Shown piece by piece: positions 1-64,000 of a DNA stretch of 64,000 bases. The position numbers were made by a program, and so were the translations under genes. The number at the start of each line of letters is the position of its first letter. Within the stretch, counting starts at the first letter, position 1. The stretch spans positions 1 to 64,000 of the forward strand of contig JAJFHP010000041.1 of the NCBI GenBank assembly GCA_021775555.1, given 5' to 3'. This stretch comes from Hyphomicrobiales bacterium (lineage in GTDB: Bacteria > Pseudomonadota > Alphaproteobacteria > Rhizobiales > Methyloligellaceae). The notes under the pieces were generated by a model that had not been told where the DNA came from, made no database searches, and saw nothing but the letters and a program-made list of their open reading frames with translations.

Positions 1-41
1 AGGCCGCGCAGGACAGTGATGAAGCGCAGGCAGCAGCCTGA
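1..41 (+). CDS. C-terminal end of an upstream gene (partial)
   Basis: The first bases read in frame 3 as an Ala/Gln/Asp/Glu-rich tail ending in Ala-Ala-Ala-TGA. A strong intrinsic terminator follows 38 bp later, which supports this being the real end of a plus-strand gene. Acidic, alanine-rich tails are common on alphaproteobacterial ribosomal and translation proteins, but too little is visible to name it. Confidence 0.5.
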   Translation, partial: AAQDSDEAQAAA

Positions 42-78
42 ACCGCCCCACTCTTAATACCAGCCAGTTGGATTAATA

Positions 79-112
79 AGCCCGGTGCATTCGTTGCACC
101 GGGCTTTTTCTT
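79..112 (+). terminator. Rho-independent terminator
   Basis: An 11-bp perfect stem (79-89 paired with 95-105, sequence AGCCCGGTGCA) closes a 5-nt loop and is followed by a T-rich run. It terminates the gene ending at 41. The sensor kinase downstream therefore has its own promoter in the AT-rich 114-344 interval, where I see nothing else. Confidence 0.9.
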
Positions 113-344
113 GTTTCTTGCCAATATTAGGTTTCCCGAAATCTGCCTAATCCTTTCAGATATCCAGCACGAAAAGGCTGGGTTTATGCTCTTTTTGAGA
201 TTTAGAGCTCACCAAGAGGTTGTATTTAAAAAATTACATCTGCTCCGATCAACTAGTTATTCACCACTTCTGCGTAGTTTTGAATAGAAAATACTTCGCC
301 GTTAAGGGTGTTAAACTCACGGGTATTGCTCCCAGCACAAGCCG

Positions 345-3300
345 ATGGACCACCACAGCTGCGATAATAACGAAACCGGGTGGCGCTTAATGGACTCTAC
401 CGATCAGGATGTTCCGGCAGGGAAGCCAGAGGCAGATACGCTGACGGATGCGCTAAGGCAATTGGCGCCCGGTTCCCACATGCTCAATGCACTACAGTTG
501 ATCATTGACACACACACGATCGTCACTGTGACAGATCCCGCCGGGCGCATCATTTATGCCAATGACAGATTTTGCGAAGTCAGCAAACACAGCCGTGAAG
601 ATTTGATCGGGCAGACTCACAGCATAGTCCGCTCTGACCGCCACCCCTCCTCTTTCTATGAAGGGATCTGGTCGACCATCAGTTCGGGAAATGTCTGGAA
701 CGGAGACATTCAAAACAAAGCCAAAGATGGTTCTTTCTATCGCGTGCAAACCACCATCAGCCCAATATTCGACAATAAAAACCGGATTGCGGGCTACGGC
801 TCAATACAGACTGATGTAACTGCTCAGCGCCAGTCGATGGTCGATGAACCGGACAATGAACGAGAATTTCTCAATATCTTGAGAACAGCAATCGACTCCA
901 TCGAGAGTTCGCTCTGCGTTATCGATCCATCAGGAAAAGTGCTTTTTGCCAACAAGGCGCAAGGAGAGTTATATCCGGATTCCGTTTCGCCCACCGGCAG
1001 TCTGATTGACTTACACGAAATGGTTCGCCAACGGCTACCTGACCTCACGAAGGTTGAGATAGATAATTATGTCAAAGACATATTCACGACGGGGGTGAAA
1101 GAGCAGCGCTCCTTGACCGATGGCCGGATCGTACAGGTCGTCCGGACGATTACAGATGACGGCTATATGATCGGACATCACACAGACATCACAAAGCTCG
1201 TAAAACAAAATGAACTTCTCGAGGATCAAGCGGCATCAATTGAATTGATGAAGGCCATCGCGGTTGATGCCAATGAATCAGCCGATGCTGATTCAGCATA
1301 TGCGAGATGTCTGGAGCGCATATGTGAATTTACCGGCTGGGAGGTGGGGCATGTCTATCTTCCTTGCAATGATGAAAGGGGGAGATGCCGTCCGGCAGAC
1401 TACTGGTATTCCACCGATAGCGGCGATTTCACACCCTTCCAAATAGAAACGGAACGCACGGTATTTGAATTGGGACAAGGCTTGCCCGGGCGGGTGTTTC
1501 AGAGCGGAAATCCTGCTTGGATGCATGACGTTACGGCGGATTTCAATTTCCTGCGTTCCGAAGCCGCGCAACGCTCAGGCATAAAAGGCGGTGCTGCTTT
1601 TCCAGTTAAAATCCGTACCAAGGTCGTCGCCATTCTCGAATTCTACTCGACGCAACCGATTGAACCCAATCCGAAGCTCGAACAAATTCTGTCACATGTC
1701 TGCACGCAGATGAGCCAAGTGGTAGAACGCGACAGCTCTGAAAAACTCCTGATGACCCGGATCACGGCAGAACTGCGCAAGCGCGACAAGGAGCTTGTAG
1801 AACAGAATCAACGGCTTGATGCCGCTCTGAAAAACATGACCCAGGGTTTGTGCATGTTTGACAGCGAGCAGCGGCTTATAGTCTCAAACCAGCGCTATGC
1901 AGAAATGTATGATCTTCCACCAGGAGTGATGAAGCCTAGCATAACCCTTCGCGAGATTATCGAATACCGTATCGCCAATGGAATTTATGCCGGTGAAAAC
2001 CCTGAAGAATATATCCAGGAGCGCATGGCATGGGTGTCAAGCGGCGTGCACTCCAGCAAGATCCAGAATCTGAGCGATGGACGCGCAATTGCCATTACAC
2101 ATCAGCCGATGTCGGATGGTGGCTGGCTCACCACGCATGAGGATATCACGGAGCGCGTGAAGTCTGAGAATGCTTTGCTGGAGAGCCAGGAATTGTTCTC
2201 GAGGGTCTTTCACGCCAGTCCCGCATCCTTGGCGATTTCAAGTCCTGACGGCACCATTCTCGATGTCAACGAGGCCTGGTCGGCAATGCTCGGCATCAGC
2301 CGCGAAGAAGCCATGGCAAAGACTGCTCATGAACTTGGGTTTTGGGTAGACATCAGTGAACGCGAGCGTTTTGTCGAAGTCATCAACAAGGATGGCGCTG
2401 CCAAGGAAATCGAGACATTGCTGCAAACCAGAGACGGACGCCTCATTAATGTCGTTTCGTGGGGCGAGCGTGTGGAAGTTGGTGGCACAAGTCGTTTGCT
2501 GTTTGTCTCCCTTGACATCACCGAGCGAAAAAAGGCTGAGGAAGCGTTGCAGGAAAGCCAGGAATTGTTGTCAAAAGCATTCCGTGCAAGCCCCGCTGCC
2601 ATGGCCATCTCCAATCCACTCAATGGCACCCATATTGATGTGAACGAAACATGGATGACCATGCTTGGTTACAGCCGTGAGCAGGCTATGCAGAGTTCGG
2701 TACTTGATCTCGGCATATGGGCTGATCCTAAAGCGCGGGAGCGGTTCATAAAGCAGATAGGCAGCGAAGGCTCCCTGTATGGTTTCGACACAAAATTCAA
2801 AACCAAAGACGGGCGCCTTCTAGATGTTCTGGTATCCGGTGAGCAAGTAGAAATTGGCGGTGAGCAGCGCTTGCTGGTGGTGTCTTACGATATTACCAAT
2901 CGCAAAATGGCCGAAGCCGCTCTGCGTGAAAGCGAGAACAAGTTCAAGGCCCTTGTCGAAAGCACCAACGTCGTACCATGGGAATTCGATCCTGAAACGA
3001 TGCGCTTCACCTATGTGGGTCCGCAGGTTGTGTCCCTGTTCGGCTACCCGGTTGAAGACTGGTACACGGAAGGCTTCTGGGAGACTTCGATCCATCCCGA
3101 TGATAGGGAAAAAACTGTCAGAATTTGCACAGAAGCGACCAATTTGTGCCTCGACCATGACTTCGAATACCGGGTCATGACCGCGAATGGAGGTGTTGTC
3201 TGGGTCCGCGATGTGGTTTCTGTCGTTGCACATGGGGGCAAAGCCAAGAGCCTGCGCGGCGTTATCATCGACATTTCCGACCGGAAGAAGAGCAGCGAAG

Positions 3301-4502
3301 CGCTTGAGAGAAGCGAACAGCGCTTCAAGGATATCGTTGAAGTTTCTTCCGACTGGATTTGGGAATGCGATGAAAACCTGCGCTTTACCTATTTCTCAGA
3401 ACGCTTCACGCAAGTGACGGGAGTGCCGAAAGATCGGGTTCTGGGCAAGAAGCGCCAGGAAATCGGCATGGATCTCGAAGGAGGAGATTGGGAGTCACAC
3501 CTGGCAGACCTGGAAGCGCGAAGATCGTTCCGGGCGTTCAGCTACGCCGTGAAAGATGAAAATGGAGATACTCGGCACTGGATGGTGAATGGCCGTCCCG
3601 TGTTTGATGAAAACGACAACTTCATGGGTTATCGCGGCACCGGTGCCGACCGCACTATGGAGGTACGTGCCGAAGCTGAACTCAGACGACATCGCGACCA
3701 TTTGCAGGACCTCGTCAACGATGCGACCGTCGAGCTCAAACAACGCGCCGATGAATTGCGCCTCGCACTCGCCAAGGAAAAGGAATTGAACGAGCTTCAA
3801 AGCCAGTTCGTCTCCATGGCAAGTCATGAATTCCGCACTCCGCTGGCGATTATAGACGGTGCCGCCCAAAGACTGAAACGACGCGCCGGAAAATTATCAC
3901 CAGAAGACACGAGCAAGCGGGTGGAGAAGATCAGAGGCGCGGTCGCGCGCATGACGCAGTTAATGGAAAGCACGTTGGTTGCGGCCCGGCTGGAAGCCGG
4001 ACGCCCAACCATCCAGATCGAACCCTGCGATATCAGCTCGGTCTTGCGTGAAATCTGCGACCGTCAGCAGGATATTGCCGAAAATCACGTCATTTCCTGC
4101 AAGGTGAACGATCTGCCGAATGTGATCCAGGCCGATAGGACGGCGATTGAGCAGGTTTTCACCAACCTGCTGTCAAATGCTGTCAAATACGCCCAGAACG
4201 CACCCGATATCGAACTCAAGGCTCACCTTGACGGGGAAACCGTCATCATCCAGGTGCGCGATTATGGCATCGGCATTGATGAAGAAGACCTGCCAAACAT
4301 GTTCCAGCGGTTTTTCCGTGCCCGGACATCCACGGGAATTGCCGGAACGGGTATCGGTCTTAACCTCGTGAAAACCCTAGTTGAGTTACATGATGGGTCA
4401 GTCAGTGTTGAAAGCAAGAAAGGCGAAGGTTCACTGTTCAGCGTTCGCCTGCCAATTGAAGGGCCTGCAGCCACTAATCAGTCAGAGGGCCAGGCGGCGT
4501 AA
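345..4502 (+). CDS. Multi-PAS/GAF soluble sensor histidine kinase
   Basis: This 1385-residue kinase would autophosphorylate on a histidine and pass the phosphate to the response regulator encoded next to it. In order I see PAS (about 45-160), PAS-like (170-285), GAF (300-470), PAS (490-610), then four PAS domains starting near 614, 735, 860 and 986. HisKA follows with the H-box SHEFRTP (His1161), then HATPase_c with N-box LLSNAVKYA (about 1276), DYGIGID (1306) and GTGIGLNLV (1335). PAS4 and PAS5 are similar enough to look like a duplication. There is no transmembrane segment or signal peptide, so sensing is probably cytosolic (ligand, redox or light; no Cys/His cofactor motif stands out). The start is uncertain: ATG at 390 is an alternative, and neither start has a clear Shine-Dalgarno. 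Confidence 0.93.
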   Translation: MDHHSCDNNETGWRLMDSTDQDVPAGKPEADTLTDALRQLAPGSHMLNALQLIIDTHTIVTVTDPAGRIIYANDRFCEVSKHSREDLIGQTHSIVRSDRHPSSFYEGIWSTISSGNVWNGDIQNKAKDGSFYRVQTTISPIFDNKNRIAGYGSIQTDVTAQRQSMVDEPDNEREFLNILRTAIDSIESSLCVIDPSGKVLFANKAQGELYPDSVSPTGSLIDLHEMVRQRLPDLTKVEIDNYVKDIFTTGVKEQRSLTDGRIVQVVRTITDDGYMIGHHTDITKLVKQNELLEDQAASIELMKAIAVDANESADADSAYARCLERICEFTGWEVGHVYLPCNDERGRCRPADYWYSTDSGDFTPFQIETERTVFELGQGLPGRVFQSGNPAWMHDVTADFNFLRSEAAQRSGIKGGAAFPVKIRTKVVAILEFYSTQPIEPNPKLEQILSHVCTQMSQVVERDSSEKLLMTRITAELRKRDKELVEQNQRLDAALKNMTQGLCMFDSEQRLIVSNQRYAEMYDLPPGVMKPSITLREIIEYRIANGIYAGENPEEYIQERMAWVSSGVHSSKIQNLSDGRAIAITHQPMSDGGWLTTHEDITERVKSENALLESQELFSRVFHASPASLAISSPDGTILDVNEAWSAMLGISREEAMAKTAHELGFWVDISERERFVEVINKDGAAKEIETLLQTRDGRLINVVSWGERVEVGGTSRLLFVSLDITERKKAEEALQESQELLSKAFRASPAAMAISNPLNGTHIDVNETWMTMLGYSREQAMQSSVLDLGIWADPKARERFIKQIGSEGSLYGFDTKFKTKDGRLLDVLVSGEQVEIGGEQRLLVVSYDITNRKMAEAALRESENKFKALVESTNVVPWEFDPETMRFTYVGPQVVSLFGYPVEDWYTEGFWETSIHPDDREKTVRICTEATNLCLDHDFEYRVMTANGGVVWVRDVVSVVAHGGKAKSLRGVIIDISDRKKSSEALERSEQRFKDIVEVSSDWIWECDENLRFTYFSERFTQVTGVPKDRVLGKKRQEIGMDLEGGDWESHLADLEARRSFRAFSYAVKDENGDTRHWMVNGRPVFDENDNFMGYRGTGADRTMEVRAEAELRRHRDHLQDLVNDATVELKQRADELRLALAKEKELNELQSQFVSMASHEFRTPLAIIDGAAQRLKRRAGKLSPEDTSKRVEKIRGAVARMTQLMESTLVAARLEAGRPTIQIEPCDISSVLREICDRQQDIAENHVISCKVNDLPNVIQADRTAIEQVFTNLLSNAVKYAQNAPDIELKAHLDGETVIIQVRDYGIGIDEEDLPNMFQRFFRARTSTGIAGTGIGLNLVKTLVELHDGSVSVESKKGEGSLFSVRLPIEGPAATNQSEGQAA

Positions 4503-4534
4503 ATTTATGCGTAGTTGAGCAATAGGAGGAGACT

Positions 4535-4966
4535 ATGGCGGCCACAATTCTTTGTATCGATGACGAGACGCTTCTGCGTGAAGATATTGTCGAGGAACTT
4601 GAGGACGAAGGCTACAAGGTGCTTCAGGCCAATGATGGCCATGAAGGCTTGAAGCAGATCCTGTCACACCGGCCCGACCTGGTGATTTGCGACATCACCA
4701 TGCCGCGTAAAAACGGCTACGAACTTTTGAAAGAGGTTCGCGGAGACCACGGGATATCGGCGGAGATGCCCTTCATCTTTCTGTCGGCACTGGCTGACAA
4801 GGAGCATGTGGTTGCCGGCCTGAAACTGGGCGCGGACAATTACATGACCAAGCCGGTTGATTTCGACGTGCTGCGCGTAAAGGTCAAGGCTTGTCTGCGT
4901 CAGGTTGACCGTATTCGCACAACCGTCATGACCGGACCGAACTCAGAGATACTCCTCGACTGCTAG
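4535..4966 (+). CDS. Single-domain response regulator (CheY-like)
   Basis: This 143-residue receiver has the acidic pocket D9-D10, phospho-acceptor Asp53 (in CDITMP), Ser84 and Lys106 (TKP). There is only a short C-terminal tail and no DNA-binding domain, so the output must go through protein contact or a phosphorelay. A strong Shine-Dalgarno (AGGAGGA, 4524-4530) precedes ATG 4535. It lies 32 bp after the multi-PAS kinase, with which it almost certainly forms a cognate pair in one transcript. Confidence 0.93.
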   Translation: MAATILCIDDETLLREDIVEELEDEGYKVLQANDGHEGLKQILSHRPDLVICDITMPRKNGYELLKEVRGDHGISAEMPFIFLSALADKEHVVAGLKLGADNYMTKPVDFDVLRVKVKACLRQVDRIRTTVMTGPNSEILLDC

Positions 4967-4979
4967 GTAATAACCCGGG

Positions 4980-5819
4980 TCAATGCGGCGGGCGCTCGGC
5001 CGCACCGCCCACTTGATCCAGCACTTCGAGTTGCTCGGGATGGCTCGCCTTGATGACGGGGCCGTTCCAGCGCTCTACCCAGCCGCGCACCCTGACCTTT
5101 TTACCTTCGAGCATATCAAGAGGCACGTCAGAGACTTTAAATGCCTTCCTGTCACTGGCGCGAATGGCCACCGTGAAATCGCTGCGCCAGTCAATATCAA
5201 AATTCAGGAAGGTCCACTGGGATTTCCTGCCCACCGTGAGTACCGTTCCCTCGACCAGTTGAAAGCTGCCGCCGCGCTTTGACAGGGCTTCCGTATTCTT
5301 TGCCCGCATCACCGCGAACCGCCCCTTGCGCCAAAGACCGCTGCGACCAGTGCGGGCTTGGTGCTCTTTTTCTTGCAATTCACGGACGCAGGCACGGTGA
5401 CCTTTAAATGAGTAAGCGCGCGCAAAACCATCGGAAATCATGCGCCCTTGCACCCAGATACGCTCCTCGCCGCGGCGAACAAACAGCTGTGCCAGGAAGC
5501 GTTCATGCCGGTCACGTCGTTCCTCACCGGGGGCAAAACGCAACTCAACATTGCCAGCCCCGATCAGCTTTATCAGTTCACGACGAGCACGCTCAGCCGG
5601 GGGCCAACGGCCTTCCCCCTTCCACCAGCGTGGTGTCTGGGGCGTCAATGCCCCGATCAGCCGTACCTCGCTTTCATCGTCAAGACGCACGGTATGCCCG
5701 TCAATAACCTCGGCGATGCTGGCGCTATGGTGGAGTTGAGTCTCACATGCGGCATGCACGGCGCTGTAAAGAGCAGGAAGGAAGAAAATCGCCCCAGTGG
5801 CCCGAAGGATGTGTTTCAC
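4980..5819 (-). CDS. Secreted SNase-fold (thermonuclease-like) protein
   Basis: This 279-residue protein has an N-terminal signal peptide (cleavage near AVHA-ACE) and a staphylococcal-nuclease-like domain at about 35-165. Visible elements are IDGHTVRLDDESEVRLIG and a downstream RDRHERFLAQLFV segment that corresponds to the active-site Arg/Glu strands. The C-terminal third is an OB-like extension of unknown role. Its GTG start overlaps the modC stop by 4 bp (GTGA), so it is translationally coupled to the molybdate operon, although no functional link is obvious. It may degrade extracellular or periplasmic nucleic acid; full catalysis should not be assumed. Confidence 0.75.
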   Translation of the reverse strand: MKHILRATGAIFFLPALYSAVHAACETQLHHSASIAEVIDGHTVRLDDESEVRLIGALTPQTPRWWKGEGRWPPAERARRELIKLIGAGNVELRFAPGEERRDRHERFLAQLFVRRGEERIWVQGRMISDGFARAYSFKGHRACVRELQEKEHQARTGRSGLWRKGRFAVMRAKNTEALSKRGGSFQLVEGTVLTVGRKSQWTFLNFDIDWRSDFTVAIRASDRKAFKVSDVPLDMLEGKKVRVRGWVERWNGPVIKASHPEQLEVLDQVGGAAERPPH

Positions 5820-6946
5820 GCCAGATCGTCCACTTCGTTGGGAGCCATGAGGTGGATATCTTCCCCACGCAGCGAAACGCCTATATTTTCGCCCGGAGCG
5901 AGCGCATTGCGCACCGCCGCATGTGCTGGAATGGCCATGAATAATGGATGTTCTGATTGTCCCTCCACTTTGATTGTCACGCTCTCCATCTCCCCCAGCC
6001 GCACCATATTTTTGATGATCCCGCGCACAGGGTTTTCCCGCACGCCACGCGAAGGCCCGCGCCGCCGGTGCAGGATGACGCTACCGGAAGGAACCACCCA
6101 GTCAACAAGATCGCCGACGGCAAATTCACCATGATATCCAGCTTCCAGTGTGATCCCATCCCACTCCAGCGCTGTAATATTCTTTGCCGGTTGCTGGCCG
6201 GAAACACGGGCCCGAAAAATATTCTTCAGATCTATCAACCGCGCTACGGCGCGGCTGGCTGGATGCGACATGATCTCGTATGGGGCGCCATCCTGTAAAA
6301 TCTGTCCTCGATGAAGGATACTCATGCGATCGCTCAGTTGAGCGGCTTCTTCCAGGTCATGGGTGACCAGAATAACAGGCATACGCAACTGGCTGCGCAA
6401 CTGGCCCAGTTCGAGGTGGAGCCGTTGGCGTGTGGCCCTGTCCACAGCGGAAAACGGCTCATCGAGCAACAGCACTACCGGGTCGCGGGCAAGCGCGCGG
6501 GCCACAGCAACCCGCTGCTGCTGCCCGCCGGAGAGCTCTGAAGGGTAACGCTCCTCCAGTCCGCCCAGCCTGACCAGCTCAAGCAACTCACGGGCGCGGG
6601 CCTCGCGTTCCCCTGCGGGCCGCGCCCCAAGCGCCTCGATTATATTTGCCAGCGCCGAGAGGTGTGGAAACAGTGCATAGCTCTGGAACACATATCCAAC
6701 CCGGCGATGGCGGGTGGAGATATTGATATTCGCCTCTGTGTCGTACCAGACGTCCCCGTTGCAGGAGATATGACCGCTAGCAATATGGTTCAGCCCGGCA
6801 ATGGCCCGAAGGATCGTTGACTTGCCGCTGCCCGATGGCCCCACAAGGGCCAGCACTTCACCAGGAGCGCAAGAAATGTGGGCATCAAGCGGAATGGGCG
6901 CTTCCTGCGCCAGATGTACATTCAGGTCTTTTGAAACTTCAACCAC
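5816..6946 (-). CDS. modC: Molybdate ABC transporter ATP-binding protein ModC
   Basis: This 376-residue ATPase energises molybdate import. It shows Walker A GPSGSGKST, signature LSGGQQQRVAVARALA, Walker B VLLLDEPF and the switch histidine in LVTHD. A C-terminal TOBE/Mop region (about 295-365) binds oxyanion, as is typical of ModC. The GTG start at 6946 overlaps the end of modB by 8 bp. It is the third gene of modABC. Molybdate supply fits the Mo-hydroxylase cluster 10 kb downstream. A related sulfate/tungstate importer is a less likely reading. Confidence 0.92.
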   Translation of the reverse strand: MVEVSKDLNVHLAQEAPIPLDAHISCAPGEVLALVGPSGSGKSTILRAIAGLNHIASGHISCNGDVWYDTEANINISTRHRRVGYVFQSYALFPHLSALANIIEALGARPAGEREARARELLELVRLGGLEERYPSELSGGQQQRVAVARALARDPVVLLLDEPFSAVDRATRQRLHLELGQLRSQLRMPVILVTHDLEEAAQLSDRMSILHRGQILQDGAPYEIMSHPASRAVARLIDLKNIFRARVSGQQPAKNITALEWDGITLEAGYHGEFAVGDLVDWVVPSGSVILHRRRGPSRGVRENPVRGIIKNMVRLGEMESVTIKVEGQSEHPLFMAIPAHAAVRNALAPGENIGVSLRGEDIHLMAPNEVDDLA

Positions 6947-7607
6947 GACGCCGGCCGGCCTTCGAGGTGGCCAGGTTGGCGATGGCGATAGCGATTAGCG
7001 AAATCACCAGCAGCAGCGCGGACATGGCGCCGGCGGCAGCATTGTCAAAAGCCTGGACCCGGTCATAAATCGCGATTGCTGCTGTTCTGGTTTCACCGGG
7101 GATGCTGCCCCCAACCATCAGCACCACCCCGAACTCGCCAATGGTGTGTGCGAACACCAGCACAAATGCGGTCATGATGCCCGGCCATGCGAGCGGCAAC
7201 TCGATACGCCACAGAATGCGCAACGGAGCCATGCCGCAGCAGGCTGCCGCATCACGTACTTCGCTAGAGATGGATTCGAAAGCACGCTGCATCGGTTGTA
7301 CTGCAAAGGGCAGGTTAAAGATGATCGAGGCGACCAGCAGGCCCTCGAAGGTGAACACAAGCGGCGTACCAAACAACCCTTCATAGAGTTTACCCAGAGG
7401 AGATGCGCGCCCTAGCCCGACCAGAAGATAATAGCCGAGCACCGTGGGCGGCAGCACCAGCGGCAGCGCCAGCGCGGCCTCGACGAAGGCTTTGCCGCCA
7501 TAGCGCCGCCAGGCCAGGTGCCGGGCGATTATGACCGCGAGAGGCAACAATAAGACAATGGTCCACGCAGCAAGCTTGACCGACAGAAGAAACGCTGTCC
7601 AATCCAT
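6939..7607 (-). CDS. modB: Molybdate ABC transporter permease ModB
   Basis: This 222-residue inner-membrane permease has about five hydrophobic helices and the EAA-type loop characteristic of binding-protein-dependent permeases (CCGMAPLRILWRIELPLA). ATG 7607 is chosen because a GAGGGA Shine-Dalgarno sits just upstream and the product then starts MDWTAFLLSVKLAAW, typical of ModB. A longer reading would only extend back into modA. It sits between modA (ends 5 bp upstream) and modC (8-bp overlap) in one operon. Confidence 0.92.
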   Translation of the reverse strand: MDWTAFLLSVKLAAWTIVLLLPLAVIIARHLAWRRYGGKAFVEAALALPLVLPPTVLGYYLLVGLGRASPLGKLYEGLFGTPLVFTFEGLLVASIIFNLPFAVQPMQRAFESISSEVRDAAACCGMAPLRILWRIELPLAWPGIMTAFVLVFAHTIGEFGVVLMVGGSIPGETRTAAIAIYDRVQAFDNAAAGAMSALLLVISLIAIAIANLATSKAGRRRG

Positions 7608-7611
7608 CACG

Positions 7612-8415
7612 CTATCCCTCTTCCGGACTTTTAAAACCGTGCCGCGCGAAAATTTCCTTCGTGGCTTCACTTTGCAGAAAAGCATAGAAGGCACGCGCAG
7701 TCTCACCCGCCCGGGGTAATAGGACCATGCGCTGACGCAGAGGTTTGTGCCAGCCGGCAGGAATGGTCTTGAACATTCCGCGTCCAGAAATGCCCGGAGC
7801 CATCACCAGAGATTGCGCAATCAGCGCCCCTTCGCATGAGCCCGAGACGGCAAACTGGGCGGCTTGCGAAACATTCTCTCCCAAAACCAGCCTAGGCTGT
7901 ATTTCATTCCATAACCCTGCGTGGAGCAGGACGTCGCGCGCGGCGCGGCCATAAGGAGCGTGATCGGGATTGGCAATGGCAAAGCGGTGAATTTCCCCGC
8001 GTTGCAGCGCCTTCTTCATGCCTGACAATTGGGCATCCACTGAGACTGGCGATCCGGTTGGAACAAACAGGGCCAGCCGACCGAGCGCATAAAGTGCGCC
8101 CTCATCCACTGTAAATTTTTCATGCGACAGCGCCGTGACATAGTCCTCATCCGCTGACAGGAACATGGCAAAGGGCGCTCCCTGGCGGATTTGCCTCGTC
8201 AGATTGCCCGAAGAGGAGAAGCTGAGGCGTATTGACTTCCCGGTGGCCCGGGCAAAGACATCGGCGGCTTCACTTAGTGCGAAGCGCAGGCTCGCGGCCG
8301 CCGCGACAATTGGTCTCTCAGGCGCTGAAATGGCGGCCCGCGCACCTGCCAGAGACATGGCTCCAAGCGTCGAAGCTGAAAGAATACCGCGGATGACATG
8401 GCGTCTTTGATACAT
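7612..8415 (-). CDS. modA: Molybdate-binding periplasmic protein ModA
   Basis: This 267-residue solute-binding protein begins MYQRRHVIRG followed by a hydrophobic stretch ending AGARA, a signal peptide with an RR pair that could be Tat- or Sec-type. The mature part has typical ModA features: VAAAASLRFAL, SFSSSGNLTRQI (oxyanion-binding serines) and NPDHAPYGRAA. ATG 8415 is preferred over an in-frame TTG at 8433 that would precede the signal peptide with a non-typical extension. It is the first gene of modABC. The 226-bp region upstream is shared with the divergent large secreted protein; I found no clear ModE box there. Confidence 0.92.
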   Translation of the reverse strand: MYQRRHVIRGILSASTLGAMSLAGARAAISAPERPIVAAAASLRFALSEAADVFARATGKSIRLSFSSSGNLTRQIRQGAPFAMFLSADEDYVTALSHEKFTVDEGALYALGRLALFVPTGSPVSVDAQLSGMKKALQRGEIHRFAIANPDHAPYGRAARDVLLHAGLWNEIQPRLVLGENVSQAAQFAVSGSCEGALIAQSLVMAPGISGRGMFKTIPAGWHKPLRQRMVLLPRAGETARAFYAFLQSEATKEIFARHGFKSPEEG

Positions 8416-8641
8416 GGTGCGGCAACACTCCAACGCTTTGATTCATCTCACTTTAGCTTTTTCACCTGTCACCTTCAACGCGTTGAGAGGCAGCCATTTG
8501 CAGACACGGCCAAGCTTGATCCGGTTCATCCACTCCCACGGGATGGAACATACGGGGGTCACAATTATGTTATTGAATTTGAACTGCTGCGGGTTATCTG
8601 TAAAAGCAGGACACAAAGAGCAACTAAAGGGGAGCCGTCAT

Positions 8642-11600
8642 ATGGCTGTGGGCGGGTTTGGCGACACTGCCTGTACTGTTTTTAGCCAAACTCGATCTCG
8701 GGTGAGCTCTAGTCCTGAATATCTGACGTTCCTCTCTCTCCTTTTCTTTATCCTCATCATTGCCAGCGCTACACACCTTTCGCGGCCCGCACAGGCGCAG
8801 AATGCCAAACCGGGTGTTGTTGATTTTGGTGATCTCGTGGTTACCGGCGCTTCAGGGACATTGCCACCCCCGGCAACCCAGCCACTACCACCTGGTGTCA
8901 ACGAGCTGGATGAGACATTCATCAATCCCGACGGTGCCTCGCTCAAAGTTTTTGACGTGCGGAACCCAAACGGACCTCCGGAGGCGCAGCTGCTGAACGC
9001 GCCTGTGAAGTTCCAGGCATTCGCACGAGATATCGGCCAAGTGTTCGGGCTGGCGCTCGACAAGTCAAATCCACCCAACATCTATGCGACCAGCACCTCG
9101 GTGCACGGTCTGCAAATCGTGGTACCGGACGCGGATGGCGATGGACGGCCTGAACGCATCAAACTGGGCCAGCCCGGCGCCAGCTGGATGAATGGCCAGT
9201 TCGGAGCAGCCAGGGGTGGGGGTCCCGGCACTGTATGGAAGATCAACGGAGAGACCGGGAAGGTCATGAAATTTGCCGATATTTTAAATGGCGGCGCACC
9301 AAACAGCGGCCCGGGTCTCGGTAACATTGCCTATGATGCAAAGCGCAAACAGCTCTTTGTCAGTGATCTGGATACCGGGTTTGTTCATCGCCTCGACATG
9401 GCAGGCACAGACCTGGGAATCTTCGATCATGGTCTTCAGGGCCGCCCGGCCAATGGCATGAATGCGACACCGGATGATGGCGCGCGGTCCGAAATCTCCA
9501 GCCCCGCATTTGATGCAGAAGACTCAGGAAGCTGGGGCATGACCTCACCTGACCGTCGCGTCTGGGGTTTGGCCGTTCGCGGCGACCGGCTGTATTACGC
9601 CGTTGAGGCCGGTCCACAAATCTGGTCGATCGGAATAAACCAGGACGGCAGCTTTGGTGGTGACCCGCGCTGGGAACTTGATGTGCCTTCAGACCCCAAT
9701 GCTTATCCGGTGTCTGATATCGCTTTCCAGGGCAACGGGCGTATGTTGTTGGCACAACGGGGCGGCATCTCTTCTCGCTACGACTATTCGCAGTATCACA
9801 CCCCACGTAAGACACGTGTGTTGCGCTACAAGCTGGAATCTCCCGACGACGCGGCAACTCCGAGCCGCTGGGTAGCGGAACCGGAAGACTATGCAATCGG
9901 CTTCCCCGGTATTCACCGAAATACGTCGGGCGGCATCGCCATCGGCTATGGCTACAAGAAGAATACCGATGGCAGCTACGGCCTCGGCTCGTGCGAGGGC
10001 ACGTTGTGGACCACAGGCGATGCGTTGCGCGACAACCCCGTGCACGGCGCCAGGCTCGCGCAAGGCGGCCCGCTGAATGTGCACGGACTGCAAGGGAATG
10101 CACTGAGCCTCGTGCGCCCCAAAAACGAACCGCCATGGTCGAACTACTATGTTGATTTTGACGGCCAGTTCGATGACCCGCAGGCGAGCGGCCATGTGGG
10201 TGACGTGGAAATCGCACGCAAGTGCAGAAGCGCACCAAAACGCGCCGACTTAAGAATTTTGAAGAAATCCAAGCCGAAGCGCTGCGCAGCAGGCGAACCC
10301 TGCACTTACGAAGTCGAAATCAGGAATGTCGGCGCGCTGCCCTACACCGGACCGTTGCTCGTCTTTGAGACCGCCGATGGCGGCGCCAAGCTCGTTGGCC
10401 ACAGCCCGCCGGCATGGACCTGCAAGGAGCTGTTCCCGGGCAACTATGAATGCACCCATCCGCCTGTCACGCTGGCGCCAGGAGAGAAGAGGGTTCTCGA
10501 GCTGACATTCGAGCTGCCGCCGTGGTGGGAGCGCAATGTCTACAGGAACTGCGCCGACCTCCGCATACCTGGCTTCGACAAGGATCCGATCCGCTACAAC
10601 AACCGCTCTTGTGAATATGTCCCCATTTGCAAACCGGGCGAACCCAACTGCAAGGCCGATTTGCTGCTCGAAAAATTCCCTGTCTATTTCGCCTGCGATG
10701 CATTCGGCAATTGCCACTACGTGATCCGCATCACCAATGTGGGTGCGGATGTCTATTCAGGCCCGCTGCACATCCACGATACCATCACGCAGCCCGCCTC
10801 GGTGTTTGCCGATTGGGGTCCCAAACCCGACTGGATTTGCGGTCCTCTGGGTGTAAACGTATTTGACTGTACGCATGGGGTCGTAAATCTGGCGCCCGGA
10901 GACTTCCGAGAACTTCATATCTATACCATCGGGCCACCGCTTGGGCTGGGCCACACCCATGAACGCAACTGCGCCAGGATCGACTGGAAAGGCGGCCCCG
11001 GCGACATCAATCCATTCAATGAATATGACTGTGCCGAAGTTTCCCTGTTCCCGCCGGGACACCCTGACGCCAGGCCCAAGCTCGCATTACAAAAGAAAGG
11101 CGCACCAATTTGCTTTGAAGGCGCCGGGCCGGGCGGTGGCTGGCTTTGCTGGTACGAGATCACGGTCAGAAACAGCGGCGGCGCCCCATATATGGGTCCG
11201 CTGGTGGTTTCCGATACATCCGGGATCTTTGCTGGTCCTGCGGACTCAACTTTGGTGAACCACAGTCCGGTACCCCCCTGGAATTGCGCGCCTGGAGACG
11301 GGGTGGCCGGTACACAGACCTGTACACACCCGGCAGAGGCAGGCGGAATACTACCCGGAGACAGCAGAGTGCTCACAATGTTCTTAGAGTGGCCGGCTGG
11401 CATTGCGAAGCCGAATGCCGTTCAGAACTGCGCAAAGGTGTCTCATGACAATGACGGCGATGGCGTTGCGGAAGAAATCGAGGATTGCGTAACAACAATA
11501 GTCTGCACCCCCGGTGGGCCCGGCGATTGTCCTGATGATTTGTCAGTACAAAAATACGTTAACGGTGGCGATTGCTGGCCAGGATTCCCGTGTGACTTCG

Positions 11601-13879
11601 GAGTTGAGATTTCCAATCCCGGTCAGAATGATTTCCCTGCCGGACTGGTCATCACAGACGTGCCGAATCCTGATGCCGGCGCCATGACTCAGATATTCCC
11701 GCCAGCTGCAAATGTCACATGCATCCCCGCAGGAGCAAATCACACCTGTACGGTCAATAACCCGATACCGGCCGGCGGAAGCGTGGGTGTTTGGTTCCAG
11801 CTTGACGTGCCGCCAGCCTATCCCTGGACCACGCTCAAGAACTGCGCCAACATTCCAGCTGGGCCTGGAAACCTCTTCAACATGAACGACGAGGATTGCG
11901 CGATCGCGTATGTTCCGGGTCCGGACCTTGCACCACACAGCGACACGATATGCCAGCTCGGTGCGCCCTGCAGCTTGCCCGCAAGCATCGACAACAAGGG
12001 CCAACGCGACTTCAAGGGGTCGGCCGGCGTCAAAGGCACGCTCTCGCCGGAGTTGCAGATCACCGGAATTACGAGCAAGACGTCAGGCTTCTCGTGCGCC
12101 AAGACCGGCAACGCCAGTTACGAGTGCAAGGGCCCCAGCCTGTCGATCAAGGCAGGTGGTGCTGTGGAATATGAACTCACCGTCTCGGTTCCAGCGAACT
12201 ATCCGCACAGCCAGGTGAGCCACATCAAGAATATGGTTTGGCCCGACAGCAAGGTGAAGGACCGCAACCCGCAGAACGACCAGCACATCTCGATAATCAC
12301 CATCGAGCAGCCCAAGAAGCCACCACCTCCACCACCACCTCCCCCGCCACCTGCTGGCAAACCCGATCTGGCAGTGAGCAAGACCGCAAACCAGGGTGCC
12401 TCCCGGGCCGGGGGACCAAGCGGTTTCACCGTTACCGTGACCAATGTCGGGAATGCTCCCTATTCAGGACCGATCAACATTCAGGATTCGATCACTCCCT
12501 CATCCTCCCGGTTGACATCATCCGGTCCATTACCATGGCGGTGCAGCGGCAGGGGCGGAAGCTTCGGGTGCAGCCATCCTCAAACCACGCTCCTGCCCGG
12601 GCAATCGAAAGTACTTTCTCTCACCTTCACCCTTCCAAGACGCATCACTGGCACTGTCAACAATTGCGCAGAAATCCGTTGGGGCGGCGCTTCGCAAACG
12701 CGCGGCAGCATTCGCAACGTGCAAAGCGCGCTGCTGGCACAGGGCTACAATCCCGGCCCTGCCGACGGAAAACCGGGCAGAAAGACAACCAACGCAATCC
12801 GTGCCTACCAGGCTCAGAAAGGTTTGCCGGTAACAGGACGGATTGACCCGGCGCTAATAGCCAGCCTGCTAGGCGGACCAGATTCGGGAGATTCTAATCC
12901 GACCAATAACCGCGCCTGCGCCATCGCCTCAATCATCGGTCAGCCGCCACCACCACCTCCGCCCGTATGTACCGGCGGCCGTTCGCGCAACAATTACGGC
13001 ACCTGCGTGTGCCCATCGCATATTCCGGTGTGGACCGGCGCACAGTGCATCCAGCCCCCGCCGCAGCAATGCATCGGTGGCCGTTACCGTAACAATAAGG
13101 GCGTGTGCGTCTGTCCTGCGGACAAACCGAACTGGTCCGGCAGACATTGTTTCGTCAAGGAAGAGCTATGCACTGGCAACCGCATTCGCCAGAACGGCGT
13201 ATGCGTCTGCCCGCCGAGCCTGCCGAAATGGAACGGCCAATATTGCAGCGGCATACCCGGCCCGCAACCGTGCTCCGGCGGCCGCTTCAAAGACAGGTAC
13301 GGCAAGTGCGTCTGCCCTTCAACCAAACCTATCTGGAACGGCCAATACTGCGCTCCCAAACCGCAGCAGTGCACCGGTGGTCGCTATAGCAACAACAAGG
13401 GCCAGTGCGTCTGTCCGGTCAGCAAACCGACATGGACCGGGGTGATCTGCATCCCGAAAATCAATATCTGTTCCGGCGGACGGATCTTCAGCTTGCAAAA
13501 GAAAAAATGTGTTTGCCCGTCCAACAAACCGAACTGGAATGGCAAGCAGTGTGTTTCCAAGCCGTCTTGCTCTGGTGGCCGGTACTACAATCCTAGGACC
13601 AAATCCTGCACGTGTCCGTCCAACAAACCGTCCTGGAACGGATCGCAGTGTGTTCTGTACACCACCAATCCGGGACGTCCCCCGGGTGAGGTAACTCCAG
13701 GTCCATCGCAACCTTCATGCTCCGGCGGCCGGTACTACAATCCGAGAACCAAATCCTGTGCGTGCCCGTCCAACAAGCCGATGTGGAAGAACGGCAAGTG
13801 CCAGCCGTTCCAACTTCAGCAGGGCCCGGTCCTTAAACTACCACCGGGTATCAAGTTCCCGGGCATCAAGATCCAGTAG
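8642..13879 (+). CDS. Giant secreted multidomain protein (propeller, DUF11-like repeats, PG-binding domain, 8 Cys-rich repeats)
   Basis: ATG 8642 follows a strong AAGGGGAG (8627-8634), giving 1745 residues. A hydrophobic segment (about 29-45) and an AQAQ site near 51 indicate export. Residues about 75-530 resemble an adhesin-type propeller (DADGDGRPE, repeated GNIAYD/LFVSD-type blades). About 533-1225 holds five DUF11/CARDB-like Ig modules, each starting near a conserved ADLxxxKK-type strand and carrying paired Cys and a PG-xxR-xLxxxF strand. A polyproline linker (1226-1238) precedes a sixth module into which a peptidoglycan-binding_1-like domain (about 1356-1410) is inserted. Eight repeats with four Cys each (1443-1720) end the protein. 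It is probably a wall-associated surface protein; the function is unknown. Confidence 0.85.
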   Translation: MAVGGFGDTACTVFSQTRSRVSSSPEYLTFLSLLFFILIIASATHLSRPAQAQNAKPGVVDFGDLVVTGASGTLPPPATQPLPPGVNELDETFINPDGASLKVFDVRNPNGPPEAQLLNAPVKFQAFARDIGQVFGLALDKSNPPNIYATSTSVHGLQIVVPDADGDGRPERIKLGQPGASWMNGQFGAARGGGPGTVWKINGETGKVMKFADILNGGAPNSGPGLGNIAYDAKRKQLFVSDLDTGFVHRLDMAGTDLGIFDHGLQGRPANGMNATPDDGARSEISSPAFDAEDSGSWGMTSPDRRVWGLAVRGDRLYYAVEAGPQIWSIGINQDGSFGGDPRWELDVPSDPNAYPVSDIAFQGNGRMLLAQRGGISSRYDYSQYHTPRKTRVLRYKLESPDDAATPSRWVAEPEDYAIGFPGIHRNTSGGIAIGYGYKKNTDGSYGLGSCEGTLWTTGDALRDNPVHGARLAQGGPLNVHGLQGNALSLVRPKNEPPWSNYYVDFDGQFDDPQASGHVGDVEIARKCRSAPKRADLRILKKSKPKRCAAGEPCTYEVEIRNVGALPYTGPLLVFETADGGAKLVGHSPPAWTCKELFPGNYECTHPPVTLAPGEKRVLELTFELPPWWERNVYRNCADLRIPGFDKDPIRYNNRSCEYVPICKPGEPNCKADLLLEKFPVYFACDAFGNCHYVIRITNVGADVYSGPLHIHDTITQPASVFADWGPKPDWICGPLGVNVFDCTHGVVNLAPGDFRELHIYTIGPPLGLGHTHERNCARIDWKGGPGDINPFNEYDCAEVSLFPPGHPDARPKLALQKKGAPICFEGAGPGGGWLCWYEITVRNSGGAPYMGPLVVSDTSGIFAGPADSTLVNHSPVPPWNCAPGDGVAGTQTCTHPAEAGGILPGDSRVLTMFLEWPAGIAKPNAVQNCAKVSHDNDGDGVAEEIEDCVTTIVCTPGGPGDCPDDLSVQKYVNGGDCWPGFPCDFGVEISNPGQNDFPAGLVITDVPNPDAGAMTQIFPPAANVTCIPAGANHTCTVNNPIPAGGSVGVWFQLDVPPAYPWTTLKNCANIPAGPGNLFNMNDEDCAIAYVPGPDLAPHSDTICQLGAPCSLPASIDNKGQRDFKGSAGVKGTLSPELQITGITSKTSGFSCAKTGNASYECKGPSLSIKAGGAVEYELTVSVPANYPHSQVSHIKNMVWPDSKVKDRNPQNDQHISIITIEQPKKPPPPPPPPPPPAGKPDLAVSKTANQGASRAGGPSGFTVTVTNVGNAPYSGPINIQDSITPSSSRLTSSGPLPWRCSGRGGSFGCSHPQTTLLPGQSKVLSLTFTLPRRITGTVNNCAEIRWGGASQTRGSIRNVQSALLAQGYNPGPADGKPGRKTTNAIRAYQAQKGLPVTGRIDPALIASLLGGPDSGDSNPTNNRACAIASIIGQPPPPPPPVCTGGRSRNNYGTCVCPSHIPVWTGAQCIQPPPQQCIGGRYRNNKGVCVCPADKPNWSGRHCFVKEELCTGNRIRQNGVCVCPPSLPKWNGQYCSGIPGPQPCSGGRFKDRYGKCVCPSTKPIWNGQYCAPKPQQCTGGRYSNNKGQCVCPVSKPTWTGVICIPKINICSGGRIFSLQKKKCVCPSNKPNWNGKQCVSKPSCSGGRYYNPRTKSCTCPSNKPSWNGSQCVLYTTNPGRPPGEVTPGPSQPSCSGGRYYNPRTKSCACPSNKPMWKNGKCQPFQLQQGPVLKLPPGIKFPGIKIQ
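12968..13801 (+). repeat. Eight in-frame Cys-rich repeats (CxGGR...CxCP...W.G..C)
   Basis: Eight units of roughly 26-28 residues plus linkers share the pattern C-x-G-G/N-R, then C-x-C-P, a P-x-W, and a final C, giving four cysteines per unit. Units 7 and 8 share the same CSGGRYYNPRTKSC start and are the most alike, suggesting recent duplication. The spacing resembles small disulfide-knotted EGF/EB-like domains, but I cannot assign a named family. Confidence 0.85.
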
Positions 13880-13994
13880 TTGAATTCTACCTGTCCGTCT
13901 CACCATCGCCTCAATCATGGGGTCTGACAGGCATTGGCCAGCGCCGCGAAGCAGCGTATGGTCGTGATTCCCCCAAACTCACAGGAGACACATC

Positions 13995-14342
13995 ATGAGA
14001 CGTGTCACTTATCTCACAGCTGTCGCATTGGTTTCCATGACGGCAACTGCATATGCACAAACCCCCAGCGGGCCAATCCAGGGTGCCGTGCAGGGCACGG
14101 CACAAGGCACCCAGCATATCGGCCAGGGTGCTGTGCAAGGGGCCGGTCAGGCCGGCTCAGGAATAGTTCAGGGCACCGGCACGGTTGTGCAGGGCGTGAC
14201 GACGAGCCCGGGCGCGGCCGTAAAAGGCACCGTCAAGGGTACTGGACAGGCTGCAGTCGGCGTCGCCAGGGGCACGGGCACAGTCGCGAAGAAAACAGGT
14301 AAAGGTGTCTGGTGCTTCGTTACACTGGGATATGGCTGCTAG
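13995..14342 (+). CDS. Small secreted Gly/Gln/Val-repeat protein
   Basis: This 115-residue protein has a clean signal peptide (cleavage after AYA-Q) followed by about 75 residues of GxVQGxxQGT-type repeats with a period near 4-8. The tail is WCFVTLGYGC, with two cysteines. An AGGAGA Shine-Dalgarno lies 8 bp upstream of ATG. The Gly-Gln-Thr-Val pattern suggests a beta-rich or amyloid-like extracellular product, but the function is unknown. It follows the giant secreted protein by 115 bp on the same strand. Confidence 0.65.
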   Translation: MRRVTYLTAVALVSMTATAYAQTPSGPIQGAVQGTAQGTQHIGQGAVQGAGQAGSGIVQGTGTVVQGVTTSPGAAVKGTVKGTGQAAVGVARGTGTVAKKTGKGVWCFVTLGYGC

Positions 14343-14399
14343 AGCATTTAAACTCTTCCCGGCCATCCGCTGAAGTTTTTCATCTATCCGAAGAACCAT

Positions 14400-15443
14400 T
14401 CAGGCTGCGCGCTCGACCTCACCACCTGATGTGACCCAGGCCTTGAGGCCACCCTTGAGATGTTTCACGCCGTTAAAACCGGCTTTGCGCATGGTATCCA
14501 GCGCCAGGGCGGAGCGTTCACCATGGGCGCAATAGAGTACAATATGGCCTTGATGGTCCCTGGCGATGACCTTCAACGCGCCTGACGGTGTAAGCTGGCT
14601 GTCCAGGCGATTATAGGGCACATGAAGGGAGTGTGCGATCCAGCCATCGCGCTCACGCTCAGAGTCTTCACGCAAATCGACCAGTATCACTTCTTCTTGG
14701 GCGCAAACCTCGGCGCACTGCTCAGCATCGAGTTCCTCACCCTCATGCACGAATTTTTCGAGTGATTTTCCCACTGCCAGGTTTGCGGGCACGGCGACAT
14801 CCATCATCTTCGGATCAGGCAGATTGAGATTGTTCATGATGTCGGCATATTCCTCCACAGAGCTGATCTGCAGGCGCGGATTGTGGGCTGCCTCATAACA
14901 GATGGTGGAAGCTGTATTGCCGTTATAATCGTGCGCCGGATAGACAAGCGTGCCGGCTGGCAATTTCAAAAGCTTGTTAAACAGGGAGTCGTAGCCGGCA
15001 GCCGGATCGCCATTCTGAAAGTCGGTACGGCCCGTGCCGCCGATCAGCAACGCATCGCCGGTGAACACCCGGTCGGCCCCGGCGAAGGAGTAGGAGTCAT
15101 CGGTGTGACCCGGTGTGTAGAGCGTGCGAAGGGCAATGCCATCCACGTCGATTTTCTCGTCTTCGCGCACGCGCATGGACACCACGTCCGCGCCGCTCTT
15201 CTCGCCCATCACGGTCACGCATTTGGTGATATCGCGCAACACCCCGAGCCCGGTCACGTGATCGGCGTGAATATGGGTATCGACGGCCTTCACCAGCTTG
15301 AGATCGAGCCGCTCCAGCAGGGAGATATAGGTCTCCACATGCTCGATAACGGGATCGATGATCAGAGCCTCCCCGCCCTGACGACGGGCGAGCAGATAGG
15401 TATAGGTGCATGATACCGGGTCAAATAGCTGCTGGAAAATCAT
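14400..15443 (-). CDS. Persulfide dioxygenase-rhodanese fusion (ETHE1/Blh-like MBL fold)
   Basis: The protein has 347 residues. The N-terminal metallo-beta-lactamase domain (about 1-240) has THIHADH, the GHT metal ligand and TGDALLIGGTGRTDF, hallmarks of ETHE1-type persulfide dioxygenases that oxidise glutathione persulfide to sulfite. The C-terminal rhodanese domain (about 250-345) has active-site loop CAHGERSA with the sulfane-sulfur-carrying Cys. ATG 15443 is chosen because GGAGGAGA directly precedes it. Such fusions detoxify sulfide-derived persulfides. The upstream region is AT-rich and could carry a sulfide-responsive operator, but I could not identify one. It is transcribed alone. Confidence 0.88.
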   Translation of the reverse strand: MIFQQLFDPVSCTYTYLLARRQGGEALIIDPVIEHVETYISLLERLDLKLVKAVDTHIHADHVTGLGVLRDITKCVTVMGEKSGADVVSMRVREDEKIDVDGIALRTLYTPGHTDDSYSFAGADRVFTGDALLIGGTGRTDFQNGDPAAGYDSLFNKLLKLPAGTLVYPAHDYNGNTASTICYEAAHNPRLQISSVEEYADIMNNLNLPDPKMMDVAVPANLAVGKSLEKFVHEGEELDAEQCAEVCAQEEVILVDLREDSERERDGWIAHSLHVPYNRLDSQLTPSGALKVIARDHQGHIVLYCAHGERSALALDTMRKAGFNGVKHLKGGLKAWVTSGGEVERAA

Positions 15444-15660
15444 GCTCTCTCCTCCGTGCATATTTGAGATTTATGTTTTCTCAAGCGCGAGACAAGAGAA
15501 CATATATTCATATTTTTTCTTCAACAGTGAATTATAAGCGCATCTTGCCGGTTCAGTTTGCAAGCTCCCTGATGGTGCCTGGCGTGGAGGTCGTCGCCGC
15601 CAGGGGAAAGATTCTCTTTTTGCGGACTCCCGCGATCTGCTATTTGTAATACGCATTACC

Positions 15661-15737
15661 GGCCCCGTAGCTCAGCTGGATAGAGCATCAGATTCCTAAT
15701 CTGGAGGTCGCGCGTTCGAATCGCGCCGGGGTCACCA
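15661..15737 (+). tRNA. tRNA-Arg (CCT)
   Basis: A full cloverleaf is readable: acceptor GGCCCCG pairs with CGGGGTC, the D-loop contains AGCTGGATAGAGC, and the anticodon stem TCAGA/TCTGG encloses loop TTCCTAA (anticodon CCT, reading AGG). The T-arm contains GTTCGAATC. CCA is encoded at 15735-15737. Confidence 0.95.
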
Positions 15738-15896
15738 TTTTTTACTTGAGACCTGGCGCCGGGATGACGGGGTTTGCCACTTTGAGACGTGCGTCCTGAT
15801 TGAAGGGCCAAACTCGTTCCACAGAAACACGAGCATCATCAGACCATATGGAACAAGAATGATGATCAGGGCCGCCCTGTAAAATGTTTCGCCCAT
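15732..15896 (-). CDS. Small single-pass membrane protein (hypothetical)
   Basis: The 54-residue product MGETFYRAALIIILVPYG... has one hydrophobic helix followed by a basic tail. ATG 15896 has an AGAGG Shine-Dalgarno about 8 bp upstream. Its stop codon lies within the 3' end of tRNA-Arg on the other strand, which is unusual and lowers confidence. No family recognised. Confidence 0.4.
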   Translation of the reverse strand: MGETFYRAALIIILVPYGLMMLVFLWNEFGPSIRTHVSKWQTPSSRRQVSSKKW

Positions 15897-16072
15897 TACT
15901 TTTGCCTCTACAAATCTCCACATTGCCAAATATACCCAATTGGACCGACGAGACCAATTGCAGAGAGGATTTTGAAGAGATTGTCATTGTTCCGAAAATG
16001 GGTAACATAGCCTCAGGGTTCGTTTTGATCTGCCTGCATTTTGTGCGTCTTGTTCAGTAGAGGTGATCGGAA

Positions 16073-16726
16073 TTGCCGACACTCATCGGACGTTACAAGC
16101 CTGCGAAAGCGAAGAGATTCTGGGCCTTGGTCCTGATCATACTTTGCGTCCTGTCGCTCTCTCCCCATACGGGATCAGCACAACAACCCGTTGGTTCGCG
16201 CCAGAAGTCAGCACCCCCCTCCACAGGCGATTACCCGCCAGCGCCTTACCATATCGGCAAGCCGTCGTTGCACCAGCCCGAAGGGTCCGTGGTGCATATC
16301 GGCAAGCCATCGCAGCATGCGCCTGAAGAATCGGTGGCTCATATCGGCAAGCCCTCCCGGCACGCGCCTGAGGGGTCCGTGGTTCATATCGGCAAGCCCT
16401 CCCGGCACGCGCCCGAAGGATCCGTGCTTCATATTGGCAAACCCTCGCGGCACGAACCCAAAGGGTCAGCGGATCATGTAGGCAAACCCTCCAGTCACTT
16501 CCCGCCCGGTTCCAAGGTCCACAAGCCCTCGGGTGCAAAAGACACCCATATGCTGGTTGGGTCGAAGCTGACGCTTCACAAGCCCGTGGGATCAAGATTG
16601 ACTCACAAGCCGGTTGTCTCAACGGCGAAACCGCCCAAGCCTGCCGGAGCGAATGTTAAACTGCACAAGCCTGTGGGGTCGACATTGGTTCACAAGCCTG
16701 CGGGATCGAATGTGAACACCCCCTAG
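16073..16726 (+). CDS. Exported tandem-repeat protein (HIGKPS repeats)
   Basis: This 217-residue protein starts at TTG 16073, preceded by AGAGGTG; no in-frame ATG exists before the mature part. A basic N-terminus and hydrophobic segment (about 15-33) ending near GSAQQ form a signal peptide. The mature chain is almost entirely repeats: six 15-residue units of the HIGKPSxHxPEGSVV type, then shorter HKPxGS units to the C-terminus. It is rich in His, Lys and Pro and lacks Cys. A surface, metal-binding or wall-binding role is conceivable, but nothing identifies it. It is followed by another exported protein on the same strand. Confidence 0.7.
   Translation: MPTLIGRYKPAKAKRFWALVLIILCVLSLSPHTGSAQQPVGSRQKSAPPSTGDYPPAPYHIGKPSLHQPEGSVVHIGKPSQHAPEESVAHIGKPSRHAPEGSVVHIGKPSRHAPEGSVLHIGKPSRHEPKGSADHVGKPSSHFPPGSKVHKPSGAKDTHMLVGSKLTLHKPVGSRLTHKPVVSTAKPPKPAGANVKLHKPVGSTLVHKPAGSNVNTP
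16250..16519 (+). repeat. Six tandem 45-bp coding repeats
   Basis: Units begin at CAT codons 16250, 16295, 16340, 16385, 16430 and 16475, an exact 45-bp period, each starting with His-Ile/Val-Gly-Lys-Pro-Ser. The central units (16340, 16385) are nearly identical at DNA level and the outer ones have drifted, as expected for slippage or recombination within an expressed gene. Confidence 0.9.
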
Positions 16727-16790
16727 TCCGGGGGTTCTGCCGGATATACACTCGGCCGGAATTTCTGTGATCCGCCTGGAGACGCGTTGA

Positions 16791-17888
16791 ATGTTGAGTT
16801 GTGTTCGCGGAACCGGTGCGATGAGACCCGCGCACCGATTGGTTTCCACCATGCTGGCGCCCTTTATCCTGATGATGATGCTTGCAGTCTCCAGCACGAT
16901 CGAGGCCGCTGATAAGCCTTCGGCGCAAGGTGAGAAAACGTCACTCCCCGAGTTGCGTACCAATCAGCATTTCATCGAGGAACTCGCCAGAAAACCGAGA
17001 TTTGACGTCAACAAACTGAAGGACGTATTCAACTTCATTTTTTCCAGCCTGCCGGACAAGGTCCGCGTCTATCCGACCGAGAACTACTACTATTTCAAAT
17101 TTTATCACCAGGGCATCAGATATGCAGGCAATTTGCGCCTGGCGGCAGTGGACCGGGACCAAGGCATCCTTCACTTCGCGTATTTTGCCGACGCCAATGC
17201 ATCGAGCAGCGAAGGGTCAATGCATTACCTCAAACTCACGGCCAGAGATGGGGTCCGGGTCGAGAAAGCCGGACCGCTCGAATACAAAATTACATTTGGC
17301 GGCAGGCAAGTCACTTTTCTTTTGAACGATGTTTCGGACGTTACGCCACCAAAGGAGCTGATGCGAGCCAGGGAGATTTACCTCGGTCCTGTGTTTGATG
17401 AATCAGGTCTCCAGTTCTACCTGCTGTTCAATACCGAGCTCAAAATCTTCCATTATATCCTGAACGAAACCTCGGGTACCGGCGATCAGCTCATCGCATC
17501 GGAAGTGGCCGACCGTATCCTGATCGGCAAGCGGTCCGGGTTTGCCTTTTACAAGGATCATCATATTGACCGGAAAATTCTCATCGCCGTCCATGCAGCC
17601 AACGTGGTGGTCAATAATTACTATGACGGACCGTTCGACCAGCTTCCTGACAATTTCATCAAGGGGAACAGTCTGAAAGACGCCATCGAGGCATCCGATC
17701 CAAACATGGTTGGCCAGCTCGACCGTTTCGGATACCTGGCTTCAGGCGAGGGTCGCTATCTGATCGGTCCTTACAAGCAATATTCCGACCCGGGCGAACT
17801 GGCGGAGATTGACACTTGCGCCAGCGCTTCGGACATGTCGCGGGATCAGTATCCTAATTGCTTCGCAATACAGGGCGGTGGAAAATAA
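16791..17888 (+). CDS. Exported protein of unknown function
   Basis: This 365-residue product has an N-terminal hydrophobic stretch (about 22-37, cleavage near IEAA) and no recognisable domain. The mature part alternates beta-rich segments (VYPTENYYYFKFYHQGIRYAG) and contains only two cysteines near the C-terminus (TCASASD, NCFAIQ), possibly a disulfide. GGAGA lies 8 bp before ATG 16791. It follows the HIGKPS-repeat gene by 64 bp on the same strand and may be co-expressed with it. Confidence 0.7.
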   Translation: MLSCVRGTGAMRPAHRLVSTMLAPFILMMMLAVSSTIEAADKPSAQGEKTSLPELRTNQHFIEELARKPRFDVNKLKDVFNFIFSSLPDKVRVYPTENYYYFKFYHQGIRYAGNLRLAAVDRDQGILHFAYFADANASSSEGSMHYLKLTARDGVRVEKAGPLEYKITFGGRQVTFLLNDVSDVTPPKELMRAREIYLGPVFDESGLQFYLLFNTELKIFHYILNETSGTGDQLIASEVADRILIGKRSGFAFYKDHHIDRKILIAVHAANVVVNNYYDGPFDQLPDNFIKGNSLKDAIEASDPNMVGQLDRFGYLASGEGRYLIGPYKQYSDPGELAEIDTCASASDMSRDQYPNCFAIQGGGK

Positions 17889-17905
17889 CGCTCCGGGAAC
17901 ATCAC

Positions 17906-18529
17906 TCAGGATGAGCCGTCGACGCTCCAGGCGCTAAGATCGGCAGGTTCGTCAATATCTTTCATGGCGTCACCACTCTCGACCGGAATGCCAATCGTGT
18001 TCGCGCTATGCTCACCGATAAGGCGCTTGGCGCCGGTATCACCAGTGAGTTTCTTCAACTCCTTGAAATAGCGCGCTGGCCAGATCACAGGATTGCCCTG
18101 CTCACCTCCGCGTACCGGGTAGACGATCTTGCTGCAGTCTTCCTGCTCAAATACACTCACCAGCCGATCGATCATTTCAGTTGTCGTTCCGGGCATGTCG
18201 GCCAGAACAATCATCGCGCCTGAAACACCATCTGGCAGGGCGGCAATCCCGCAACTCAGCGAGGATGCCAGCCCTTCGCAATGATCGGGATTATCGGCAA
18301 ATTGCAGATCGAGACCAGCGAGCGCGCTGCCCACCCTTTCGGCCTCAAACCCGGTGACGACGATTATGTTTGCAATGGCGCTCGCCAGGAGCCGTTCCGC
18401 CACCCGGCGTACGAGCGGCGCGCCACCTATTTCCACCAGCAGCTTGTTGTCATCTCCAAACCGGCGCGATGCACCCGCCGCCAGCAACACGGCATGCACC
18501 TTGCGAATATCCGTGTCAGCGGCCGCCAC
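17906..18529 (-). CDS. mocA: Molybdenum cofactor cytidylyltransferase-like protein (MocA/MobA family)
   Basis: This 207-residue nucleotidyltransferase has LAAGASRRFG (the NTP-binding loop), an ADMPG motif that binds metal, and GNPVIWP. MocA adds CMP to the molybdopterin cofactor before insertion into xanthine-dehydrogenase-family enzymes, which matches its place in a Mo-hydroxylase cluster. A GTG start at 18529 is supported by GGAGA seven bases upstream. It is the last of four minus-strand genes (coxG, XdhC-N, xdhC, mocA). Confidence 0.85.
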   Translation of the reverse strand: MAAADTDIRKVHAVLLAAGASRRFGDDNKLLVEIGGAPLVRRVAERLLASAIANIIVVTGFEAERVGSALAGLDLQFADNPDHCEGLASSLSCGIAALPDGVSGAMIVLADMPGTTTEMIDRLVSVFEQEDCSKIVYPVRGGEQGNPVIWPARYFKELKKLTGDTGAKRLIGEHSANTIGIPVESGDAMKDIDEPADLSAWSVDGSS

Positions 18530-18532
18530 CGG

Positions 18533-19222
18533 TTAGTCTCCGTTATGAATCCGCAGTGTTTTTACAAGCTCGGCAATGATGGAGAGCGCGATCTCGGCGG
18601 GGCTAACCGACCCAATATCAAGACCTACGGGGCCGTGGATACGATTGAAGCCGTCCGGCTCGCATCCTTTGTCCTTGAGTCTTTCCAGCCGCTTGGCATG
18701 TGAACGGCTGCTGCCCAGAGCCCCAATATAGAAACATTCACTCCCGAGCGCGGCTTCCAGTGCCTCATCGTCGATGTCAGGCACATGGGCCAGGCAGACG
18801 ATGCTGCTGCGCCGGTCAAGGCCAAGTTTACCCAATGCTTCGCCAGGCCACTCGGCAATAATCTCGACATCGCTAAAGCGCTCTTCGGTGGCGAACGCCG
18901 TGCGCGGATCAATCACGAAGGGCTCCACGCCGACTTCACGGGCCAGCCGCACAAGCACCTGCCCGATATGCGTCGCCCCGATTATCATCAGCCTGGGTGC
19001 GGGCAGGAATGCCTGAAGAAACATTTCGCCACCTTGCGTCTCCACGATCTTGCTGCGGCCGGTGCGGAAACATTCGGCAAGCTCATTGGCCTGGGGGTGA
19101 TCCTGTGTCAGGGCATTTTCCGGCACGAGATCTTCCCCGCCGCCATCAAGCGATGTCGCCAGCACGACCGAGTGACGCTTTTCACGCGCTTCGAGCAGTG
19201 CCTTGAGTGTGTCCTTGTGCAT
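18533..19222 (-). CDS. XdhC/CoxI Rossmann-domain Mo-hydroxylase maturation factor
   Basis: This 229-residue protein is the C-terminal type of XdhC, which binds sulfurated Mo-cofactor and helps insert it. The Rossmann motif LMIIGATHIGQVLVRLA, VIDPR and YIGALGSSRSHAKR are diagnostic. It ends with VGLDIGSVSPAEIALSI, the usual XdhC C-terminal signature. The XdhC N-terminal domain is encoded separately by the preceding gene, so the usual single protein is split here, as in many cox clusters. Confidence 0.88.
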   Translation of the reverse strand: MHKDTLKALLEAREKRHSVVLATSLDGGGEDLVPENALTQDHPQANELAECFRTGRSKIVETQGGEMFLQAFLPAPRLMIIGATHIGQVLVRLAREVGVEPFVIDPRTAFATEERFSDVEIIAEWPGEALGKLGLDRRSSIVCLAHVPDIDDEALEAALGSECFYIGALGSSRSHAKRLERLKDKGCEPDGFNRIHGPVGLDIGSVSPAEIALSIIAELVKTLRIHNGD

Positions 19223-19228
19223 GAAGGG

Positions 19229-19540
19229 TTATCCCAGCTTCTCGACAAACACGCGGATACGGCCACCGCAGGCCAGGCCCACGCCCCACGCTGTCTCGTT
19301 GGCCACGCCGAATTCCAGCAACTCAGGTTTGCCGCTGGCGAGTACGTCTTCGGAACGCGCGATCACCTCAGCCTCGACACATCCGCCTGATACCGAGCCG
19401 GCAAAATCTCCCGTACCATCGATGATCAGATGCCCTCCAACAGGAACCGGGGCTGATCCCCAGGTCTCCACAACAGTCGCCAGAGCAACATCGCGCCCCT
19501 CATCGAGCCAGGTTTGGGCCGTGTGCAAGGTGACGCTCAA
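19229..19540 (-). CDS. XdhC N-terminal domain protein (CoxF/CoxI-like)
   Basis: This 103-residue protein shows the XdhC_CoxI signature: LATVVETWGSAPVPVGGHLII, a SGGCVE motif with the conserved Cys, and CGGRIRVFVE. It presumably cooperates with the Rossmann-type protein encoded next to deliver sulfurated Mo-cofactor. The start is TTG 19540, overlapping the coxG stop as TTGA, with an exceptionally strong GGAGGAGGA upstream. Confidence 0.85.
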   Translation of the reverse strand: MSVTLHTAQTWLDEGRDVALATVVETWGSAPVPVGGHLIIDGTGDFAGSVSGGCVEAEVIARSEDVLASGKPELLEFGVANETAWGVGLACGGRIRVFVEKLG

Positions 19541-20007
19541 GAGTCCTCCTCCGCCTCGCCAGAGTCATCGCCACTGACGATCTTCTGGAAATTTGTGAAG
19601 AACTCTCCAGCCAGTTTGCGCGCTGCGCTGTCTATGAGCCGCCCGCCCAGCTGTGCCAGCTTGCCGCCCACCGTCGCGCTGACGTCATAACTTAATAGCG
19701 TGGCATCTCCATCGGCCTTCAATTTAACGCTTGCCTCGCCGCGTGCGAACCCGGCGGCCCCGCCCTTGCCCTGACCTGCAAGCGTATAGCTTTCCGGTGG
19801 ATTGAGATCGGACAATGTCACTTCACCCTTGAAACGCGCACGTACAGGACCGACTTTCGCTCGCACAACCGCGTTGAATTGTGTGTCCGAAAGCTTTTCA
19901 AGCTCCTCACAGCCTGGAATTGAGCGGCGCAATATGTCTGCATCATTAAGCGCGGCAAACACCTCTTCGCGTGAGGCTTCAATTCGGATATTGTCATTGA
20001 GTTTCAT
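19537..20007 (-). CDS. coxG: CoxG-like SRPBCC protein
   Basis: This 156-residue protein matches the CoxG (carbon monoxide dehydrogenase subunit G) family: MKLNDNIRIEASREEVFAALND, a SIPGCEEL motif and a GGKLAQLGGRLID segment. Family members are thought to bind the membrane or help recruit CO dehydrogenase to it; the exact role is unclear. It is first in the minus-strand accessory operon and divergent from the structural genes coxS-M-L. AAGGA precedes the ATG. Confidence 0.85.
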   Translation of the reverse strand: MKLNDNIRIEASREEVFAALNDADILRRSIPGCEELEKLSDTQFNAVVRAKVGPVRARFKGEVTLSDLNPPESYTLAGQGKGGAAGFARGEASVKLKADGDATLLSYDVSATVGGKLAQLGGRLIDSAARKLAGEFFTNFQKIVSGDDSGEAEEDS

Positions 20008-20061
20008 TTTTGATCCTTCGCAGACCGCCCGTATACGCTCTACTAGCTCTCTTAAGTGAAA

Positions 20062-20086
20062 AATAGCCTATATGAAGAGGCTTATT
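20062..20086. promoter_or_regulatory. Inverted repeat in coxG/coxS divergent promoter
   Basis: AATAGCCT (20062-20069) is mirrored by AGGCTTATT (78-86) with one inserted base, across an 8-nt spacer, in the 156-bp divergent interval between coxG and coxS. It could be an operator or just a dyad in an AT-rich promoter. Confidence 0.3.
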
Positions 20087-20163
20087 CTCAATCGTGCTTT
20101 CCTGATATATCGTTCGCGTAATACTAGCCGCCCGCCTTCCTCACATTGGAGCTTGTCTGTTCG

Positions 20164-20631
20164 ATGCCCGTTATATCCCTGAGCGTGAACGGTATTCCAG
20201 TTACCGCGGAAGTCGAACCGCGATTGCTGCTCTCAAGTCTGTTGCGTGACCATCTTGGATTGACCGGCACCCATGTCGGTTGCGACACCAGCCAGTGTGG
20301 CGCCTGCGTGGTTCATGTCGACGGAAAACCCGTAAAGAGCTGCGCCATGCTTGCCGCCCAGGCGGACGGGACGCAGATCACGACAATTGAAGGGTTAGCG
20401 CAAAAAGGCAAGCTTCATCCCATGCAGGAAGCATTCCGCGACAATCACGCCCTGCAATGCGGCTTTTGTACACCGGGCATGGTGATGATGTCAGTCGCCC
20501 TTGCAACCGAACAACCAGACCTCGACGAAGCTGCCGTGTGCAAGGGGCTGGAAGGCAATCTGTGCCGCTGCACCGGCTACCAGAATATTATCAAGGCCGT
20601 CATGGCAGGTGCCAAAGCGATGCGGGGTTAG
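20164..20631 (+). CDS. coxS: Form II CO-dehydrogenase-family 2Fe-2S small subunit
   Basis: This 155-residue electron-transfer subunit has two [2Fe-2S] clusters: plant-ferredoxin-type CDTSQCGAC and the C-terminal helical [10 protein letters not shown]...CRCTGY motifs. It passes electrons from the Mo site to FAD. ATG 20164 is used because a TTG six codons earlier gives a non-family N-terminus; GGAG lies 14 bases before the ATG, so spacing is not ideal. It is the first gene of the S-M-L operon. Confidence 0.9.
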
Positions 20632-20635
20632 GGCC

Positions 20636-21430
20636 ATGTATGAATTTGAATATCATCAGCCAAAAACTCTTGAAGAAGCCGCCAAGCTGTTTGCCGACGC
20701 CGACGACCCTCAATTCATGGCTGGTGGGCAGACCATCATCCCCGTCATGAAGCAGCACCTCGCGATGCCCTCGGACATCATCGACATTGGCCGGATTGCC
20801 GATTTGCAGGGCATCTCGGTTGACGGGGATACGCTGACCATTGGCGCCATGACACGACATGGTGACGTTGCCGGTTCGGATGAAGTCCGTAAGTCCATCC
20901 CGGCACTGTCTGATCTCGCCAGCCATATCGGCGACCCGGCCGTGCGAAACCGAGGTACACTTGGCGGCTCCATCGCCAACAATGACCCGGCAGCGGATTA
21001 CCCGGCTGCCCTGGTAGCGCTTGGCGCGACCGTCTACACCACCTCGCGCGAAATCTCGGCAGAGGATTTCTTCACCGCCATGTTTGAAACGGCACTGGAA
21101 GATGGCGAGATGGTGGTCAAGGTCACCTTCCCGGTGCCTGAAAAGGCAGCTTACGAGAAATTCCCAAACCCGGCCTCCCGCTACGCCACGACAGGCGTGT
21201 TCGTTGCAAGAACCGGGGACGGAGTGCGGGTTGCGGTGACAGGTGCCGGTGCCTGCGTGTTCCGGCAAAGCGATTTCGAAAAGGCGCTTGATACTGATTT
21301 TTCACCCCCCGCGCTGGACGGGATTTCCGTTTCGGCGGACGGGCTGAATTCTGACTTGCATGCGTCGGCAGAGTACCGCGCCAATCTTATCACAGTGCTG
21401 GCAAAGCGCGCCGTGAAACACGCCGGCTGA
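20636..21430 (+). CDS. coxM: FAD-binding medium subunit of Mo-hydroxylase
   Basis: The 264-residue product starts MYEFEYHQPKTLEEAAKLF with the FAD-binding motifs AGGQTIIPVMK and TLGGSIANNDPAADYPAAL (pyrophosphate-binding segment). It is the medium subunit of the xanthine oxidase family, carrying electrons to an acceptor. ATG 20636 lies 4 bp after coxS. A longer reading would run back through coxS in another frame. The product is slightly shorter than typical CoxM proteins, with an intact C-terminal domain. Confidence 0.9.
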   Translation: MYEFEYHQPKTLEEAAKLFADADDPQFMAGGQTIIPVMKQHLAMPSDIIDIGRIADLQGISVDGDTLTIGAMTRHGDVAGSDEVRKSIPALSDLASHIGDPAVRNRGTLGGSIANNDPAADYPAALVALGATVYTTSREISAEDFFTAMFETALEDGEMVVKVTFPVPEKAAYEKFPNPASRYATTGVFVARTGDGVRVAVTGAGACVFRQSDFEKALDTDFSPPALDGISVSADGLNSDLHASAEYRANLITVLAKRAVKHAG

Positions 21431-21444
21431 GCGGGGACAAGACA

Positions 21445-23781
21445 ATGGAAAAATATGGAATTGGCCAGCCTGTTCGCCGCAAGGAAGACGTGCGTTTTCT
21501 CACAGGGACCGGCACCTATATCGACGATATCAAACCAGACAATGTTGCCCATGCGCTAGTGCTGCGCTCAACCCATGCCCACGCGAAAATTCTCGGGATA
21601 GACGGCACCGAGGCGGAAAACATGCCCGGCATACTTGGGATTGTCACGGGCAAGGACTGGATAGCAGAAGATTTCCAGCCCATGCCCACCAAGTCTGCCG
21701 TGAACAAGAAAATCGACGGTACGCCACTTAACCAGCCGCCACGCCATGCCTTAGCAATTGACAGGGTGCGGTATGTGGGTGAACCGGTCGCGCTGATCGT
21801 TGCCGAGACCGTAAGCCAGGCGCAGGACGCCGCCGAGGCGGTTGAGGTTGACTATGAAGAACTCGAAGCGGTTACAGACCAGGTTAAAGCGCTGGAGCCT
21901 GGCGCACCGCAAATCTGGGACGATATCGAGGGAAATTTCTGTCTCGACTTTGAACTGGGTGACAAGGAAGAAACAGAAAAAGCATTCAAGGGTGCAGACC
22001 ATGTGATCAAGCTGGATCTGCGCAACCAGTGCGTCACCGCGACGCCAATTGAAACGCGGGGCGCCATTGCCAGCTATGACAAGGACACGGGCAAATATTT
22101 CCTTCAAAACGCCACGCAGAATGTTCACGCCAACCGTGACACTTTTGCTGGGGTGTTGAAAATTCCGAGCGAAGATCTACACCATGTGGCGCCCGACGTG
22201 GGCGGCGGTTTCGGCGCCAAGAATTCAGGCTACCCGGAACCCTCCCTGCTGCTCTACGCGTCAAAGAAAATTGATCGCCCGATCAAGTGGATTTCCGACC
22301 GCAATGAGAGCTTCGCCGCCGATACCCATGGCCGGGACCAGGCAACAACCGTCGAGCTGGCGCTCGACAAGGATGGCATGTTTCTCGGGCTTCGCACCAA
22401 AACCATTGGCAATATCGGCGCCTATTGCTGGACGGTTGGACCCTTCACGCCCACCGGTGGCTCGGCGCGCACCCAGGGCGGACCCTATTATTTCCCGGCC
22501 ATGCACTACACCGGCATCGCGGCCTTCACCAACACCATGCCGCTTGATCCCTATCGCGGGGCGGGGCGGCCCGAAGGCTCGTTCCAGATCGAGCGGATTG
22601 TCGAACTGGCAGCGCGTGAACTCGGGATTGATCCGGTTGAACTCAGACGCAAGAACCTGATGCCCGCCGACAGCCTGCCGCGTAAAACGCCGATGGGACT
22701 TGATGTGGACACGGGCAATTTCCCCGAAGTGTTCGAACGCACGCTGAAGATGAGCGACCGGGCAGGCTTTGCAAAGCGGGTTGCGGATAGCGCGGCCAAG
22801 GGCCTGAAGCGCGGCTTCGCCATCGCGCCATATCTTGAGTGCACCGGTGGCGGCCCCAAGGAATTTGCCGGGGTGAAATTCGCCAGGGATGGTTCGGCGG
22901 CGCTCAGGGTTGGTTCAATGTCCACCGGTATGGGGCAGGAAACATCCATGCCGCAAATACTTTCAGACCGATTGGGCATCGACTTCGACAAGATCACCTA
23001 TGTTCAGGGCGACACCGACGCCACACCAATCGGCGGCGGCCATGGTGGGTCGCGCAACATGGAAGTGGGCGGCAGCGCCGTACTTCAATGCGCCAACGAA
23101 GTGCTCGTCAAGGCGAAGCAGATCGCAGCCCATTTGCTCAATTCCAATGCAGACGACATGGAACTGTCCGAGGGCGTCTTCACTGACGTCAAGACTGACC
23201 AGAGCGTCTCCATGGTCGACGTGGTGGCGGCATCGTTCGAGCAGAGCCGCTTGCCCGATGGCATGGAAGAGGGTGCTCTTGATACCGATACAATCTACGA
23301 GCGCGAAATTATCTCCTGTCCCAATGGTTGCCACTCGGCAGAAGTTGAGGTCGATCCTGAAACCGGGTCCGTGAATGTGGAGCATATGTGGGTGGTCGAT
23401 GATTTTGGCACTATCATCAATCCCATGCTGGCAGACGGTCAGGTCATGGGCGGTATTGCGCAAGGTCTGGGCCAGGCGCTGATGGAAGAAATCATCTATG
23501 ACGAGGACAGCGGCCAGCTGGTGACCGGTTCCCTGATGGACTACGCCCTGCCCCGCGCCGATTCCATGCCGAAGATGGAAATGGCCTTCTTTGAGGATGC
23601 GCCGACCGCCAAGAACCCGCTTGGTGTCAAAGGCTCCGGCGAGGCGGGCTGTTGCGGAGCGCCGCCGGCTATCGTGAACGCGGTGCTGGATGCGCTGAAG
23701 GACGATGGCGTCTTGCACATCGAGATGCCGCTGACATCGGAGAAAGTCTGGCGCGCGATTGCGGAGGCCAAAGCCGGCTAG
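21445..23781 (+). CDS. coxL: Mo-hydroxylase large subunit, form II CoxL-like
   Basis: This 778-residue large subunit binds the molybdenum cofactor. The loop that defines form I CO dehydrogenase (AYxCSFR with the Cu-binding Cys) is here DPYRGAGR (Tyr370-Arg375), the form II signature without that Cys. The catalytic glutamate is in KGSGEAG (Glu733). MoCo contacts GGGFGAKNS and GGGHGGSRN are intact. Gene order S-M-L is flanked by coxG/xdhC/mocA. Form II enzymes have often not been shown to oxidise CO at useful rates, so the substrate could be another small carbonyl or heterocyclic compound. I would not claim carboxydotrophy from this cluster. Confidence 0.88.
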   Translation: MEKYGIGQPVRRKEDVRFLTGTGTYIDDIKPDNVAHALVLRSTHAHAKILGIDGTEAENMPGILGIVTGKDWIAEDFQPMPTKSAVNKKIDGTPLNQPPRHALAIDRVRYVGEPVALIVAETVSQAQDAAEAVEVDYEELEAVTDQVKALEPGAPQIWDDIEGNFCLDFELGDKEETEKAFKGADHVIKLDLRNQCVTATPIETRGAIASYDKDTGKYFLQNATQNVHANRDTFAGVLKIPSEDLHHVAPDVGGGFGAKNSGYPEPSLLLYASKKIDRPIKWISDRNESFAADTHGRDQATTVELALDKDGMFLGLRTKTIGNIGAYCWTVGPFTPTGGSARTQGGPYYFPAMHYTGIAAFTNTMPLDPYRGAGRPEGSFQIERIVELAARELGIDPVELRRKNLMPADSLPRKTPMGLDVDTGNFPEVFERTLKMSDRAGFAKRVADSAAKGLKRGFAIAPYLECTGGGPKEFAGVKFARDGSAALRVGSMSTGMGQETSMPQILSDRLGIDFDKITYVQGDTDATPIGGGHGGSRNMEVGGSAVLQCANEVLVKAKQIAAHLLNSNADDMELSEGVFTDVKTDQSVSMVDVVAASFEQSRLPDGMEEGALDTDTIYEREIISCPNGCHSAEVEVDPETGSVNVEHMWVVDDFGTIINPMLADGQVMGGIAQGLGQALMEEIIYDEDSGQLVTGSLMDYALPRADSMPKMEMAFFEDAPTAKNPLGVKGSGEAGCCGAPPAIVNAVLDALKDDGVLHIEMPLTSEKVWRAIAEAKAG

Positions 23782-23784
23782 GAT

Positions 23785-24753
23785 TTACTCAGCCGCCTCG
23801 CGCACGCCAAACTGGCCCGACAAACTGCCAAGAAAACCCGAGACCGCCATCATGCCGGCACGGTCAGAACCGGCAATACCAGCTTTAGTTTCGGCCTGGC
23901 CGTTATAGTTGGTGTTGATGTTGATGTCGTAGGTCCAGGCTTTGCCCTCGTCGTCGAACAGGAACTCAACGCCCGCGATCTCGATACCCTCACCCGCCAG
24001 CATTTTCTCGAACTTGGCAATATCGGGATGCGCGAAATCGGTGAGCACCTCAAACTTGTTCGGCGCTTCGGCTTCCTCGCCCACCGGGCAGGCGGCATCA
24101 CCAATCTCGCAGACATCAGCCGGGCACAACTCGAAGCCGCCCGTGGTGTCCACCTTCACCGAGTAAAGATGCTTGCCGCCGACAATTTCGTTGCGGATGA
24201 TGAAAGGTTCAGCCGGCTTGATATAGGCCTGAACCAGCATGGTCGTGAATGGATCGGGTTCGACATCGCCGCTGGCAATGAGACCGGCAAGCATCTCTCC
24301 TGTTTCATACAGGCTTACGCCCGCGCCCTTGCCGCCGCAATCGGGTTTGAGGATGACCGGGCCTTCGAATGTGCGTGCCGTTTTCGCAATGTCGCTCGCA
24401 CCCGCAGCCAGAACGGAGCGCGGGGTACGGATGCCATTGCGCTCAAGGATCACTGCCTGGCGGGCCTTTGAAATTTCCAGATCGAGTGCACGGGCCTTGT
24501 TAACGACGCGGTGTCCATGGGCTTGTATATTTTCCAACAGGGCCAGAGTGAGCTGCGGTGCAGCGCCATGCTCACGCGTCCAGGATGAGGCGCTCATCCG
24601 GTTGTAATAGACGCCCTCCTGGGGCGTTGCGGACAGATCAACCGAGCGTCCGCTCATGAATATCTCATCCCAATCGAGCCCGCGCGCTTCAAGCGCTGCG
24701 GCAAGCGGCGGCAGCCACTCCTCGTTTTCATGTATGACAAAGATACGGCTCAT
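23785..24753 (-). CDS. ATP-grasp domain protein (RimK/carboxylate-amine ligase-like)
   Basis: This 322-residue protein has the ATP-grasp layout: pre-grasp N-domain, KARALDLEISKARQAVILERNG, GPVILKPDCGGKGAGVSLY (ATP-binding lysine and Gly-rich loop), and the metal-binding end YDININTNYNGQAE. Such enzymes join a carboxylate to an amine or thiol with ATP. The substrate cannot be inferred. It is convergent with coxL (3-bp gap) and divergent from the SnoaL-like gene across a 250-bp AT-rich region containing a palindrome. Confidence 0.8.
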   Translation of the reverse strand: MSRIFVIHENEEWLPPLAAALEARGLDWDEIFMSGRSVDLSATPQEGVYYNRMSASSWTREHGAAPQLTLALLENIQAHGHRVVNKARALDLEISKARQAVILERNGIRTPRSVLAAGASDIAKTARTFEGPVILKPDCGGKGAGVSLYETGEMLAGLIASGDVEPDPFTTMLVQAYIKPAEPFIIRNEIVGGKHLYSVKVDTTGGFELCPADVCEIGDAACPVGEEAEAPNKFEVLTDFAHPDIAKFEKMLAGEGIEIAGVEFLFDDEGKAWTYDININTNYNGQAETKAGIAGSDRAGMMAVSGFLGSLSGQFGVREAAE

Positions 24754-24892
24754 GACACTCTACTCAAATCGCGGACGGCGCGTGGCCCGTGATGATGCCC
24801 CGTCCTGTTCGGCCCAACGTGCAGTTAGGCAGTTTGCGCAAAATAATCAATGTTTTCAGGAAAATTGTAAGAAGAAAAAGGATTATTTTCTG

Positions 24893-24916
24893 ATTATTTG
24901 AATTAATTAGAATAAT
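24893..24916. promoter_or_regulatory. 24-bp AT-rich palindrome in divergent promoter
   Basis: The 24 bp read as ATTATT, two mismatched bases, AATTAATT, two mismatched bases, then AATAAT. The sequence is self-complementary except for the two symmetric pairs, which is what a homodimeric repressor site looks like. It lies in the divergent region 24754-25042 between the ATP-grasp gene and the SnoaL-like gene, in a stretch far more AT-rich than the genes around it. Confidence 0.5.
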
Positions 24917-25042
24917 TTTCTTAAATAGCGAAATTCAGCACAAGGCAATGATGCCACACCTTTTTAAAAAATTGCACCTATTTGGGGATTACTGGGTCTT
25001 GCGGGGTTGCCGCTGGCACCTCTGCCAATTACCAATGAAGAC

Positions 25043-25444
25043 ATGTCGGAAAAGCAAGCCGTGCTGGCAGCCAATGAAGCTTTTTACGCCGCCTTCAGGG
25101 CGGCCGACTTCGAGGCCATGGAGCGCCTCTGGTCGCGGCGGCGCGATGTCAGCGTGTTCCATCCCAACTGGCCGGGCATCAATACGCGCGACGCGGTGAT
25201 GGAATCCTGGTACCGGATTCTCATTGCTGGCAATCCTCCACATGTGAGCGCTCTTGATGCCACCGCCATTGTCACCAAGAAGACAGGCCTGGTGATCTGC
25301 GAGGAAAATCTCGGCGGAACGCACCTTATTGCCACCAACGTTTTCGTGCTCGAAGATGGCCAGTGGCGCATGACCAACCATCAGGCGAGCCGTCTGCCCG
25401 TCTCCACGCCGCAAAGCAATCAGATCAAGAAACGCGAAGAGTAA
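25043..25444 (+). CDS. SnoaL/NTF2-like (DUF4440-type) protein
   Basis: The 133-residue NTF2-fold protein MSEKQAVLAANEAFYAAFR... has the typical FxAxDFEAMERLWS and a closing TNVFVLEDGQWRMTNHQ strand. Proteins of this type are small isomerase, hydrolase or ligand-binding folds. The ATG at 25043 is preferred over a TTG 36 bp upstream because the product then begins like relatives, but neither has a convincing Shine-Dalgarno. Convergent with the SDR gene. Confidence 0.65.
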   Translation: MSEKQAVLAANEAFYAAFRAADFEAMERLWSRRRDVSVFHPNWPGINTRDAVMESWYRILIAGNPPHVSALDATAIVTKKTGLVICEENLGGTHLIATNVFVLEDGQWRMTNHQASRLPVSTPQSNQIKKREE

Positions 25445-25462
25445 GCGCAGCTTTCCGGCGCT

Positions 25463-26209
25463 TTAGATACAGCGCCCGCCATCCACTTCCATACACACGC
25501 CTGTAATGAATTCCGCATCGTCACTGCACAGAAACACCGCGGCGCGGGCGATGTCGTCCGGGCGGCTCATGCGCCCGAGCGGAATACCGGAGATGAACTG
25601 CTCGCGTAGCTCAGGCGTATCCGGCCCGCCCATGAAAGATGATAGCAGAGCCGTTTCCCCGATCACCGGATTGATGGCGCAGACGCGTATCTTGTCTGGC
25701 GCAAGCTCTACCGCCATGGATTTGGTCAGGGTAATGGCCGCCCCCTTGGTGCCGTTATACCAGGTGAGACCAGGACGTGGCCGCACGCCTGCCGTGGAGG
25801 CTATATTGAGGACCATACCTCCGCCACGTCTCCGCAGGGCGGGAATGCCATGTATCGCGCCAAGATAAATGCTTTTGACATTGGTGGCATAAACCTTGTC
25901 GAATTCATCCTCGCCAACTTCCAGAAGTGGCTTGTTCTTATGCGTTGTCCCGGCATTGTTCACCAGAATATCCAGCCCGCCATAGGACTCTTCGGCAGCC
26001 GCGACCATTGCTTTCACATCCTCACTCCGGGTGACGTCACATCGCACGAAGATGGCTTTGGGCAATGAAGCAGCGACCTCTTCTCCAGACTGCTCGGATA
26101 TATCAGCGACGATGAGGCTGGCGCCCTCATCGGCGAAGGTGCGAGCAATACCCTCGCCGAACCCGGATGCAGCTCCGGTCACGATCGCAACCTTGTCTTT
26201 GAGTCTCAC
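25463..26209 (-). CDS. Short-chain dehydrogenase/reductase
   Basis: This 248-residue SDR has TGAASGFG (nucleotide binding), NNAG, catalytic Tyr-x3-Lys in WYNGTKGAA, and DGG at the C-terminus. GTG 26209 is chosen over a GTG at 26227 because AAGGA sits 10 bases upstream and the protein then begins MRLKDKVAIVTG. It is the distal gene of a minus-strand series with pta, the cupin gene and xsc. In sulfonate pathways SDR enzymes act as sulfoacetaldehyde reductase (IsfD) or on dihydroxypropanesulfonate (HpsO/HpsP); the substrate here is inferred only from this neighbourhood. Confidence 0.85.
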   Translation of the reverse strand: MRLKDKVAIVTGAASGFGEGIARTFADEGASLIVADISEQSGEEVAASLPKAIFVRCDVTRSEDVKAMVAAAEESYGGLDILVNNAGTTHKNKPLLEVGEDEFDKVYATNVKSIYLGAIHGIPALRRRGGGMVLNIASTAGVRPRPGLTWYNGTKGAAITLTKSMAVELAPDKIRVCAINPVIGETALLSSFMGGPDTPELREQFISGIPLGRMSRPDDIARAAVFLCSDDAEFITGVCMEVDGGRCI

Positions 26210-26248
26210 GGATCTTGTTCCTTCCACGGTTATTGGGAAGAACCTGTC

Positions 26249-27178
26249 TTACGTATTTTCCTGACCCTTGGCCACGATAACAGCAAGTGCGGCCGATGCG
26301 ATCCGCGCCGATGGCGGGTCGGACCGGCTGGTGAGTAGGATCGGCACCTTGGCGCCGAGAACGATCCCTGCCGCGCAGGCGCCCATGAAATGCACCATCA
26401 TTTTGAACAGTGCATTGCCTGAGACGATATCGGGTACGATAAGGGCGTCGGCGCGCCCAGCGACCGGAAAATCAACGCCCTTGATTTTCACAGCGTGCGG
26501 GGAGACTGCAAGATCGAACGACAGAGGTCCATAGACATCTGCATCGTTGATGCCGCCCGCATTTGCCCACGCTGCAAGTTCACTTGCTGCAACGCTTGAT
26601 GGCACAGCCTCAAGTTTTTCTTCCGTTGCCGACAATATTGCGATCTGCGGCCGTTCAATATCGATCGCATTGGCGAGCGTGACGGTGTTGGCGATGATAG
26701 CCTGTGAGGTCTCATGATCGGGATGCGTGTTGAGTGCTGCATCGGAAATCAGGAGAACGCGATCACTGTCCGGCACGGTCATATGAAAGACATGGCTCAG
26801 ACGCCCGCCTGTGCGAAGTCCCGCCTCTCGCTTGAGAAGCCCGCCCATGAACACGTCCGTATGGACGTGACCCTTCATGATAGCGCCGAGCGCTCCCTTG
26901 CCAGCGGCTTCTGCGGCGAGTGCGGTTGCCGCTTTTTCTCCCTCCGCGTGCATGACATCTATCCCTGAGATATCCCAGCCCATTTCATCGCAGGCCTTCC
27001 GGATCGCGGTCTCGTCGCCGATCAGAGCAGGTTCGATAATGCTGGCGTTCGCAGCGTCGCGCGCACTCTCCAGCACAACGGATGAGACCGCATTTACGAT
27101 TCCCGTCCTGAGCGGTGGTGAACCGGCGGCTTTTTCCAGCAGTCCCGGAGGGCAAATCACGGGTGTCGAGCTGAGCAT
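26249..27178 (-). CDS. pta: Phosphate acetyltransferase-type enzyme (Pta), sulfonate-linked
   Basis: This 309-residue phosphate acetyl/butyryltransferase-family protein shows GAIMKGHVHTDVFMGG and SDAALNTHPDHETSQAIIANTV, the phosphotransacylase core, and PVAGRADALIVPDIVSGNALFKM. Acetyl phosphate from Xsc would be converted to acetyl-CoA. Pta genes beside xsc are a recurrent arrangement in taurine, isethionate and sulfoacetate degraders. GGAGAGG precedes ATG 27178. It follows the cupin gene and xsc in one operon. Confidence 0.88.
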   Translation of the reverse strand: MLSSTPVICPPGLLEKAAGSPPLRTGIVNAVSSVVLESARDAANASIIEPALIGDETAIRKACDEMGWDISGIDVMHAEGEKAATALAAEAAGKGALGAIMKGHVHTDVFMGGLLKREAGLRTGGRLSHVFHMTVPDSDRVLLISDAALNTHPDHETSQAIIANTVTLANAIDIERPQIAILSATEEKLEAVPSSVAASELAAWANAGGINDADVYGPLSFDLAVSPHAVKIKGVDFPVAGRADALIVPDIVSGNALFKMMVHFMGACAAGIVLGAKVPILLTSRSDPPSARIASAALAVIVAKGQENT

Positions 27179-27224
27179 GGCCTCTCCAGGGTGTTGATAC
27201 GTCAGTCCGGTGCGCGGGCGATAT

Positions 27225-27518
27225 TCACTTCATTTCGATTTCGATGAAAGCGTATTCGAAGTCATTGGTGATAATCACGTCATGCTCGACGCCCATCTCG
27301 CGAAAATACGGAACGCCGACCTTGAGCTTGGCCGTATCTTCCCTGCCATCCTCGGTCACCAGGGTCAGATCACCGTCAAGGAGGGACACCACCACATAAT
27401 CATATTCGTGGCGGTGCCATCCCGTTGCAGCCCCCGGCGCAAAGTGCCATTCCGTGACCCTTGTTCGTTCGTTGTCGACGAACACGTTTGATCGCGCCCG
27501 TCGGTTGTCATTTGCCAA
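27225..27518 (-). CDS. Small cupin protein between xsc and pta
   Basis: This 97-residue single cupin domain has WHFAPGAATGWHRHEYDYVVV (metal-binding HxH...E region) and GVPYFREMGVEHDVIIT, containing the second-motif histidine. The only plausible start is TTG 27518, with GGGGAG very close upstream, so the exact start is uncertain. It could be a metal-binding enzyme or a sensor of a sulfonate intermediate. It lies 52 bp after xsc and 46 bp before pta in the same direction, so co-expression is likely. Confidence 0.75.
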   Translation of the reverse strand: MANDNRRARSNVFVDNERTRVTEWHFAPGAATGWHRHEYDYVVVSLLDGDLTLVTEDGREDTAKLKVGVPYFREMGVEHDVIITNDFEYAFIEIEMK

Positions 27519-27570
27519 CTCTCCCCACAGATGAGTAAAGGCGAGCTTTTATGTTCACGCGGCCTTCCGG

Positions 27571-29349
27571 CTAGGCGCCCTGTTGGGGGCGCATATCCTT
27601 GGGATCAATCCCGGCAACTTCCACGGGTGTTTTCATAGCATCGCGGCGGAAAGGTTCTCCCAACTCCTGGTTGAGAATGACCTCGATGAATGTGGTCACA
27701 CCCTTTTCCTGGGCCTTGCAGGCATCTTTGAGCGCCTCGGTAAGATCCTCTTGCGTCTTCACCGTCACGCCTTTCAGGCCACAACCTTCCGCTACTCTGG
27801 CGTAACTCAGATGCGGGTCCAGCTCGGTGCCGACGAAATTGTCATGATACCAAAGCGTCGTGTTCCGCTTTTCCGCACCCCACTGGTAGTTGCGGAAGAT
27901 GACCATGGTGACAGCCGGCCATTCCTCACGCCCAATCGAGCTCATCTCGTTCATGGAGATACCGAATGCGCCATCACCGGCAAAACCAACCACCGGCACG
28001 TCGGGGCAACCGATCTTCGCGCCAATAATTGACGGGAAGCCATAGCCGCACGGGCCGAACAGACCTGGTGCCAGATATTTGCGCCCTTGCTCGAATGAGG
28101 GATAGGCATTGCCAATGGCGCAATTGTTGCCGATGTCACTGGAAATGATGGCGTTTTTCGGCAGGCCCGCCTGGATGGCGCGCCAGGCCTGGCGCGGCGA
28201 CATACGGTCCGGATCCTTATCACGGCTTCGTTGATTCCAGGTTGTACCAGGATCATCATCCTCGTGATCCATACTTGTCAGCTCCTGCAGCCAGGCGGAT
28301 TTGGTCTGATGAATAAGGTCTTCCCGCTCCTTGCGTCCGGCATCGCCAGCGCCTGAGGAGAGCTGCGCCAGAATTTGTTCGGCGACCATCTTCGCATCGC
28401 CCTCGATGCCAACCGTGACCTTCTTGGTCAACCCGATGCGGTCGGCATTGATGTCGACCTGAATGATCTTCGCATCCTTGGGCCAATAGTCGATGCCGTA
28501 ACCCGGCAGGGTGGAAAAAGGATTGAGACGATTGCCCAGTGCCAGAACAACGTCAGCCTTTGAAATCAGTTCCATGCCCGCCTTGGACCCATTGTAGCCC
28601 AGCGGCCCGCAGGCCAGGGGATGACTGCCGGGAAACGCATCATTGTGCTGGTAATTGCAGCACACCGGGGCGCTCAAGCGTTCGGCCAGTGCCTTGGAGG
28701 CTTCAATGGCGCCACCGATAACAACACCGGCCCCATTCAGGATCACCGGGAATTTTGCATCCGACAGAAGTTTTGCCGCTTCCGCGATTGCCTTCGGACC
28801 GCCAGCGGGACGCTCAAAGCGCAATATCTGAGGCAATTCAACATCAATGACCTGTGTCCAGAAATCACGCGGGATATTTATCTGGGCAGGTGCGGAGCCG
28901 CGCCAGGCCTTGGCAATTACACGGTTCAGGACTTCAGGTATGCGATCGGCATGACGGACCTCTTCCTGGTAGCACACCATTTCCTCGAACATCGCCATCT
29001 GTTCCACTTCCTGGAAACCGCCCTGTCCGATGGTCTTGTTTGCAGCCTGTGGGGTCACAAGCAGCATCGGTGTGTGATTCCAGTAGGCTGTCTTTATAGC
29101 GGTCACGAACCCGGTCACGCCCGGTCCGTTCTGGGCAATCGCCATGCCCATCTTGCCGGTTGTGCGGGTAAAGCCATCGCAGATCAGGCCCCCGTTGGTT
29201 TCATGCGCCACGTCCCAAAATGTGATTCCGGCTCGCGGAAAATAATCCGAGATTGGCATGAAGGCAGAGCCGATGATGCCAAAGGCATGCTCAATGCCGT
29301 GCATCTGCAGCACCTTTACGAAAGCTTCTTCCGTGGTCATTTTGGTCAT
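27571..29349 (-). CDS. xsc: Sulfoacetaldehyde acetyltransferase Xsc
   Basis: This 592-residue ThDP enzyme cleaves sulfoacetaldehyde with phosphate to acetyl phosphate and sulfite, the desulfonation step of taurine, isethionate and sulfoacetate breakdown. The N-terminus MTTEEAFVKVLQMHGIEHAFG, and TPQAANKTIGQGGFQEVEQM plus GPAQINIP-type segments, match known Xsc closely, not acetolactate synthase. The ThDP/Mg motif is GDGAFG...NYQW. AGAGGG lies upstream of ATG 29349 (an alternative ATG is three codons later). Two regulator-like boxes lie 60-90 bp upstream. The operon continues with the cupin gene, pta and the SDR. Confidence 0.95.
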   Translation of the reverse strand: MTKMTTEEAFVKVLQMHGIEHAFGIIGSAFMPISDYFPRAGITFWDVAHETNGGLICDGFTRTTGKMGMAIAQNGPGVTGFVTAIKTAYWNHTPMLLVTPQAANKTIGQGGFQEVEQMAMFEEMVCYQEEVRHADRIPEVLNRVIAKAWRGSAPAQINIPRDFWTQVIDVELPQILRFERPAGGPKAIAEAAKLLSDAKFPVILNGAGVVIGGAIEASKALAERLSAPVCCNYQHNDAFPGSHPLACGPLGYNGSKAGMELISKADVVLALGNRLNPFSTLPGYGIDYWPKDAKIIQVDINADRIGLTKKVTVGIEGDAKMVAEQILAQLSSGAGDAGRKEREDLIHQTKSAWLQELTSMDHEDDDPGTTWNQRSRDKDPDRMSPRQAWRAIQAGLPKNAIISSDIGNNCAIGNAYPSFEQGRKYLAPGLFGPCGYGFPSIIGAKIGCPDVPVVGFAGDGAFGISMNEMSSIGREEWPAVTMVIFRNYQWGAEKRNTTLWYHDNFVGTELDPHLSYARVAEGCGLKGVTVKTQEDLTEALKDACKAQEKGVTTFIEVILNQELGEPFRRDAMKTPVEVAGIDPKDMRPQQGA

Positions 29350-29409
29350 AGCACCCTCTCTAAACTGTCGTCCTCAGCAACAATAAACACATCTGCCGTC
29401 CCGCAATGC

Positions 29410-29424
29410 GAGACGTTTCGTCTC
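29410..29424. promoter_or_regulatory. Palindromic box upstream of xsc (putative IclR operator 1)
   Basis: GAGACG-TTT-CGTCTC is a perfect 6+3+6 palindrome located 60 bp upstream of the xsc start. The same box, with AAA in the centre, sits 59 bp upstream of the divergent sauS-like gene. This points to a shared operator for the IclR-family regulator encoded between them. Confidence 0.7.
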
Positions 29425-29431
29425 GTTATAA

Positions 29432-29446
29432 GAGACGTTCCGGAGT
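29432..29446. promoter_or_regulatory. Degenerate second box near xsc
   Basis: GAGACG-TTC-CGGAGT starts exactly 22 bp after the first box, about two helical turns, keeping the left arm and losing most of the right. It could support cooperative binding with the perfect box. Confidence 0.45.
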
Positions 29447-29538
29447 GGTGTCAATCTGAGTCTTGACCGAGGCGTATCGCACACCGGACTCCATGAACAA
29501 CAATCCGTTCTCTGTCAAAATGATGGCAGGGAAAGGCG

Positions 29539-30324
29539 CTAACCCGTCATGTCCCAGATTTCAGCAAGACGTGTAGCGCCATTTTGAAGTTTGCGGGCAT
29601 ATTCAGGAGCTTCCTCGAGTGAAACACGCTGGATTGGCGCGTGCATGGCAAGCGCCGCCAGGGGGAATCCGTCTGCCGCAAGGATTGGCACGCCAATGCC
29701 AATAATTCCATCGGCATACTCCTGCAAAGCCGTTGCATAGCCTTGATTTCTGATTTTCTCAATTTCAGCCAGCAGCACCTCCCGGTCGGTGATGGTATGC
29801 TTCGTAAAGGATTCAAGATTCATGGTTTTGATCAACTGTTTCAAAACCGCATCAGACAGAAACGCGAGCATCACCTTCCCACCAGAGGTGACATGGGCCG
29901 GCAGAAGACTTCCGGTTTCCAGATAAATACGAGGAGTACGCGATGTTTCGACACGCTCGAGATAAACAAAGTTCCGGCCCTCCAGAACGCCTACATTGCA
30001 GGTCTCGCCGACCTCATCGACAATTTTCTGCATTGTTGCCCGGATAGGAGCGCCATTGTTCGTAGACTGCATGGCATCAAGTGCCAGCTTTGAAAATCTT
30101 GGGCCAATGGCAAATCGATCCCGACTGGGATCGCGCACAATGAGACTATTCTCCTCCAGCTGCTGAACAACTCTGTGGACGGTTTGCTTTGACATCCCCA
30201 GTCGATCTGCCATGTCCGACAGACCCACCGCCTGTGGTTGATAGATGATCGCTTCCAGTACGCGCAGCGCCTTCTCCAGGGCAGAACCCGTGCTTTTCTT
30301 CTTTTTATTATTATTTCTCTGCAT
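29539..30324 (-). CDS. IclR-family transcriptional regulator of the sulfonate genes
   Basis: This 261-residue regulator has an N-terminal winged helix (ALEKALRVLEAI, LSDMADRLGMSKQTVHRVVQQLEE) and a C-terminal IclR effector domain (GETCNVGVLEGRNFVYLERVE, AHVTSGGKVMLA, YADGIIGIGVPILAADG). A lysine-rich stretch follows the start. ATG 30324 is preferred over an in-frame TTG at 30366 because G-rich sequence (GGGGGG) lies just upstream. It stands between xsc and the divergent sauS arm and is the obvious candidate for binding the GAGACG boxes. The effector could be sulfoacetate, sulfoacetaldehyde or a CoA ester. Confidence 0.9.
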   Translation of the reverse strand: MQRNNNKKKKSTGSALEKALRVLEAIIYQPQAVGLSDMADRLGMSKQTVHRVVQQLEENSLIVRDPSRDRFAIGPRFSKLALDAMQSTNNGAPIRATMQKIVDEVGETCNVGVLEGRNFVYLERVETSRTPRIYLETGSLLPAHVTSGGKVMLAFLSDAVLKQLIKTMNLESFTKHTITDREVLLAEIEKIRNQGYATALQEYADGIIGIGVPILAADGFPLAALAMHAPIQRVSLEEAPEYARKLQNGATRLAEIWDMTG

Positions 30325-30676
30325 TTTTCTGCCCCCCCGGACTGAAGAATTTTGGCGATACTGCAAACAATCGGATTGTTTTGATTCTTTGAATTGGAAG
30401 ATTTATTACATTTATTCTAAAGAAATTCCTCTACTTGAACTACACACGTGAACATCTCTGATCTACGCCGGAACAAAACCATCCACGCCTTTTGGAAATC
30501 CACACTATGGTGTGTGTTAGAAACCGCATCACCAGCAATACTGCGGGTTGATCGGCAAGACAGAATATCAGATTGACAGAAGTTGGCATCGTTTCTTAAA
30601 ATGAGACGAAACGTCTTGTCTGGTGGAATGCTGAAATTGGGCTTGCCGTCAAGGCCATCGGGACAAGGGGGATATC
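30325..30676. other. 352-bp iclR-sauS intergenic region
   Basis: It is AT-rich near iclR and holds the divergent promoters. I see one clear regulator-like palindrome (30603-30617) and a short dyad CACAC-TATG-GTGTG (30501-30514). No gene or RNA is apparent. Confidence 0.6.
30603..30617. promoter_or_regulatory. Palindromic box upstream of sauS (putative IclR operator 2)
   Basis: GAGACG-AAA-CGTCTT is the reverse complement of the xsc box apart from the last base, and lies 59 bp before ATG 30677. Same distance and sequence on both arms strongly suggest co-regulation. Confidence 0.7.
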
Positions 30677-32077
30677 ATGACCAATATGATCCCAAATGAA
30701 ATATCCGGACTAATCAGGCGCGCACGTGCGGCGATGGAACAAACCGCCAACGTCTCTCAGGCTCGGCTGGATGAATTCGTAACGGCGCTTGCCTGGTCAC
30801 TTTACAAACCGGAAACCGCCAAGACGCTTGCGGAACATGCCGTAGAGATCACTGGCCTGGGAACGGTTGACAGCAAGATCATCAAGAACCAGCGCAAGAC
30901 CTTCGGAACGCTGCGAGATCTCATGCGGGTCAAATCCACCGGCATTATTGAAGAGATCCCTGAGAAGGGGCTGGTTAAATACGCCAAGCCGGTGGGCGTG
31001 GTTGCTGCCGTCTGCCCTTCTACAAATCCATCTGCCACACCCGTAAACAAGGCAATGATGGCAATCAAGGGCGGCAACGCCGTTGTCATCGCCCCCTCTC
31101 CGCTTGCATGGCCAGTTACCAATGCAACCGTTGAGGCCATGCGCGCGGAACTGGGGAAAATTGGTGCTCCGGAGGATCTGGTCCAAATTCTGCCCCAGCC
31201 TGTATCGCGCGAAGCAACCACGGCATTAATGAGCGCGTGCGACCTTGTGATCGTTACCGGAAGCCAGAATAATGTGCGCCGCGCTTATTCCAGCGGCAAG
31301 CCCGCAATCGGCGTTGGTGCGGGCAATGTGCCGGTCATCATCGATGCATCAGCCGATCTCGACGACGCAGCGGAAAAAATCTGCGCCTCGAAAATTTTCG
31401 ACAATTCCACGTCCTGCTCATCTGAGAATTCTCTTATTATTCCTGACGAGATTTACGACGATGCCATCGCCGCGCTGAAACGTGCCGGTGGCTACATGGC
31501 AAGCGCTGATGAAGGCAGGAAAATCGTCTCGCTGCTGTGGCAGGACAGCAAGCTCAATCGCAATATCATCGCCAAGGACGCCACCATTCTGGCAGACATA
31601 TTCGAGCTTGACGGCGATGCCAAATCGGCAAAATTTTTTATGGTTGAGGAAACCGGTATTGGGGATGATTACCCGCTGTCAGATGAAAAGCTCTCGCTGG
31701 TTCTCACCATCTATAGGGCAAAGGATTTCGCCGGAGCCAAGCGCATCGGCGCGGAAATTCTAGAGCATCTGGGCAAGGGTCATTCCATTGGCATCCATAC
31801 CCATGACATGGATCATGCCCGTGAACTGGCCGAAGACATCGACGTGGTGCGGGTGCTGGTCAACCAGGCCCACACATTTGGAAATGGTGGAGGATTTAAT
31901 AATGGTCTTCCCTTTACGTTATCCATGGGCTGCGGGACGTGGCAGGGGAATTCCATCACCGATAATCTGAACTACACCTGCTTTCTCAACATCACCCACC
32001 TGGTGACAACGATCCCGGAGGACAAGCCAGAAGAAGAGGAGTTGTTCGGCGGGCACTGGGAGAAGTACGGGAAATAA
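30677..32077 (+). CDS. sauS: CoA-acylating aldehyde dehydrogenase, probable sulfoacetaldehyde dehydrogenase SauS
   Basis: This 466-residue enzyme of the CoA-acylating aldehyde dehydrogenase group has the catalytic Cys247 in FDNSTSCSSENSLI and the N-terminal VGVVAAVCPSTNPSATP. It would reduce sulfoacetyl-CoA to sulfoacetaldehyde, feeding Xsc, or work in reverse. SauS in Cupriavidus necator is the family precedent. Its place here is supported by the identical operator box and the divergent xsc operon. GGGGGAT precedes ATG 30677. It is followed by two CoA-ligase genes. Other acyl-CoA/aldehyde pairs (succinate semialdehyde, acetaldehyde) are alternative substrates. Confidence 0.82.
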   Translation: MTNMIPNEISGLIRRARAAMEQTANVSQARLDEFVTALAWSLYKPETAKTLAEHAVEITGLGTVDSKIIKNQRKTFGTLRDLMRVKSTGIIEEIPEKGLVKYAKPVGVVAAVCPSTNPSATPVNKAMMAIKGGNAVVIAPSPLAWPVTNATVEAMRAELGKIGAPEDLVQILPQPVSREATTALMSACDLVIVTGSQNNVRRAYSSGKPAIGVGAGNVPVIIDASADLDDAAEKICASKIFDNSTSCSSENSLIIPDEIYDDAIAALKRAGGYMASADEGRKIVSLLWQDSKLNRNIIAKDATILADIFELDGDAKSAKFFMVEETGIGDDYPLSDEKLSLVLTIYRAKDFAGAKRIGAEILEHLGKGHSIGIHTHDMDHARELAEDIDVVRVLVNQAHTFGNGGGFNNGLPFTLSMGCGTWQGNSITDNLNYTCFLNITHLVTTIPEDKPEEEELFGGHWEKYGK

Positions 32078-32107
32078 AAATAGCGACTCAAACGCTAGGG
32101 AGAAATC

Positions 32108-33229
32108 ATGAATTTCGAGGAACATGCGGCGAAACCATTACTTAAAGCAGCAGGCATTGTCGTGCCCGATGGCGGTCTTGCAATAAGCGCAGACGAGGCA
32201 GCGAGCCTGGCCGGGAAGATCGGCCCTTGCGTGATCAAGGCGCAGGTTCCAACGGGCAAACGCGGTAAGGCTGGCGGCATCGCGCTGGCTGCAACACCGG
32301 ATGAGGCCCGCGCAGAAGCGGCGCGCATTTTACAGCTAGAGATTGCAGGTTTTCCGGTAAATTCGGTCCTTGTCGAACAACAGGTTCCCATCAAAAAAGA
32401 ATTCTATGCCGCCGTGCTGAACGACTCCGACACCAAGGGCCCACTGCTGCTGTTCTCGGCTGAAGGTGGCATGGACATTGAGGAGATAGCGGAAAAGCAT
32501 CCCGATGCCCTGGTGCGCCTGCCCATCGATATCCGTGAAGGCCTGAACAGAAAAGCCATTGAGTCCGCACTACCGCCCATTGATGGTGTGAACCGCGAGG
32601 CCCTCGTCGATACCCTCGAAAAACTCTACGAGGCCTATATCCGGAACGACGCAGAGCTCATGGAAATCAACCCGCTGGTAACGACGCAGGATGGCCGCGT
32701 CATCGCGCTTGACTGTAAATTTTCACTCGATGACTCCGCCATCCGGCGGCATGAGGAACTGGCCAGATCCGGCGCACCCGACAAGCTTACCGAGCTGGAG
32801 CAACGCGGCCAGGATATCGGCTTCAAATATATTGAGCTGGAAGGCAGTGTCGGCGTGCTCTCCAACGGCGCCGGGCTGACCATGACCACCATGGACGCCA
32901 TCTCGCATTATGGAGGGGAACCGGCAAACTTTCTCGAGATTGGCGGCAATGCCTTCGTACTCGGCAAGCAGGCTCTGGAAGTCGTCCTCGGCAATCCCCG
33001 CGTCAAATCGCTTCTGATAAATTTCTGCGGCGCCATCGCCCGCACTGATGTCATGACCGGCGGCGTGCTGGAAGCATGGGACGATGTGGACCCGCAAGTG
33101 CCCGTCTTCTGGTCCATCAGCGGCACTGGTGAAGACGAGGCTAAAGCGATGTTGAAGGAAAAACTGGGCACCGCTCCTTACCCGACCATGGACGAGGCGG
33201 TGAAGGCCGCCGTGGAGGCTGTACAATGA
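32108..33229 (+). CDS. ADP-forming acyl-CoA ligase beta subunit (SucC-like, sulfoacetate ligase candidate)
   Basis: This 373-residue SucC-family protein has an ATP-grasp domain (about 1-230, with VIKAQVPTGKRGKAGGI and LMEINPLV) and the flavodoxin-like ligase domain GVLSNGAGLTMTTMD and FLEIGGNA. Together with the next gene it forms a two-subunit ADP-forming acid-CoA ligase. Next to sauS and xsc, the likely substrate is sulfoacetate, replacing the AMP-forming ligase (SauT) known in Cupriavidus. GGGAGA precedes the ATG, and the stop overlaps the alpha subunit by 4 bp (ATGA). Succinate or malate ligase activity is possible. Confidence 0.8.
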   Translation: MNFEEHAAKPLLKAAGIVVPDGGLAISADEAASLAGKIGPCVIKAQVPTGKRGKAGGIALAATPDEARAEAARILQLEIAGFPVNSVLVEQQVPIKKEFYAAVLNDSDTKGPLLLFSAEGGMDIEEIAEKHPDALVRLPIDIREGLNRKAIESALPPIDGVNREALVDTLEKLYEAYIRNDAELMEINPLVTTQDGRVIALDCKFSLDDSAIRRHEELARSGAPDKLTELEQRGQDIGFKYIELEGSVGVLSNGAGLTMTTMDAISHYGGEPANFLEIGGNAFVLGKQALEVVLGNPRVKSLLINFCGAIARTDVMTGGVLEAWDDVDPQVPVFWSISGTGEDEAKAMLKEKLGTAPYPTMDEAVKAAVEAVQ

Positions 33230-34104
33230 TCGTTCATGGCAATGAGAGCGTGTTGGTACAGGGCATAACGGGCACCCAGGCGACCTTCTGGTCGGAGCGC
33301 ATGAAGGAATATGGTACCCAAGTTATCGGTGGCGTGAACCCGAAAAAGGCAGGTACGCAGCATCTCGATCTGCCCGTCTGGGGCTCGGCTGAAGATGCAG
33401 CCAAGGATCAGGAAGCTGTAATCGACTGCTCATGCGTGATCGTACCGCCCCCGGGGGTAAAATCTTCCGTGCTGGATGCGCTCGATGCGGGTATCAAAAA
33501 GCTCGTCATCCTGACCGAGCATGTGCCGGTCCATGACGTGATGTATTTTCTCGCCGCCGCGCGCGAGGCAGGCGCCTCTGTTATCGGTCCGAACACTGCC
33601 GGGATCGTGACACCGGGTGAATGCTTTGTCGGCTTTATGCCGGCCTTTAACGAGCGCGTCTTCAAGCCGGGCAGCATCGGCGTCATTTCGCGGTCAGGGT
33701 CTCTGGGCACTCTGGTGTGCCTCGACATGGTTCAGGCAGGCTTCGGCATCTCCGCCTTTATCGGCATTGGTGGCGATCCGGTCATCGGCACCACCACGCG
33801 CGATGCATTGCAGTGTCTGGATGAAGACCCCAAAACGCAGGCGGTTGCGCTTGTTGGTGAAATCGGCGGCGGCATGGAAGAGGAAGCGGCCGAGTATGCA
33901 AAGGGCATGAACAAGCCGATCGTTTCTTTCATGGCCGGAGCAGCTTCGCCTCCGGGCAAGAAAATGGGGCACGCGGGCGCAATCGTCATGGGCGACAAAG
34001 GGTCCTATGCCGGCAAGAAGAAAGCACTCGAGGCAGCCGGCGTCAGCGTTCTCCCCACTCCATCCATGCTACCCGGAGCGCTGAAAGAACTGTTGCCTGC
34101 TTAG
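33226..34104 (+). CDS. ADP-forming acyl-CoA ligase alpha subunit (SucD-like)
   Basis: This 292-residue SucD-family protein has the CoA-binding N-domain (VQGITGTQATFWSERM) and the phospho-histidine loop KKMGHAGAIV, whose His carries phosphate in the ADP-forming mechanism. GEIGGGMEEEAAEYAK is the partner contact region. The start overlaps the beta-subunit stop by 4 bp, so the two are coupled. The stop overlaps the convergent MFS gene by 4 bp. Substrate inference rests on the sauS/xsc neighbours, not on residues I can read. Confidence 0.82.
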   Translation: MIVHGNESVLVQGITGTQATFWSERMKEYGTQVIGGVNPKKAGTQHLDLPVWGSAEDAAKDQEAVIDCSCVIVPPPGVKSSVLDALDAGIKKLVILTEHVPVHDVMYFLAAAREAGASVIGPNTAGIVTPGECFVGFMPAFNERVFKPGSIGVISRSGSLGTLVCLDMVQAGFGISAFIGIGGDPVIGTTTRDALQCLDEDPKTQAVALVGEIGGGMEEEAAEYAKGMNKPIVSFMAGAASPPGKKMGHAGAIVMGDKGSYAGKKKALEAAGVSVLPTPSMLPGALKELLPA

Positions 34105-35360
34105 CTCGACTTCGCACTCACCGACGATCTCAGGCGCAGAGAGATATAAATGCCGGTCACAAAGGTGACCACCGCCGCGCTCAACAGAGCCGCGTCATAG
34201 CCCGAGGCAGCAACAAGCCCGGCGAACAGGGCCGGGAAAGCAAGCGAGCCGATAAACACCAGCGTCATGACACCCGACGTGGCATGCGCAACGCGCGCTG
34301 GCCCGGCTATGTCTGCGACCAGCGCAAGATAAACTCCATTCCAGCTGAAGCCTGCGGTGCCGAACCAGCATCCGAGAGCGATCAAGGCAAACCGCGACCA
34401 CTCAGGTGTAACGAATATGGCAGCAACGACCGACCCTGCCGTCAGGATACCGAGAAAACCCAGCACCAGATCAGGGCTGACAATATTCGCCACATAGCCC
34501 CAGCCAAGGCGCGCGATGACGCTCGCCACCATGGCAGCACTGAGTACAAGCCCCGCCTCGACAGGAGACAGCCCGGCACGGTCGACGAAGAAGGCAACCA
34601 TGACTGCTCCAAACGCATATTGCATGCCAGCATATACCAGACCCGTGATCCCGAGCGCACGCAAACGAGGGCCTTTCCATACGGTGGTGAGAGGCTCCAG
34701 CAATTTTCGAGGCCAGAGGGGGTGATCCTTTTGCCGGTCATGATCGAGACTACTTCTCCATGGTTGTACGGCGAATGCGGCAGCGAGACACAAAGCCCCC
34801 ATGGCAAGTGCCGTGCCTTGCCAGCCCAGTTGCAGGGCGAGCGGTGGAGCGATCAATCCGCAAACGGCACCCCCGGCCGGAACACTCGTTTGCTTGATGG
34901 AAAAGATACCGGAGCGCTGCCCCTTTGCGGTTAATTGCGTGAGCAGTCGCCCGCTTGCCGTGTTTCCGGGACCATAGGCAAAGCCAATCAGCACGGCGCT
35001 GGCCACAGACGCGGAGATCGTGCCCAGCGCAAGAATGAAAAGTCCGGATGCGGCAAAAACAAGCGCCCCCTGACTGGTCCGCAGCGCACCATGGCGGAGA
35101 ATAAAGTTCGGGGCGAACATGGAAGATGCCGCAGCACCCGCATATAGAACAGCAGCATAGAGCCCGACATAACGCGCCGGAATTTCAAGCGTCTGCGAAG
35201 CAATTGGCGCAACCACTGGCAGAACCATTGATGCCAGAATGACCAGTCCATAGGTCACGAACATGGTGATGACCGCCGCAGCCAGCGGTGGGGCGTTTGC
35301 AGATTCTTTTACTGGCAAGGTATTACCCGGTTTCACAGTTGCTATAGTCGTCACGCGCAA
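34101..35360 (-). CDS. MFS transporter, possible sulfonate uptake
   Basis: This 419-residue major-facilitator protein has 12 predicted membrane helices and MFS-like loops such as RLLTQLTAKGQRSGIFSIKQTSVPAGG. MFS carriers such as SauU serve sulfoacetate pathways, so import of a sulfonated acid is plausible, although the gene sits on the opposite strand, convergent with the ligase. The start is unclear: TTG 35360 and GTG 35354 or 35336 are candidates without a clear Shine-Dalgarno. Confidence 0.75.
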   Translation of the reverse strand: MRVTTIATVKPGNTLPVKESANAPPLAAAVITMFVTYGLVILASMVLPVVAPIASQTLEIPARYVGLYAAVLYAGAAASSMFAPNFILRHGALRTSQGALVFAASGLFILALGTISASVASAVLIGFAYGPGNTASGRLLTQLTAKGQRSGIFSIKQTSVPAGGAVCGLIAPPLALQLGWQGTALAMGALCLAAAFAVQPWRSSLDHDRQKDHPLWPRKLLEPLTTVWKGPRLRALGITGLVYAGMQYAFGAVMVAFFVDRAGLSPVEAGLVLSAAMVASVIARLGWGYVANIVSPDLVLGFLGILTAGSVVAAIFVTPEWSRFALIALGCWFGTAGFSWNGVYLALVADIAGPARVAHATSGVMTLVFIGSLAFPALFAGLVAASGYDAALLSAAVVTFVTGIYISLRLRSSVSAKSS

Positions 35361-35393
35361 CTAACACGGGTCGCGACAAACAAAAAGTATCGA

Positions 35394-35408
35394 TGGGACC
35401 TGATCCCA
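35394..35408. promoter_or_regulatory. Inverted repeat between MFS and GST genes
   Basis: TGGGA-CCTGA-TCCCA, 5-bp perfect arms, lies in the 72-bp gap shared by the divergent MFS transporter and GST genes, 24 bp before the GST start. A repressor site is possible, but arms this short occur by chance. Confidence 0.35.
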
Positions 35409-35432
35409 ATATCTCATAAGAGGCTTCTGACA

Positions 35433-36059
35433 ATGTTTACAATCTATGGCCGCACCAACTCCTCCAATGTGCGCAAGGTTCTGTGGCTGTGCGAGGAAAT
35501 AGGTCAGACCGATTATAAACGGCTGGACTATGGCCGCGGTTTCAAACCGTGTTCATCACCGGAATATATGGCGCTTAATCCCAACATGGTGGTGCCGACG
35601 CTGGTCTATGGCGATCTGGTAATCTGGGAATCGAACACGCAACTGCGTTTCCTCGCGAGCAAGCACGGCACGGACGATATCTACCCTGCCGAGCTCACCG
35701 CCCGGGCTTGCGTAGAGCAGTGGCTCGATTGGCAGCTCACAACGGCCATTGTCGGCATCCGCCACCTGTTCCAGGGGCTGCATGTAAAAGATGAGGCCTT
35801 CACAGATCCGAAGGGTCTGGAGGGCGCTCACAAACAGGCTACGGGCGCGATGGGAATTCTTGATGCGCATCTGGCGAAGAACGGCGCCTATATCGCTGGC
35901 GAGAATCTCACCATCGCGGATTGCTGCCTGGGCATGTATGTGCACCGTTGGCATGTGCTGCCCATCGAGCGCGCGCAACATCCGGCACTTGCGGCCTATT
36001 ACGAGCGCCTGAGCGAACGCGATGCATTCCAGAAATGGATTGTTGGTCAGGGGGTATAG
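35433..36059 (+). CDS. Glutathione S-transferase family protein
   Basis: This 208-residue GST has an N-terminal thioredoxin-like domain (MFTIYGRTNSSNVRKVLWLCEE, MALNPNMVVPTL, WESNTQLRFLA) and a helical C-domain with ENLTIADCCLGMYVHRW. The catalytic residue is probably a Ser or Tyr near the N-terminus. AGAGG lies 9 bp before the ATG. A glutathione adduct role in sulfonate or sulfite chemistry is conceivable, but GSTs are frequent neighbours of many catabolic genes. Confidence 0.88.
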   Translation: MFTIYGRTNSSNVRKVLWLCEEIGQTDYKRLDYGRGFKPCSSPEYMALNPNMVVPTLVYGDLVIWESNTQLRFLASKHGTDDIYPAELTARACVEQWLDWQLTTAIVGIRHLFQGLHVKDEAFTDPKGLEGAHKQATGAMGILDAHLAKNGAYIAGENLTIADCCLGMYVHRWHVLPIERAQHPALAAYYERLSERDAFQKWIVGQGV

Positions 36060-36287
36060 GGGCTGGGGTTAAGTCGCTGCCACTATCTGCTATTGATAAT
36101 ATCTGATCTCCAGATTGCCAACACGCTCTCATCACCAATATCGTGTTGTCTGACGAATAATGGGGCAAACCATTTCAATGACGTTTGGAACTGGATACAA
36201 CTCGATCTCGATTTGAAAGCTATTTTGGATATGTTGCCTATGGTGAAATTTGCCGCTTGTACTTAGAGACGGAGAGGAAACAGACCT

Positions 36288-36539
36288 ATGGAAAAACTTA
36301 AAATTATTGTCGATGAGGCGATAGGGGAGCTGGAAAAAACCTTGTCCAAAGATCAAGTTGACGAGGTCTCCAGGGTGATCAACGCTGCAGTTATCCGGGG
36401 TATGCTGGAAGGACAGCATCGCGCGGTTGATGCCTGCAACAATTTCGCTGATGCGGAACAGGATATGGCACACAAGATCGCCACCGCAATACGCAAGAAA
36501 AATGATGCTCTGATCGTCAACCTTTCCAGCATGCGTTGA
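36288..36539 (+). CDS. Small helical protein of unknown function
   Basis: This 83-residue protein (MEKLKIIVDEAIGELEKTL...) is predicted to be largely alpha-helical with heptad-like hydrophobics and no recognised domain. GGAGAGGAA lies 10 bp before ATG 36288. The 228 bp upstream hold nothing else I recognise, so this gene probably has its own promoter. Confidence 0.5.
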   Translation: MEKLKIIVDEAIGELEKTLSKDQVDEVSRVINAAVIRGMLEGQHRAVDACNNFADAEQDMAHKIATAIRKKNDALIVNLSSMR

Positions 36540-36627
36540 TGTTCACCAAAGACCCGGTGATAAATATGGCGAGAAAGGTATTTGACGCAGCTCATTGTCT
36601 GCATGGATTTGAAGATGAGGCATCTCC

Positions 36628-37323
36628 ATGAAGAAGATGGGAATGATCGGCGGGCTGAGCTGGATATCAACTGCCGACTATTACCGCATCGTCAATACGC
36701 TGACGCAGCAGGCACTCGGCGGCGTCAGTTCCGCTCATGTGATACTGGAGAGCGTCAATCGCCAGAAATATGTGGAAGCCGTCATCGAGAATGGCGACGA
36801 CGCGACTGCCTCCCGGATGATCCGCGATGCCGCGCTAGCGGTCGAGCGCGGTGGCGCCGACTTCATTGTCATCACCTGCAACGGCGCACACCGTTTCGTA
36901 CCCGACGCCGAGCCGCACGTTTCAATCCCCTTCCTTCATATCGCCGAGGTCACGGCTGAAGCGATCAAAAAAGCCGGGCTCAGCACCGTGGCGCTCCTGG
37001 GTGTGCGCGAGACGATGGAAAACCGCTTCTACCCCGATATCCTGAAGAAACACGGCATCGAAACCGTCAGCCCCAACGAAGAGGAGAAGACGGTTATCCA
37101 CGACAAGATCTATGAGGAACTTACCCTCGATGTATTTCTCGATGAGACACGGGAGAAATACGTGGAGATCATCCACGCGCTCAATGCGCGCGGTGCGGAA
37201 GGCGTGATACTCGGTTGTACCGAAATCCCGCTGCTGATCCGCGAGGGCGATGTCGATGTACCTGTATTTTCGACAACGGACTTGCATTGCCACGCGGCAG
37301 TCGAGATGGCTCTCCTACAGTAA
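36628..37323 (+). CDS. Aspartate/glutamate racemase-family protein
   Basis: This 231-residue cofactor-independent racemase-fold protein starts MKKMGMIGGLSWISTADYY and has the two catalytic thiols Cys84 (ITCNGAH) and Cys197 (LGCTEIPLL). GAGG lies 8 bp upstream. In a sulfonate island an analogous substrate such as cysteate (the sulfonated aspartate analogue) or a related sulfonate is worth testing; plain aspartate racemase or an arylmalonate/maleate-type activity is equally possible. It is convergent with comC. Confidence 0.85.
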   Translation: MKKMGMIGGLSWISTADYYRIVNTLTQQALGGVSSAHVILESVNRQKYVEAVIENGDDATASRMIRDAALAVERGGADFIVITCNGAHRFVPDAEPHVSIPFLHIAEVTAEAIKKAGLSTVALLGVRETMENRFYPDILKKHGIETVSPNEEEKTVIHDKIYEELTLDVFLDETREKYVEIIHALNARGAEGVILGCTEIPLLIREGDVDVPVFSTTDLHCHAAVEMALLQ

Positions 37324-37335
37324 GCCGCAAACCCG

Positions 37336-38358
37336 TCACGTCTCCTGCGCCGCCAGACTCTTCACCTCTTCCACCAACTTGGCGGGAACGCTCAGACCAT
37401 TTTCAGCTGCTTCCTTGCGCAACGCTTCTCGGCGGCCACCGGGCAGTCGGGCGCCCTCCTGTCCGGTGATGCTCTCCATGATGGTCTCAACTCTCTCAAG
37501 AAAATGATCGCGCCCTGAAAATGCGTCTGGATTGATAGTGATAAGAAATTGTCCAACTGAAGGGGGCTCGCCTTCAGTCGTGAAGAAGGACGAGGCTTCG
37601 GTTGAAAGTGCACTGCCCGTGAGGGGCGCACAGAGGAGTTCTACCATCAATCCCAGTGCGGCACCCTTGGCACCACCGACTGGCAGAAGCACACCTTCAC
37701 TTAACGCCACTTCCGGGTCTGTTGTCGGATTGCCCTGAGCGTCTGTCGCCCAGCCTTCGGGAATGGATTTGCCTGCCTGCTGGGCGGTCATGATGTTGCC
37801 ACGCGCAACTTGCGTCATGGCCATGTCCATAACAAGCGGCAGCTCCGACTTGCGGGGAGATGCGAATGCGAGTGGTTGAGTGCCATAGATCGGCTTCGTC
37901 CCACCCCAAGGAGCCATGGCCTGCGGTGTGTTGCCCATGACAATGGCAATAAACCCGAGTTCGGCGCATTTTTCCACATGGTGCCCGAGCACTCCGCAAT
38001 GGTGCGAATTGTGAAAGGCGACGGCAGCAATCCCGTTGGTGCGCGCTTTGTCAGGAAAATAATCAAACGCCAGATCGATGGCTGGATAGAAGAAGCCCTT
38101 TTTAACATCGATAGTAATTGCGCCTGGCAACTCCTTCATGATGGAAGCATCTGCTTGCCCATCAACCTTGCCGGTGATTGCCTGGCCCGCATAGGAGGGA
38201 ATGCGTGAAAAGCCATGGCCCTTCCGCCCGTCTATTTCTGCCGCCAGCAGAGCTCGCGCAACAGAACGCGCATTCTTTTCCGATGTCCCGGAGCTCACGA
38301 GAGCCGCGAACATCAGATCCTCAAGGTCACCACAGGAGAAATGGACGGTATCGCTCAT
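37336..38358 (-). CDS. comC: Malate/L-lactate dehydrogenase-family enzyme, probable (R)-sulfolactate dehydrogenase ComC
   Basis: The 340-residue LDH2/MDH2-fold NAD(P)-dependent enzyme contains GHGFSRIPSYAG, AAVAFHNSHHCGVLGHH (with the catalytic His) and PIYGTQPLAFASPR. ComC interconverts sulfopyruvate and (R)-sulfolactate. With SlcC upstream (4-bp ATGA overlap), it can invert sulfolactate stereochemistry so that SuyAB, specific for the R form, can cleave it. It is the last gene of the operon. Malate or ureidoglycolate dehydrogenase are alternatives if the context is disregarded. Confidence 0.82.
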   Translation of the reverse strand: MSDTVHFSCGDLEDLMFAALVSSGTSEKNARSVARALLAAEIDGRKGHGFSRIPSYAGQAITGKVDGQADASIMKELPGAITIDVKKGFFYPAIDLAFDYFPDKARTNGIAAVAFHNSHHCGVLGHHVEKCAELGFIAIVMGNTPQAMAPWGGTKPIYGTQPLAFASPRKSELPLVMDMAMTQVARGNIMTAQQAGKSIPEGWATDAQGNPTTDPEVALSEGVLLPVGGAKGAALGLMVELLCAPLTGSALSTEASSFFTTEGEPPSVGQFLITINPDAFSGRDHFLERVETIMESITGQEGARLPGGRREALRKEAAENGLSVPAKLVEEVKSLAAQET

Positions 38359-39287
38359 GATGCATCACCCAGTACGCGCAGGACATTTGCCACAGTGATC
38401 GTCGAAATGGCCGTGCTTGATTCTTCAGTCACGCCGGAGATATGTGGTGTCATAATCAGGTTTGGTGCATCGGCAAACTTTCCCGCATCCTCTGCCGACA
38501 ATGGCTCATCGGCAAACACGTCCAGAGCCGCGCCGCCGATCTGGCCAGACTTGAGCGCTGTAATCAGATCATCCTCATTGATGATCCCGCCCCTCGCGGT
38601 ATTGATGAGAAAGGCACCCTTCTTCATACGCGCCATTGCATTTGCATCTATGAGGTTGCGCGTCTCCGGCATCAGAGGCGTATGAACAGACAGAATATCG
38701 CTGCGGGTGATGAGGTCATCCAGCGAGACACTTTCCGCTAGGCTCCATCCTTCCGCATCCGCCGGCACAAAAGGGTCATGGGCGATAACAGTCATCTCGA
38801 GGCCCTGCGCCATTCTGGCCGCCGACTGGCCGATCATGCCAAAGCCAAGCAGCCCGAGCGTGCGCCCGCGTGCCTCAAGGCCCACATTGTCATTGCGCGG
38901 CCATTTGCCTGCCAGAATATCGTCCTTTGAATAGAAGGAGCCCTTCAAAAGCATCATCATGGCGCAGATGGCATATTCCGCGACCGAGACATTGTTGGAA
39001 CCTGTGGCCGGACACACGACAACGCCATGTGCCTTACAGGCCTCGACATCCACATTGTCTAGCCCGACGCCCAAACGCCCGAGCACTTTGAGGTTAGGCC
39101 CTGACTTGAGAATATCGTCCGTCACCTTGGTGCGGTTGCGCACGATGAGGGCCACTGCTTGCGGGAGCAGTGTCTTTATTTCATCGGGCTTCTCGCACAG
39201 GGTCTTGTCCCAATGCACATCATATTTGGCCTTGAGCTCCTCGACGGGCTCTTCATCCATGAATTCAGTAATGACGATATCGGGCAT
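38355..39287 (-). CDS. slcC: 2-hydroxyacid dehydrogenase, probable (S)-sulfolactate dehydrogenase SlcC
   Basis: This 310-residue D-2-hydroxyacid dehydrogenase has GRLGVGLDNVD, the Rossmann GLLGFGMIGQ, NTARGGIINEDDL and a catalytic His in TPHISGVTEES. The start MPDIVITEFMDE is like SlcC of Chromohalobacter, which oxidises (S)-sulfolactate to sulfopyruvate. AGGA lies 5 bp upstream. It is followed by comC (4-bp overlap) and preceded by the tarD-like gene. Generic phosphoglycerate dehydrogenase-like activity is the alternative, but the suyAB neighbours argue for the sulfonate role. Confidence 0.84.
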   Translation of the reverse strand: MPDIVITEFMDEEPVEELKAKYDVHWDKTLCEKPDEIKTLLPQAVALIVRNRTKVTDDILKSGPNLKVLGRLGVGLDNVDVEACKAHGVVVCPATGSNNVSVAEYAICAMMMLLKGSFYSKDDILAGKWPRNDNVGLEARGRTLGLLGFGMIGQSAARMAQGLEMTVIAHDPFVPADAEGWSLAESVSLDDLITRSDILSVHTPLMPETRNLIDANAMARMKKGAFLINTARGGIINEDDLITALKSGQIGGAALDVFADEPLSAEDAGKFADAPNLIMTPHISGVTEESSTAISTITVANVLRVLGDAS

Positions 39288-39298
39288 GTTTTCCTGAC

Positions 39299-40474
39299 CT
39301 AACTAAGCTCGAGCACTCTGTTCATTTCATCCATCAGTTTGGGCTTCAATTCCATGCCGATACCGGGCTGATCCCGGGGCAGTGTCACATACCCGTCGAC
39401 AATTGGAATGTCGTCGGCAAAGCCACCGTATGGCGCGAACACACCGGGGTAGGATTCGGTGCCGCCAAGCTGGAGACCGGACGCCATATGAAGCCCAAGC
39501 TGATGACCCCCATGAGGAAGGAAGCGCCGCCGCGACCAGCCAAGTTTTGCAGCCTCCTCCAGCATGAGAAGATTTTCCGTAAGGCCATAGCAAAGTGATG
39601 GGTCGGGCTGTATCCAGTCCACATCCGGCCTCATACCACCGAAGCGCAGAAGGTTGTTCATGTCCTGATGTGAAAACAGATTTTCGCCTGTGGCGATGGC
39701 ACCTGAGTAATTCTGGATGAGCTCGGCATTGAGATGATAGTCAAGCGGGTCACCCGGTTCTTCATACCAGGCCAGCTTGAGCGGCTCGACCGCCTTGCCG
39801 AATTCAATTGCTTCTTCAAGATTGAAACGGCCATTGACGTCGATGGCGAGGTTTTCACCGGACCCCAACTCATCAGCCGCTGCCTCGACCCGCTTCATGT
39901 CATCAGCAAGCGGAACCGCACCAACTTTCATTTTACAAATGCGGTAGCCCTGCTCCCGGTAGCCGCGCATCTCGGCGCGTAATGTTTCCACGTCCTTGCC
40001 GGGGTTGTAGTAGCCACCACCGGGATAGACCAAAACCTTCTCGTCATATTTCCCATCATTGAAATGGTCAGACAATATTTTCCACAGCGGCAGCTCGGCG
40101 ATCTTGCCGTGCAAATCCCAAATGGCTGTGTCGAGCGCGCCGATGCAGTAGGACCGCTCTCCATGCCCACCGGGTTTTTCGTTGGACATGAGGGTGGCCC
40201 ACACGGCCTGCGGTGAAAAATTCTCCGCCGTCTCATCGAGCAGGGACTTGGGATCGGCTTCTTCAAGACGAGGCAGGAAGCGCGACGCCAGCAAGCCCGG
40301 CTGAGCGTAGCGGCCATTGGAAGAAAAACCGTATCCGATCACCGGTTCGCCATCGCGCACGACATCGGTTTCCACGGCGACGACATTCGTGGTCATCGTT
40401 TTGAAATTGATGAAGGCGTTCGACATGGTTGATGCGAGAGGCGCCGACACATGGCGGATGTTTGTGATTTTCAT
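39299..40474 (-). CDS. Enolase-superfamily dehydratase, D-tartrate dehydratase (TarD)-like
   Basis: This 391-residue mandelate-racemase/enolase-superfamily protein has the KMKVG lysine motif, the metal ligands in AIDVNGRF, WYEEPGDP and TGENLFSH, and the catalytic PHGGHQ. From memory of the family it resembles Bradyrhizobium D-tartrate dehydratase over its whole length (SNGRY, NEKPGGHGERS, VYPGGGYYNPGK). TarD dehydrates a vicinal hydroxy-dicarboxylate, so in this operon a sulfonated hydroxy-diacid is an attractive alternative to D-tartrate. GGGGGGAG precedes ATG 40474. Confidence 0.82.
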   Translation of the reverse strand: MKITNIRHVSAPLASTMSNAFINFKTMTTNVVAVETDVVRDGEPVIGYGFSSNGRYAQPGLLASRFLPRLEEADPKSLLDETAENFSPQAVWATLMSNEKPGGHGERSYCIGALDTAIWDLHGKIAELPLWKILSDHFNDGKYDEKVLVYPGGGYYNPGKDVETLRAEMRGYREQGYRICKMKVGAVPLADDMKRVEAAADELGSGENLAIDVNGRFNLEEAIEFGKAVEPLKLAWYEEPGDPLDYHLNAELIQNYSGAIATGENLFSHQDMNNLLRFGGMRPDVDWIQPDPSLCYGLTENLLMLEEAAKLGWSRRRFLPHGGHQLGLHMASGLQLGGTESYPGVFAPYGGFADDIPIVDGYVTLPRDQPGIGMELKPKLMDEMNRVLELS

Positions 40475-40536
40475 GGCTCCCCCCGCAAAAAATCATCCCC
40501 GGCGATAGGCCGGGGATGAATGCAATGTATCGTGTC

Positions 40537-41712
40537 TCAAGCGCTTCGATAAAGCTTTGTCATGACAAACTCCCGATGCCCGAGTGTTTCTGCCGCCGTA
40601 TTGCGCCCGTTCGACGTGCGGCGGATCATCTCGATGAGTGCATCACCAGCCGTATCCAGCGTCATGTCCCGCCTCAGGATACCCGTGACATCCACGTCGA
40701 CATGCTCCGACATGGTGCGCACGGTGCGCGGGTTCGCCGTGATCTTGATAACCGGCACGATCGGGTTCCCGACGATGTTGCCCTGGCCCGTGGGGAAGGT
40801 GTGAACCACGTAACCTGCCGCACCCATCAGCGTGACACATTCCGCGGCTGCGGAAGAGGTATCCATGTAATAGAGCCCCGCTCCCTTTTCGGGCGCCTCG
40901 GCGGGCTCCAGCACATCGATATATTTACACTCCCGGCCAATCTTCTCCAGATTGCCCAGCGCCTTTTCCTCGATGGTGGTGAGGCCCCCTTCGATATTTC
41001 CCTTGGTTGGCTGGCTATCTGAGAGGTCGTCCACCTTGTGCGCCTCGATGACATCATCCTGATAGGCGTTGAAGGTCTTCATGAACTTCTTCCCGATCTC
41101 AGGTGAGGCAGCACGCGCTTCGCAGATATGTTCAGCACCGGTGATTTCCGATGTCTCGCCGAAGCAGCCATAGATGCCCTTGGGGATCAGCTTGTCATAC
41201 ATGTTGCCGACAGTCGGGCAGGATCCCAGCCCCGTTGTCGTGTCGGACTCACCGCACTTGGTTGAGACCCACAACTCGGACATGTCACATTCCTCGCGTT
41301 GCAGCTCCGTCGCCCACTGGACATATTCCTGTGCCTTGCGCCCTGCTGTCGCGACGGTTTCCAGATCTCCATGCTGCTCGATTGCGAAGCCAGTCACCGG
41401 CTTTCCCGTCTTGGCGATGCCATCCACGATCACCTTCGTCCAGTGCGGCTCGATGCCGATGACGATGACAGCCGCCACGTTGGGGTTGGCGCCAGTGCCG
41501 ATCATGGTGCGGAAATGCAAATCCAGGTCCTCGCCAAATTGCAGCCGCCCGTAGGAGTGAGGCAGCGCCATGGTGCCCTTGATATTGTTGCCCACCGCCT
41601 CACAGGCAGCGTTTGAGATGTCATCAACTGGTAAGATGATGACGTGATTGCGCACGCCGACACGACTATTCTCGCGCCGGTAGCCCATGAATGTATTGTT
41701 ACTGCTCGCCAT
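40537..41712 (-). CDS. suyB: (2R)-sulfolactate sulfo-lyase beta subunit SuyB (UxaA family)
   Basis: This 391-residue UxaA-family large subunit contains [41 protein letters not shown] and [20 protein letters not shown]. With SuyA it eliminates bisulfite from (R)-3-sulfolactate to give pyruvate. ATG 41712 is used because AGGGAGA sits 6 bp upstream; an in-frame TTG at 41730 would overlap suyA. Altronate or galactarate dehydratases are the paralogues, but their alpha and beta pairing with slcC/comC identifies SuyB. Confidence 0.87.
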
Positions 41713-41723
41713 GGGTGTTCTCC

Positions 41724-42011
41724 CTACCAACGCTTCGTTTTGAGATTGTGCACATGGACATGCTCGCCGGTGGCAGCATCGCCAACCATCTTGCCGATAT
41801 CCACGCCATATTTGATGATCGTGTCGCCCTCTTTGAGATCCGTGAGCGCAACCTTGTGACCAATCGGAATATCGTGCTCCGACTTCACGTTGATGGTGGT
41901 GTCATTTTCCGTGATGACGCCGAGCATATCGGTGCCCGCCTCAAGCCCCTCAATGACGACAACGCCGACATTGTCCTTAGGGCTGTGAACGAGGAATTGT
42001 GGTTCTGCCAT
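41724..42011 (-). CDS. suyA: (2R)-sulfolactate sulfo-lyase alpha subunit SuyA (SAF domain)
   Basis: This 95-residue SAF-like protein ([21 protein letters not shown]...) is the small subunit that pairs with UxaA-type lyases. It includes [17 protein letters not shown] and [13 protein letters not shown], the typical ending of SAF subunits. GGAGA precedes the ATG, and suyB starts 11 bp after its stop. Confidence 0.87.
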
Positions 42012-42051
42012 ATCTTTCTCCTACTCCCTTAATACGGTGATTGCTTCTCGA

Positions 42052-42732
42052 TTAAATCAGTTCATCAGTCTTGTTCCGGGTCTCGCCATACCGCGCAAGC
42101 GCGGGGGGCTTGAGGCCTTCGTAAAGCCCCTCGACCCGCTCATTTACTTCTTTGTTGTTGCGCTCAAACAGCGAATTTCCGTGAATATCGCTCTCAACCA
42201 GAAGCGGACCAAAATTTTCCAATTTCAAAATCCACATGGCTTGCGCGATGCCAAGCTCATCAAGCCAGTTGACCGCCTCAACATCAACGATGCCGCGCCC
42301 GAGCAATGCGCCGGTGCCGTAGCCCACCGTGGTGAGATAAACCGCGCCGTGAGGAACATAGAGTTCATTGTAATGCGCCTGGCTCATACCGCCTTTGCCA
42401 ATAATGACTTTCGTGCCTGTTTCGGAAAACCAGCGGTCGAGATATTTGGCAAAGCGGAAGCTCGCCGTCGCCGTCACTGCACCAATATTGTAGCTGCCAT
42501 CATCATTTTGCGAGGCGGCGGGTGCGCAATGGAAATTGACATTGGTGAGCCTGGTGAAATCAACGTCCGGCGTTTCACCCTTGTTCAATATTTTCTCGTA
42601 GACACCCTCTCGCGCCGTGTAGAGCATCCCGTCAAGAAAGGCGACGGAGCCGATTTCAAGGCTCTTGAGATCTTCATCGGAGATTGGCGTCTTTAACCGA
42701 ACGGTTTTCAACTTGCTTGCACGTTCACCCAT
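42052..42732 (-). CDS. Class I fumarase/tartrate dehydratase-type beta subunit
   Basis: This 226-residue C-terminal-type subunit of the iron-sulfur hydro-lyases has RLKTPISDEDLKSLEIGSV, FHCAPAASQ, TKVIIGKGGMS and TTVGYGTGALLG. ATG 42732 is used because GGGGGG lies 5 bp upstream; a longer reading would run into the alpha subunit. It works with the adjacent alpha protein. Two-subunit forms are known for L-tartrate dehydratase and fumarase; I propose hydration of an unsaturated sulfo-dicarboxylate. Confidence 0.87.
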   Translation of the reverse strand: MGERASKLKTVRLKTPISDEDLKSLEIGSVAFLDGMLYTAREGVYEKILNKGETPDVDFTRLTNVNFHCAPAASQNDDGSYNIGAVTATASFRFAKYLDRWFSETGTKVIIGKGGMSQAHYNELYVPHGAVYLTTVGYGTGALLGRGIVDVEAVNWLDELGIAQAMWILKLENFGPLLVESDIHGNSLFERNNKEVNERVEGLYEGLKPPALARYGETRNKTDELI

Positions 42733-42743
42733 AATTGCCCCCC

Positions 42744-43709
42744 TTACTCCGCTGCACCGGCAAGCGCCGCATTGCCGTCCCAGCCAACTGTATTGCGCCG
42801 CATATAGGGCGTGAACCACTCCGGATCCGTTCTGTAATCAACTGACCCGTCAGAATAAAGCCTTGCGGTTGCACGTCGTGAGGAGAGACAGAAACAATGA
42901 ACTGACATGGGCATGCCGCCGGTATGGGTGTAGCCAACTTCAATGTTGCATCCGACCACAGTTGAATTGCCGTTGAAGCCCATGGCGCCAAGGCCGGTCG
43001 TGTTCCCGAGCTCTTTCAGTTCGTCTTCAAGCTTCGCCACTTCCGCCTGGGGATGGCGCGAACCAACGGTTCTGAGGCACGCCGCCTGTTTTCCGAGCAT
43101 CATGCAGGTGTCTTTAGAGCCGCCGAGTCCAATACCAACAATGGCCGGCTGGCAGGCAAGGCCTCGCTTGCCGAAAGCGAGCAGTACATCAAGGAAGAAG
43201 CGCTTGATGCCGTCGATACCATCGCCCGGGAACAGCATCCGGTAGTCAGTGCCGAACAGGCCCCCCTTGTGGACTGTTGTGATGTCGATCCAGTCTGTAT
43301 CCGGCTCGAAGGAATATTCAATCTCTGGCGCATTCATGCCCACATTATTGTTGTTGTCCTGCCGGGTGAGTGGATGGACCCGGTTGGGCCTGAGCGGAAT
43401 GTCGTGCGTGGCCTGCGCTGTGGCCCGGCGGAGGCGGTGTTCAAGCTCGATAAACCCGCCTTCAATCTGCGCCTCGTTGCCGGTCTTGATGTAGTAGCGC
43501 GGCACACCCGTATCGCCGCACATGGGACGCCGGTCTTCGGTAGCAACCTCCCAGTTCTCCAGCATGGCTTCGAGTACGAAGGCAGAGAGGTCACCCTTCT
43601 CCATATCGATCATACCCTTGATGCCGGACTTGTAGTCCTCCGGGATGTCGATCGCTGCACGCGCCATGATTTCGTTGGCGGCCATCTCGATGGTCTCGGA
43701 CTTGATCAT
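42744..43709 (-). CDS. Class I fumarase/tartrate dehydratase-type alpha subunit (4Fe-4S)
   Basis: This 321-residue N-terminal-type subunit carries the three cluster cysteines expected of class I fumarase and TtdA: MCGDTGVP, a Cys in CQPAIVGIGLGG or AACLRTVG, and one in VVGCNIEV (assignment by family, not certain). GLGGSKDTCM, ETIEMAANEI and NNNNVGMNAPEIE are family features. A perfect AGGAGG precedes ATG 43709. It follows the SdhA-like gene and is coupled to the beta subunit 11 bp downstream. Confidence 0.87.
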   Translation of the reverse strand: MIKSETIEMAANEIMARAAIDIPEDYKSGIKGMIDMEKGDLSAFVLEAMLENWEVATEDRRPMCGDTGVPRYYIKTGNEAQIEGGFIELEHRLRRATAQATHDIPLRPNRVHPLTRQDNNNNVGMNAPEIEYSFEPDTDWIDITTVHKGGLFGTDYRMLFPGDGIDGIKRFFLDVLLAFGKRGLACQPAIVGIGLGGSKDTCMMLGKQAACLRTVGSRHPQAEVAKLEDELKELGNTTGLGAMGFNGNSTVVGCNIEVGYTHTGGMPMSVHCFCLSSRRATARLYSDGSVDYRTDPEWFTPYMRRNTVGWDGNAALAGAAE

Positions 43710-43719
43710 CTGCTTCCTC

Positions 43720-45486
43720 CTACTCCGCAACCTGTGGCGGCGGCGCAATCTCAGGCGGCGCGCCGGCCTCACCGTCAATCAGCGACTCGCCAGGTTTGAC
43801 GATGGAGAACTCAACCGGTTCTGACCCGGTTTTGAGCTCGTCTCCGTCGCTCAATTCAATCGTTGTGTATCGTGTCTTCTCAAGCTCACCCGTTTCGGCA
43901 AAATCAGAGCGGTAATGAGCGCCGCGGGAATCCTCCCGAGCCAATGCAGCGCGTGCGATGGACTTGGACACCAGGATCTGGCTCTCAAGATTGAGCCAGT
44001 CGTGCCAAGTGAGATTGAAGGCGCGCGTTGAATCCGCAAGGCCACTCGCTGCATGCTGCTCACCAAGAGCATCCAGCTCTGAGATGCATTCTTCAAGCAG
44101 GCTCTTATCCCGGATGATTCCCGCCTTGTCCCACATGAGATCAACAAGCTCTTCACGTATCGCGTTGAGATCACCGGGCTTGCTCGCAAAGGGTTTGAGG
44201 CAGCGCCCGACTTCATGCTCCAGCACCGATGCATCGGGCTCGCGCCAGTCCGCACCCCTGGCGATAGCATCTGCCATTGCTTCCCCGGCAACGCCGCCGA
44301 ACACAGTGGAATTTGCAACACCATTGCCGCCGAGCCGGTTGGCGCCATGCACACCTCCCGAATCTTCTCCAGCAACATAAAGACCTTCAAGGGTCGTGGT
44401 GCAATCGGGCTCGAATGCAATACCGCCCATCATGTAATGTGCCGTAGGGAGCACCTCGACATCACCGCCCGCAAGGTCAAACCCGCAATCCGCGCAGCGC
44501 TTCACCATGCCCTTGAACTGCTTGGCAACCTTTTCCGGGCCCAGATGCGCCATGCGGATATAGATACCCCCATTCGGCGTGCCGCGACCGGCGCGCACCT
44601 CTTCGATCATGGAGCGCGATACCACGTCGCGCGTCGCACGCTCGCCATGGGCGTGATAATTGAACATGAAGCGCTCACGCTCACCATTCAGCAGATAGCC
44701 GCCAGACCCGCGCAGACCTTCTTCGAGAATGGTGCCCGTCATGCGCGTGTCGTTCCCAGCCAGAATACCCGTGGGGTGAAACTGCACCATCTCCATATCG
44801 CGGAGCTTGAGACCGGCCCGCAGACCCATCGTCATGCCATCGCAGGATTTATCTCCCGATGGCGTGTGGTATCGATACATGGTCGGTCCGCCTCCAGCGC
44901 CCAGAAGAACCGTCTTCGCCTGTACAAAACGGAAGCTGCCCTCGCGCATATTGATGAGCAAAACGCCGGCAATTCCCGATCCATCTTTTGTGGGTATGAA
45001 AGCAACCGCGCGATGCTCTTCAAGACGCTTGATATCCTGTGCCCAGACCTGCTCCGAGAGGCGGTTGATAATCTCGATCCCAGTAAGGTCGCCCTTGTGT
45101 ACCGTGCGATCAAAACTCTGACCGGCAAAGGCCTTCTGGTGCAATGAACCATCAGAGTTCCGGTCGAAATAACAGCCATACTCGTTTTCGAGTTCATGGA
45201 TGCGCTTCACCGCACCGTTCACTAGTGCCCAGGCCAGTTCCTGATGGGGCAGCCATTTTCCACCGACAATGGTGTCCATGAAATGCCGCTCGATAGAGTC
45301 GTCCGAGTTCAACGCCACGTTAAACCCGCCCTGCACCATGCGGGTGCACCCTGACTTTCCGACGAGGCCTTTAACAGCAATCGTAATGTCGAGGTCCGGA
45401 TTGGCCTTCTTGGCATAGAGCGCGGCAAATAGCCCGGCACCACCGGAGCCGATAATAAGGATGTCCGTGCGCATGGTCTCAAGCAT
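43720..45486 (-). CDS. Succinate dehydrogenase/fumarate reductase-like flavoprotein lacking the FAD-linking His
   Basis: The 588-residue flavoprotein has IIGSGGAGLFAAL (FAD), QFHPTGI, EEGLRGSGGY (substrate Arg), TAHYMMGGI (substrate His) and VHGANRLGGNGV. The active site is therefore close to SdhA/FrdA. In canonical SDH the covalent-FAD His sits in SHTxxAQGG; here the equivalent segment reads SGCTRMVQGG, with Cys47 in place of the His, so FAD should be non-covalent. A missing flavin link usually impairs succinate oxidation, hence a changed substrate or direction is likely. It is followed by the fumarase alpha gene (10 bp). Confidence 0.88.
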   Translation of the reverse strand: MLETMRTDILIIGSGGAGLFAALYAKKANPDLDITIAVKGLVGKSGCTRMVQGGFNVALNSDDSIERHFMDTIVGGKWLPHQELAWALVNGAVKRIHELENEYGCYFDRNSDGSLHQKAFAGQSFDRTVHKGDLTGIEIINRLSEQVWAQDIKRLEEHRAVAFIPTKDGSGIAGVLLINMREGSFRFVQAKTVLLGAGGGPTMYRYHTPSGDKSCDGMTMGLRAGLKLRDMEMVQFHPTGILAGNDTRMTGTILEEGLRGSGGYLLNGERERFMFNYHAHGERATRDVVSRSMIEEVRAGRGTPNGGIYIRMAHLGPEKVAKQFKGMVKRCADCGFDLAGGDVEVLPTAHYMMGGIAFEPDCTTTLEGLYVAGEDSGGVHGANRLGGNGVANSTVFGGVAGEAMADAIARGADWREPDASVLEHEVGRCLKPFASKPGDLNAIREELVDLMWDKAGIIRDKSLLEECISELDALGEQHAASGLADSTRAFNLTWHDWLNLESQILVSKSIARAALAREDSRGAHYRSDFAETGELEKTRYTTIELSDGDELKTGSEPVEFSIVKPGESLIDGEAGAPPEIAPPPQVAE

Positions 45487-45840
45487 CTAGAACGCCCTCA
45501 TCAAAAAAAGAATGCCAATGCCCGCACCGAAGGCAAAGCAGCAGGCAATCCACGCACTTTGCGCCCGCGTCAGCCCCAGGAACTCGATCGCGAGCACTCT
45601 CAAGCCCCCGGCGAAATGAACGGCCAGAGCCGCTACAAGCAAGCTTTCGGATATCTTCACCAGCGGCTGGTTGGACCAGGATATGGCGCCCGCGAATGCC
45701 GTTTCATCCAGGGCCAGGCCGAGGGTGAGAAAATGAAGGGGGAGGAAAATGGCCAGCGCCAAGCCAGACAGGCGATGAACGAGCGCCGCAACAAAACCCG
45801 GATGCGCACGGGACGCGCGTGTGATGCCGCTGATGCTCAT
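45487..45840 (-). CDS. SdhC-like cytochrome b membrane anchor subunit
   Basis: This 117-residue protein has three hydrophobic helices. HRLSGLALAIFLPLHF resembles the quinone-site HRxSG motif, and HFAGGLRVL matches the heme-ligand HxxxGxR motif of SdhC. ATG 45840 overlaps the preceding stop as ATGA (45846 is an alternative ATG). It anchors the flavoprotein and FeS subunits and passes electrons to quinone. Confidence 0.8.
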   Translation of the reverse strand: MSISGITRASRAHPGFVAALVHRLSGLALAIFLPLHFLTLGLALDETAFAGAISWSNQPLVKISESLLVAALAVHFAGGLRVLAIEFLGLTRAQSAWIACCFAFGAGIGILFLMRAF

Positions 45841-46166
45841 GCCCATACCACCGCGTAAATGGCGCGTGCGCCAAGCAGCCATAAAATGGCAATCAGCGTA
45901 TGGCCGATATTCGCTGAAGCCTGTCGGCCGAGCGGGGTCCACTCGTGCAGGATCGTCTGCATCCCAATCCCGGCATGAATGGACGCGGCCAAAACAAACA
46001 CACCATAAAAACCTGCCCACAGCATGGAGCCGCGCGTACGAGACAAAATCTCTTCCGCGGAAAGCCCGCCCTGAACTGCCATGATGATAACGGCAAGATG
46101 GGTGATGATCAGCGGCACCATGAGCATCGCCGTACCACGTTGCAGAAAGTAGGAGAGCGGTGTCAT
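45837..46166 (-). CDS. SdhD-like membrane anchor subunit
   Basis: This 109-residue protein has three membrane helices; the motif SIHAGIGMQTILHEW resembles the HxxxG motif of the small SDH/FRD anchor and may supply the second heme ligand. The start overlaps the FeS-subunit stop as ATGA, and GGGAG lies 8 bp upstream. With the SdhC-like gene it makes a two-anchor (type C-like) membrane part. Confidence 0.78.
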   Translation of the reverse strand: MTPLSYFLQRGTAMLMVPLIITHLAVIIMAVQGGLSAEEILSRTRGSMLWAGFYGVFVLAASIHAGIGMQTILHEWTPLGRQASANIGHTLIAILWLLGARAIYAVVWA

Positions 46167-46891
46167 TTCAGCGCTCCCTTGAGTTTTGCCTTTAGGCTCG
46201 CGCGCTTCAGACCGGCAATTGAAAAGGTCGGGTTGAGCGAAACCGGGCAATGTTCTGTGCAGGACTGATGAGAGTGGCAGGTGTGGCAGCCGGCGCCTTG
46301 TGAAACCGCCTTGAGAATACCGTTGCGATCACCATCGCGGACATCGTTATAAGCCGCCCAGGCCCGGTTCAGCGCAGCTGGCCCGAGATAATCATCATTC
46401 CAGGACACCACATCACAGGCCGAATAACACACCCCGCAATTGATGCATTCGATGGCAGCACTCGCGGCTGACCTCTCCCTGCTCTCAGGTTGCACAGGGG
46501 CCAGCTCATCCTTTGGCCCGTCGCCTGCAACAAATCTCCCGCGTGCATCGCGCCATTTCTCGAAGAAAGGTGTCATGTCGGTCACGAGATCGCGGATGAC
46601 TGGCAGATTCGTGAGCGGGGCAATGGTCAGTTTGCCACCCTTCACCACGCGCGACACATGGGTACGGCAGGTCCAGCGCGGGCGACCATTGACAGTCATG
46701 GTGCAGGACCCGCACACGCCAACGCGGCAGGCAAAGCGGTAGGCCAATGCTGGATCAAGATGGCGCTGGATATAGGTCACCACGTCCAGAACGGTCTGGT
46801 TTTCTCTCTCTGGAACCTCGAAGGACTGGTATTCCCCCTTTTCGTTCCCGCGCCAGATATCAACCTTGAGTGTGCGATCAGAGGAGGTCAT
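46163..46891 (-). CDS. SdhB/FrdB-like iron-sulfur subunit
   Basis: This 242-residue protein carries the ferredoxin-like [2Fe-2S] motif CRVGVCGSC plus a later Cys (RWTC), then CINCGVCYSAC and CHTCHSHQSCTEHCP for the [4Fe-4S]/[3Fe-4S] clusters. The last region, with extra Cys and His, differs from ordinary SdhB. GAGGAG precedes the ATG and the start overlaps the gntR stop by 4 bp. Gene order B-D-C-A differs from the usual sdhCDAB, supporting a paralogue rather than the TCA-cycle enzyme. Confidence 0.85.
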   Translation of the reverse strand: MTSSDRTLKVDIWRGNEKGEYQSFEVPERENQTVLDVVTYIQRHLDPALAYRFACRVGVCGSCTMTVNGRPRWTCRTHVSRVVKGGKLTIAPLTNLPVIRDLVTDMTPFFEKWRDARGRFVAGDGPKDELAPVQPESRERSAASAAIECINCGVCYSACDVVSWNDDYLGPAALNRAWAAYNDVRDGDRNGILKAVSQGAGCHTCHSHQSCTEHCPVSLNPTFSIAGLKRASLKAKLKGALK

Positions 46892-47664
46892 GAGCGGGCC
46901 GCCTCGTTTGTTGCGAGCGTGATATCGAGTTTCACCGCATCGCCGCGATAATTGACGATACCCACATAGATGGCGCGGCCATCTTTGTCCTGCACCACCC
47001 GGCGCAGGATGCCGATAGGCGACCCGATTGGAACTTCCAGCCCATCAGCCACCTGATTGTCGGCGGTGCCGATGGTGAGTGTCTGGCGAATATCGGAGAT
47101 CTCTACCCCGCGCATGCGTTCGATGACCGGGATAATCATTTCCTCATCGAATCGCTTCGGCGCGCGGGTATAAAGTTTTGCATCGAGATGCATATCGACC
47201 ACCGCATAGGCCCGTTCACCGCGCCCATGAACGCGCCGCATATGGCGGTACGCGGGTGCGGCGCTGCCATCAACAGGCTCAAGATGCGGTACGCTTTCCC
47301 CGGCATCCACTTCGATAATACGAGACCAGGTGCCTTCGAGCGAATGGATCAGTTCATCCCGGCTCGTCTCCAGCTTGAACCATTCAGGCCCCGCTGTATC
47401 GGAAACAAAAGTGCCACGCCCGCGCCTGCGCCAAATCATGCCCTCGGCTTCCAGCAGACTGAGCGCCTGGCGCAGCGTCACCCGGGCGACTTGAAATTCA
47501 CGCTCAAGCTCATCGAGTGTCGGCAGCTGGTCACCCGCAGCCCAATGGCCGGAGCGAATACGCTGACGGAATATGTTGGCCACCTGCGCATAGAGCGTTC
47601 CGTGCTTCTCAGAGAAAGCCGGGCGCGCCTTCTCAATGCGCTTTTCTTCTGTTTCGATTGACAT
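46888..47664 (-). CDS. GntR/HutC-family regulator, first gene of the sulfonate operon
   Basis: This 258-residue regulator has an N-terminal winged helix (LYAQVANIFRQRIRSGHWAAGDQLP, VARVTLRQALSLLEAEGMIWRRRGRGTFV) and a UTRA effector domain (about 85-250). It is co-transcribed with the ten catabolic genes downstream and divergent from the ThDP gene, a typical arrangement for local autoregulation. The ligand is probably a pathway carboxylate. A SuyR-like role is plausible. Confidence 0.88.
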   Translation of the reverse strand: MSIETEEKRIEKARPAFSEKHGTLYAQVANIFRQRIRSGHWAAGDQLPTLDELEREFQVARVTLRQALSLLEAEGMIWRRRGRGTFVSDTAGPEWFKLETSRDELIHSLEGTWSRIIEVDAGESVPHLEPVDGSAAPAYRHMRRVHGRGERAYAVVDMHLDAKLYTRAPKRFDEEMIIPVIERMRGVEISDIRQTLTIGTADNQVADGLEVPIGSPIGILRRVVQDKDGRAIYVGIVNYRGDAVKLDITLATNEAARS

Positions 47665-47713
47665 GGCTCTAAAGTGATCTAGGCACTGGACAGATCGTCA
47701 AAAATCCTCAAAA

Positions 47714-47729
47714 GTACTAAAAACAGTAT
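47714..47729. promoter_or_regulatory. Imperfect inverted repeat in gntR/ThDP divergent promoter
   Basis: GTACT-AAAAAC-AGTAT, with one mismatch between arms, lies in the AT-rich 99-bp gap between the two divergent transcripts. HutC-type GntR sites often have a GT/TA-rich dyad of this size, so it is the best operator candidate, though arms of 5 bp are weak evidence. Confidence 0.35.
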
Positions 47730-47763
47730 ATTAGCTCTTATGATCAAGCAAGGGGCATGTTCG

Positions 47764-49395
47764 GTGACTGAGAGAAAAATTAAAACAAGCGTTGCCACGC
47801 GTATGGCGGAGACCATGAAGTCATATGGCGTACGCTTCGTGTTTGGTATTCCCGGCAATGATGTGCTGGAACTGATCCGCGCCTGCGAAGCGCAGGACAT
47901 CCGCTTTATTTTGGCCAAGTCAGAACCTTCCGCCGGGTTCATGGCCGACGCTGTGGCGCAACTCACAGGGGATCCCGCCGCATGCATTTTTGCCCTTGGC
48001 CCTGGTGTTGTGAATGGCGCGACTGGTGTTGCGGGCGCATTGATGGAGCGCACGCCGGTCATCATCCTTGGCGGTGAGATGGCGGCGAACAGGCGCGGCC
48101 TCTACACCCACCAGGTGTTCGATCACGTGGCGCTGATGGCGCCCATCTCCAAAATGGCGGCCGAGTTGAACCCGGAGCGCGCTTCCCAGCAAATGGCCAA
48201 GGCGCTCGATGTGGCGATGTGCGAACCACGCGGACCCGTGTTCCTTAACTGCCCGGCCGACGCAACCCGCGCTGAAGCAGAAGAAACAAAAACCTATACA
48301 TCGACGCCGCAACAATTGGGTGTTGCCAGTGATGCCGCCTGTGCAGATGCCCGAAATGCCCTGACGAAGGCAAAAAAGCCTCTGGCCCTTATTGGTCTGG
48401 GAGCATTGCGCCCTGGTGTCCCGGAACCGGTGAAGCAGTTCCTGGAAAACTGGCAATTGCCCTTCCTGACAACTTTCAAGGCCAAGGGCGTGGTGTCCGA
48501 GCGCCATGCCCTGTCGCTCGGCGCGCTGGGCCTCAGCCCTATCGTCGATGAGTTGACGCTTGATCTGGTGGCGCAAGCCGACCATCTGACACTGATCGGA
48601 TTTGACCCCATTGAGCTGCGAGACGCCTGGATCAATGCCTGGGGACCCGATACGCCCTGCATCACCCTTGATTGGGCGACGCAGACAAACCGCATGTTCC
48701 CCCCGGGACAACAGATCATCGGTGATTTGCCGATCAATCTGCACGCCATCGCGCAAGACGCCTCACCCGCCACAACTTGGCCCGGCGAGACACTTGAAGC
48801 TTACCGGGCGGCAACAGCCACGATCGTTATGCCTCGAACACCGAAGTCAGGCGTCAGTCCCGCCGCCCTGTTCGCGGCCGTGAATGAGCATCTGGATGAT
48901 GATACGATTTGTACGGCAGATGTGGGGGCGCATCGCATTCTTGCCTGCCACGCATTGAAATGCACTATGCCCAACCAGTTGCTGCAATCCAACGGGCTCT
49001 GCTCCATGGGCTATGCCATTCCCGCCGCAGTGGCCGCATCCCTGGCAGAACCTGACAAGCGCCTGGTGGCGCTGCTGGGTGATGGCTCCGCACTCATGAG
49101 CCTGGGCGAGCTTGCCGTTGTCGCAGAGCATGATCTGCCCATCACAGTAGTTGTGCTGAATGATGACGCCCTGACACTGATCGAGCTGAAACAAACGAAA
49201 TTGCAGGTTGAGACAGGCTCGGTGAGGTTTAAAAGTCCGAACTTCATGGAAGTGGCAAAGGGCTTCGGCATCGAGGCCGTTCGCGCGACAACAAACGAGT
49301 CCTTTAAAAAGGCATATGAACAATCACGCACCGCAAAAGGACCGTTGCTAATTGAAGCGGTATGCGATCCAAGCGAATACTGGGACCAGATGTAG
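47764..49395 (+). CDS. ThDP-dependent enzyme (acetolactate synthase/decarboxylase type), sulfopyruvate decarboxylase candidate
   Basis: This 543-residue ThDP enzyme has a catalytic-type Glu in LAKSEPSAGFMADA and the ThDP/Mg motif GDGSALMSLGE...NDD. GTG 47764 is chosen because AAGGGG lies 8 bp upstream, whereas ATG 47740 has no Shine-Dalgarno. It is a single polypeptide, unlike two-subunit ComDE, and lacks the regulatory features of acetolactate synthase. In context it could decarboxylate sulfopyruvate (product of SlcC) to sulfoacetaldehyde for Xsc. It is followed by a GMC oxidoreductase 31 bp downstream. Confidence 0.72.
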   Translation: MTERKIKTSVATRMAETMKSYGVRFVFGIPGNDVLELIRACEAQDIRFILAKSEPSAGFMADAVAQLTGDPAACIFALGPGVVNGATGVAGALMERTPVIILGGEMAANRRGLYTHQVFDHVALMAPISKMAAELNPERASQQMAKALDVAMCEPRGPVFLNCPADATRAEAEETKTYTSTPQQLGVASDAACADARNALTKAKKPLALIGLGALRPGVPEPVKQFLENWQLPFLTTFKAKGVVSERHALSLGALGLSPIVDELTLDLVAQADHLTLIGFDPIELRDAWINAWGPDTPCITLDWATQTNRMFPPGQQIIGDLPINLHAIAQDASPATTWPGETLEAYRAATATIVMPRTPKSGVSPAALFAAVNEHLDDDTICTADVGAHRILACHALKCTMPNQLLQSNGLCSMGYAIPAAVAASLAEPDKRLVALLGDGSALMSLGELAVVAEHDLPITVVVLNDDALTLIELKQTKLQVETGSVRFKSPNFMEVAKGFGIEAVRATTNESFKKAYEQSRTAKGPLLIEAVCDPSEYWDQM

Positions 49396-49426
49396 GGTTC
49401 TGAACGTCAATAAGGGGGGGAACTCG

Positions 49427-51034
49427 GTGAGCGATGACGAGCAGATATATGACTATATCATTGCAGGCGCGGGTTCAGCCGGGTGCGTGCTAGCCAACCG
49501 CCTGAGTGCCAATGGCCGCTATACAGTACTTTTGCTGGAAGCAGGCACGAAGGACACCAACCCCTGGATACACATTCCGCTTGGCTACTTCAAAACCATG
49601 CACAACCCCAAGACGGACTGGTGCTACATGACCGAGCCTTGCGAGGGACTGGGCGGACGCTCGATCCAGTGGCCTCGCGGCAAGGTGCTGGGCGGTTCAA
49701 GTTCAATTAACGGGCTGATCTATATCCGTGGCCAGCCGGAGGACTATGACCACTGGCGACAACTGGGGAACGCCGGCTGGGCCTTCAAGGACGTGCTGCC
49801 TTACTTCAAAAAATCAGAAGGCAACGAGCGCGGCAGTGATGACATTCACGGTGGCGATGGCCCCTTGAAAGTCTCGGACTCTCGCGCCCAGCGCGAATTG
49901 TGCGACATGTTTATTGACGCGGCAGTGTGTGCCGGCATTCCCCGCACAAATGATCTGAACGGGATCGTTCAGGATGGGGTCGCCTATACGCAGCAGACCA
50001 CTCATAAGGGCTTGCGCTGCTCGACAGCGGTCGCCTATCTGCGACCGGCGCAATCGCGCGCCAATCTCAGCGTGGTCACTCGGGCCCATGTAGAAAAGGT
50101 CCTGTTCGAGGGCAAACGCGCCACTGGCATTCAGTATCGCACACCATCTGGCATGAAGCGGTCGCGGGCCGGCCGCGAAGTCATCCTGGCCCTTGGGGCC
50201 ATCGGATCGCCGCAGATCCTGATGACCTCCGGTGTTGGCCCGGCAGGACATCTGCGAGACCATGATATCGATATAGTGCACGACCTTGAGGGCGTGGGGG
50301 GAAATTTACAGGACCATCTGCAAGTTCGCATGGTCTACAGGATCAACCAGCCGCTTTCACTCAATGATGATGTCAGGAACCCGCTGCGCAAGGCGATGAT
50401 GGGCGTGAACTGGGCGCTGAGGCGGCGCGGACCGCTGACTTTCGCCGCCAGCCCGTTGAGTGCCTTTGTCAAATCTGACCCGAAGATGGCTACCACGGAC
50501 CTGCAATTTTTCATGCAGCCCCTCAGCGCGGATTCCCCTGGCGAGGGCCTCCATAAATTTTCCGCCTTCTCCACGTCCTTCTGCCAGTTGCGGCCTGAAA
50601 GTGCGGGTCATCTGGAATTGAAATCAGCCGACCCGCATGTTTACCCGGCCATTCACCCGAATTATCTGGCAAGCGAGACCGATCGGCAGGCGGTCATCGC
50701 CGGCATGAAAATCACACGCAAGATCATAGCCTGCGAGCCACTTGCCTCGATCATGGAGGAAGAACTCTATCCCGGTGAACATATCCAATCCGATGAAGAG
50801 TTGCTGGAATCCGGGCGCGAGACCAGCCAGACCATCTATCACCCGATTGGCACCTGCAAGATGGGATCGGACGCGAAAGCGGTTGTCGACCAGTGCTTGC
50901 GAGTCCATGGCCTTAAAGGATTGCGCGTTGTCGATGCCTCGATCATGCCCACCGTACCGTCAGGCAATACCAATGCGCCAACCATCATGATTGCGGAAAA
51001 AGCCAGCGATATCATCTTGGGAGATTTGGGGTGA
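49427..51034 (+). CDS. GMC-family flavin-dependent alcohol oxidoreductase
   Basis: This 535-residue GMC flavoprotein has [16 protein letters not shown] (FAD), [38 protein letters not shown] and a C-terminal [12 protein letters not shown] with the active-site His, then [18 protein letters not shown] 49427 is used because AAGGGGGGG precedes it by 6 bp; a longer reading would begin inside the ThDP gene. It is choline-dehydrogenase-like and could oxidise a sulfonated alcohol. Co-transcribed with the ThDP enzyme. Confidence 0.88.
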
Positions 51035-51137
51035 GGGAGGAGACCCGACGGGGCCATCGCCTAGTCTCCCCCACTCATTGCGCCTGACGTTTGTTGTCAG
51101 ACAGCGATCAATGATTGGTTGACCGCGTTTCGCAATC

Positions 51138-51169
51138 TAAGGTTGTTGCAATATGAATATACAACCTTA
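51138..51169. repeat. Perfect 9-bp inverted repeat
   Basis: TAAGGTTGT (51138-51146) pairs exactly with ACAACCTTA (51161-51169) across a 14-nt AT-rich spacer. No T-run follows, so it is not a classical terminator. Confidence 0.6.
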
Positions 51170-51238
51170 ACAGCGGGTTAACGCACTGCGTCATTTTGCG
51201 AAAAACCTGATCCAGAGCGGTTACGATGAAACCGGACC

Positions 51239-51317
51239 CAGGCCACCAACTCCCCCTTGCCCAACCACCCCAAGAGTACCATTACGGGTGGATGGGCAAA
51301 GGGGAGCGGGTGGCCTG
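51239..51317. repeat. Long near-perfect hairpin (30-bp arms)
   Basis: The left arm starts CAGGCCACC and the right arm ends GGTGGCCTG. The 30-bp arms, with about four mismatches, enclose a 15-nt loop. The size and the pyrimidine/purine-biased arms suggest a mobile intergenic repeat or a transcript-stabilising/terminating structure downstream of the GMC gene. Confidence 0.65.
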
Positions 51318-51334
51318 AAATAGTTCGAAACGCC

Positions 51335-51751
51335 CTAGCGAATGATCTGATTATCTGAATCAATCCGCACCACCTTGCTTTTGGCGCCGTCGTTAAAGGT
51401 CAACTGCACCGTGATCGAGTTGGCGGTGCCGAGAGGCAGGGAAATATAGGGTTTGTCGGTTGTGATGTGATGCGGCTTTTTCAGATCGCAGAGCTGCAGC
51501 TTCCAGTTCTTGTCGAGTGCATCTGAATTGAGCGAGTAACTTACCGAAGCAATGCCGCACTTATACGCCTCAAGATGGGTGAAGTAGATGAGTTGACGAC
51601 CGTTATAATCGCGGAAATAGGCCCAACTGCCCCTGGTCATGTCGAGAACCTTGGGCTCCTGTCCCAACAGACCCTGGGCCGAAGCCGGACCGGCCTGCCA
51701 GCCCGTCAGCGCCACCAGAAACAAACCTGTAAATTGCATCACTGCCCGCAT
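51335..51751 (-). CDS. Secreted protein of unknown function
   Basis: This 138-residue protein has a signal peptide (cleavage near ASA-Q) and a mature beta-rich domain with two Cys (YKCGIAS, LQLCDL) that may form a disulfide. It contains WAYFRDYNGRQLIYFTH. It does not show the signatures of a family I can name. AGGAGA lies 9 bp before ATG. Transcribed away from the CAP-domain gene. Confidence 0.7.
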   Translation of the reverse strand: MRAVMQFTGLFLVALTGWQAGPASAQGLLGQEPKVLDMTRGSWAYFRDYNGRQLIYFTHLEAYKCGIASVSYSLNSDALDKNWKLQLCDLKKPHHITTDKPYISLPLGTANSITVQLTFNDGAKSKVVRIDSDNQIIR

Positions 51752-51881
51752 TGAATGGTCTCCTGCCCTTTTTTCGCCCCCCGATCACTGCAAAACTTAA
51801 CCTGAGTAGGCCGCTTGCGCCAATGAAAGGCTCTCTTAACGGCTAAGGGGGATGCTGGGACACAAGTGATTCAGTGTTGAA

Positions 51882-52418
51882 ATGAGCACACCAGTGAAAT
51901 TCATATTTGCATGTCCTGTTCTTGGCATTCTTGCGCTGACAGCTTGCGCCGAGGCACCTGCGAACAAAATCATGCCGGCGAAAAGACTGGCGATTTCGCA
52001 GGTTACGCTAAAGCCCGATGAGGCAAAACACGCGATTAACGCCTATCGTGCTGAGCGCGGTCTGAAGCCTCTCGTGATCGAGAAACTTTTGACGCGCGCC
52101 GCACGGCAACATTCGCAAGACCTCGCAAAGCGCGACCGCATATCCCATCGAGGTTCCGATGGCTCGGACCCCTGGGGACGGGTCAGAAGTACCGGCTACA
52201 AACCGCGTCTTGCTGCGGAGAATGTCGGCGCGGGTCAGATGTCATTTTCCGAAGTGCTGCAGGGCTGGAAAGACAGTCCCGGTCACAACAGGAATCTGCT
52301 GCTCTCTGATGCCACCCAAATGGGCATTGCACTGGTGACCAACCCTGCCACCCGCTACCGGACTTTCTGGACGCTCGTCCTGGGCAAACCCGCTAAACCG
52401 GAGCTCGCCGCCAGATAA
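51882..52418 (+). CDS. CAP-domain lipoprotein
   Basis: This 178-residue protein has a lipobox LTACAE, so it is lipid-anchored, and a CAP/SCP domain with HAINAYRAERGLKPL, ARQHSQDLAKRDRISHRG, ENVGAG and GHNRNLL. Bacterial CAP proteins are poorly characterised; some bind lipids or peptidoglycan. It overlaps the convergent flippase gene by 26 bp at the 3' ends. Confidence 0.85.
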   Translation: MSTPVKFIFACPVLGILALTACAEAPANKIMPAKRLAISQVTLKPDEAKHAINAYRAERGLKPLVIEKLLTRAARQHSQDLAKRDRISHRGSDGSDPWGRVRSTGYKPRLAAENVGAGQMSFSEVLQGWKDSPGHNRNLLLSDATQMGIALVTNPATRYRTFWTLVLGKPAKPELAAR

Positions 52419-53784
52419 AACAATCAAGGGCAAGCCGTCTGCGTGCCATAAGGGCCATAGCAATCGCGGCGGCAGCTATGGAAAACGCCGTTGCGCTCGC
52501 CGCACCCATCAGTCCATATGCCGGAATAAGCGCGAAATTCAACACAAGGTTCAGCCCTGCAGAGCCAAACAGAATGCTGGCGCAGATTTTTTGCTCTCCA
52601 AGCATGTTGAGAATAAGCTCGACCGGCCCCGTGGCGGCGCGGATCATCAGTCCTGCGGCCAGTACGAACATAACCGGATAACCGGAGGTGAACTCCGCGC
52701 CAAACAGCCACAGCAAGGGCTTGCCGAGTGTGAGTAATATCACCACCCCGGCCAGTGAGGGCCAGAAGGTCCATTTGATCGCATCACGTACCGCAAGCTG
52801 GAGCTTGTCACGCTCGCCAAGTGCATTGTGGGCGGAAAATCGGTTGGCCGCTGCCGCACCGACCGCGAAATGAACGAAGGCCACAAGCGAAATGGTCTTT
52901 AGCGAGGCGAAGTAAACAGCCACCTGTGATGGGTCCACATAACGTGACAACACTAGGATATCAGTGTTTTGCAGCAACAGAACAAAGCCGTGAAACAATA
53001 GCAGGGGGAGCGATGTACGCACCCACAGGTCCGTCTTAAAGCTGCGCGGACCGGCGCCCATATCCGCATCCATGCGCCGATGCAGTTGCACCGTCTGGAG
53101 TATTGCCGACACCCAGCAGGCGAATATTGCAGCCCCCGCGGCACTCACGGCATTTATCTCAAATCCTGCAGCGTAGACGCCGAACATGGCCAGCAGGAGC
53201 AGCAGCGGACGGGCTATATAAGGTGGAACCAGCGCCACATCCATCCAACCATAACCACGTGCGATCCCGTCCTGCACATCTATGAGGGTGTACATGGGCA
53301 GACAGAACAGGATGAGGAAGAATGGCAGAATATAATAATCAGCAAGCATATGCCCGAACATGGCCAGGCACGCAGCGCCAGCAAGCGCAATGACCGTGCT
53401 TGCCGTGACCGCGATCAGCCGTGCACTATGAATCAATCCACGCAGCAAGTGAAAGCGCCCCGTCTCGCGATATTCAGGTACGAAGCGCATGCTAGATGTG
53501 GAAAAGCCAAGCGGGGCGAGACCGCCGAAGATCAGCACCCAGACCCAGACAAAAACGAAAATGCCATATTCAAAACTACCCATCCAGCGTGCCAGAAGCA
53601 CCTGCGAGAAGTAGGCGATCCCGGCGCTGATAACACGGATGAGAAACGCGAAAAGCGCGGCACGATGGGTCCGCCCTGACCCATCGCCACCGCCCAGCAA
53701 TGGTTTTAGAATTTTCTGAAGAGGTTCAGGCAGACTCAATATCCGCCTACCGTCATCTGTTTGTGCTGCTTCGCCCAGCGACAT
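52393..53784 (-). CDS. Polysaccharide flippase (MOP superfamily)
   Basis: This 463-residue membrane protein has about 12-14 helices and the Wzx/MATE-like pattern LIRVISAGIAYFSQVLLARWMGSFEYGIFVFVW. It probably flips an undecaprenyl-linked glycan. ATG 53784 (GAGG 9 bp upstream) is preferred; GTG 53790 is an alternative. No glycosyltransferases are in the window, so its glycan cannot be inferred. It overlaps the CAP gene by 26 bp. Confidence 0.85.
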   Translation of the reverse strand: MSLGEAAQTDDGRRILSLPEPLQKILKPLLGGGDGSGRTHRAALFAFLIRVISAGIAYFSQVLLARWMGSFEYGIFVFVWVWVLIFGGLAPLGFSTSSMRFVPEYRETGRFHLLRGLIHSARLIAVTASTVIALAGAACLAMFGHMLADYYILPFFLILFCLPMYTLIDVQDGIARGYGWMDVALVPPYIARPLLLLLAMFGVYAAGFEINAVSAAGAAIFACWVSAILQTVQLHRRMDADMGAGPRSFKTDLWVRTSLPLLLFHGFVLLLQNTDILVLSRYVDPSQVAVYFASLKTISLVAFVHFAVGAAAANRFSAHNALGERDKLQLAVRDAIKWTFWPSLAGVVILLTLGKPLLWLFGAEFTSGYPVMFVLAAGLMIRAATGPVELILNMLGEQKICASILFGSAGLNLVLNFALIPAYGLMGAASATAFSIAAAAIAMALMARRRLALDCFIWRRAPV

Positions 53785-53829
53785 GCCCACGATCCTCGTT
53801 AATCGAGGGTGAGCTTACGCTCCCTGCGC

Positions 53830-54042
53830 TTAAGAAAGGGTTGGCGGAGAGGCTATTTGCTCCAGCCGGTCACACACATCACTCCACAACGCCGCACGGG
53901 TTTCATCGCCGACCGACTTATGCTCCAGCATGAAATGCTGAGCCACCTCTTCGGCGCGCGCACCGTAACGGCGGGACAAAACACCGGCCATGGCGTGAAT
54001 TTCGGGATCAGTAGGCAGCGTGGGCGTTACGATCTGTGTCAT
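53830..54042 (-). CDS. Small acidic/helical protein (hypothetical)
   Basis: This 70-residue protein (MTQIVTPTLPTDPEIHAMAGVLSRRYG...) has GGGAG 6 bp before ATG 54042. It is helical without a signal peptide and resembles small alphaproteobacterial proteins of unknown function; no domain recognised. Confidence 0.55.
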   Translation of the reverse strand: MTQIVTPTLPTDPEIHAMAGVLSRRYGARAEEVAQHFMLEHKSVGDETRAALWSDVCDRLEQIASPPTLS

Positions 54043-54183
54043 TTTGAACTCCCGGCATGGCGTGTTGCTTGTTTGACCAAGACAGGAGCAAGAGACGCGC
54101 CACACGGCAGTTCAGGGCGAAAAAGCCCCGAATCAGCCAATTTTAATGGAAAGCCGGCTTCAGGCCACCAAAGGCCGATGGCT

Positions 54184-55125
54184 CTATTGTTTCTTTTTGA
54201 CCGAACGCTTGCGCTTGCGCTTCTTGCGGGCCTTGCGACGTCCGCCGCACACTTTCGAGCGCAAGTTCGGTGCGCCTTCGGTGAGAGATGCCTGGATGGT
54301 CAGCTTGTCAATATTCTTGCCAAACAGTGCCCGCCATGAGAAACGCCGGAAGCCATGGTCGAGCAATTTGGCCGCGCGTACATTGCGCGCGCCGCCAGTC
54401 CTGCCGCCAAGAACGACAGCTACGATTTTACGACCGCCGCGCGTGGCGCTGACAACGATATTGTAACCCGATGCGCACACGAACCCGGTTTTCATGCCAT
54501 CGGCACCCTCGTAAGAGCGCAACAGGCCATTATAGTTTTTCATCCGCCGCTTGCCGATCTTGATGGACTGCACTGCGAAGAAGTGGGCGTATTCGGGGAA
54601 ATCAATGATGAGCGCCCGCGCCAGGTAGCCCATATCCCGGGCTGTGGTGATCTGCCGGTCATCCGGCAGGCCATTCGGATTCACGAAGCGCGAACGGCGC
54701 ATGCCCAAACGCTTGGCCGTGGCGTTCATGCGCTTGACGAATTTCGGCAAGGAACCCGCAACCCCCTCGGCCAGCATCACCGCCACGTCATTGGCGGATT
54801 TCACCAGAAGCGCCCTGAGTGCGAGATCAACGCTCATGGTCGCGCCGACAGGCAGGCCTATCTTGGTCGGGGCCTGCGCGTTGGCTTTTTTCGATGTGAC
54901 GATTTTACTTTTGAGGGTGAGCTTGCCATCTCGCAGAGCTTCGAATGTCAGGTAAGCCGTCATTAGTTTGGTGAGCGAGGCCGGGTGCCAGAGCGCATCC
55001 ATATCCTCCTGGTAGAGGATCGTACCCTTGTGTGGATCAAAAACCAGCGCAGGAGTCGCTGAAGCCCGCATGGGCAGGAGCAGAAGCAGGGCGAGCAGGC
55101 CCATGCCAAGTCCCCGTACATACAT
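54184..55125 (-). CDS. D-alanyl-D-alanine carboxypeptidase (S11 family)
   Basis: This 313-residue penicillin-binding protein trims peptidoglycan stem peptides. It has a signal peptide, SLTK (SxxK nucleophile), SAN (SxN) and KTG motifs in the right order. The C-terminus is unusually basic (RKARKKRKRKRS), which may help binding to the envelope in place of the amphipathic helix found in DacA and DacC. It is on the minus strand directly downstream of tRNA-Leu. Confidence 0.9.
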   Translation of the reverse strand: MYVRGLGMGLLALLLLLPMRASATPALVFDPHKGTILYQEDMDALWHPASLTKLMTAYLTFEALRDGKLTLKSKIVTSKKANAQAPTKIGLPVGATMSVDLALRALLVKSANDVAVMLAEGVAGSLPKFVKRMNATAKRLGMRRSRFVNPNGLPDDRQITTARDMGYLARALIIDFPEYAHFFAVQSIKIGKRRMKNYNGLLRSYEGADGMKTGFVCASGYNIVVSATRGGRKIVAVVLGGRTGGARNVRAAKLLDHGFRRFSWRALFGKNIDKLTIQASLTEGAPNLRSKVCGGRRKARKKRKRKRSVKKKQ

Positions 55126-55217
55126 TACTGAACTCCCCCGTTTACACCAATGCGGCAGCAGATCTTGGAAACGCTCACCGCACGCTCGCTCTCATAAAAC
55201 CATAATCCAATGACGGT

Positions 55218-55304
55218 TGGTGCCCCAGGCCTGACTCGAACAGGCACGCCATTGCTGACAACAGATTTTGAGTCTATCGCGTCTACCAATTCCGCCACTG
55301 GGGC
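55218..55304 (-). tRNA. tRNA-Leu (CAA)
   Basis: On the minus strand the acceptor GCCCCAG pairs with CTGGGGC, and the D-arm has GCGGAATTGGTAGACGC. The anticodon loop CTCAAAA gives anticodon CAA (codon UUG). A long variable arm and TTCGAGTC T-loop follow, and CCA is encoded at 55218-55220. Confidence 0.95.
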
Positions 55305-55488
55305 CACCGGCTGGCGATGATAGCGATGCGCCACCCCCCGTCAACACGTGCATTTTGCAGACGTGCATAATCTTCTCGCAATGCCATATACAGCACACCT
55401 GCTTCCAGAAGCGATACACGTGAATTCAGCCCGGACTAAGGCAACATCTTCAATGGACAAACGCCAAGCTCATCAGTATTCATGCCCC

Positions 55489-56073
55489 ATGCTGAGACGT
55501 ATTTATGACTGGATGATCGAACTAGCAGCCCATCCCAAGGCAGCGTGGGCGCTGGCAATCGTCTCCTTTGCGGAGAGTTCATTCTTTCCCATACCGCCAG
55601 ACGTCATGCTCATCCCCATGGCGATTTCCGAGCGGACTAAAGCTTGGGCTTATGCCGCCATTTGTACCATTGCCTCAGTCCTTGGCGGTATCGCGGGTTA
55701 CTTTATTGGCTATGCACTGTTTGAGGCCGTCGGGCAGCCTATCCTCAATTTCTACGACCCGGATCAGCACGCCTGGAACAAGTTCAAGTCCCTCTACGAG
55801 GAATGGGGTTTCTGGATCGTGTTTGCTGCGGGTTTTTCACCCCTGCCCTATAAGATCTTCACCATCGCCAGCGGCATCGTCGCCCTGAATTTCCCGGTTT
55901 TCGTCATCGCAAGTGCAATCTCCCGCGGTGGCCGCTTTTTTCTCGTCAGCGGGCTGCTCTACTGGTTCGGCCCGCCCATCCGGACATTCATTGAGAAATA
56001 TCTCGGCTTGCTCACAATCTTGTTCGTTGTGATGCTTGTCGCGGGCTTTATAGCTATCAAATATCTCTTGTAA
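55489..56073 (+). CDS. DedA-family membrane protein
   Basis: This 194-residue inner-membrane protein has the DedA features AESSFFPIPPDVML, GGIAGYFIGY and FSPLPYKIFTIASGI. Family members transport lipid carriers or help maintain membrane potential. ATG 55489 (MLRRIYDWMIEL) matches the family start; ATG 55453 with AAGG 11 bp upstream is an alternative. It is followed 15 bp later by dsbB, likely in one transcript. Confidence 0.85.
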   Translation: MLRRIYDWMIELAAHPKAAWALAIVSFAESSFFPIPPDVMLIPMAISERTKAWAYAAICTIASVLGGIAGYFIGYALFEAVGQPILNFYDPDQHAWNKFKSLYEEWGFWIVFAAGFSPLPYKIFTIASGIVALNFPVFVIASAISRGGRFFLVSGLLYWFGPPIRTFIEKYLGLLTILFVVMLVAGFIAIKYLL

Positions 56074-56088
56074 CCGGAGTGTGCCCTG

Positions 56089-56589
56089 ATGGGTTTTCTC
56101 GAAAGAATCTCATTTCCGCTCGCGGCGGGAGCAACCGCCCTGGTCGCCCTTGCTACGATTTTGACCGCGCTCACCTATGAGCATGCAGGTGGATACACGC
56201 CTTGTGCATTATGCCTGATTGAACGCTATGCTTATTATGCCGGTGTGCCGCTCGCTGGCGCCGCGTTCTTCCTGTCTACTCCCAAACCCTCCGGCCTGGT
56301 CGTGCTGCTGCTCGCCCTGTGCGGGATTGGGTTTCTTATCAATGGCGGGATTGGCGTCTATCATTCCGGCGTTGAGTGGAAATGGTGGCCGGGTCCGGAT
56401 ACGTGCAGCGCCGGTTCGCTTGCGCCTCTCACGGGCAACCTGCTCGACGCATTGAACAATGCTAAGGCCGTTTCCTGCGATGAAGCACCCTGGCGGCTGT
56501 TCGGGCTGTCCTTTGCCGGGTGGAGCGCGCTGATTTCATTCGACCTGGCGATCCTGTCCTTCATCGGCGTGCGCAACGCGCGTTCGTAA
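56089..56589 (+). CDS. dsbB: Disulfide bond formation protein DsbB
   Basis: This 166-residue membrane protein oxidises DsbA and passes electrons to quinone. It has four membrane helices, the first catalytic pair CALC (YTPCALCLIERYAYY) and a second pair spread over the periplasmic loop (DTCSAGS, VSCDEA). The stop is 1 bp before the convergent MBL gene. Its product would serve the many disulfide-bearing exported proteins of this window. Confidence 0.9.
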   Translation: MGFLERISFPLAAGATALVALATILTALTYEHAGGYTPCALCLIERYAYYAGVPLAGAAFFLSTPKPSGLVVLLLALCGIGFLINGGIGVYHSGVEWKWWPGPDTCSAGSLAPLTGNLLDALNNAKAVSCDEAPWRLFGLSFAGWSALISFDLAILSFIGVRNARS

Positions 56590-56590
56590 T

Positions 56591-57439
56591 CTAGTATCCC
56601 GGAAGCACCAGCAGCTTGCGCTTTCTCGGCATGGTCGCAGGAGACAGCACGACCGTCTTGGACTTGCTCACCTCGATGTCGTGGGTGTCACGCAGGCGCG
56701 CCTCGAACTCGTCCAGGTCACCGAAAAAATGCATCGGAATAACGATCCGCGGGCGCAACTCTTTGAGCACATTCACCACCCCGTCAAAATCAAGCGTGAA
56801 CACGCCATCGATTGCGACCATCACCACATCGAGCTGGCCGATCTGCCCGAGCTGCTGCGATGTCAGCTCGTGATGCAGATGCCCCAGATGGCCGATGCAA
56901 AGGCCAGACACCTCGAAGATGAAAATTGAATTGCCGAACTTCTCCGTGCCCCCCTCGTCCCATGTGCGGATGTTGGTCGGGACATTGCGGATGTAGACAT
57001 CGCCCACGGTGAGATTGTGTTCAGCCCATCCGCCTTTGGGGTTCCAGCCCCGCAGCGGATGTTTGATCGTTGGGTCTGGCGTGTCGGTATAGTGACTGTC
57101 ATGGGCATGGTTCATGGTCACCACGTCCGGGACCGGGCCCTTCCCGTGATATCCGGCATAGTCGGTAGCGATGCGGATACCTGCCGGGCTTTCAATGAGA
57201 AATGTCGAATGACTGACGAATGTAATGCGGACTTCGTTATTGGCCAGCTCCGCCACCCGGTAATTAACCCGCATGACTGGCGAGAGGTTTTCGGCCACCG
57301 CAAGGCACTTGCTGGTGACGGGCGCGGCCTGCGCCGACACGGCAAACAGCAGCACCGCAATGATGCCCATAATTAAACTGCCAAGGTGATGCCTCAACAA
57401 TTGCCTGCTCCCTGTTTCGGACCGACCGGCAACCATCAT
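56591..57439 (-). CDS. Exported metallo-beta-lactamase-fold hydrolase (UlaG-like)
   Basis: The 282-residue protein has an N-terminal hydrophobic segment ending AQAA and an MBL domain with VTMNHAHDSHY (metal-binding), IFEVSGLCIGHLGHLHHEL and PMHFFGD. It belongs to the UlaG/ascorbate-lactonase-type branch. The long N-terminus before the hydrophobic segment suggests a later start (ATG 57370), but neither start has a clear Shine-Dalgarno. Substrate unknown. Confidence 0.75.
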   Translation of the reverse strand: MMVAGRSETGSRQLLRHHLGSLIMGIIAVLLFAVSAQAAPVTSKCLAVAENLSPVMRVNYRVAELANNEVRITFVSHSTFLIESPAGIRIATDYAGYHGKGPVPDVVTMNHAHDSHYTDTPDPTIKHPLRGWNPKGGWAEHNLTVGDVYIRNVPTNIRTWDEGGTEKFGNSIFIFEVSGLCIGHLGHLHHELTSQQLGQIGQLDVVMVAIDGVFTLDFDGVVNVLKELRPRIVIPMHFFGDLDEFEARLRDTHDIEVSKSKTVVLSPATMPRKRKLLVLPGY

Positions 57440-57459
57440 AGGTCGGGAAAAGCGGGGTG

Positions 57460-57990
57460 TCAGGTCTTGGGATGAGTGGCACGGTGCAGCAGAAGCGTGT
57501 AAGGCAGCACTGCCCAGAAACCGGTACAGGCGAGAAAATCTGCCAACCTCTCCTTGGGACCGGGAAAGATTGTAGCACCCAGACGCAACAATTCATCGTC
57601 AGCACTGATCACCCATTTCAATGGCAACCCGTCGAACAGCGTCATGTAATAGAGGTAATAAAGTTGCGGCGAGAGCCGGTGCAGCAGGAGATAAAACAGC
57701 CAGCCCAATGCAACATCGAGCATGATGCTCATCGCTCGTTGCATGTCTGCTGTCCCTTCAAATCGGTCGGACATATATTTGCTTTTCAATCCCAGAACCC
57801 AGAATAGCAGGGCAAAAAATGCAAGACTCAGCAATGCCAGTCCGGCGCTCCCCATGGGGCTCAACGTGAAGAAGCTGTCCTGCTCAGGGGCGTTCAGAAA
57901 AAGAGAGATGCTGAAAAGCGCCAGCGGTGCTCCCACTACGGCAAATGCGATTACGGCAGCGCGGAAATACTGGACGGAGGTAAGGATCAT
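57460..57990 (-). CDS. Multi-pass membrane protein of unknown function
   Basis: This 176-residue protein begins MILTSVQYFRAAVIAFAVVGAP and has about four hydrophobic helices, with a soluble stretch (DRFEGTADMQRAMSIMLD) between. No family signature is recognised. It starts 16 bp after the DUF456 gene stops, on the same strand, so the two may be co-expressed. Confidence 0.6.
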   Translation of the reverse strand: MILTSVQYFRAAVIAFAVVGAPLALFSISLFLNAPEQDSFFTLSPMGSAGLALLSLAFFALLFWVLGLKSKYMSDRFEGTADMQRAMSIMLDVALGWLFYLLLHRLSPQLYYLYYMTLFDGLPLKWVISADDELLRLGATIFPGPKERLADFLACTGFWAVLPYTLLLHRATHPKT

Positions 57991-58006
57991 AGGCGTTGGC
58001 GCCACT

Positions 58007-58564
58007 CTATAAAGTAAACACCCGCACGGCGAGCACAACGAGCATCACGGCACCAGCGGCAAGCTTGCCCAGTGTACCGAACAACCGACCGATGGCCGCC
58101 CCCCAACCCACCGAAACGCTTTTGTCCGAGCCGCCATGTTTCCACATTTCACCCAGATAGGCCCCGGCGAAGGCACCGCCAGCCCCGCCCGCCAGTGCCC
58201 CAATGAGCGGGCCGAGAATGGGAATTGGAAGCCCCATGATAGCGCCCGTGATACTCCCCACAAGCGTGCCCAGAATGGCCAGCGCGACCGCGCGGCGGCT
58301 CCCGCCCTTGTTGACCGCACCCGCTGCACCTGCAAAAAACTCGAGCGCCTCGCCGCCCGCTGCAATAACTGCCAGCAACACGACCGCGTGCCAGTTCAGC
58401 CCCTGTTCGGCATCGCCAATGTCCATGACCTCCACGAACAGGGCGGCCATCCCCACGACAAACCAGTTACCGGGAAGTGTGACGAAATTTGTGGTCCAGG
58501 CGATGCTGGCCGAGAACACGAGCAGCAGGGCCCACGCGTAATAGGAATATTCAATTTCGGGCAT
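58007..58564 (-). CDS. DUF456-family membrane protein
   Basis: This 185-residue, Gly/Ala-rich, highly hydrophobic protein has the DUF456 pattern: TTNFVTLPGNWFVVG, then repeated GG-rich turns (GAIMGLPIPILGPLIGALAGGAGGA). Function unknown; related proteins occur widely in bacteria, often near envelope genes. Confidence 0.8.
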   Translation of the reverse strand: MPEIEYSYYAWALLLVFSASIAWTTNFVTLPGNWFVVGMAALFVEVMDIGDAEQGLNWHAVVLLAVIAAGGEALEFFAGAAGAVNKGGSRRAVALAILGTLVGSITGAIMGLPIPILGPLIGALAGGAGGAFAGAYLGEMWKHGGSDKSVSVGWGAAIGRLFGTLGKLAAGAVMLVVLAVRVFTL

Positions 58565-58734
58565 GAGAGAATAGGTAAGGGCTTGATGAGGAAATTTCCA
58601 GCATCTTTATGCAGCAAACCACACCCAATGTTTCAACAGGATTTGATGGCACCGTCATCAACGCTTCTTAACCTCTGCGTGTTTTTCTGTTTATTATGTC
58701 CGCAGATCTGGAACATGCCGGGGGAGCACATCAC

Positions 58735-59160
58735 ATGAACCGCACACTGACACTGGCCGCGCTTGCAGCCTGCCTGATGCTCTGGACCCAGGGCGCCCGC
58801 GCCGACGTCCTGGCCCATATCGATATTTCAGAGCAGCGCCTGCATCTCTATGTGAACGGTGACAAGAAACACACGTGGAAGGTTTCGACCGGCAAGAAAC
58901 ATGGCTGGACGCGGACCGGCACTTTCCGGCCCCAGTTTCTGAGCAAGAACCATCGCTCAAGACTGTTTCGTGGCGCGCCCATGCCCTATTCGGTCTTCTA
59001 TGACAGCCATTGGGCCGTCCACGGAACCACGGCTATCAAGCGGCTCGGAAACCCGGCCTCCCATGGCTGCGTCAGGCTGCATCCCAAAAATGCAGCCGTG
59101 CTGTTCAACCTTGTCGCCAAGCAGGGCAAAAAGAACAGCGTGATCTGGATTACGGAGTAA
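58735..59160 (+). CDS. L,D-transpeptidase (YkuD family), secreted
   Basis: This 141-residue protein has a signal peptide (QGARA-D) and the YkuD catalytic region VHGTTAIKRLGNPASHGCVRL with the nucleophilic Cys in SHGCVR. It crosslinks or hydrolyses peptidoglycan. ATG 58735 is supported by GGGGGAG 9 bp upstream; an earlier in-frame start would add an untypical extension. Confidence 0.9.
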   Translation: MNRTLTLAALAACLMLWTQGARADVLAHIDISEQRLHLYVNGDKKHTWKVSTGKKHGWTRTGTFRPQFLSKNHRSRLFRGAPMPYSVFYDSHWAVHGTTAIKRLGNPASHGCVRLHPKNAAVLFNLVAKQGKKNSVIWITE

Positions 59161-59170
59161 GGCTATTTGC

Positions 59171-59275
59171 CTACAGGAGAGTGAGCAGCCCACCAAGGCC
59201 GGTCACGACAACGATCGCCCCGATTACCAAGGCAACCTTGAATACGGTGTCATTATTGAAGTCATCATCCGACAT
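59171..59275 (-). CDS. 34-residue single-pass membrane protein
   Basis: A short reading frame encodes MSDDDFNNDTVFKV followed by one hydrophobic helix rich in Val, Ile, Gly and Leu. The Shine-Dalgarno AGGGGA lies 8 bp before ATG 59275, and the gene is convergent with the L,D-transpeptidase. The clean acidic N-terminus plus helix is typical of regulatory or complex-assembly micropeptides, e.g. small subunits of membrane complexes. Function unknown. Confidence 0.6.
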   Translation of the reverse strand: MSDDDFNNDTVFKVALVIGAIVVVTGLGGLLTLL

Positions 59276-59485
59276 TGCTGCATTCCCCTGTTAGGATTTT
59301 TGCGTCTTGTGGTCAGGCTCTGCGACCATTTGCTCATTCCAGAACCTTGCCGCATATCATCGCCTGCTAGACATTAATAGTATAGCCGTTTTTCGCTGCT
59401 ATGAGATATAGATTAGAGTGTTTCCACTTGCCTCTTTCCAGTCACACGGCCATCATATGAGCTATGCGGCAAGCGGGAGTAATTT

Positions 59486-59499
59486 GGTCAGCACTGACC
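59486..59499. promoter_or_regulatory. Palindrome upstream of cytochrome c gene
   Basis: GGTCAG-CA-CTGACC is a perfect 6-bp-arm palindrome, 46 bp before the cytochrome c start and well placed for a dimeric regulator or a promoter-overlapping operator. Confidence 0.4.
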
Positions 59500-59545
59500 T
59501 TAGACGTGAGAAGAATTTGTAAGCCCTATCAAGGATTTATCGAGC

Positions 59546-59974
59546 ATGAAACAAATACTCAAAATTGCAGTCGCTACCCTTGCAATGGCGTCCTTCGCCA
59601 CGATTGCACAGGCTGAAGGCGATGCCGCAAAAGGCGAAGCTTTTTTCAAAAAGAAATGCAAGCTGTGCCACAAGATCGGCCCCAAAGCCAAGAAGGGCGT
59701 CGGACCAGCTCTTAACAATATCGTTGGCGCAACGGCCGGTACTCTCGGGACTAAGGATAAGTATAAATACTCCAAGGCTATGGCCGAAGCTGGCAAGGGT
59801 GGCTTGAAGTGGGACGAGGAAACGCTCGACAAATTCCTGACGAAGCCAAAAGATGTTGTACCCAAGACAAAGATGAAAATACCTCTTCCTGGTGGAGGCG
59901 TGAAAGAGGCTGCCGACCGTGCCAACATCATTGCCTTTCTCAAGTCACACACCAAGATGGAGAAGAAGCCGTAA
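59546..59974 (+). CDS. Class I c-type cytochrome
   Basis: This 142-residue protein has a signal peptide (IAQA-E), a heme-binding motif CKLCH and a downstream Met ligand in TKMKIPL. It is like alphaproteobacterial cytochrome c2, an electron donor to terminal oxidases, and lies next to the aa3-type oxidase operon, convergent with it across a shared terminator. Confidence 0.9.
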   Translation: MKQILKIAVATLAMASFATIAQAEGDAAKGEAFFKKKCKLCHKIGPKAKKGVGPALNNIVGATAGTLGTKDKYKYSKAMAEAGKGGLKWDEETLDKFLTKPKDVVPKTKMKIPLPGGGVKEAADRANIIAFLKSHTKMEKKP

Positions 59975-60045
59975 CCTGTTTTTTCCCGGACCTTCTTTAC
60001 TCACCGGTCTTGCCGTGAGGATGGACGGTTTGAAAATATGATAAT

Positions 60046-60090
60046 AAAAAACCCGGCCGTCAGAGCATCACTCTGGCAGCCGGGTTTTTT
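60046..60090. terminator. Bidirectional terminator between cytochrome c and oxidase operon
   Basis: AAAAAACCCGGC (60046-60057) pairs perfectly with GCCGGGTTTTTT (60079-60090), and an inner CAGAG/CTCTG stem extends the helix. A/T runs on both sides let it end both convergent transcripts. Confidence 0.9.
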
Positions 60091-60102
60091 AATGTGTACT
60101 GC

Positions 60103-60426
60103 TTAAGACCCCAGCGCGAAGTATAAACCCCGCGAGGTGAAGGTGTAGCTGGACTCAAATGACATCAGCGCCACGAACACCAGTACGAACACCGGCGGAA
60201 GCAGGATTGCATAGATCAGCGCCAGCCTCTCCCATGCCATATGCATGAAAATGGCGACGATCAGACCCGCCTTGATCATCATAAACAACAGGATCAGGCT
60301 CCATCTGAGCATGCCCTGATAGGCCATATAGTCGACCATATAAGAAAAGAAGCTGAATACGAACAGCAGCCCCCAAATCCACAGGTAAGTGCTGATCGGA
60401 TGTGTTTGACCTTCTTCGTGTGCCAT
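60103..60426 (-). CDS. Cytochrome oxidase subunit IV family protein
   Basis: This 107-residue protein has three hydrophobic helices and the subunit IV (CtaF/CyoD-like) pattern ISTYLWIWGLLFVFSFFSY and AIFMHMAWERLALIYA. It is the last gene of the oxidase operon, starting 9 bp after subunit III, with AAGGGG before the ATG. Confidence 0.85.
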   Translation of the reverse strand: MAHEEGQTHPISTYLWIWGLLFVFSFFSYMVDYMAYQGMLRWSLILLFMMIKAGLIVAIFMHMAWERLALIYAILLPPVFVLVFVALMSFESSYTFTSRGLYFALGS

Positions 60427-60435
60427 GTGTGCCCC

Positions 60436-61146
60436 TTACCAGAGATAGAAGAATGCAAAGATGAAGACCCAGACCAGGTCAACGAAATGCCAGTAGAGAC
60501 CCATGGTCTCCACATGTTCGTAACCGCCTTTCATGGTGGTGAAATATCCTCGGTCCCCGCGGTCGTAATCTCCGCGCCAGACCTTGCGGGCGACGATCAG
60601 CAGGAAGATGACGCCCACCGAGACGTGAAACCCGTGAAAGCCGGTAATCATAAAGAAGGCTGAACCGAATTGCGGAGCGCCAAAGGGGTTGCCCCAGGGC
60701 CGCACACCCTCATGGATCAGCTTGGACCACTCAAAAGCCTGCATGCCAACAAAGGACGCGCCAAACAGCGCGGTCAGCAGAATAAGATAAGTCGTGACCT
60801 TGCGGTTTTTCCGGTAGCCGTAATTCACCGCCATGGCCATGGTGCCGCTGGATGAGATCAGGATGAACGTCATGATGGCGATCAACAGCAGCGGGACTTC
60901 TACGCCTCCGACCGACAGGCCGAATACTTCGCTGGGGTTGGGCCAGGGAATTGTCGTCGACCAGCGCACTGTCATATAGGAGATCAGAAAACAGCTGAAA
61001 ATGAAGGTATCGCTGAGGAGGAATATCCACATCATGGCCTTGCCCCAGTGAACGTTCTTGAACGCCCGCTGATCGGAAGACCAATCATCCGCAAAACCCG
61101 ACATACCCGGTTGCAGTGCCTTTGCACCAGCCGCAGTCTTTGCCAT
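60436..61146 (-). CDS. ctaE: Cytochrome c oxidase subunit III
   Basis: This 236-residue, 5-7-helix protein has the subunit III features SDTFIFSCFLISY, ITGFHGFHVSVGVIFL and GLYWHFVDLVWVFIFAFFYLW (the conserved WHFVDxVW ending). It contains the conserved Glu in helix III-type position. In the rhizobial coxMNOP arrangement there are two subunit III genes; this is the more conventional one. Confidence 0.9.
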   Translation of the reverse strand: MAKTAAGAKALQPGMSGFADDWSSDQRAFKNVHWGKAMMWIFLLSDTFIFSCFLISYMTVRWSTTIPWPNPSEVFGLSVGGVEVPLLLIAIMTFILISSSGTMAMAVNYGYRKNRKVTTYLILLTALFGASFVGMQAFEWSKLIHEGVRPWGNPFGAPQFGSAFFMITGFHGFHVSVGVIFLLIVARKVWRGDYDRGDRGYFTTMKGGYEHVETMGLYWHFVDLVWVFIFAFFYLW

Positions 61147-61162
61147 GAGACCTATTTCCCTC

Positions 61163-61828
61163 TTATTTGAATCCGCAGATGGTCAGCAGGATCCCCATAT
61201 TGTCGTTCCCCGAAAACAGCAAGCCGAACAGCACCAGCCAAACCGCCAGCAGGAAGTGCCAGTAAAGGGTGCAGTTATCGATGCTTTGCCGGACCTTGTT
61301 CAGCTCGAATTTGTCGCGTTGCCAGACCTTGTCGGCGGTCCGTCCCCAGGCCACAAGGCCGCCCAGCATGTGGAGCCCATGCAGACCCGTGATCAGGATG
61401 AAAAGTGCAACAGCCGGGTTGGTGAGTTCGAAAACGCCCTTGTCGACCAATTGCTGCCACGCCAGGAGCTGGCCAACAATAAAACCAATGGTGAAGGCAC
61501 CGGCCCCAATCAGACCCATTTTCACCTGGTTCCACTCGTCCCGTCTCATTGCTGATTGAGCCCAGTGCAGGCCGGCACTGGCCAGCATCAGCATTGCTGT
61601 GTTCTGCCACATCAGCCACGGCTGGGGCACCGGACGCCAGTCTTCATAGACCATACGGCCGGCGTAAGAGACGGTCAGCAGAAAGAACAGAACACCAACG
61701 ACGATCAGAAACATCTTCAGCCCGACACGGGCGTGTGCCGTGTCAGAGACATTGTTATCGCGCATGCCTATTGCGCCATTTTTATCCGGCAACCAGGGTT
61801 TCTCGGTCAATTGGCGAAAAAAGTTCAT
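61163..61828 (-). CDS. Second subunit III-like protein of the oxidase operon
   Basis: This 221-residue protein has five to six helices and a HGLHMLGGLVAWGR core and WHFLLAVWLVLFGLLF ending, which are degenerate versions of the subunit III motifs. Two consecutive subunit III-type genes are the pattern seen in coxMNOP of Bradyrhizobium. It lies 6 bp after subunit I. Confidence 0.85.
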   Translation of the reverse strand: MNFFRQLTEKPWLPDKNGAIGMRDNNVSDTAHARVGLKMFLIVVGVLFFLLTVSYAGRMVYEDWRPVPQPWLMWQNTAMLMLASAGLHWAQSAMRRDEWNQVKMGLIGAGAFTIGFIVGQLLAWQQLVDKGVFELTNPAVALFILITGLHGLHMLGGLVAWGRTADKVWQRDKFELNKVRQSIDNCTLYWHFLLAVWLVLFGLLFSGNDNMGILLTICGFK

Positions 61829-61834
61829 TGCGCT

Positions 61835-63634
61835 CTAAGCTTTCCGCGAACGCGTTGACTTGCGCGCCTTCTTCTCCATCGGCACATCCTTTGGCGCCAT
61901 GTTCTGCGGCACAAAGTCATGGGTCGCACCGGGCACGCCATAGTCATAGGCCCAGCGGTAAACCAGCGGCAGCGACTTGCCCCAGTTGCCGTGTCCCGGT
62001 GGCATTTCCGGTGTCTGCCATTCCAGTGAGGCAGCGCCCCAGGGATTCATCTCCGACTTTTTGCCGGCCGCGTAGCTCCGGAACATATTGTAGAAGAACA
62101 CGATCTGCGCAAAGCCGACGATGAAGGTCATGATCGAGATGAAGGCGTTCAGCTGACCGACCGACTCGGTGAAGATCTGCGTGTCGCCAAGTTCGAAATA
62201 GCGCCGCGGAACTCCGACAAATCCGAGATAATGCATCGGGAAATAGATCAGGTAGGCACCAAGGAATGTGACCCAGAAGTGAAATTTTCCCAACGTTTCG
62301 CTGTACATCTTACCCGTGATCAGCGGGAACCAGTGATAGATCGCCCCGAAGACAACAAGCATCGGCGCCACACCCATCACCATATGGAAATGCGCCACCA
62401 CAAACATGGTGTCAGAGAGCGGCACATCGATTGCGACGTTGCCCAGGAACAGACCTGTGATGCCTCCATTGAGGAAGGTCACAATAAACCCGATAGCAAA
62501 CAGCATCGGTGTGTTGAGGCGGATGTTGCCTTTCCACAATGTCAGGGTCCAGTTGTAGACCTTGAGCGCTGTAGGTATGGCGATGATCAGTGTCGTAGTG
62601 GCGAAAAAGAAGCCGAAATACGGGTTCATGCCGGAGACATACATGTGATGCGCCCAGACGACAAAGCTCAGTGCGCCAATGATGACAATGGCCCAGACCA
62701 TCATCCTGTAGCCAAAAATATGCCGCCTTGAATGCACGGCGATCAGGTCAGAGACAATGCCGAAGGCCGGAAGCGCCACGATGTAGACTTCCGGATGCCC
62801 GAAGAACCAGAACAGATGCTGGAACAGGATCGGGCTGCCGCCGCCATAGCTGAGATGTTCGCCAAGCTCGACGATATTCGGCATGAAGAAACTGGTGCCC
62901 AGAATCTTGTCGAGCAGCATCATGATCGCGCCAACGAAGAGCGCGGGGAAGGCCAGCAACGCCAGGACGGTCGCGACAAAGATACCCCAAATCGTCAGGG
63001 GCATGCGCATCAACGTCATCCCCCGCGTTCTAGATTGCAGCACGGTCACCACATAATTCAGACCGCCCATCGTGAAGCCGACGATGAACAGGGCGAGCGA
63101 AACCAGCATCAGGATAATGCCGCCATCAGAACCCGGTGTGCCTGACAATATTGCTTGCGGGGGATAGAGCGTCCAGCCGGCGCCGGTGGGCCCGCCAGGA
63201 ACGAAGAAGCTTGCGATGAGAACGAAAACCGCGGTCAGATAAACCCAGTAGCTCACCATGTTTACATAGGGGAACGCCATGTCTCGGGCACCCACCATCA
63301 GCGGGATCATGTAGTTGCCGAAGCCACCGAGGAAAAGCGCCGTCAGCAGGTAGACAACCATGATCATGCCGTGCGCCGTGATGAACTGATAATAGTCTTC
63401 AGGCTCAATAAAGGAAAAGCTGTCCGGGAAACCCAGCTGCAGCCGCATCAGCCATGACAACACAAGCGCAACAAGCCCAATGGCTATCGCGGTGGAGGCA
63501 TATTGGATGGCAATGACCTTGGCATCCTGGCAGAACACATATTTCGTGATCCAGCTTTTTGGATGGTAGAGATCCTGTTCGGCATTCTCGGCTGGTGCGA
63601 CATAACCAACGTCGTCTTGTGTTATATCGGACAT
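61835..63634 (-). CDS. ctaD: aa3-type cytochrome c oxidase subunit I
   Basis: This 599-residue heme-copper oxidase subunit I binds hemes a and a3 and CuB. The CuB/Tyr site is FFGHPEVYIVALPAFG (Glu of the D-channel type, hence A1-like), with VVWAHHMY and VAHFHMVMG as the heme/copper His motifs. ATG 63634 has GGGGGAAT upstream; an in-frame start 24 bp earlier is less likely. The basic C-terminal tail (KKARKSTRSRK) is unusual in length. Confidence 0.93.
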   Translation of the reverse strand: MSDITQDDVGYVAPAENAEQDLYHPKSWITKYVFCQDAKVIAIQYASTAIAIGLVALVLSWLMRLQLGFPDSFSFIEPEDYYQFITAHGMIMVVYLLTALFLGGFGNYMIPLMVGARDMAFPYVNMVSYWVYLTAVFVLIASFFVPGGPTGAGWTLYPPQAILSGTPGSDGGIILMLVSLALFIVGFTMGGLNYVVTVLQSRTRGMTLMRMPLTIWGIFVATVLALLAFPALFVGAIMMLLDKILGTSFFMPNIVELGEHLSYGGGSPILFQHLFWFFGHPEVYIVALPAFGIVSDLIAVHSRRHIFGYRMMVWAIVIIGALSFVVWAHHMYVSGMNPYFGFFFATTTLIIAIPTALKVYNWTLTLWKGNIRLNTPMLFAIGFIVTFLNGGITGLFLGNVAIDVPLSDTMFVVAHFHMVMGVAPMLVVFGAIYHWFPLITGKMYSETLGKFHFWVTFLGAYLIYFPMHYLGFVGVPRRYFELGDTQIFTESVGQLNAFISIMTFIVGFAQIVFFYNMFRSYAAGKKSEMNPWGAASLEWQTPEMPPGHGNWGKSLPLVYRWAYDYGVPGATHDFVPQNMAPKDVPMEKKARKSTRSRKA

Positions 63635-63683
63635 CAGAATTCCCCCAATTCTTGGCATTGACTGGCCAGCAAAATGTCATGTC

Positions 63684-64000
63684 TCATTGTGAAGACACCT
63701 TCTGCGTGGCATTGCCCAGTTCGGGCTTCAAGGCCAGACCCGCGGTCTTGCCTAACTTGTTTCCGTTTTCATATTGCGCCATCGTTTGCGCAAATGTCTG
63801 CTGCTCGCCCAGCCATTTGTCGTAGCTGGCCTGGTCGTCGACGATGACATTGCCCCGCATGGCGTGATGCCCGACGCCGCACAATTCAGCACACAGGACT
63901 TCGAAATTGCCTGTCCGAGTCGGCGTGAACCAGAAATAGGTGACCATGCCCGGGACAATATCCATCTTGCCACGGAACTGGGGCACGTAGAAATTGTGAA
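63684..64000 (-). CDS. ctaC: Cytochrome c oxidase subunit II (partial, cut by window end)
   Basis: The C-terminal part of subunit II is visible; the start lies beyond the window. It has the CuA motif CAELCGVGHHAM, with the two cysteines, and FYVPQFRGKMD. It is the first visible gene of the oxidase operon, transcribed to the left into subunit I. No heme-c extension is seen at its end. Confidence 0.9.
   Translation of the reverse strand, partial: HNFYVPQFRGKMDIVPGMVTYFWFTPTRTGNFEVLCAELCGVGHHAMRGNVIVDDQASYDKWLGEQQTFAQTMAQYENGNKLGKTAGLALKPELGNATQKVSSQ

Follow-up and report, generated by a model that had tools for sequence, protein, structure and literature searches.

An SdhA-like flavoprotein with a cysteine at the position of the FAD-linking histidine forms the A subunit of a complex II paralogue, encoded in a 12-gene run in the window, which is the whole analysed stretch of 64,000 nucleotides from a Hyphomicrobiales bacterium. 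Judged from the gene context, its substrate is probably some sulfonated carboxylate. That the complex is a 3-sulfopropionate:quinone dehydrogenase, a substrate assignment drawn from context alone, has about an even chance of being correct.

The operon encodes a paralogous complex II

The run consists of genes for a GntR regulator, SdhB, two membrane subunits, SdhA and TtdAB-like, SuyAB-like, D-tartrate-dehydratase-like, SlcC-like and ComC-like proteins:

46888..47664, minus strand: GntR/UTRA regulator (domain matches)
46163..46891, minus strand: SdhB-like iron-sulfur subunit (242 aa; TIGR00384 193.9 bits, cut-off 88)
45837..46166, minus strand: membrane subunit, SdhD/SdhC-like (Sdh_cyt 31.6 bits for ORF 45837-46250; start revised)
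45487..45846, minus strand: membrane subunit, SdhC-like (Sdh_cyt 40.1 bits for ORF 45487-46020; start revised)
43720..45486, minus strand: SdhA-like flavoprotein, the focal protein (ATG start, 588 aa; FAD_binding_2 and Succ_DH_flav_C)
42744..43709, minus strand: alpha subunit of a TtdA/FumA-like hydratase, a putative sulfoacrylate hydratase (TIGR00722 223 bits, cut-off 100.65; start revised)
42052..42732, minus strand: TtdB/FumB-like hydratase beta subunit (TIGR00723 110 bits, under cut-off 145.15; Pfam Fumerase_C)
41724..42011, minus strand: SuyA-like subunit (no Pfam match; 67% identity to the L092 protein)
40537..41712, minus strand: SuyB-like subunit (GD_AH_C 267 bits; 82% identity to the L092 protein)
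39299..40474, minus strand: D-tartrate-dehydratase-like enolase-superfamily protein (464 bits to 2dw7, Bll6730)
38355..39287, minus strand: SlcC-like 2-hydroxyacid dehydrogenase (PGDH 298 bits, under cut-off 454; 48.5% identity to the L092 protein)
37336..38358, minus strand: ComC-like dehydrogenase (top model L-sulfolactate dehydrogenase NF040650, 223 bits, under cut-off 500; 48% identity to the L092 counterpart)

The flavoprotein, iron-sulfur and two membrane subunits, together with retention of FrdA Arg287, His232, His355 and Arg390, place the system in the complex II superfamily (succinate dehydrogenase and quinol:fumarate reductase), with which it shares the four subunits and the fold. 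A Foldseek search with the predicted model of the SdhA-like protein returned FrdA 6awf as top match (TM 0.82); this model is of low confidence around the active site, with pLDDT <50 at residues 41-54 and 118-134. The SdhA/FrdA models scored below their cut-offs: TIGR01812 with 409 bits (cut-off 567.3), TIGR01816 with 326 (727.35) and TIGR01176 with 336 (932.7). An ordinary second succinate dehydrogenase is ruled out, as the FAD-His and the pocket differ and a canonical His-type SdhA (L001) is present elsewhere in the same genome. The window protein also differs from succinate dehydrogenase and quinol:fumarate reductase in its separate branch, its inserted loop and its catabolic operon.

The top NCBIfam model for the protein was TfrA of the methanogen thiol:fumarate reductase TfrAB, but its 500 bits lie under the cut-off of 718 and rule out TfrA identity; moreover, the SdhB of the window is a plain 242-residue protein compared with a TfrB model 488 long, and the window has membrane subunits. 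NadB identity is likewise ruled out by 332 bits against a cut-off of 452.75. In current annotations, members of the family go under the names 'FAD-binding protein' and 'fumarate reductase'.

Cys47 is a fixed trait of the family

45346..45348, minus strand: codon of Cys47, aligned with the FAD-linking His (phmmer and MAFFT column)

The first-pass annotation had read Cys47 as replacing the histidine that binds FAD covalently, and had proposed an alignment with SdhA, FrdA and NadB. In phmmer, GKSGCTRMVQGG aligned to the E. coli FrdA segment S-HT..EGG, with Cys47 on the FAD-His and one extra Gly before it. The MAFFT alignment comprised 93 family members (the window protein, 80 genome loci and 12 plasmid loci; L006 is a partial protein) and five references: FrdA and SdhA from E. 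coli, the canonical SdhA (L001) from the window's genome, and two NadB. At the FAD-His column, all 93 family members carry Cys, the FrdA and both SdhA references carry His, and the two NadB carry Ser. Cys47 is thus a fixed family trait, chance or a sequencing slip is excluded, and the replacement is real.

Cysteine is a flavin linker in other enzymes, as 8alpha-S-cysteinyl FAD, but we know of no such linkage described in the complex II family. It is more likely that the FAD in the SdhA-like protein is bound noncovalently than that it is linked to Cys47. A bolder reading, which we hold improbable, is that bacteria and haloarchaea possess a sulfonate version of the Krebs cycle section that leads from succinate through fumarate and malate to oxaloacetate (3-sulfopropionate, sulfoacrylate, sulfolactate, sulfopyruvate), and that its complex II carries FAD bound as 8alpha-S-cysteinyl to Cys47; such a linkage would bring the flavin back to the high potential required for oxidation. 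His116 and His130 lie near Cys47 in sequence, and E. coli NadB, named in a passage of PMC9557727 as a noncovalent FAD protein, has His at both positions, which disfavours either residue as a substitute linker. An association of noncovalent FAD with a lack of succinate oxidation agrees with passages of the same paper, according to which loss of the FAD-His favours reduction. A literature search on TfrA and noncovalent FAD found nothing relevant.

The active site carries further invariant changes

44722..44724, minus strand: codon of Glu255, replacing the Thr that precedes FrdA Glu245 (Glu in 93/93; Thr in 5/5 references)
44743..44745, minus strand: codon of Arg248 (window protein numbering), inserted T-R/K-x-T-G loop (of 93 members, 90 have Arg and 3 have Lys)

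The claim that the other catalytic residues are kept proved correct in part. The FrdA residues labelled His232, Glu245, Arg248, Arg287, His355 and Arg390, which we take to be active-site residues with the Arg and His binding carboxylates, are kept in all 93 family members. The claim fails for the Thr before Glu245, retained also in NadB, which is Glu throughout the family and is preceded by an insertion reading T-R-x-T-G in 90 members and T-K-x-T-G in 3. The family retains 15 positions of charged, polar, Cys or Trp type, among them Cys47 and Glu255, each in no fewer than 91 of 92 relatives, that none of the five SDH/FRD/NadB references has. Several basic residues have been gained relative to the references, and in a tree of 39 family and 6 reference rows the family forms one branch of its own (SH-aLRT 99). 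For a sulfonate reading, Glu is an unexpected residue in a pocket that binds anions.

A proposed route through sulfonated analogues of succinate

3-Sulfopropionate, sulfoacrylate and sulfolactate would correspond, as sulfonates, to succinate, fumarate and malate. In the proposed mechanism, 3-sulfopropionate would be oxidised to 3-sulfoacrylate, FAD taking a hydride while a proton is removed, and the electrons would pass from FAD via SdhB to quinone. The TtdAB-like hydratase would convert 3-sulfoacrylate to 3-sulfolactate, the SlcC/ComC pair would adjust the stereochemistry of the latter, and SuyAB would cleave (R)-sulfolactate, releasing pyruvate and sulfite. The same intermediates appear in a thesis cited in PMC11489063, which, as summarised in a passage of that paper, has Roseovarius nubinhibens degrading 3-sulfopropionate via sulfoacrylate and sulfolactate and names no genes.

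The hydratase subunits missed the equivalog cut-offs of L(+)-tartrate dehydratase TtdAB (170 vs 365 and 120 vs 264 bits). The SuyAB-like pair, a two-subunit UxaA relative, resembles (R)-sulfolactate sulfo-lyase with SlcC/ComC in having neighbours as in L092, the GntR-SuyA-SuyB-YeiH-PGDH-Ldh cluster of Sinorhizobium mexicanum ITTG R7; it differs in lying downstream of complex II and a hydratase. S. mexicanum is listed in text of PMC12421959 among species with SlcC, ComC, SuyA and SuyB homologues. Four Cys are described in a passage of PMC6336799 as common to UxaA/GarD enzymes and absent from SuyAB. Among the nine Cys of E. coli UxaA, one is kept in 25/25 SuyB-like rows and another in 17/25; the match of these to the UxaA/GarD four is a guess. 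The D-tartrate-dehydratase-like gene, whose best match Bll6730 (2dw7) is presumably a D-tartrate dehydratase, has no clear step in a 3-sulfopropionate route.

The first-pass annotation had also suggested that the complex works on another substrate or in the reducing direction. The first of these is supported by the changed pocket in 93/93 members, by the canonical SdhA elsewhere in the genome, and by an operon and relatives that point to sulfonated carboxylates. The reducing direction found no support; the hydratase, 2-hydroxyacid dehydrogenase-like, sulfo-lyase-like and sulfite-exporter genes would fit oxidative breakdown.

Sulfonate genes near the operon and in related loci

Genes for Xsc and SauS lie 3-10 kb from the operon, the latter directly followed by a two-gene ligase:

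27571..29349, minus strand: Xsc, sulfoacetaldehyde acetyltransferase, outside the operon (TIGR03457 966.8 bits, passing cut-off 676.4)
30677..32077, plus strand: SauS, acylating sulfoacetaldehyde dehydrogenase, neighbour gene (NF047625 761 bits, passing cut-off 600)
32108..34104, plus strand: SucCD-like ligase, two genes, directly after SauS (349 bits, cut-off 370; 323 bits, cut-off 353.2)

The operon itself contains no TauE or other sulfite exporter gene, the nearest TauE match of the genome lying outside the window at C36:134901. Of the 12 plasmid loci opened, 10 are annotated with a TauE/SafE sulfite exporter, 7 with a YeiH-type or putative sulfate exporter and 3 with a sulfite-oxidase-type enzyme (two by name, and L086 by clustering with those two). 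Across the 80 genome loci, a TauE-like gene was found in 21 with a custom HMM whose training sequences came from this very set, against 2.4 expected from the TauE density of the window's genome as given by the Pfam model; tblastn alone found TauE in 8/80, leaving out a second cluster that Pfam calls TauE. TauE is a ubiquitous family (14/14 control genomes), and no TauE call was made in L005 and L007, the two closest relatives. YeiH and SorT were found in none of the 80 genome loci.

A hydratase subunit adjoins sdhA in 74/92 loci. On two haloarchaeal plasmids, a lyase of the argininosuccinate lyase superfamily lies between TauE and sdhA; it scored 257 and 260 bits with XcbC, under the cut-off of 575, and passes the argH cut-off (323 vs 279.5). 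The product of XcbC1 is given as sulfoacrylate in a passage of PMC8727900. In L089, TauE and a TRAP transporter are followed by a sulfolactaldehyde-3-reductase-like protein (324 bits, cut-off 348) and SSADH (691 bits, cut-off 646), which fit a putative conversion of 3-hydroxypropanesulfonate to 3-sulfopropionate.

SuyB occurs in 10 of the 15 genomes with Cys-type SdhA (1.6 expected, of 192; p 5e-8), with the two genes on different contigs of draft assemblies in 7 of these 10. As a control, E. coli UxaA co-occurs with Cys-type SdhA too (11/15, 4.0 expected, p 1e-4), so the SuyB association is partly a lifestyle effect; it holds within UxaA-positive (7/11, p 7e-4) and UxaA-negative genomes (3/4, p 1e-3). 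Five of the 15 genomes lack SuyB, and three lack both SuyB and Xsc.

Alternative substrates and directions

The main rival to 3-sulfopropionate is sulfosuccinate, which we consider unlikely. The complex would then make sulfofumarate, which the hydratase would turn into 3-sulfomalate or, by hydrating the sulfonated carbon, into oxaloacetate and sulfite; the SuyAB-like or the D-tartrate-dehydratase-like enzyme would desulfonate sulfomalate. The presumed carboxylate-binding Arg and His, invariant in the family, accord with such a substrate, and the gained basic residues might suit its higher charge. Sulfomalate also resembles tartrate and would employ the D-tartrate-dehydratase-like gene, and loci devoid of SuyAB would still reach oxaloacetate with no extra gene. 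However, sulfosuccinate is known mainly as a man-made compound and the family extends to haloarchaea. Both the XcbC-like lyase and the neighbouring SSADH are in keeping with C3 sulfonates, and relatives of SlcC, ComC and SuyAB are linked to sulfolactate in text of PMC12421959. Among the matches listed in a literature search, 'sulphosuccinate' appeared but neither 'sulfomalate' nor 'sulfofumarate', and no sulfosuccinate pathway was found.

There is a similarly small chance that no sulfonate is involved, and that this is a second dicarboxylate or tartrate-type system in which the three dehydratase-like enzymes act on tartrate stereoisomers or related hydroxy acids while the substrate of the complex is malate, methylsuccinate or some other dicarboxylate. 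The TtdAB-like and D-tartrate-dehydratase-like neighbours would fit, and GD_AH enzymes are described in a passage of PMC6336799 as dehydrating sugar acids. In addition, SuyA, SuyB, Ldh, PGDH and TauE are all absent from 37/80 loci (13/40 near-full-length loci), many loci being truncated. Against this stand the nearby Xsc and SauS, the sulfite exporters at 10/12 plasmid loci, and the SuyB-like proteins, across which only one of the nine UxaA Cys is kept. A literature search for gene clusters combining tartrate dehydratase and SDH found nothing relevant.

Very unlikely is a different product from the same substrate, by which loci lacking SuyAB would hydrate the sulfonated carbon of sulfoacrylate to give malonate semialdehyde and sulfite. 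A CoA-acylating methylmalonate-semialdehyde dehydrogenase directly after the hydratase in L090 (695 bits, cut-off 448.5), with relatives in 7/80 loci, would suit this product, but the SuyAB-, SlcC- and ComC-like genes of the window do not. The least probable reading, the first-pass reducing direction applied to another substrate, is a sulfoacrylate reductase, by which sulfolactate would be dehydrated and sulfoacrylate reduced with quinol to 3-sulfopropionate as an electron sink or for sulfonate storage or excretion: the reducing bias reported in passages of PMC9557727 and the fumarate reductase TfrA as top model, though under its cut-off, speak for it, but the sulfite exporters, the genes of sulfite-oxidase type and the neighbouring SuyAB all imply that sulfite is released, and the aldehyde dehydrogenase of L089 would make 3-sulfopropionate, not consume it.

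Implications for sulfonate catabolism

According to passages of PMC11489063, the fermentation of sulfosugars and DHPS ends in 3-sulfopropionate and 3-hydroxypropanesulfonate, and no bacterial degradation of these compounds had been reported except in one thesis. In Paracoccus wurundjeri, sulfofucose raises the levels of nine proteins from 'cluster 3', which is assigned to 'fumarate and tartrate' metabolism and also has a TauE homologue (as described in PMC12421959). This may be the same cluster type as that of the window, a comparison made by description only. The 3-sulfopropionate reading might explain this cluster, which the text of PMC12421959 ties only to the Krebs cycle.

If the reading is true, the operon would provide gene candidates for a 3-sulfopropionate dehydrogenase and hydratase, missing enzymes of the natural sulfur cycle, and a large family labelled 'FAD-binding protein' or 'fumarate reductase' would receive a corrected annotation. 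Complex II would then have been recruited for organosulfur catabolism, and its invariant Cys offers a clean test of the purpose of the covalent flavin bond.

A conserved cysteine and a changed pocket

The SdhA-like protein was located by open reading frame and domain search:

43720-45486, minus strand: SdhA-like complex II flavoprotein, 588 aa

Pairwise alignment places its Cys47 opposite the FAD-linking histidine of E. coli FrdA. In a 98-sequence alignment this column is Cys in 93/93 family members (including the best 80 of 584 genome stretches), His in three SDH/FRD references and Ser in two NadB or NadB-like ones, which bears out the first-pass annotation that Cys47 replaces the FAD-linking residue. 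Its second claim, that the other catalytic residues are kept, holds for FrdA His232, Glu245, Arg248, Arg287, His355 and Arg390, all retained in the family alignment, but it overlooked the residue preceding FrdA Glu245, which is Thr in 5/5 references and Glu in 93/93 family members (again including the best 80 of 584). This Glu comes after an inserted loop that reads T-R-x-T-G in 90/93 and T-K-x-T-G in 3/93. At least 91 of 92 relatives (the partial protein L006 excluded, the best 80 of 584 stretches included) share 15 positions with charged, polar, Cys or Trp residues that none of the five references has: K44, C47, R49, N56, R67, E102, K118, D126, R159, K213, E255, R283, R330, D375 and W494. 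Judged from the alignment, the altered pocket is taken to point to another substrate more directly than Cys47 does. In a 45-row tree the 39 family rows fall on one side of a branch whose SH-aLRT is 99. Among the six reference rows, five have long end branches. The same genome also encodes a His-type SdhA (L001), a NadB-like protein (L004) and AprA (L003).

PMC9557727 states that the FAD potential drops by about 90-150 mV when the flavin is bound noncovalently, and that neither soluble fumarate reductases nor E. coli L-aspartate oxidase, both with noncovalent FAD, oxidise succinate. Thus either the substrate couple would be different or another bond would restore the potential. The absolute conservation of Cys47 would agree with a cysteinyl FAD link, and equally with other roles of the cysteine. 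In the predicted structure residues 41-54 have a pLDDT below 50, so the model is unreliable around Cys47.

The putative operon and the case for 3-sulfopropionate

Twelve minus-strand genes from 47664 to 37336, overlapping slightly or separated by no more than about 60 bases, form a putative operon in the order GntR, SdhB, two SdhC/D-like, SdhA, TtdA-like, TtdB-like, SuyA-like, SuyB-like, D-tartrate-dehydratase-like, SlcC-like and ComC-like. Apart from the SuyB-like protein, no GD_AH_C match was found in the genome. Genes for an acetolactate-synthase-like TPP enzyme and a GMC oxidoreductase (47740-51034) diverge from the operon; many relatives' loci also have a TPP enzyme nearby, distantly related at about 25% identity.

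Functions beyond sequence similarity are inferred from context. 3-Sulfopropionate is succinate with a sulfonate in place of one carboxylate, and 3-sulfolactate is the compound on which SuyAB and the SlcC/ComC pair act. Dehydrogenation of 3-sulfopropionate followed by hydration would yield 3-sulfolactate, which would pass to SuyAB and SlcC/ComC.

In the Sinorhizobium mexicanum ITTG R7 locus, chosen for its SuyB and unannotated at that place, relatives of the window SuyA, SuyB, SlcC and ComC lie in a compact GntR-SuyA-SuyB-YeiH-PGDH-Ldh cluster. PMC12421959 lists homologues of SlcC, ComC, SuyA and SuyB for this species, presumably the same genes. For Paracoccus wurundjeri that paper describes a 'fumarate and tartrate' cluster, TauE homologue included, nine proteins of which rise on sulfofucose; it may correspond to the SdhA-like cluster described here. 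In the Pseudorhizobium NT-26 cluster (L089), the SDH-like genes are followed by a TRAP transporter and then by a sulfolactaldehyde-reductase-like gene and an SSADH gene (22143-24668), as expected of candidates for the steps from 3-hydroxypropanesulfonate to 3-sulfopropionate. A Konstanz thesis, as cited in PMC11489063, describes degradation of 3-sulfopropionate via sulfoacrylate and sulfolactate in Roseovarius nubinhibens. The parts of the open PubMed Central literature covered gave no gene assignment for a 3-sulfopropionate or sulfosuccinate dehydrogenase.

Two haloarchaeal plasmids carry Cys-type SdhA, SdhB, an argH-like lyase, TauE and SuyAB-like genes:

L091, 7512-14509: haloarchaeal plasmid locus
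L096, 5563-12531: haloarchaeal plasmid locus

In both, TauE and sdhA flank the gene of this argininosuccinate-lyase superfamily protein; neither a TtdAB-like gene nor a membrane subunit is annotated near sdhA. The lyase passes the argH cut-off and also matches XcbC, whose product is sulfoacrylate (PMC8727900).

Loci of relatives and the sulfosuccinate alternative

A genome scan confirmed 584 stretches, of which the best 80 (identity 64-88%) had their genes called by our own script and then clustered, giving SdhB at 65/80, hydratase alpha at 65/80 and beta at 60/80, SuyB at 18/80, ComC-like at 22/80, SlcC-like at 13/80 and a TPP enzyme at 27/80; a home-made HMM found a TauE-like gene at 21/80. 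At least one of SuyA, SuyB, ComC-like, SlcC-like and TauE occurs at 43 of these best 80 of 584, and at 27/40 near-full-length loci. A hydratase subunit adjoins sdhA at 74/92 loci (including the best 80 of 584). Twelve of the 18 matching plasmid records were examined: 10/12 have an annotated TauE/SafE and 7/12 an exporter annotated as YeiH-type or as a putative sulfate exporter. A sulfite-oxidase-type enzyme is annotated in two, with a third (L086) found by clustering. A sulfatase gene lies within the cluster at 7/80 of the best 80 of 584 loci (L059, 4435-5817, and relatives). In plasmid locus L090 a CoA-acylating methylmalonate-semialdehyde dehydrogenase (15409-16899) immediately follows the hydratase; malonate semialdehyde would fit as the product of this branch.

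The 3-sulfopropionate reading is limited by the 37 of the best 80 of 584 loci with no sulfonate marker within reach, by the absence of TauE from the window operon (seven TauE matches occur in the genome, all of them outside the window) and by one further operon gene:

39299-40474: D-tartrate-dehydratase-like protein

This gene, unexplained under 3-sulfopropionate, would be better accounted for if the substrate were sulfosuccinate; its product could be a candidate sulfo-lyase acting on sulfolactate or sulfomalate.

Co-occurrence and genomic surroundings

Among 192 genomes of the class, Cys-type SdhA occurs in 15, SuyB in 21 and both in 10, against 1.6 expected (p 5e-8). In 7/10 of the latter the two lie on separate contigs, although in draft assemblies this does not prove distance. 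E. coli UxaA, a SuyB relative of other function, is not a clean control, as it also accompanies Cys-type SdhA (11/15 against 4.0 expected, p 1e-4). Among SdhA-carrying genomes, SuyB is present in 7/11 UxaA-positive (p 7e-4) and 3/4 UxaA-negative ones (p 1e-3). Xsc accompanies Cys-type SdhA in 6/15 genomes (1.8 expected).

In the window, SucCD-like, SauS and Xsc genes are located 3 to 10 kb beyond the putative operon, Xsc and SauS passing curated cut-offs:

27571-34104: sulfoacetate-type module of Xsc, a regulator, SauS and SucCD-like

Three consecutive plus-strand genes at 20164-23781 resemble, by eye from their first residues, xanthine/CO-dehydrogenase-type molybdoenzyme subunits. The operon and its Xsc/SauS/SucCD-like surroundings are read as a sulfonate island. 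Because AprA of this genome (L003, 1471-3342) scores 1083 bits against a cut-off of 641.75, sulfite in this organism may be oxidised via APS.
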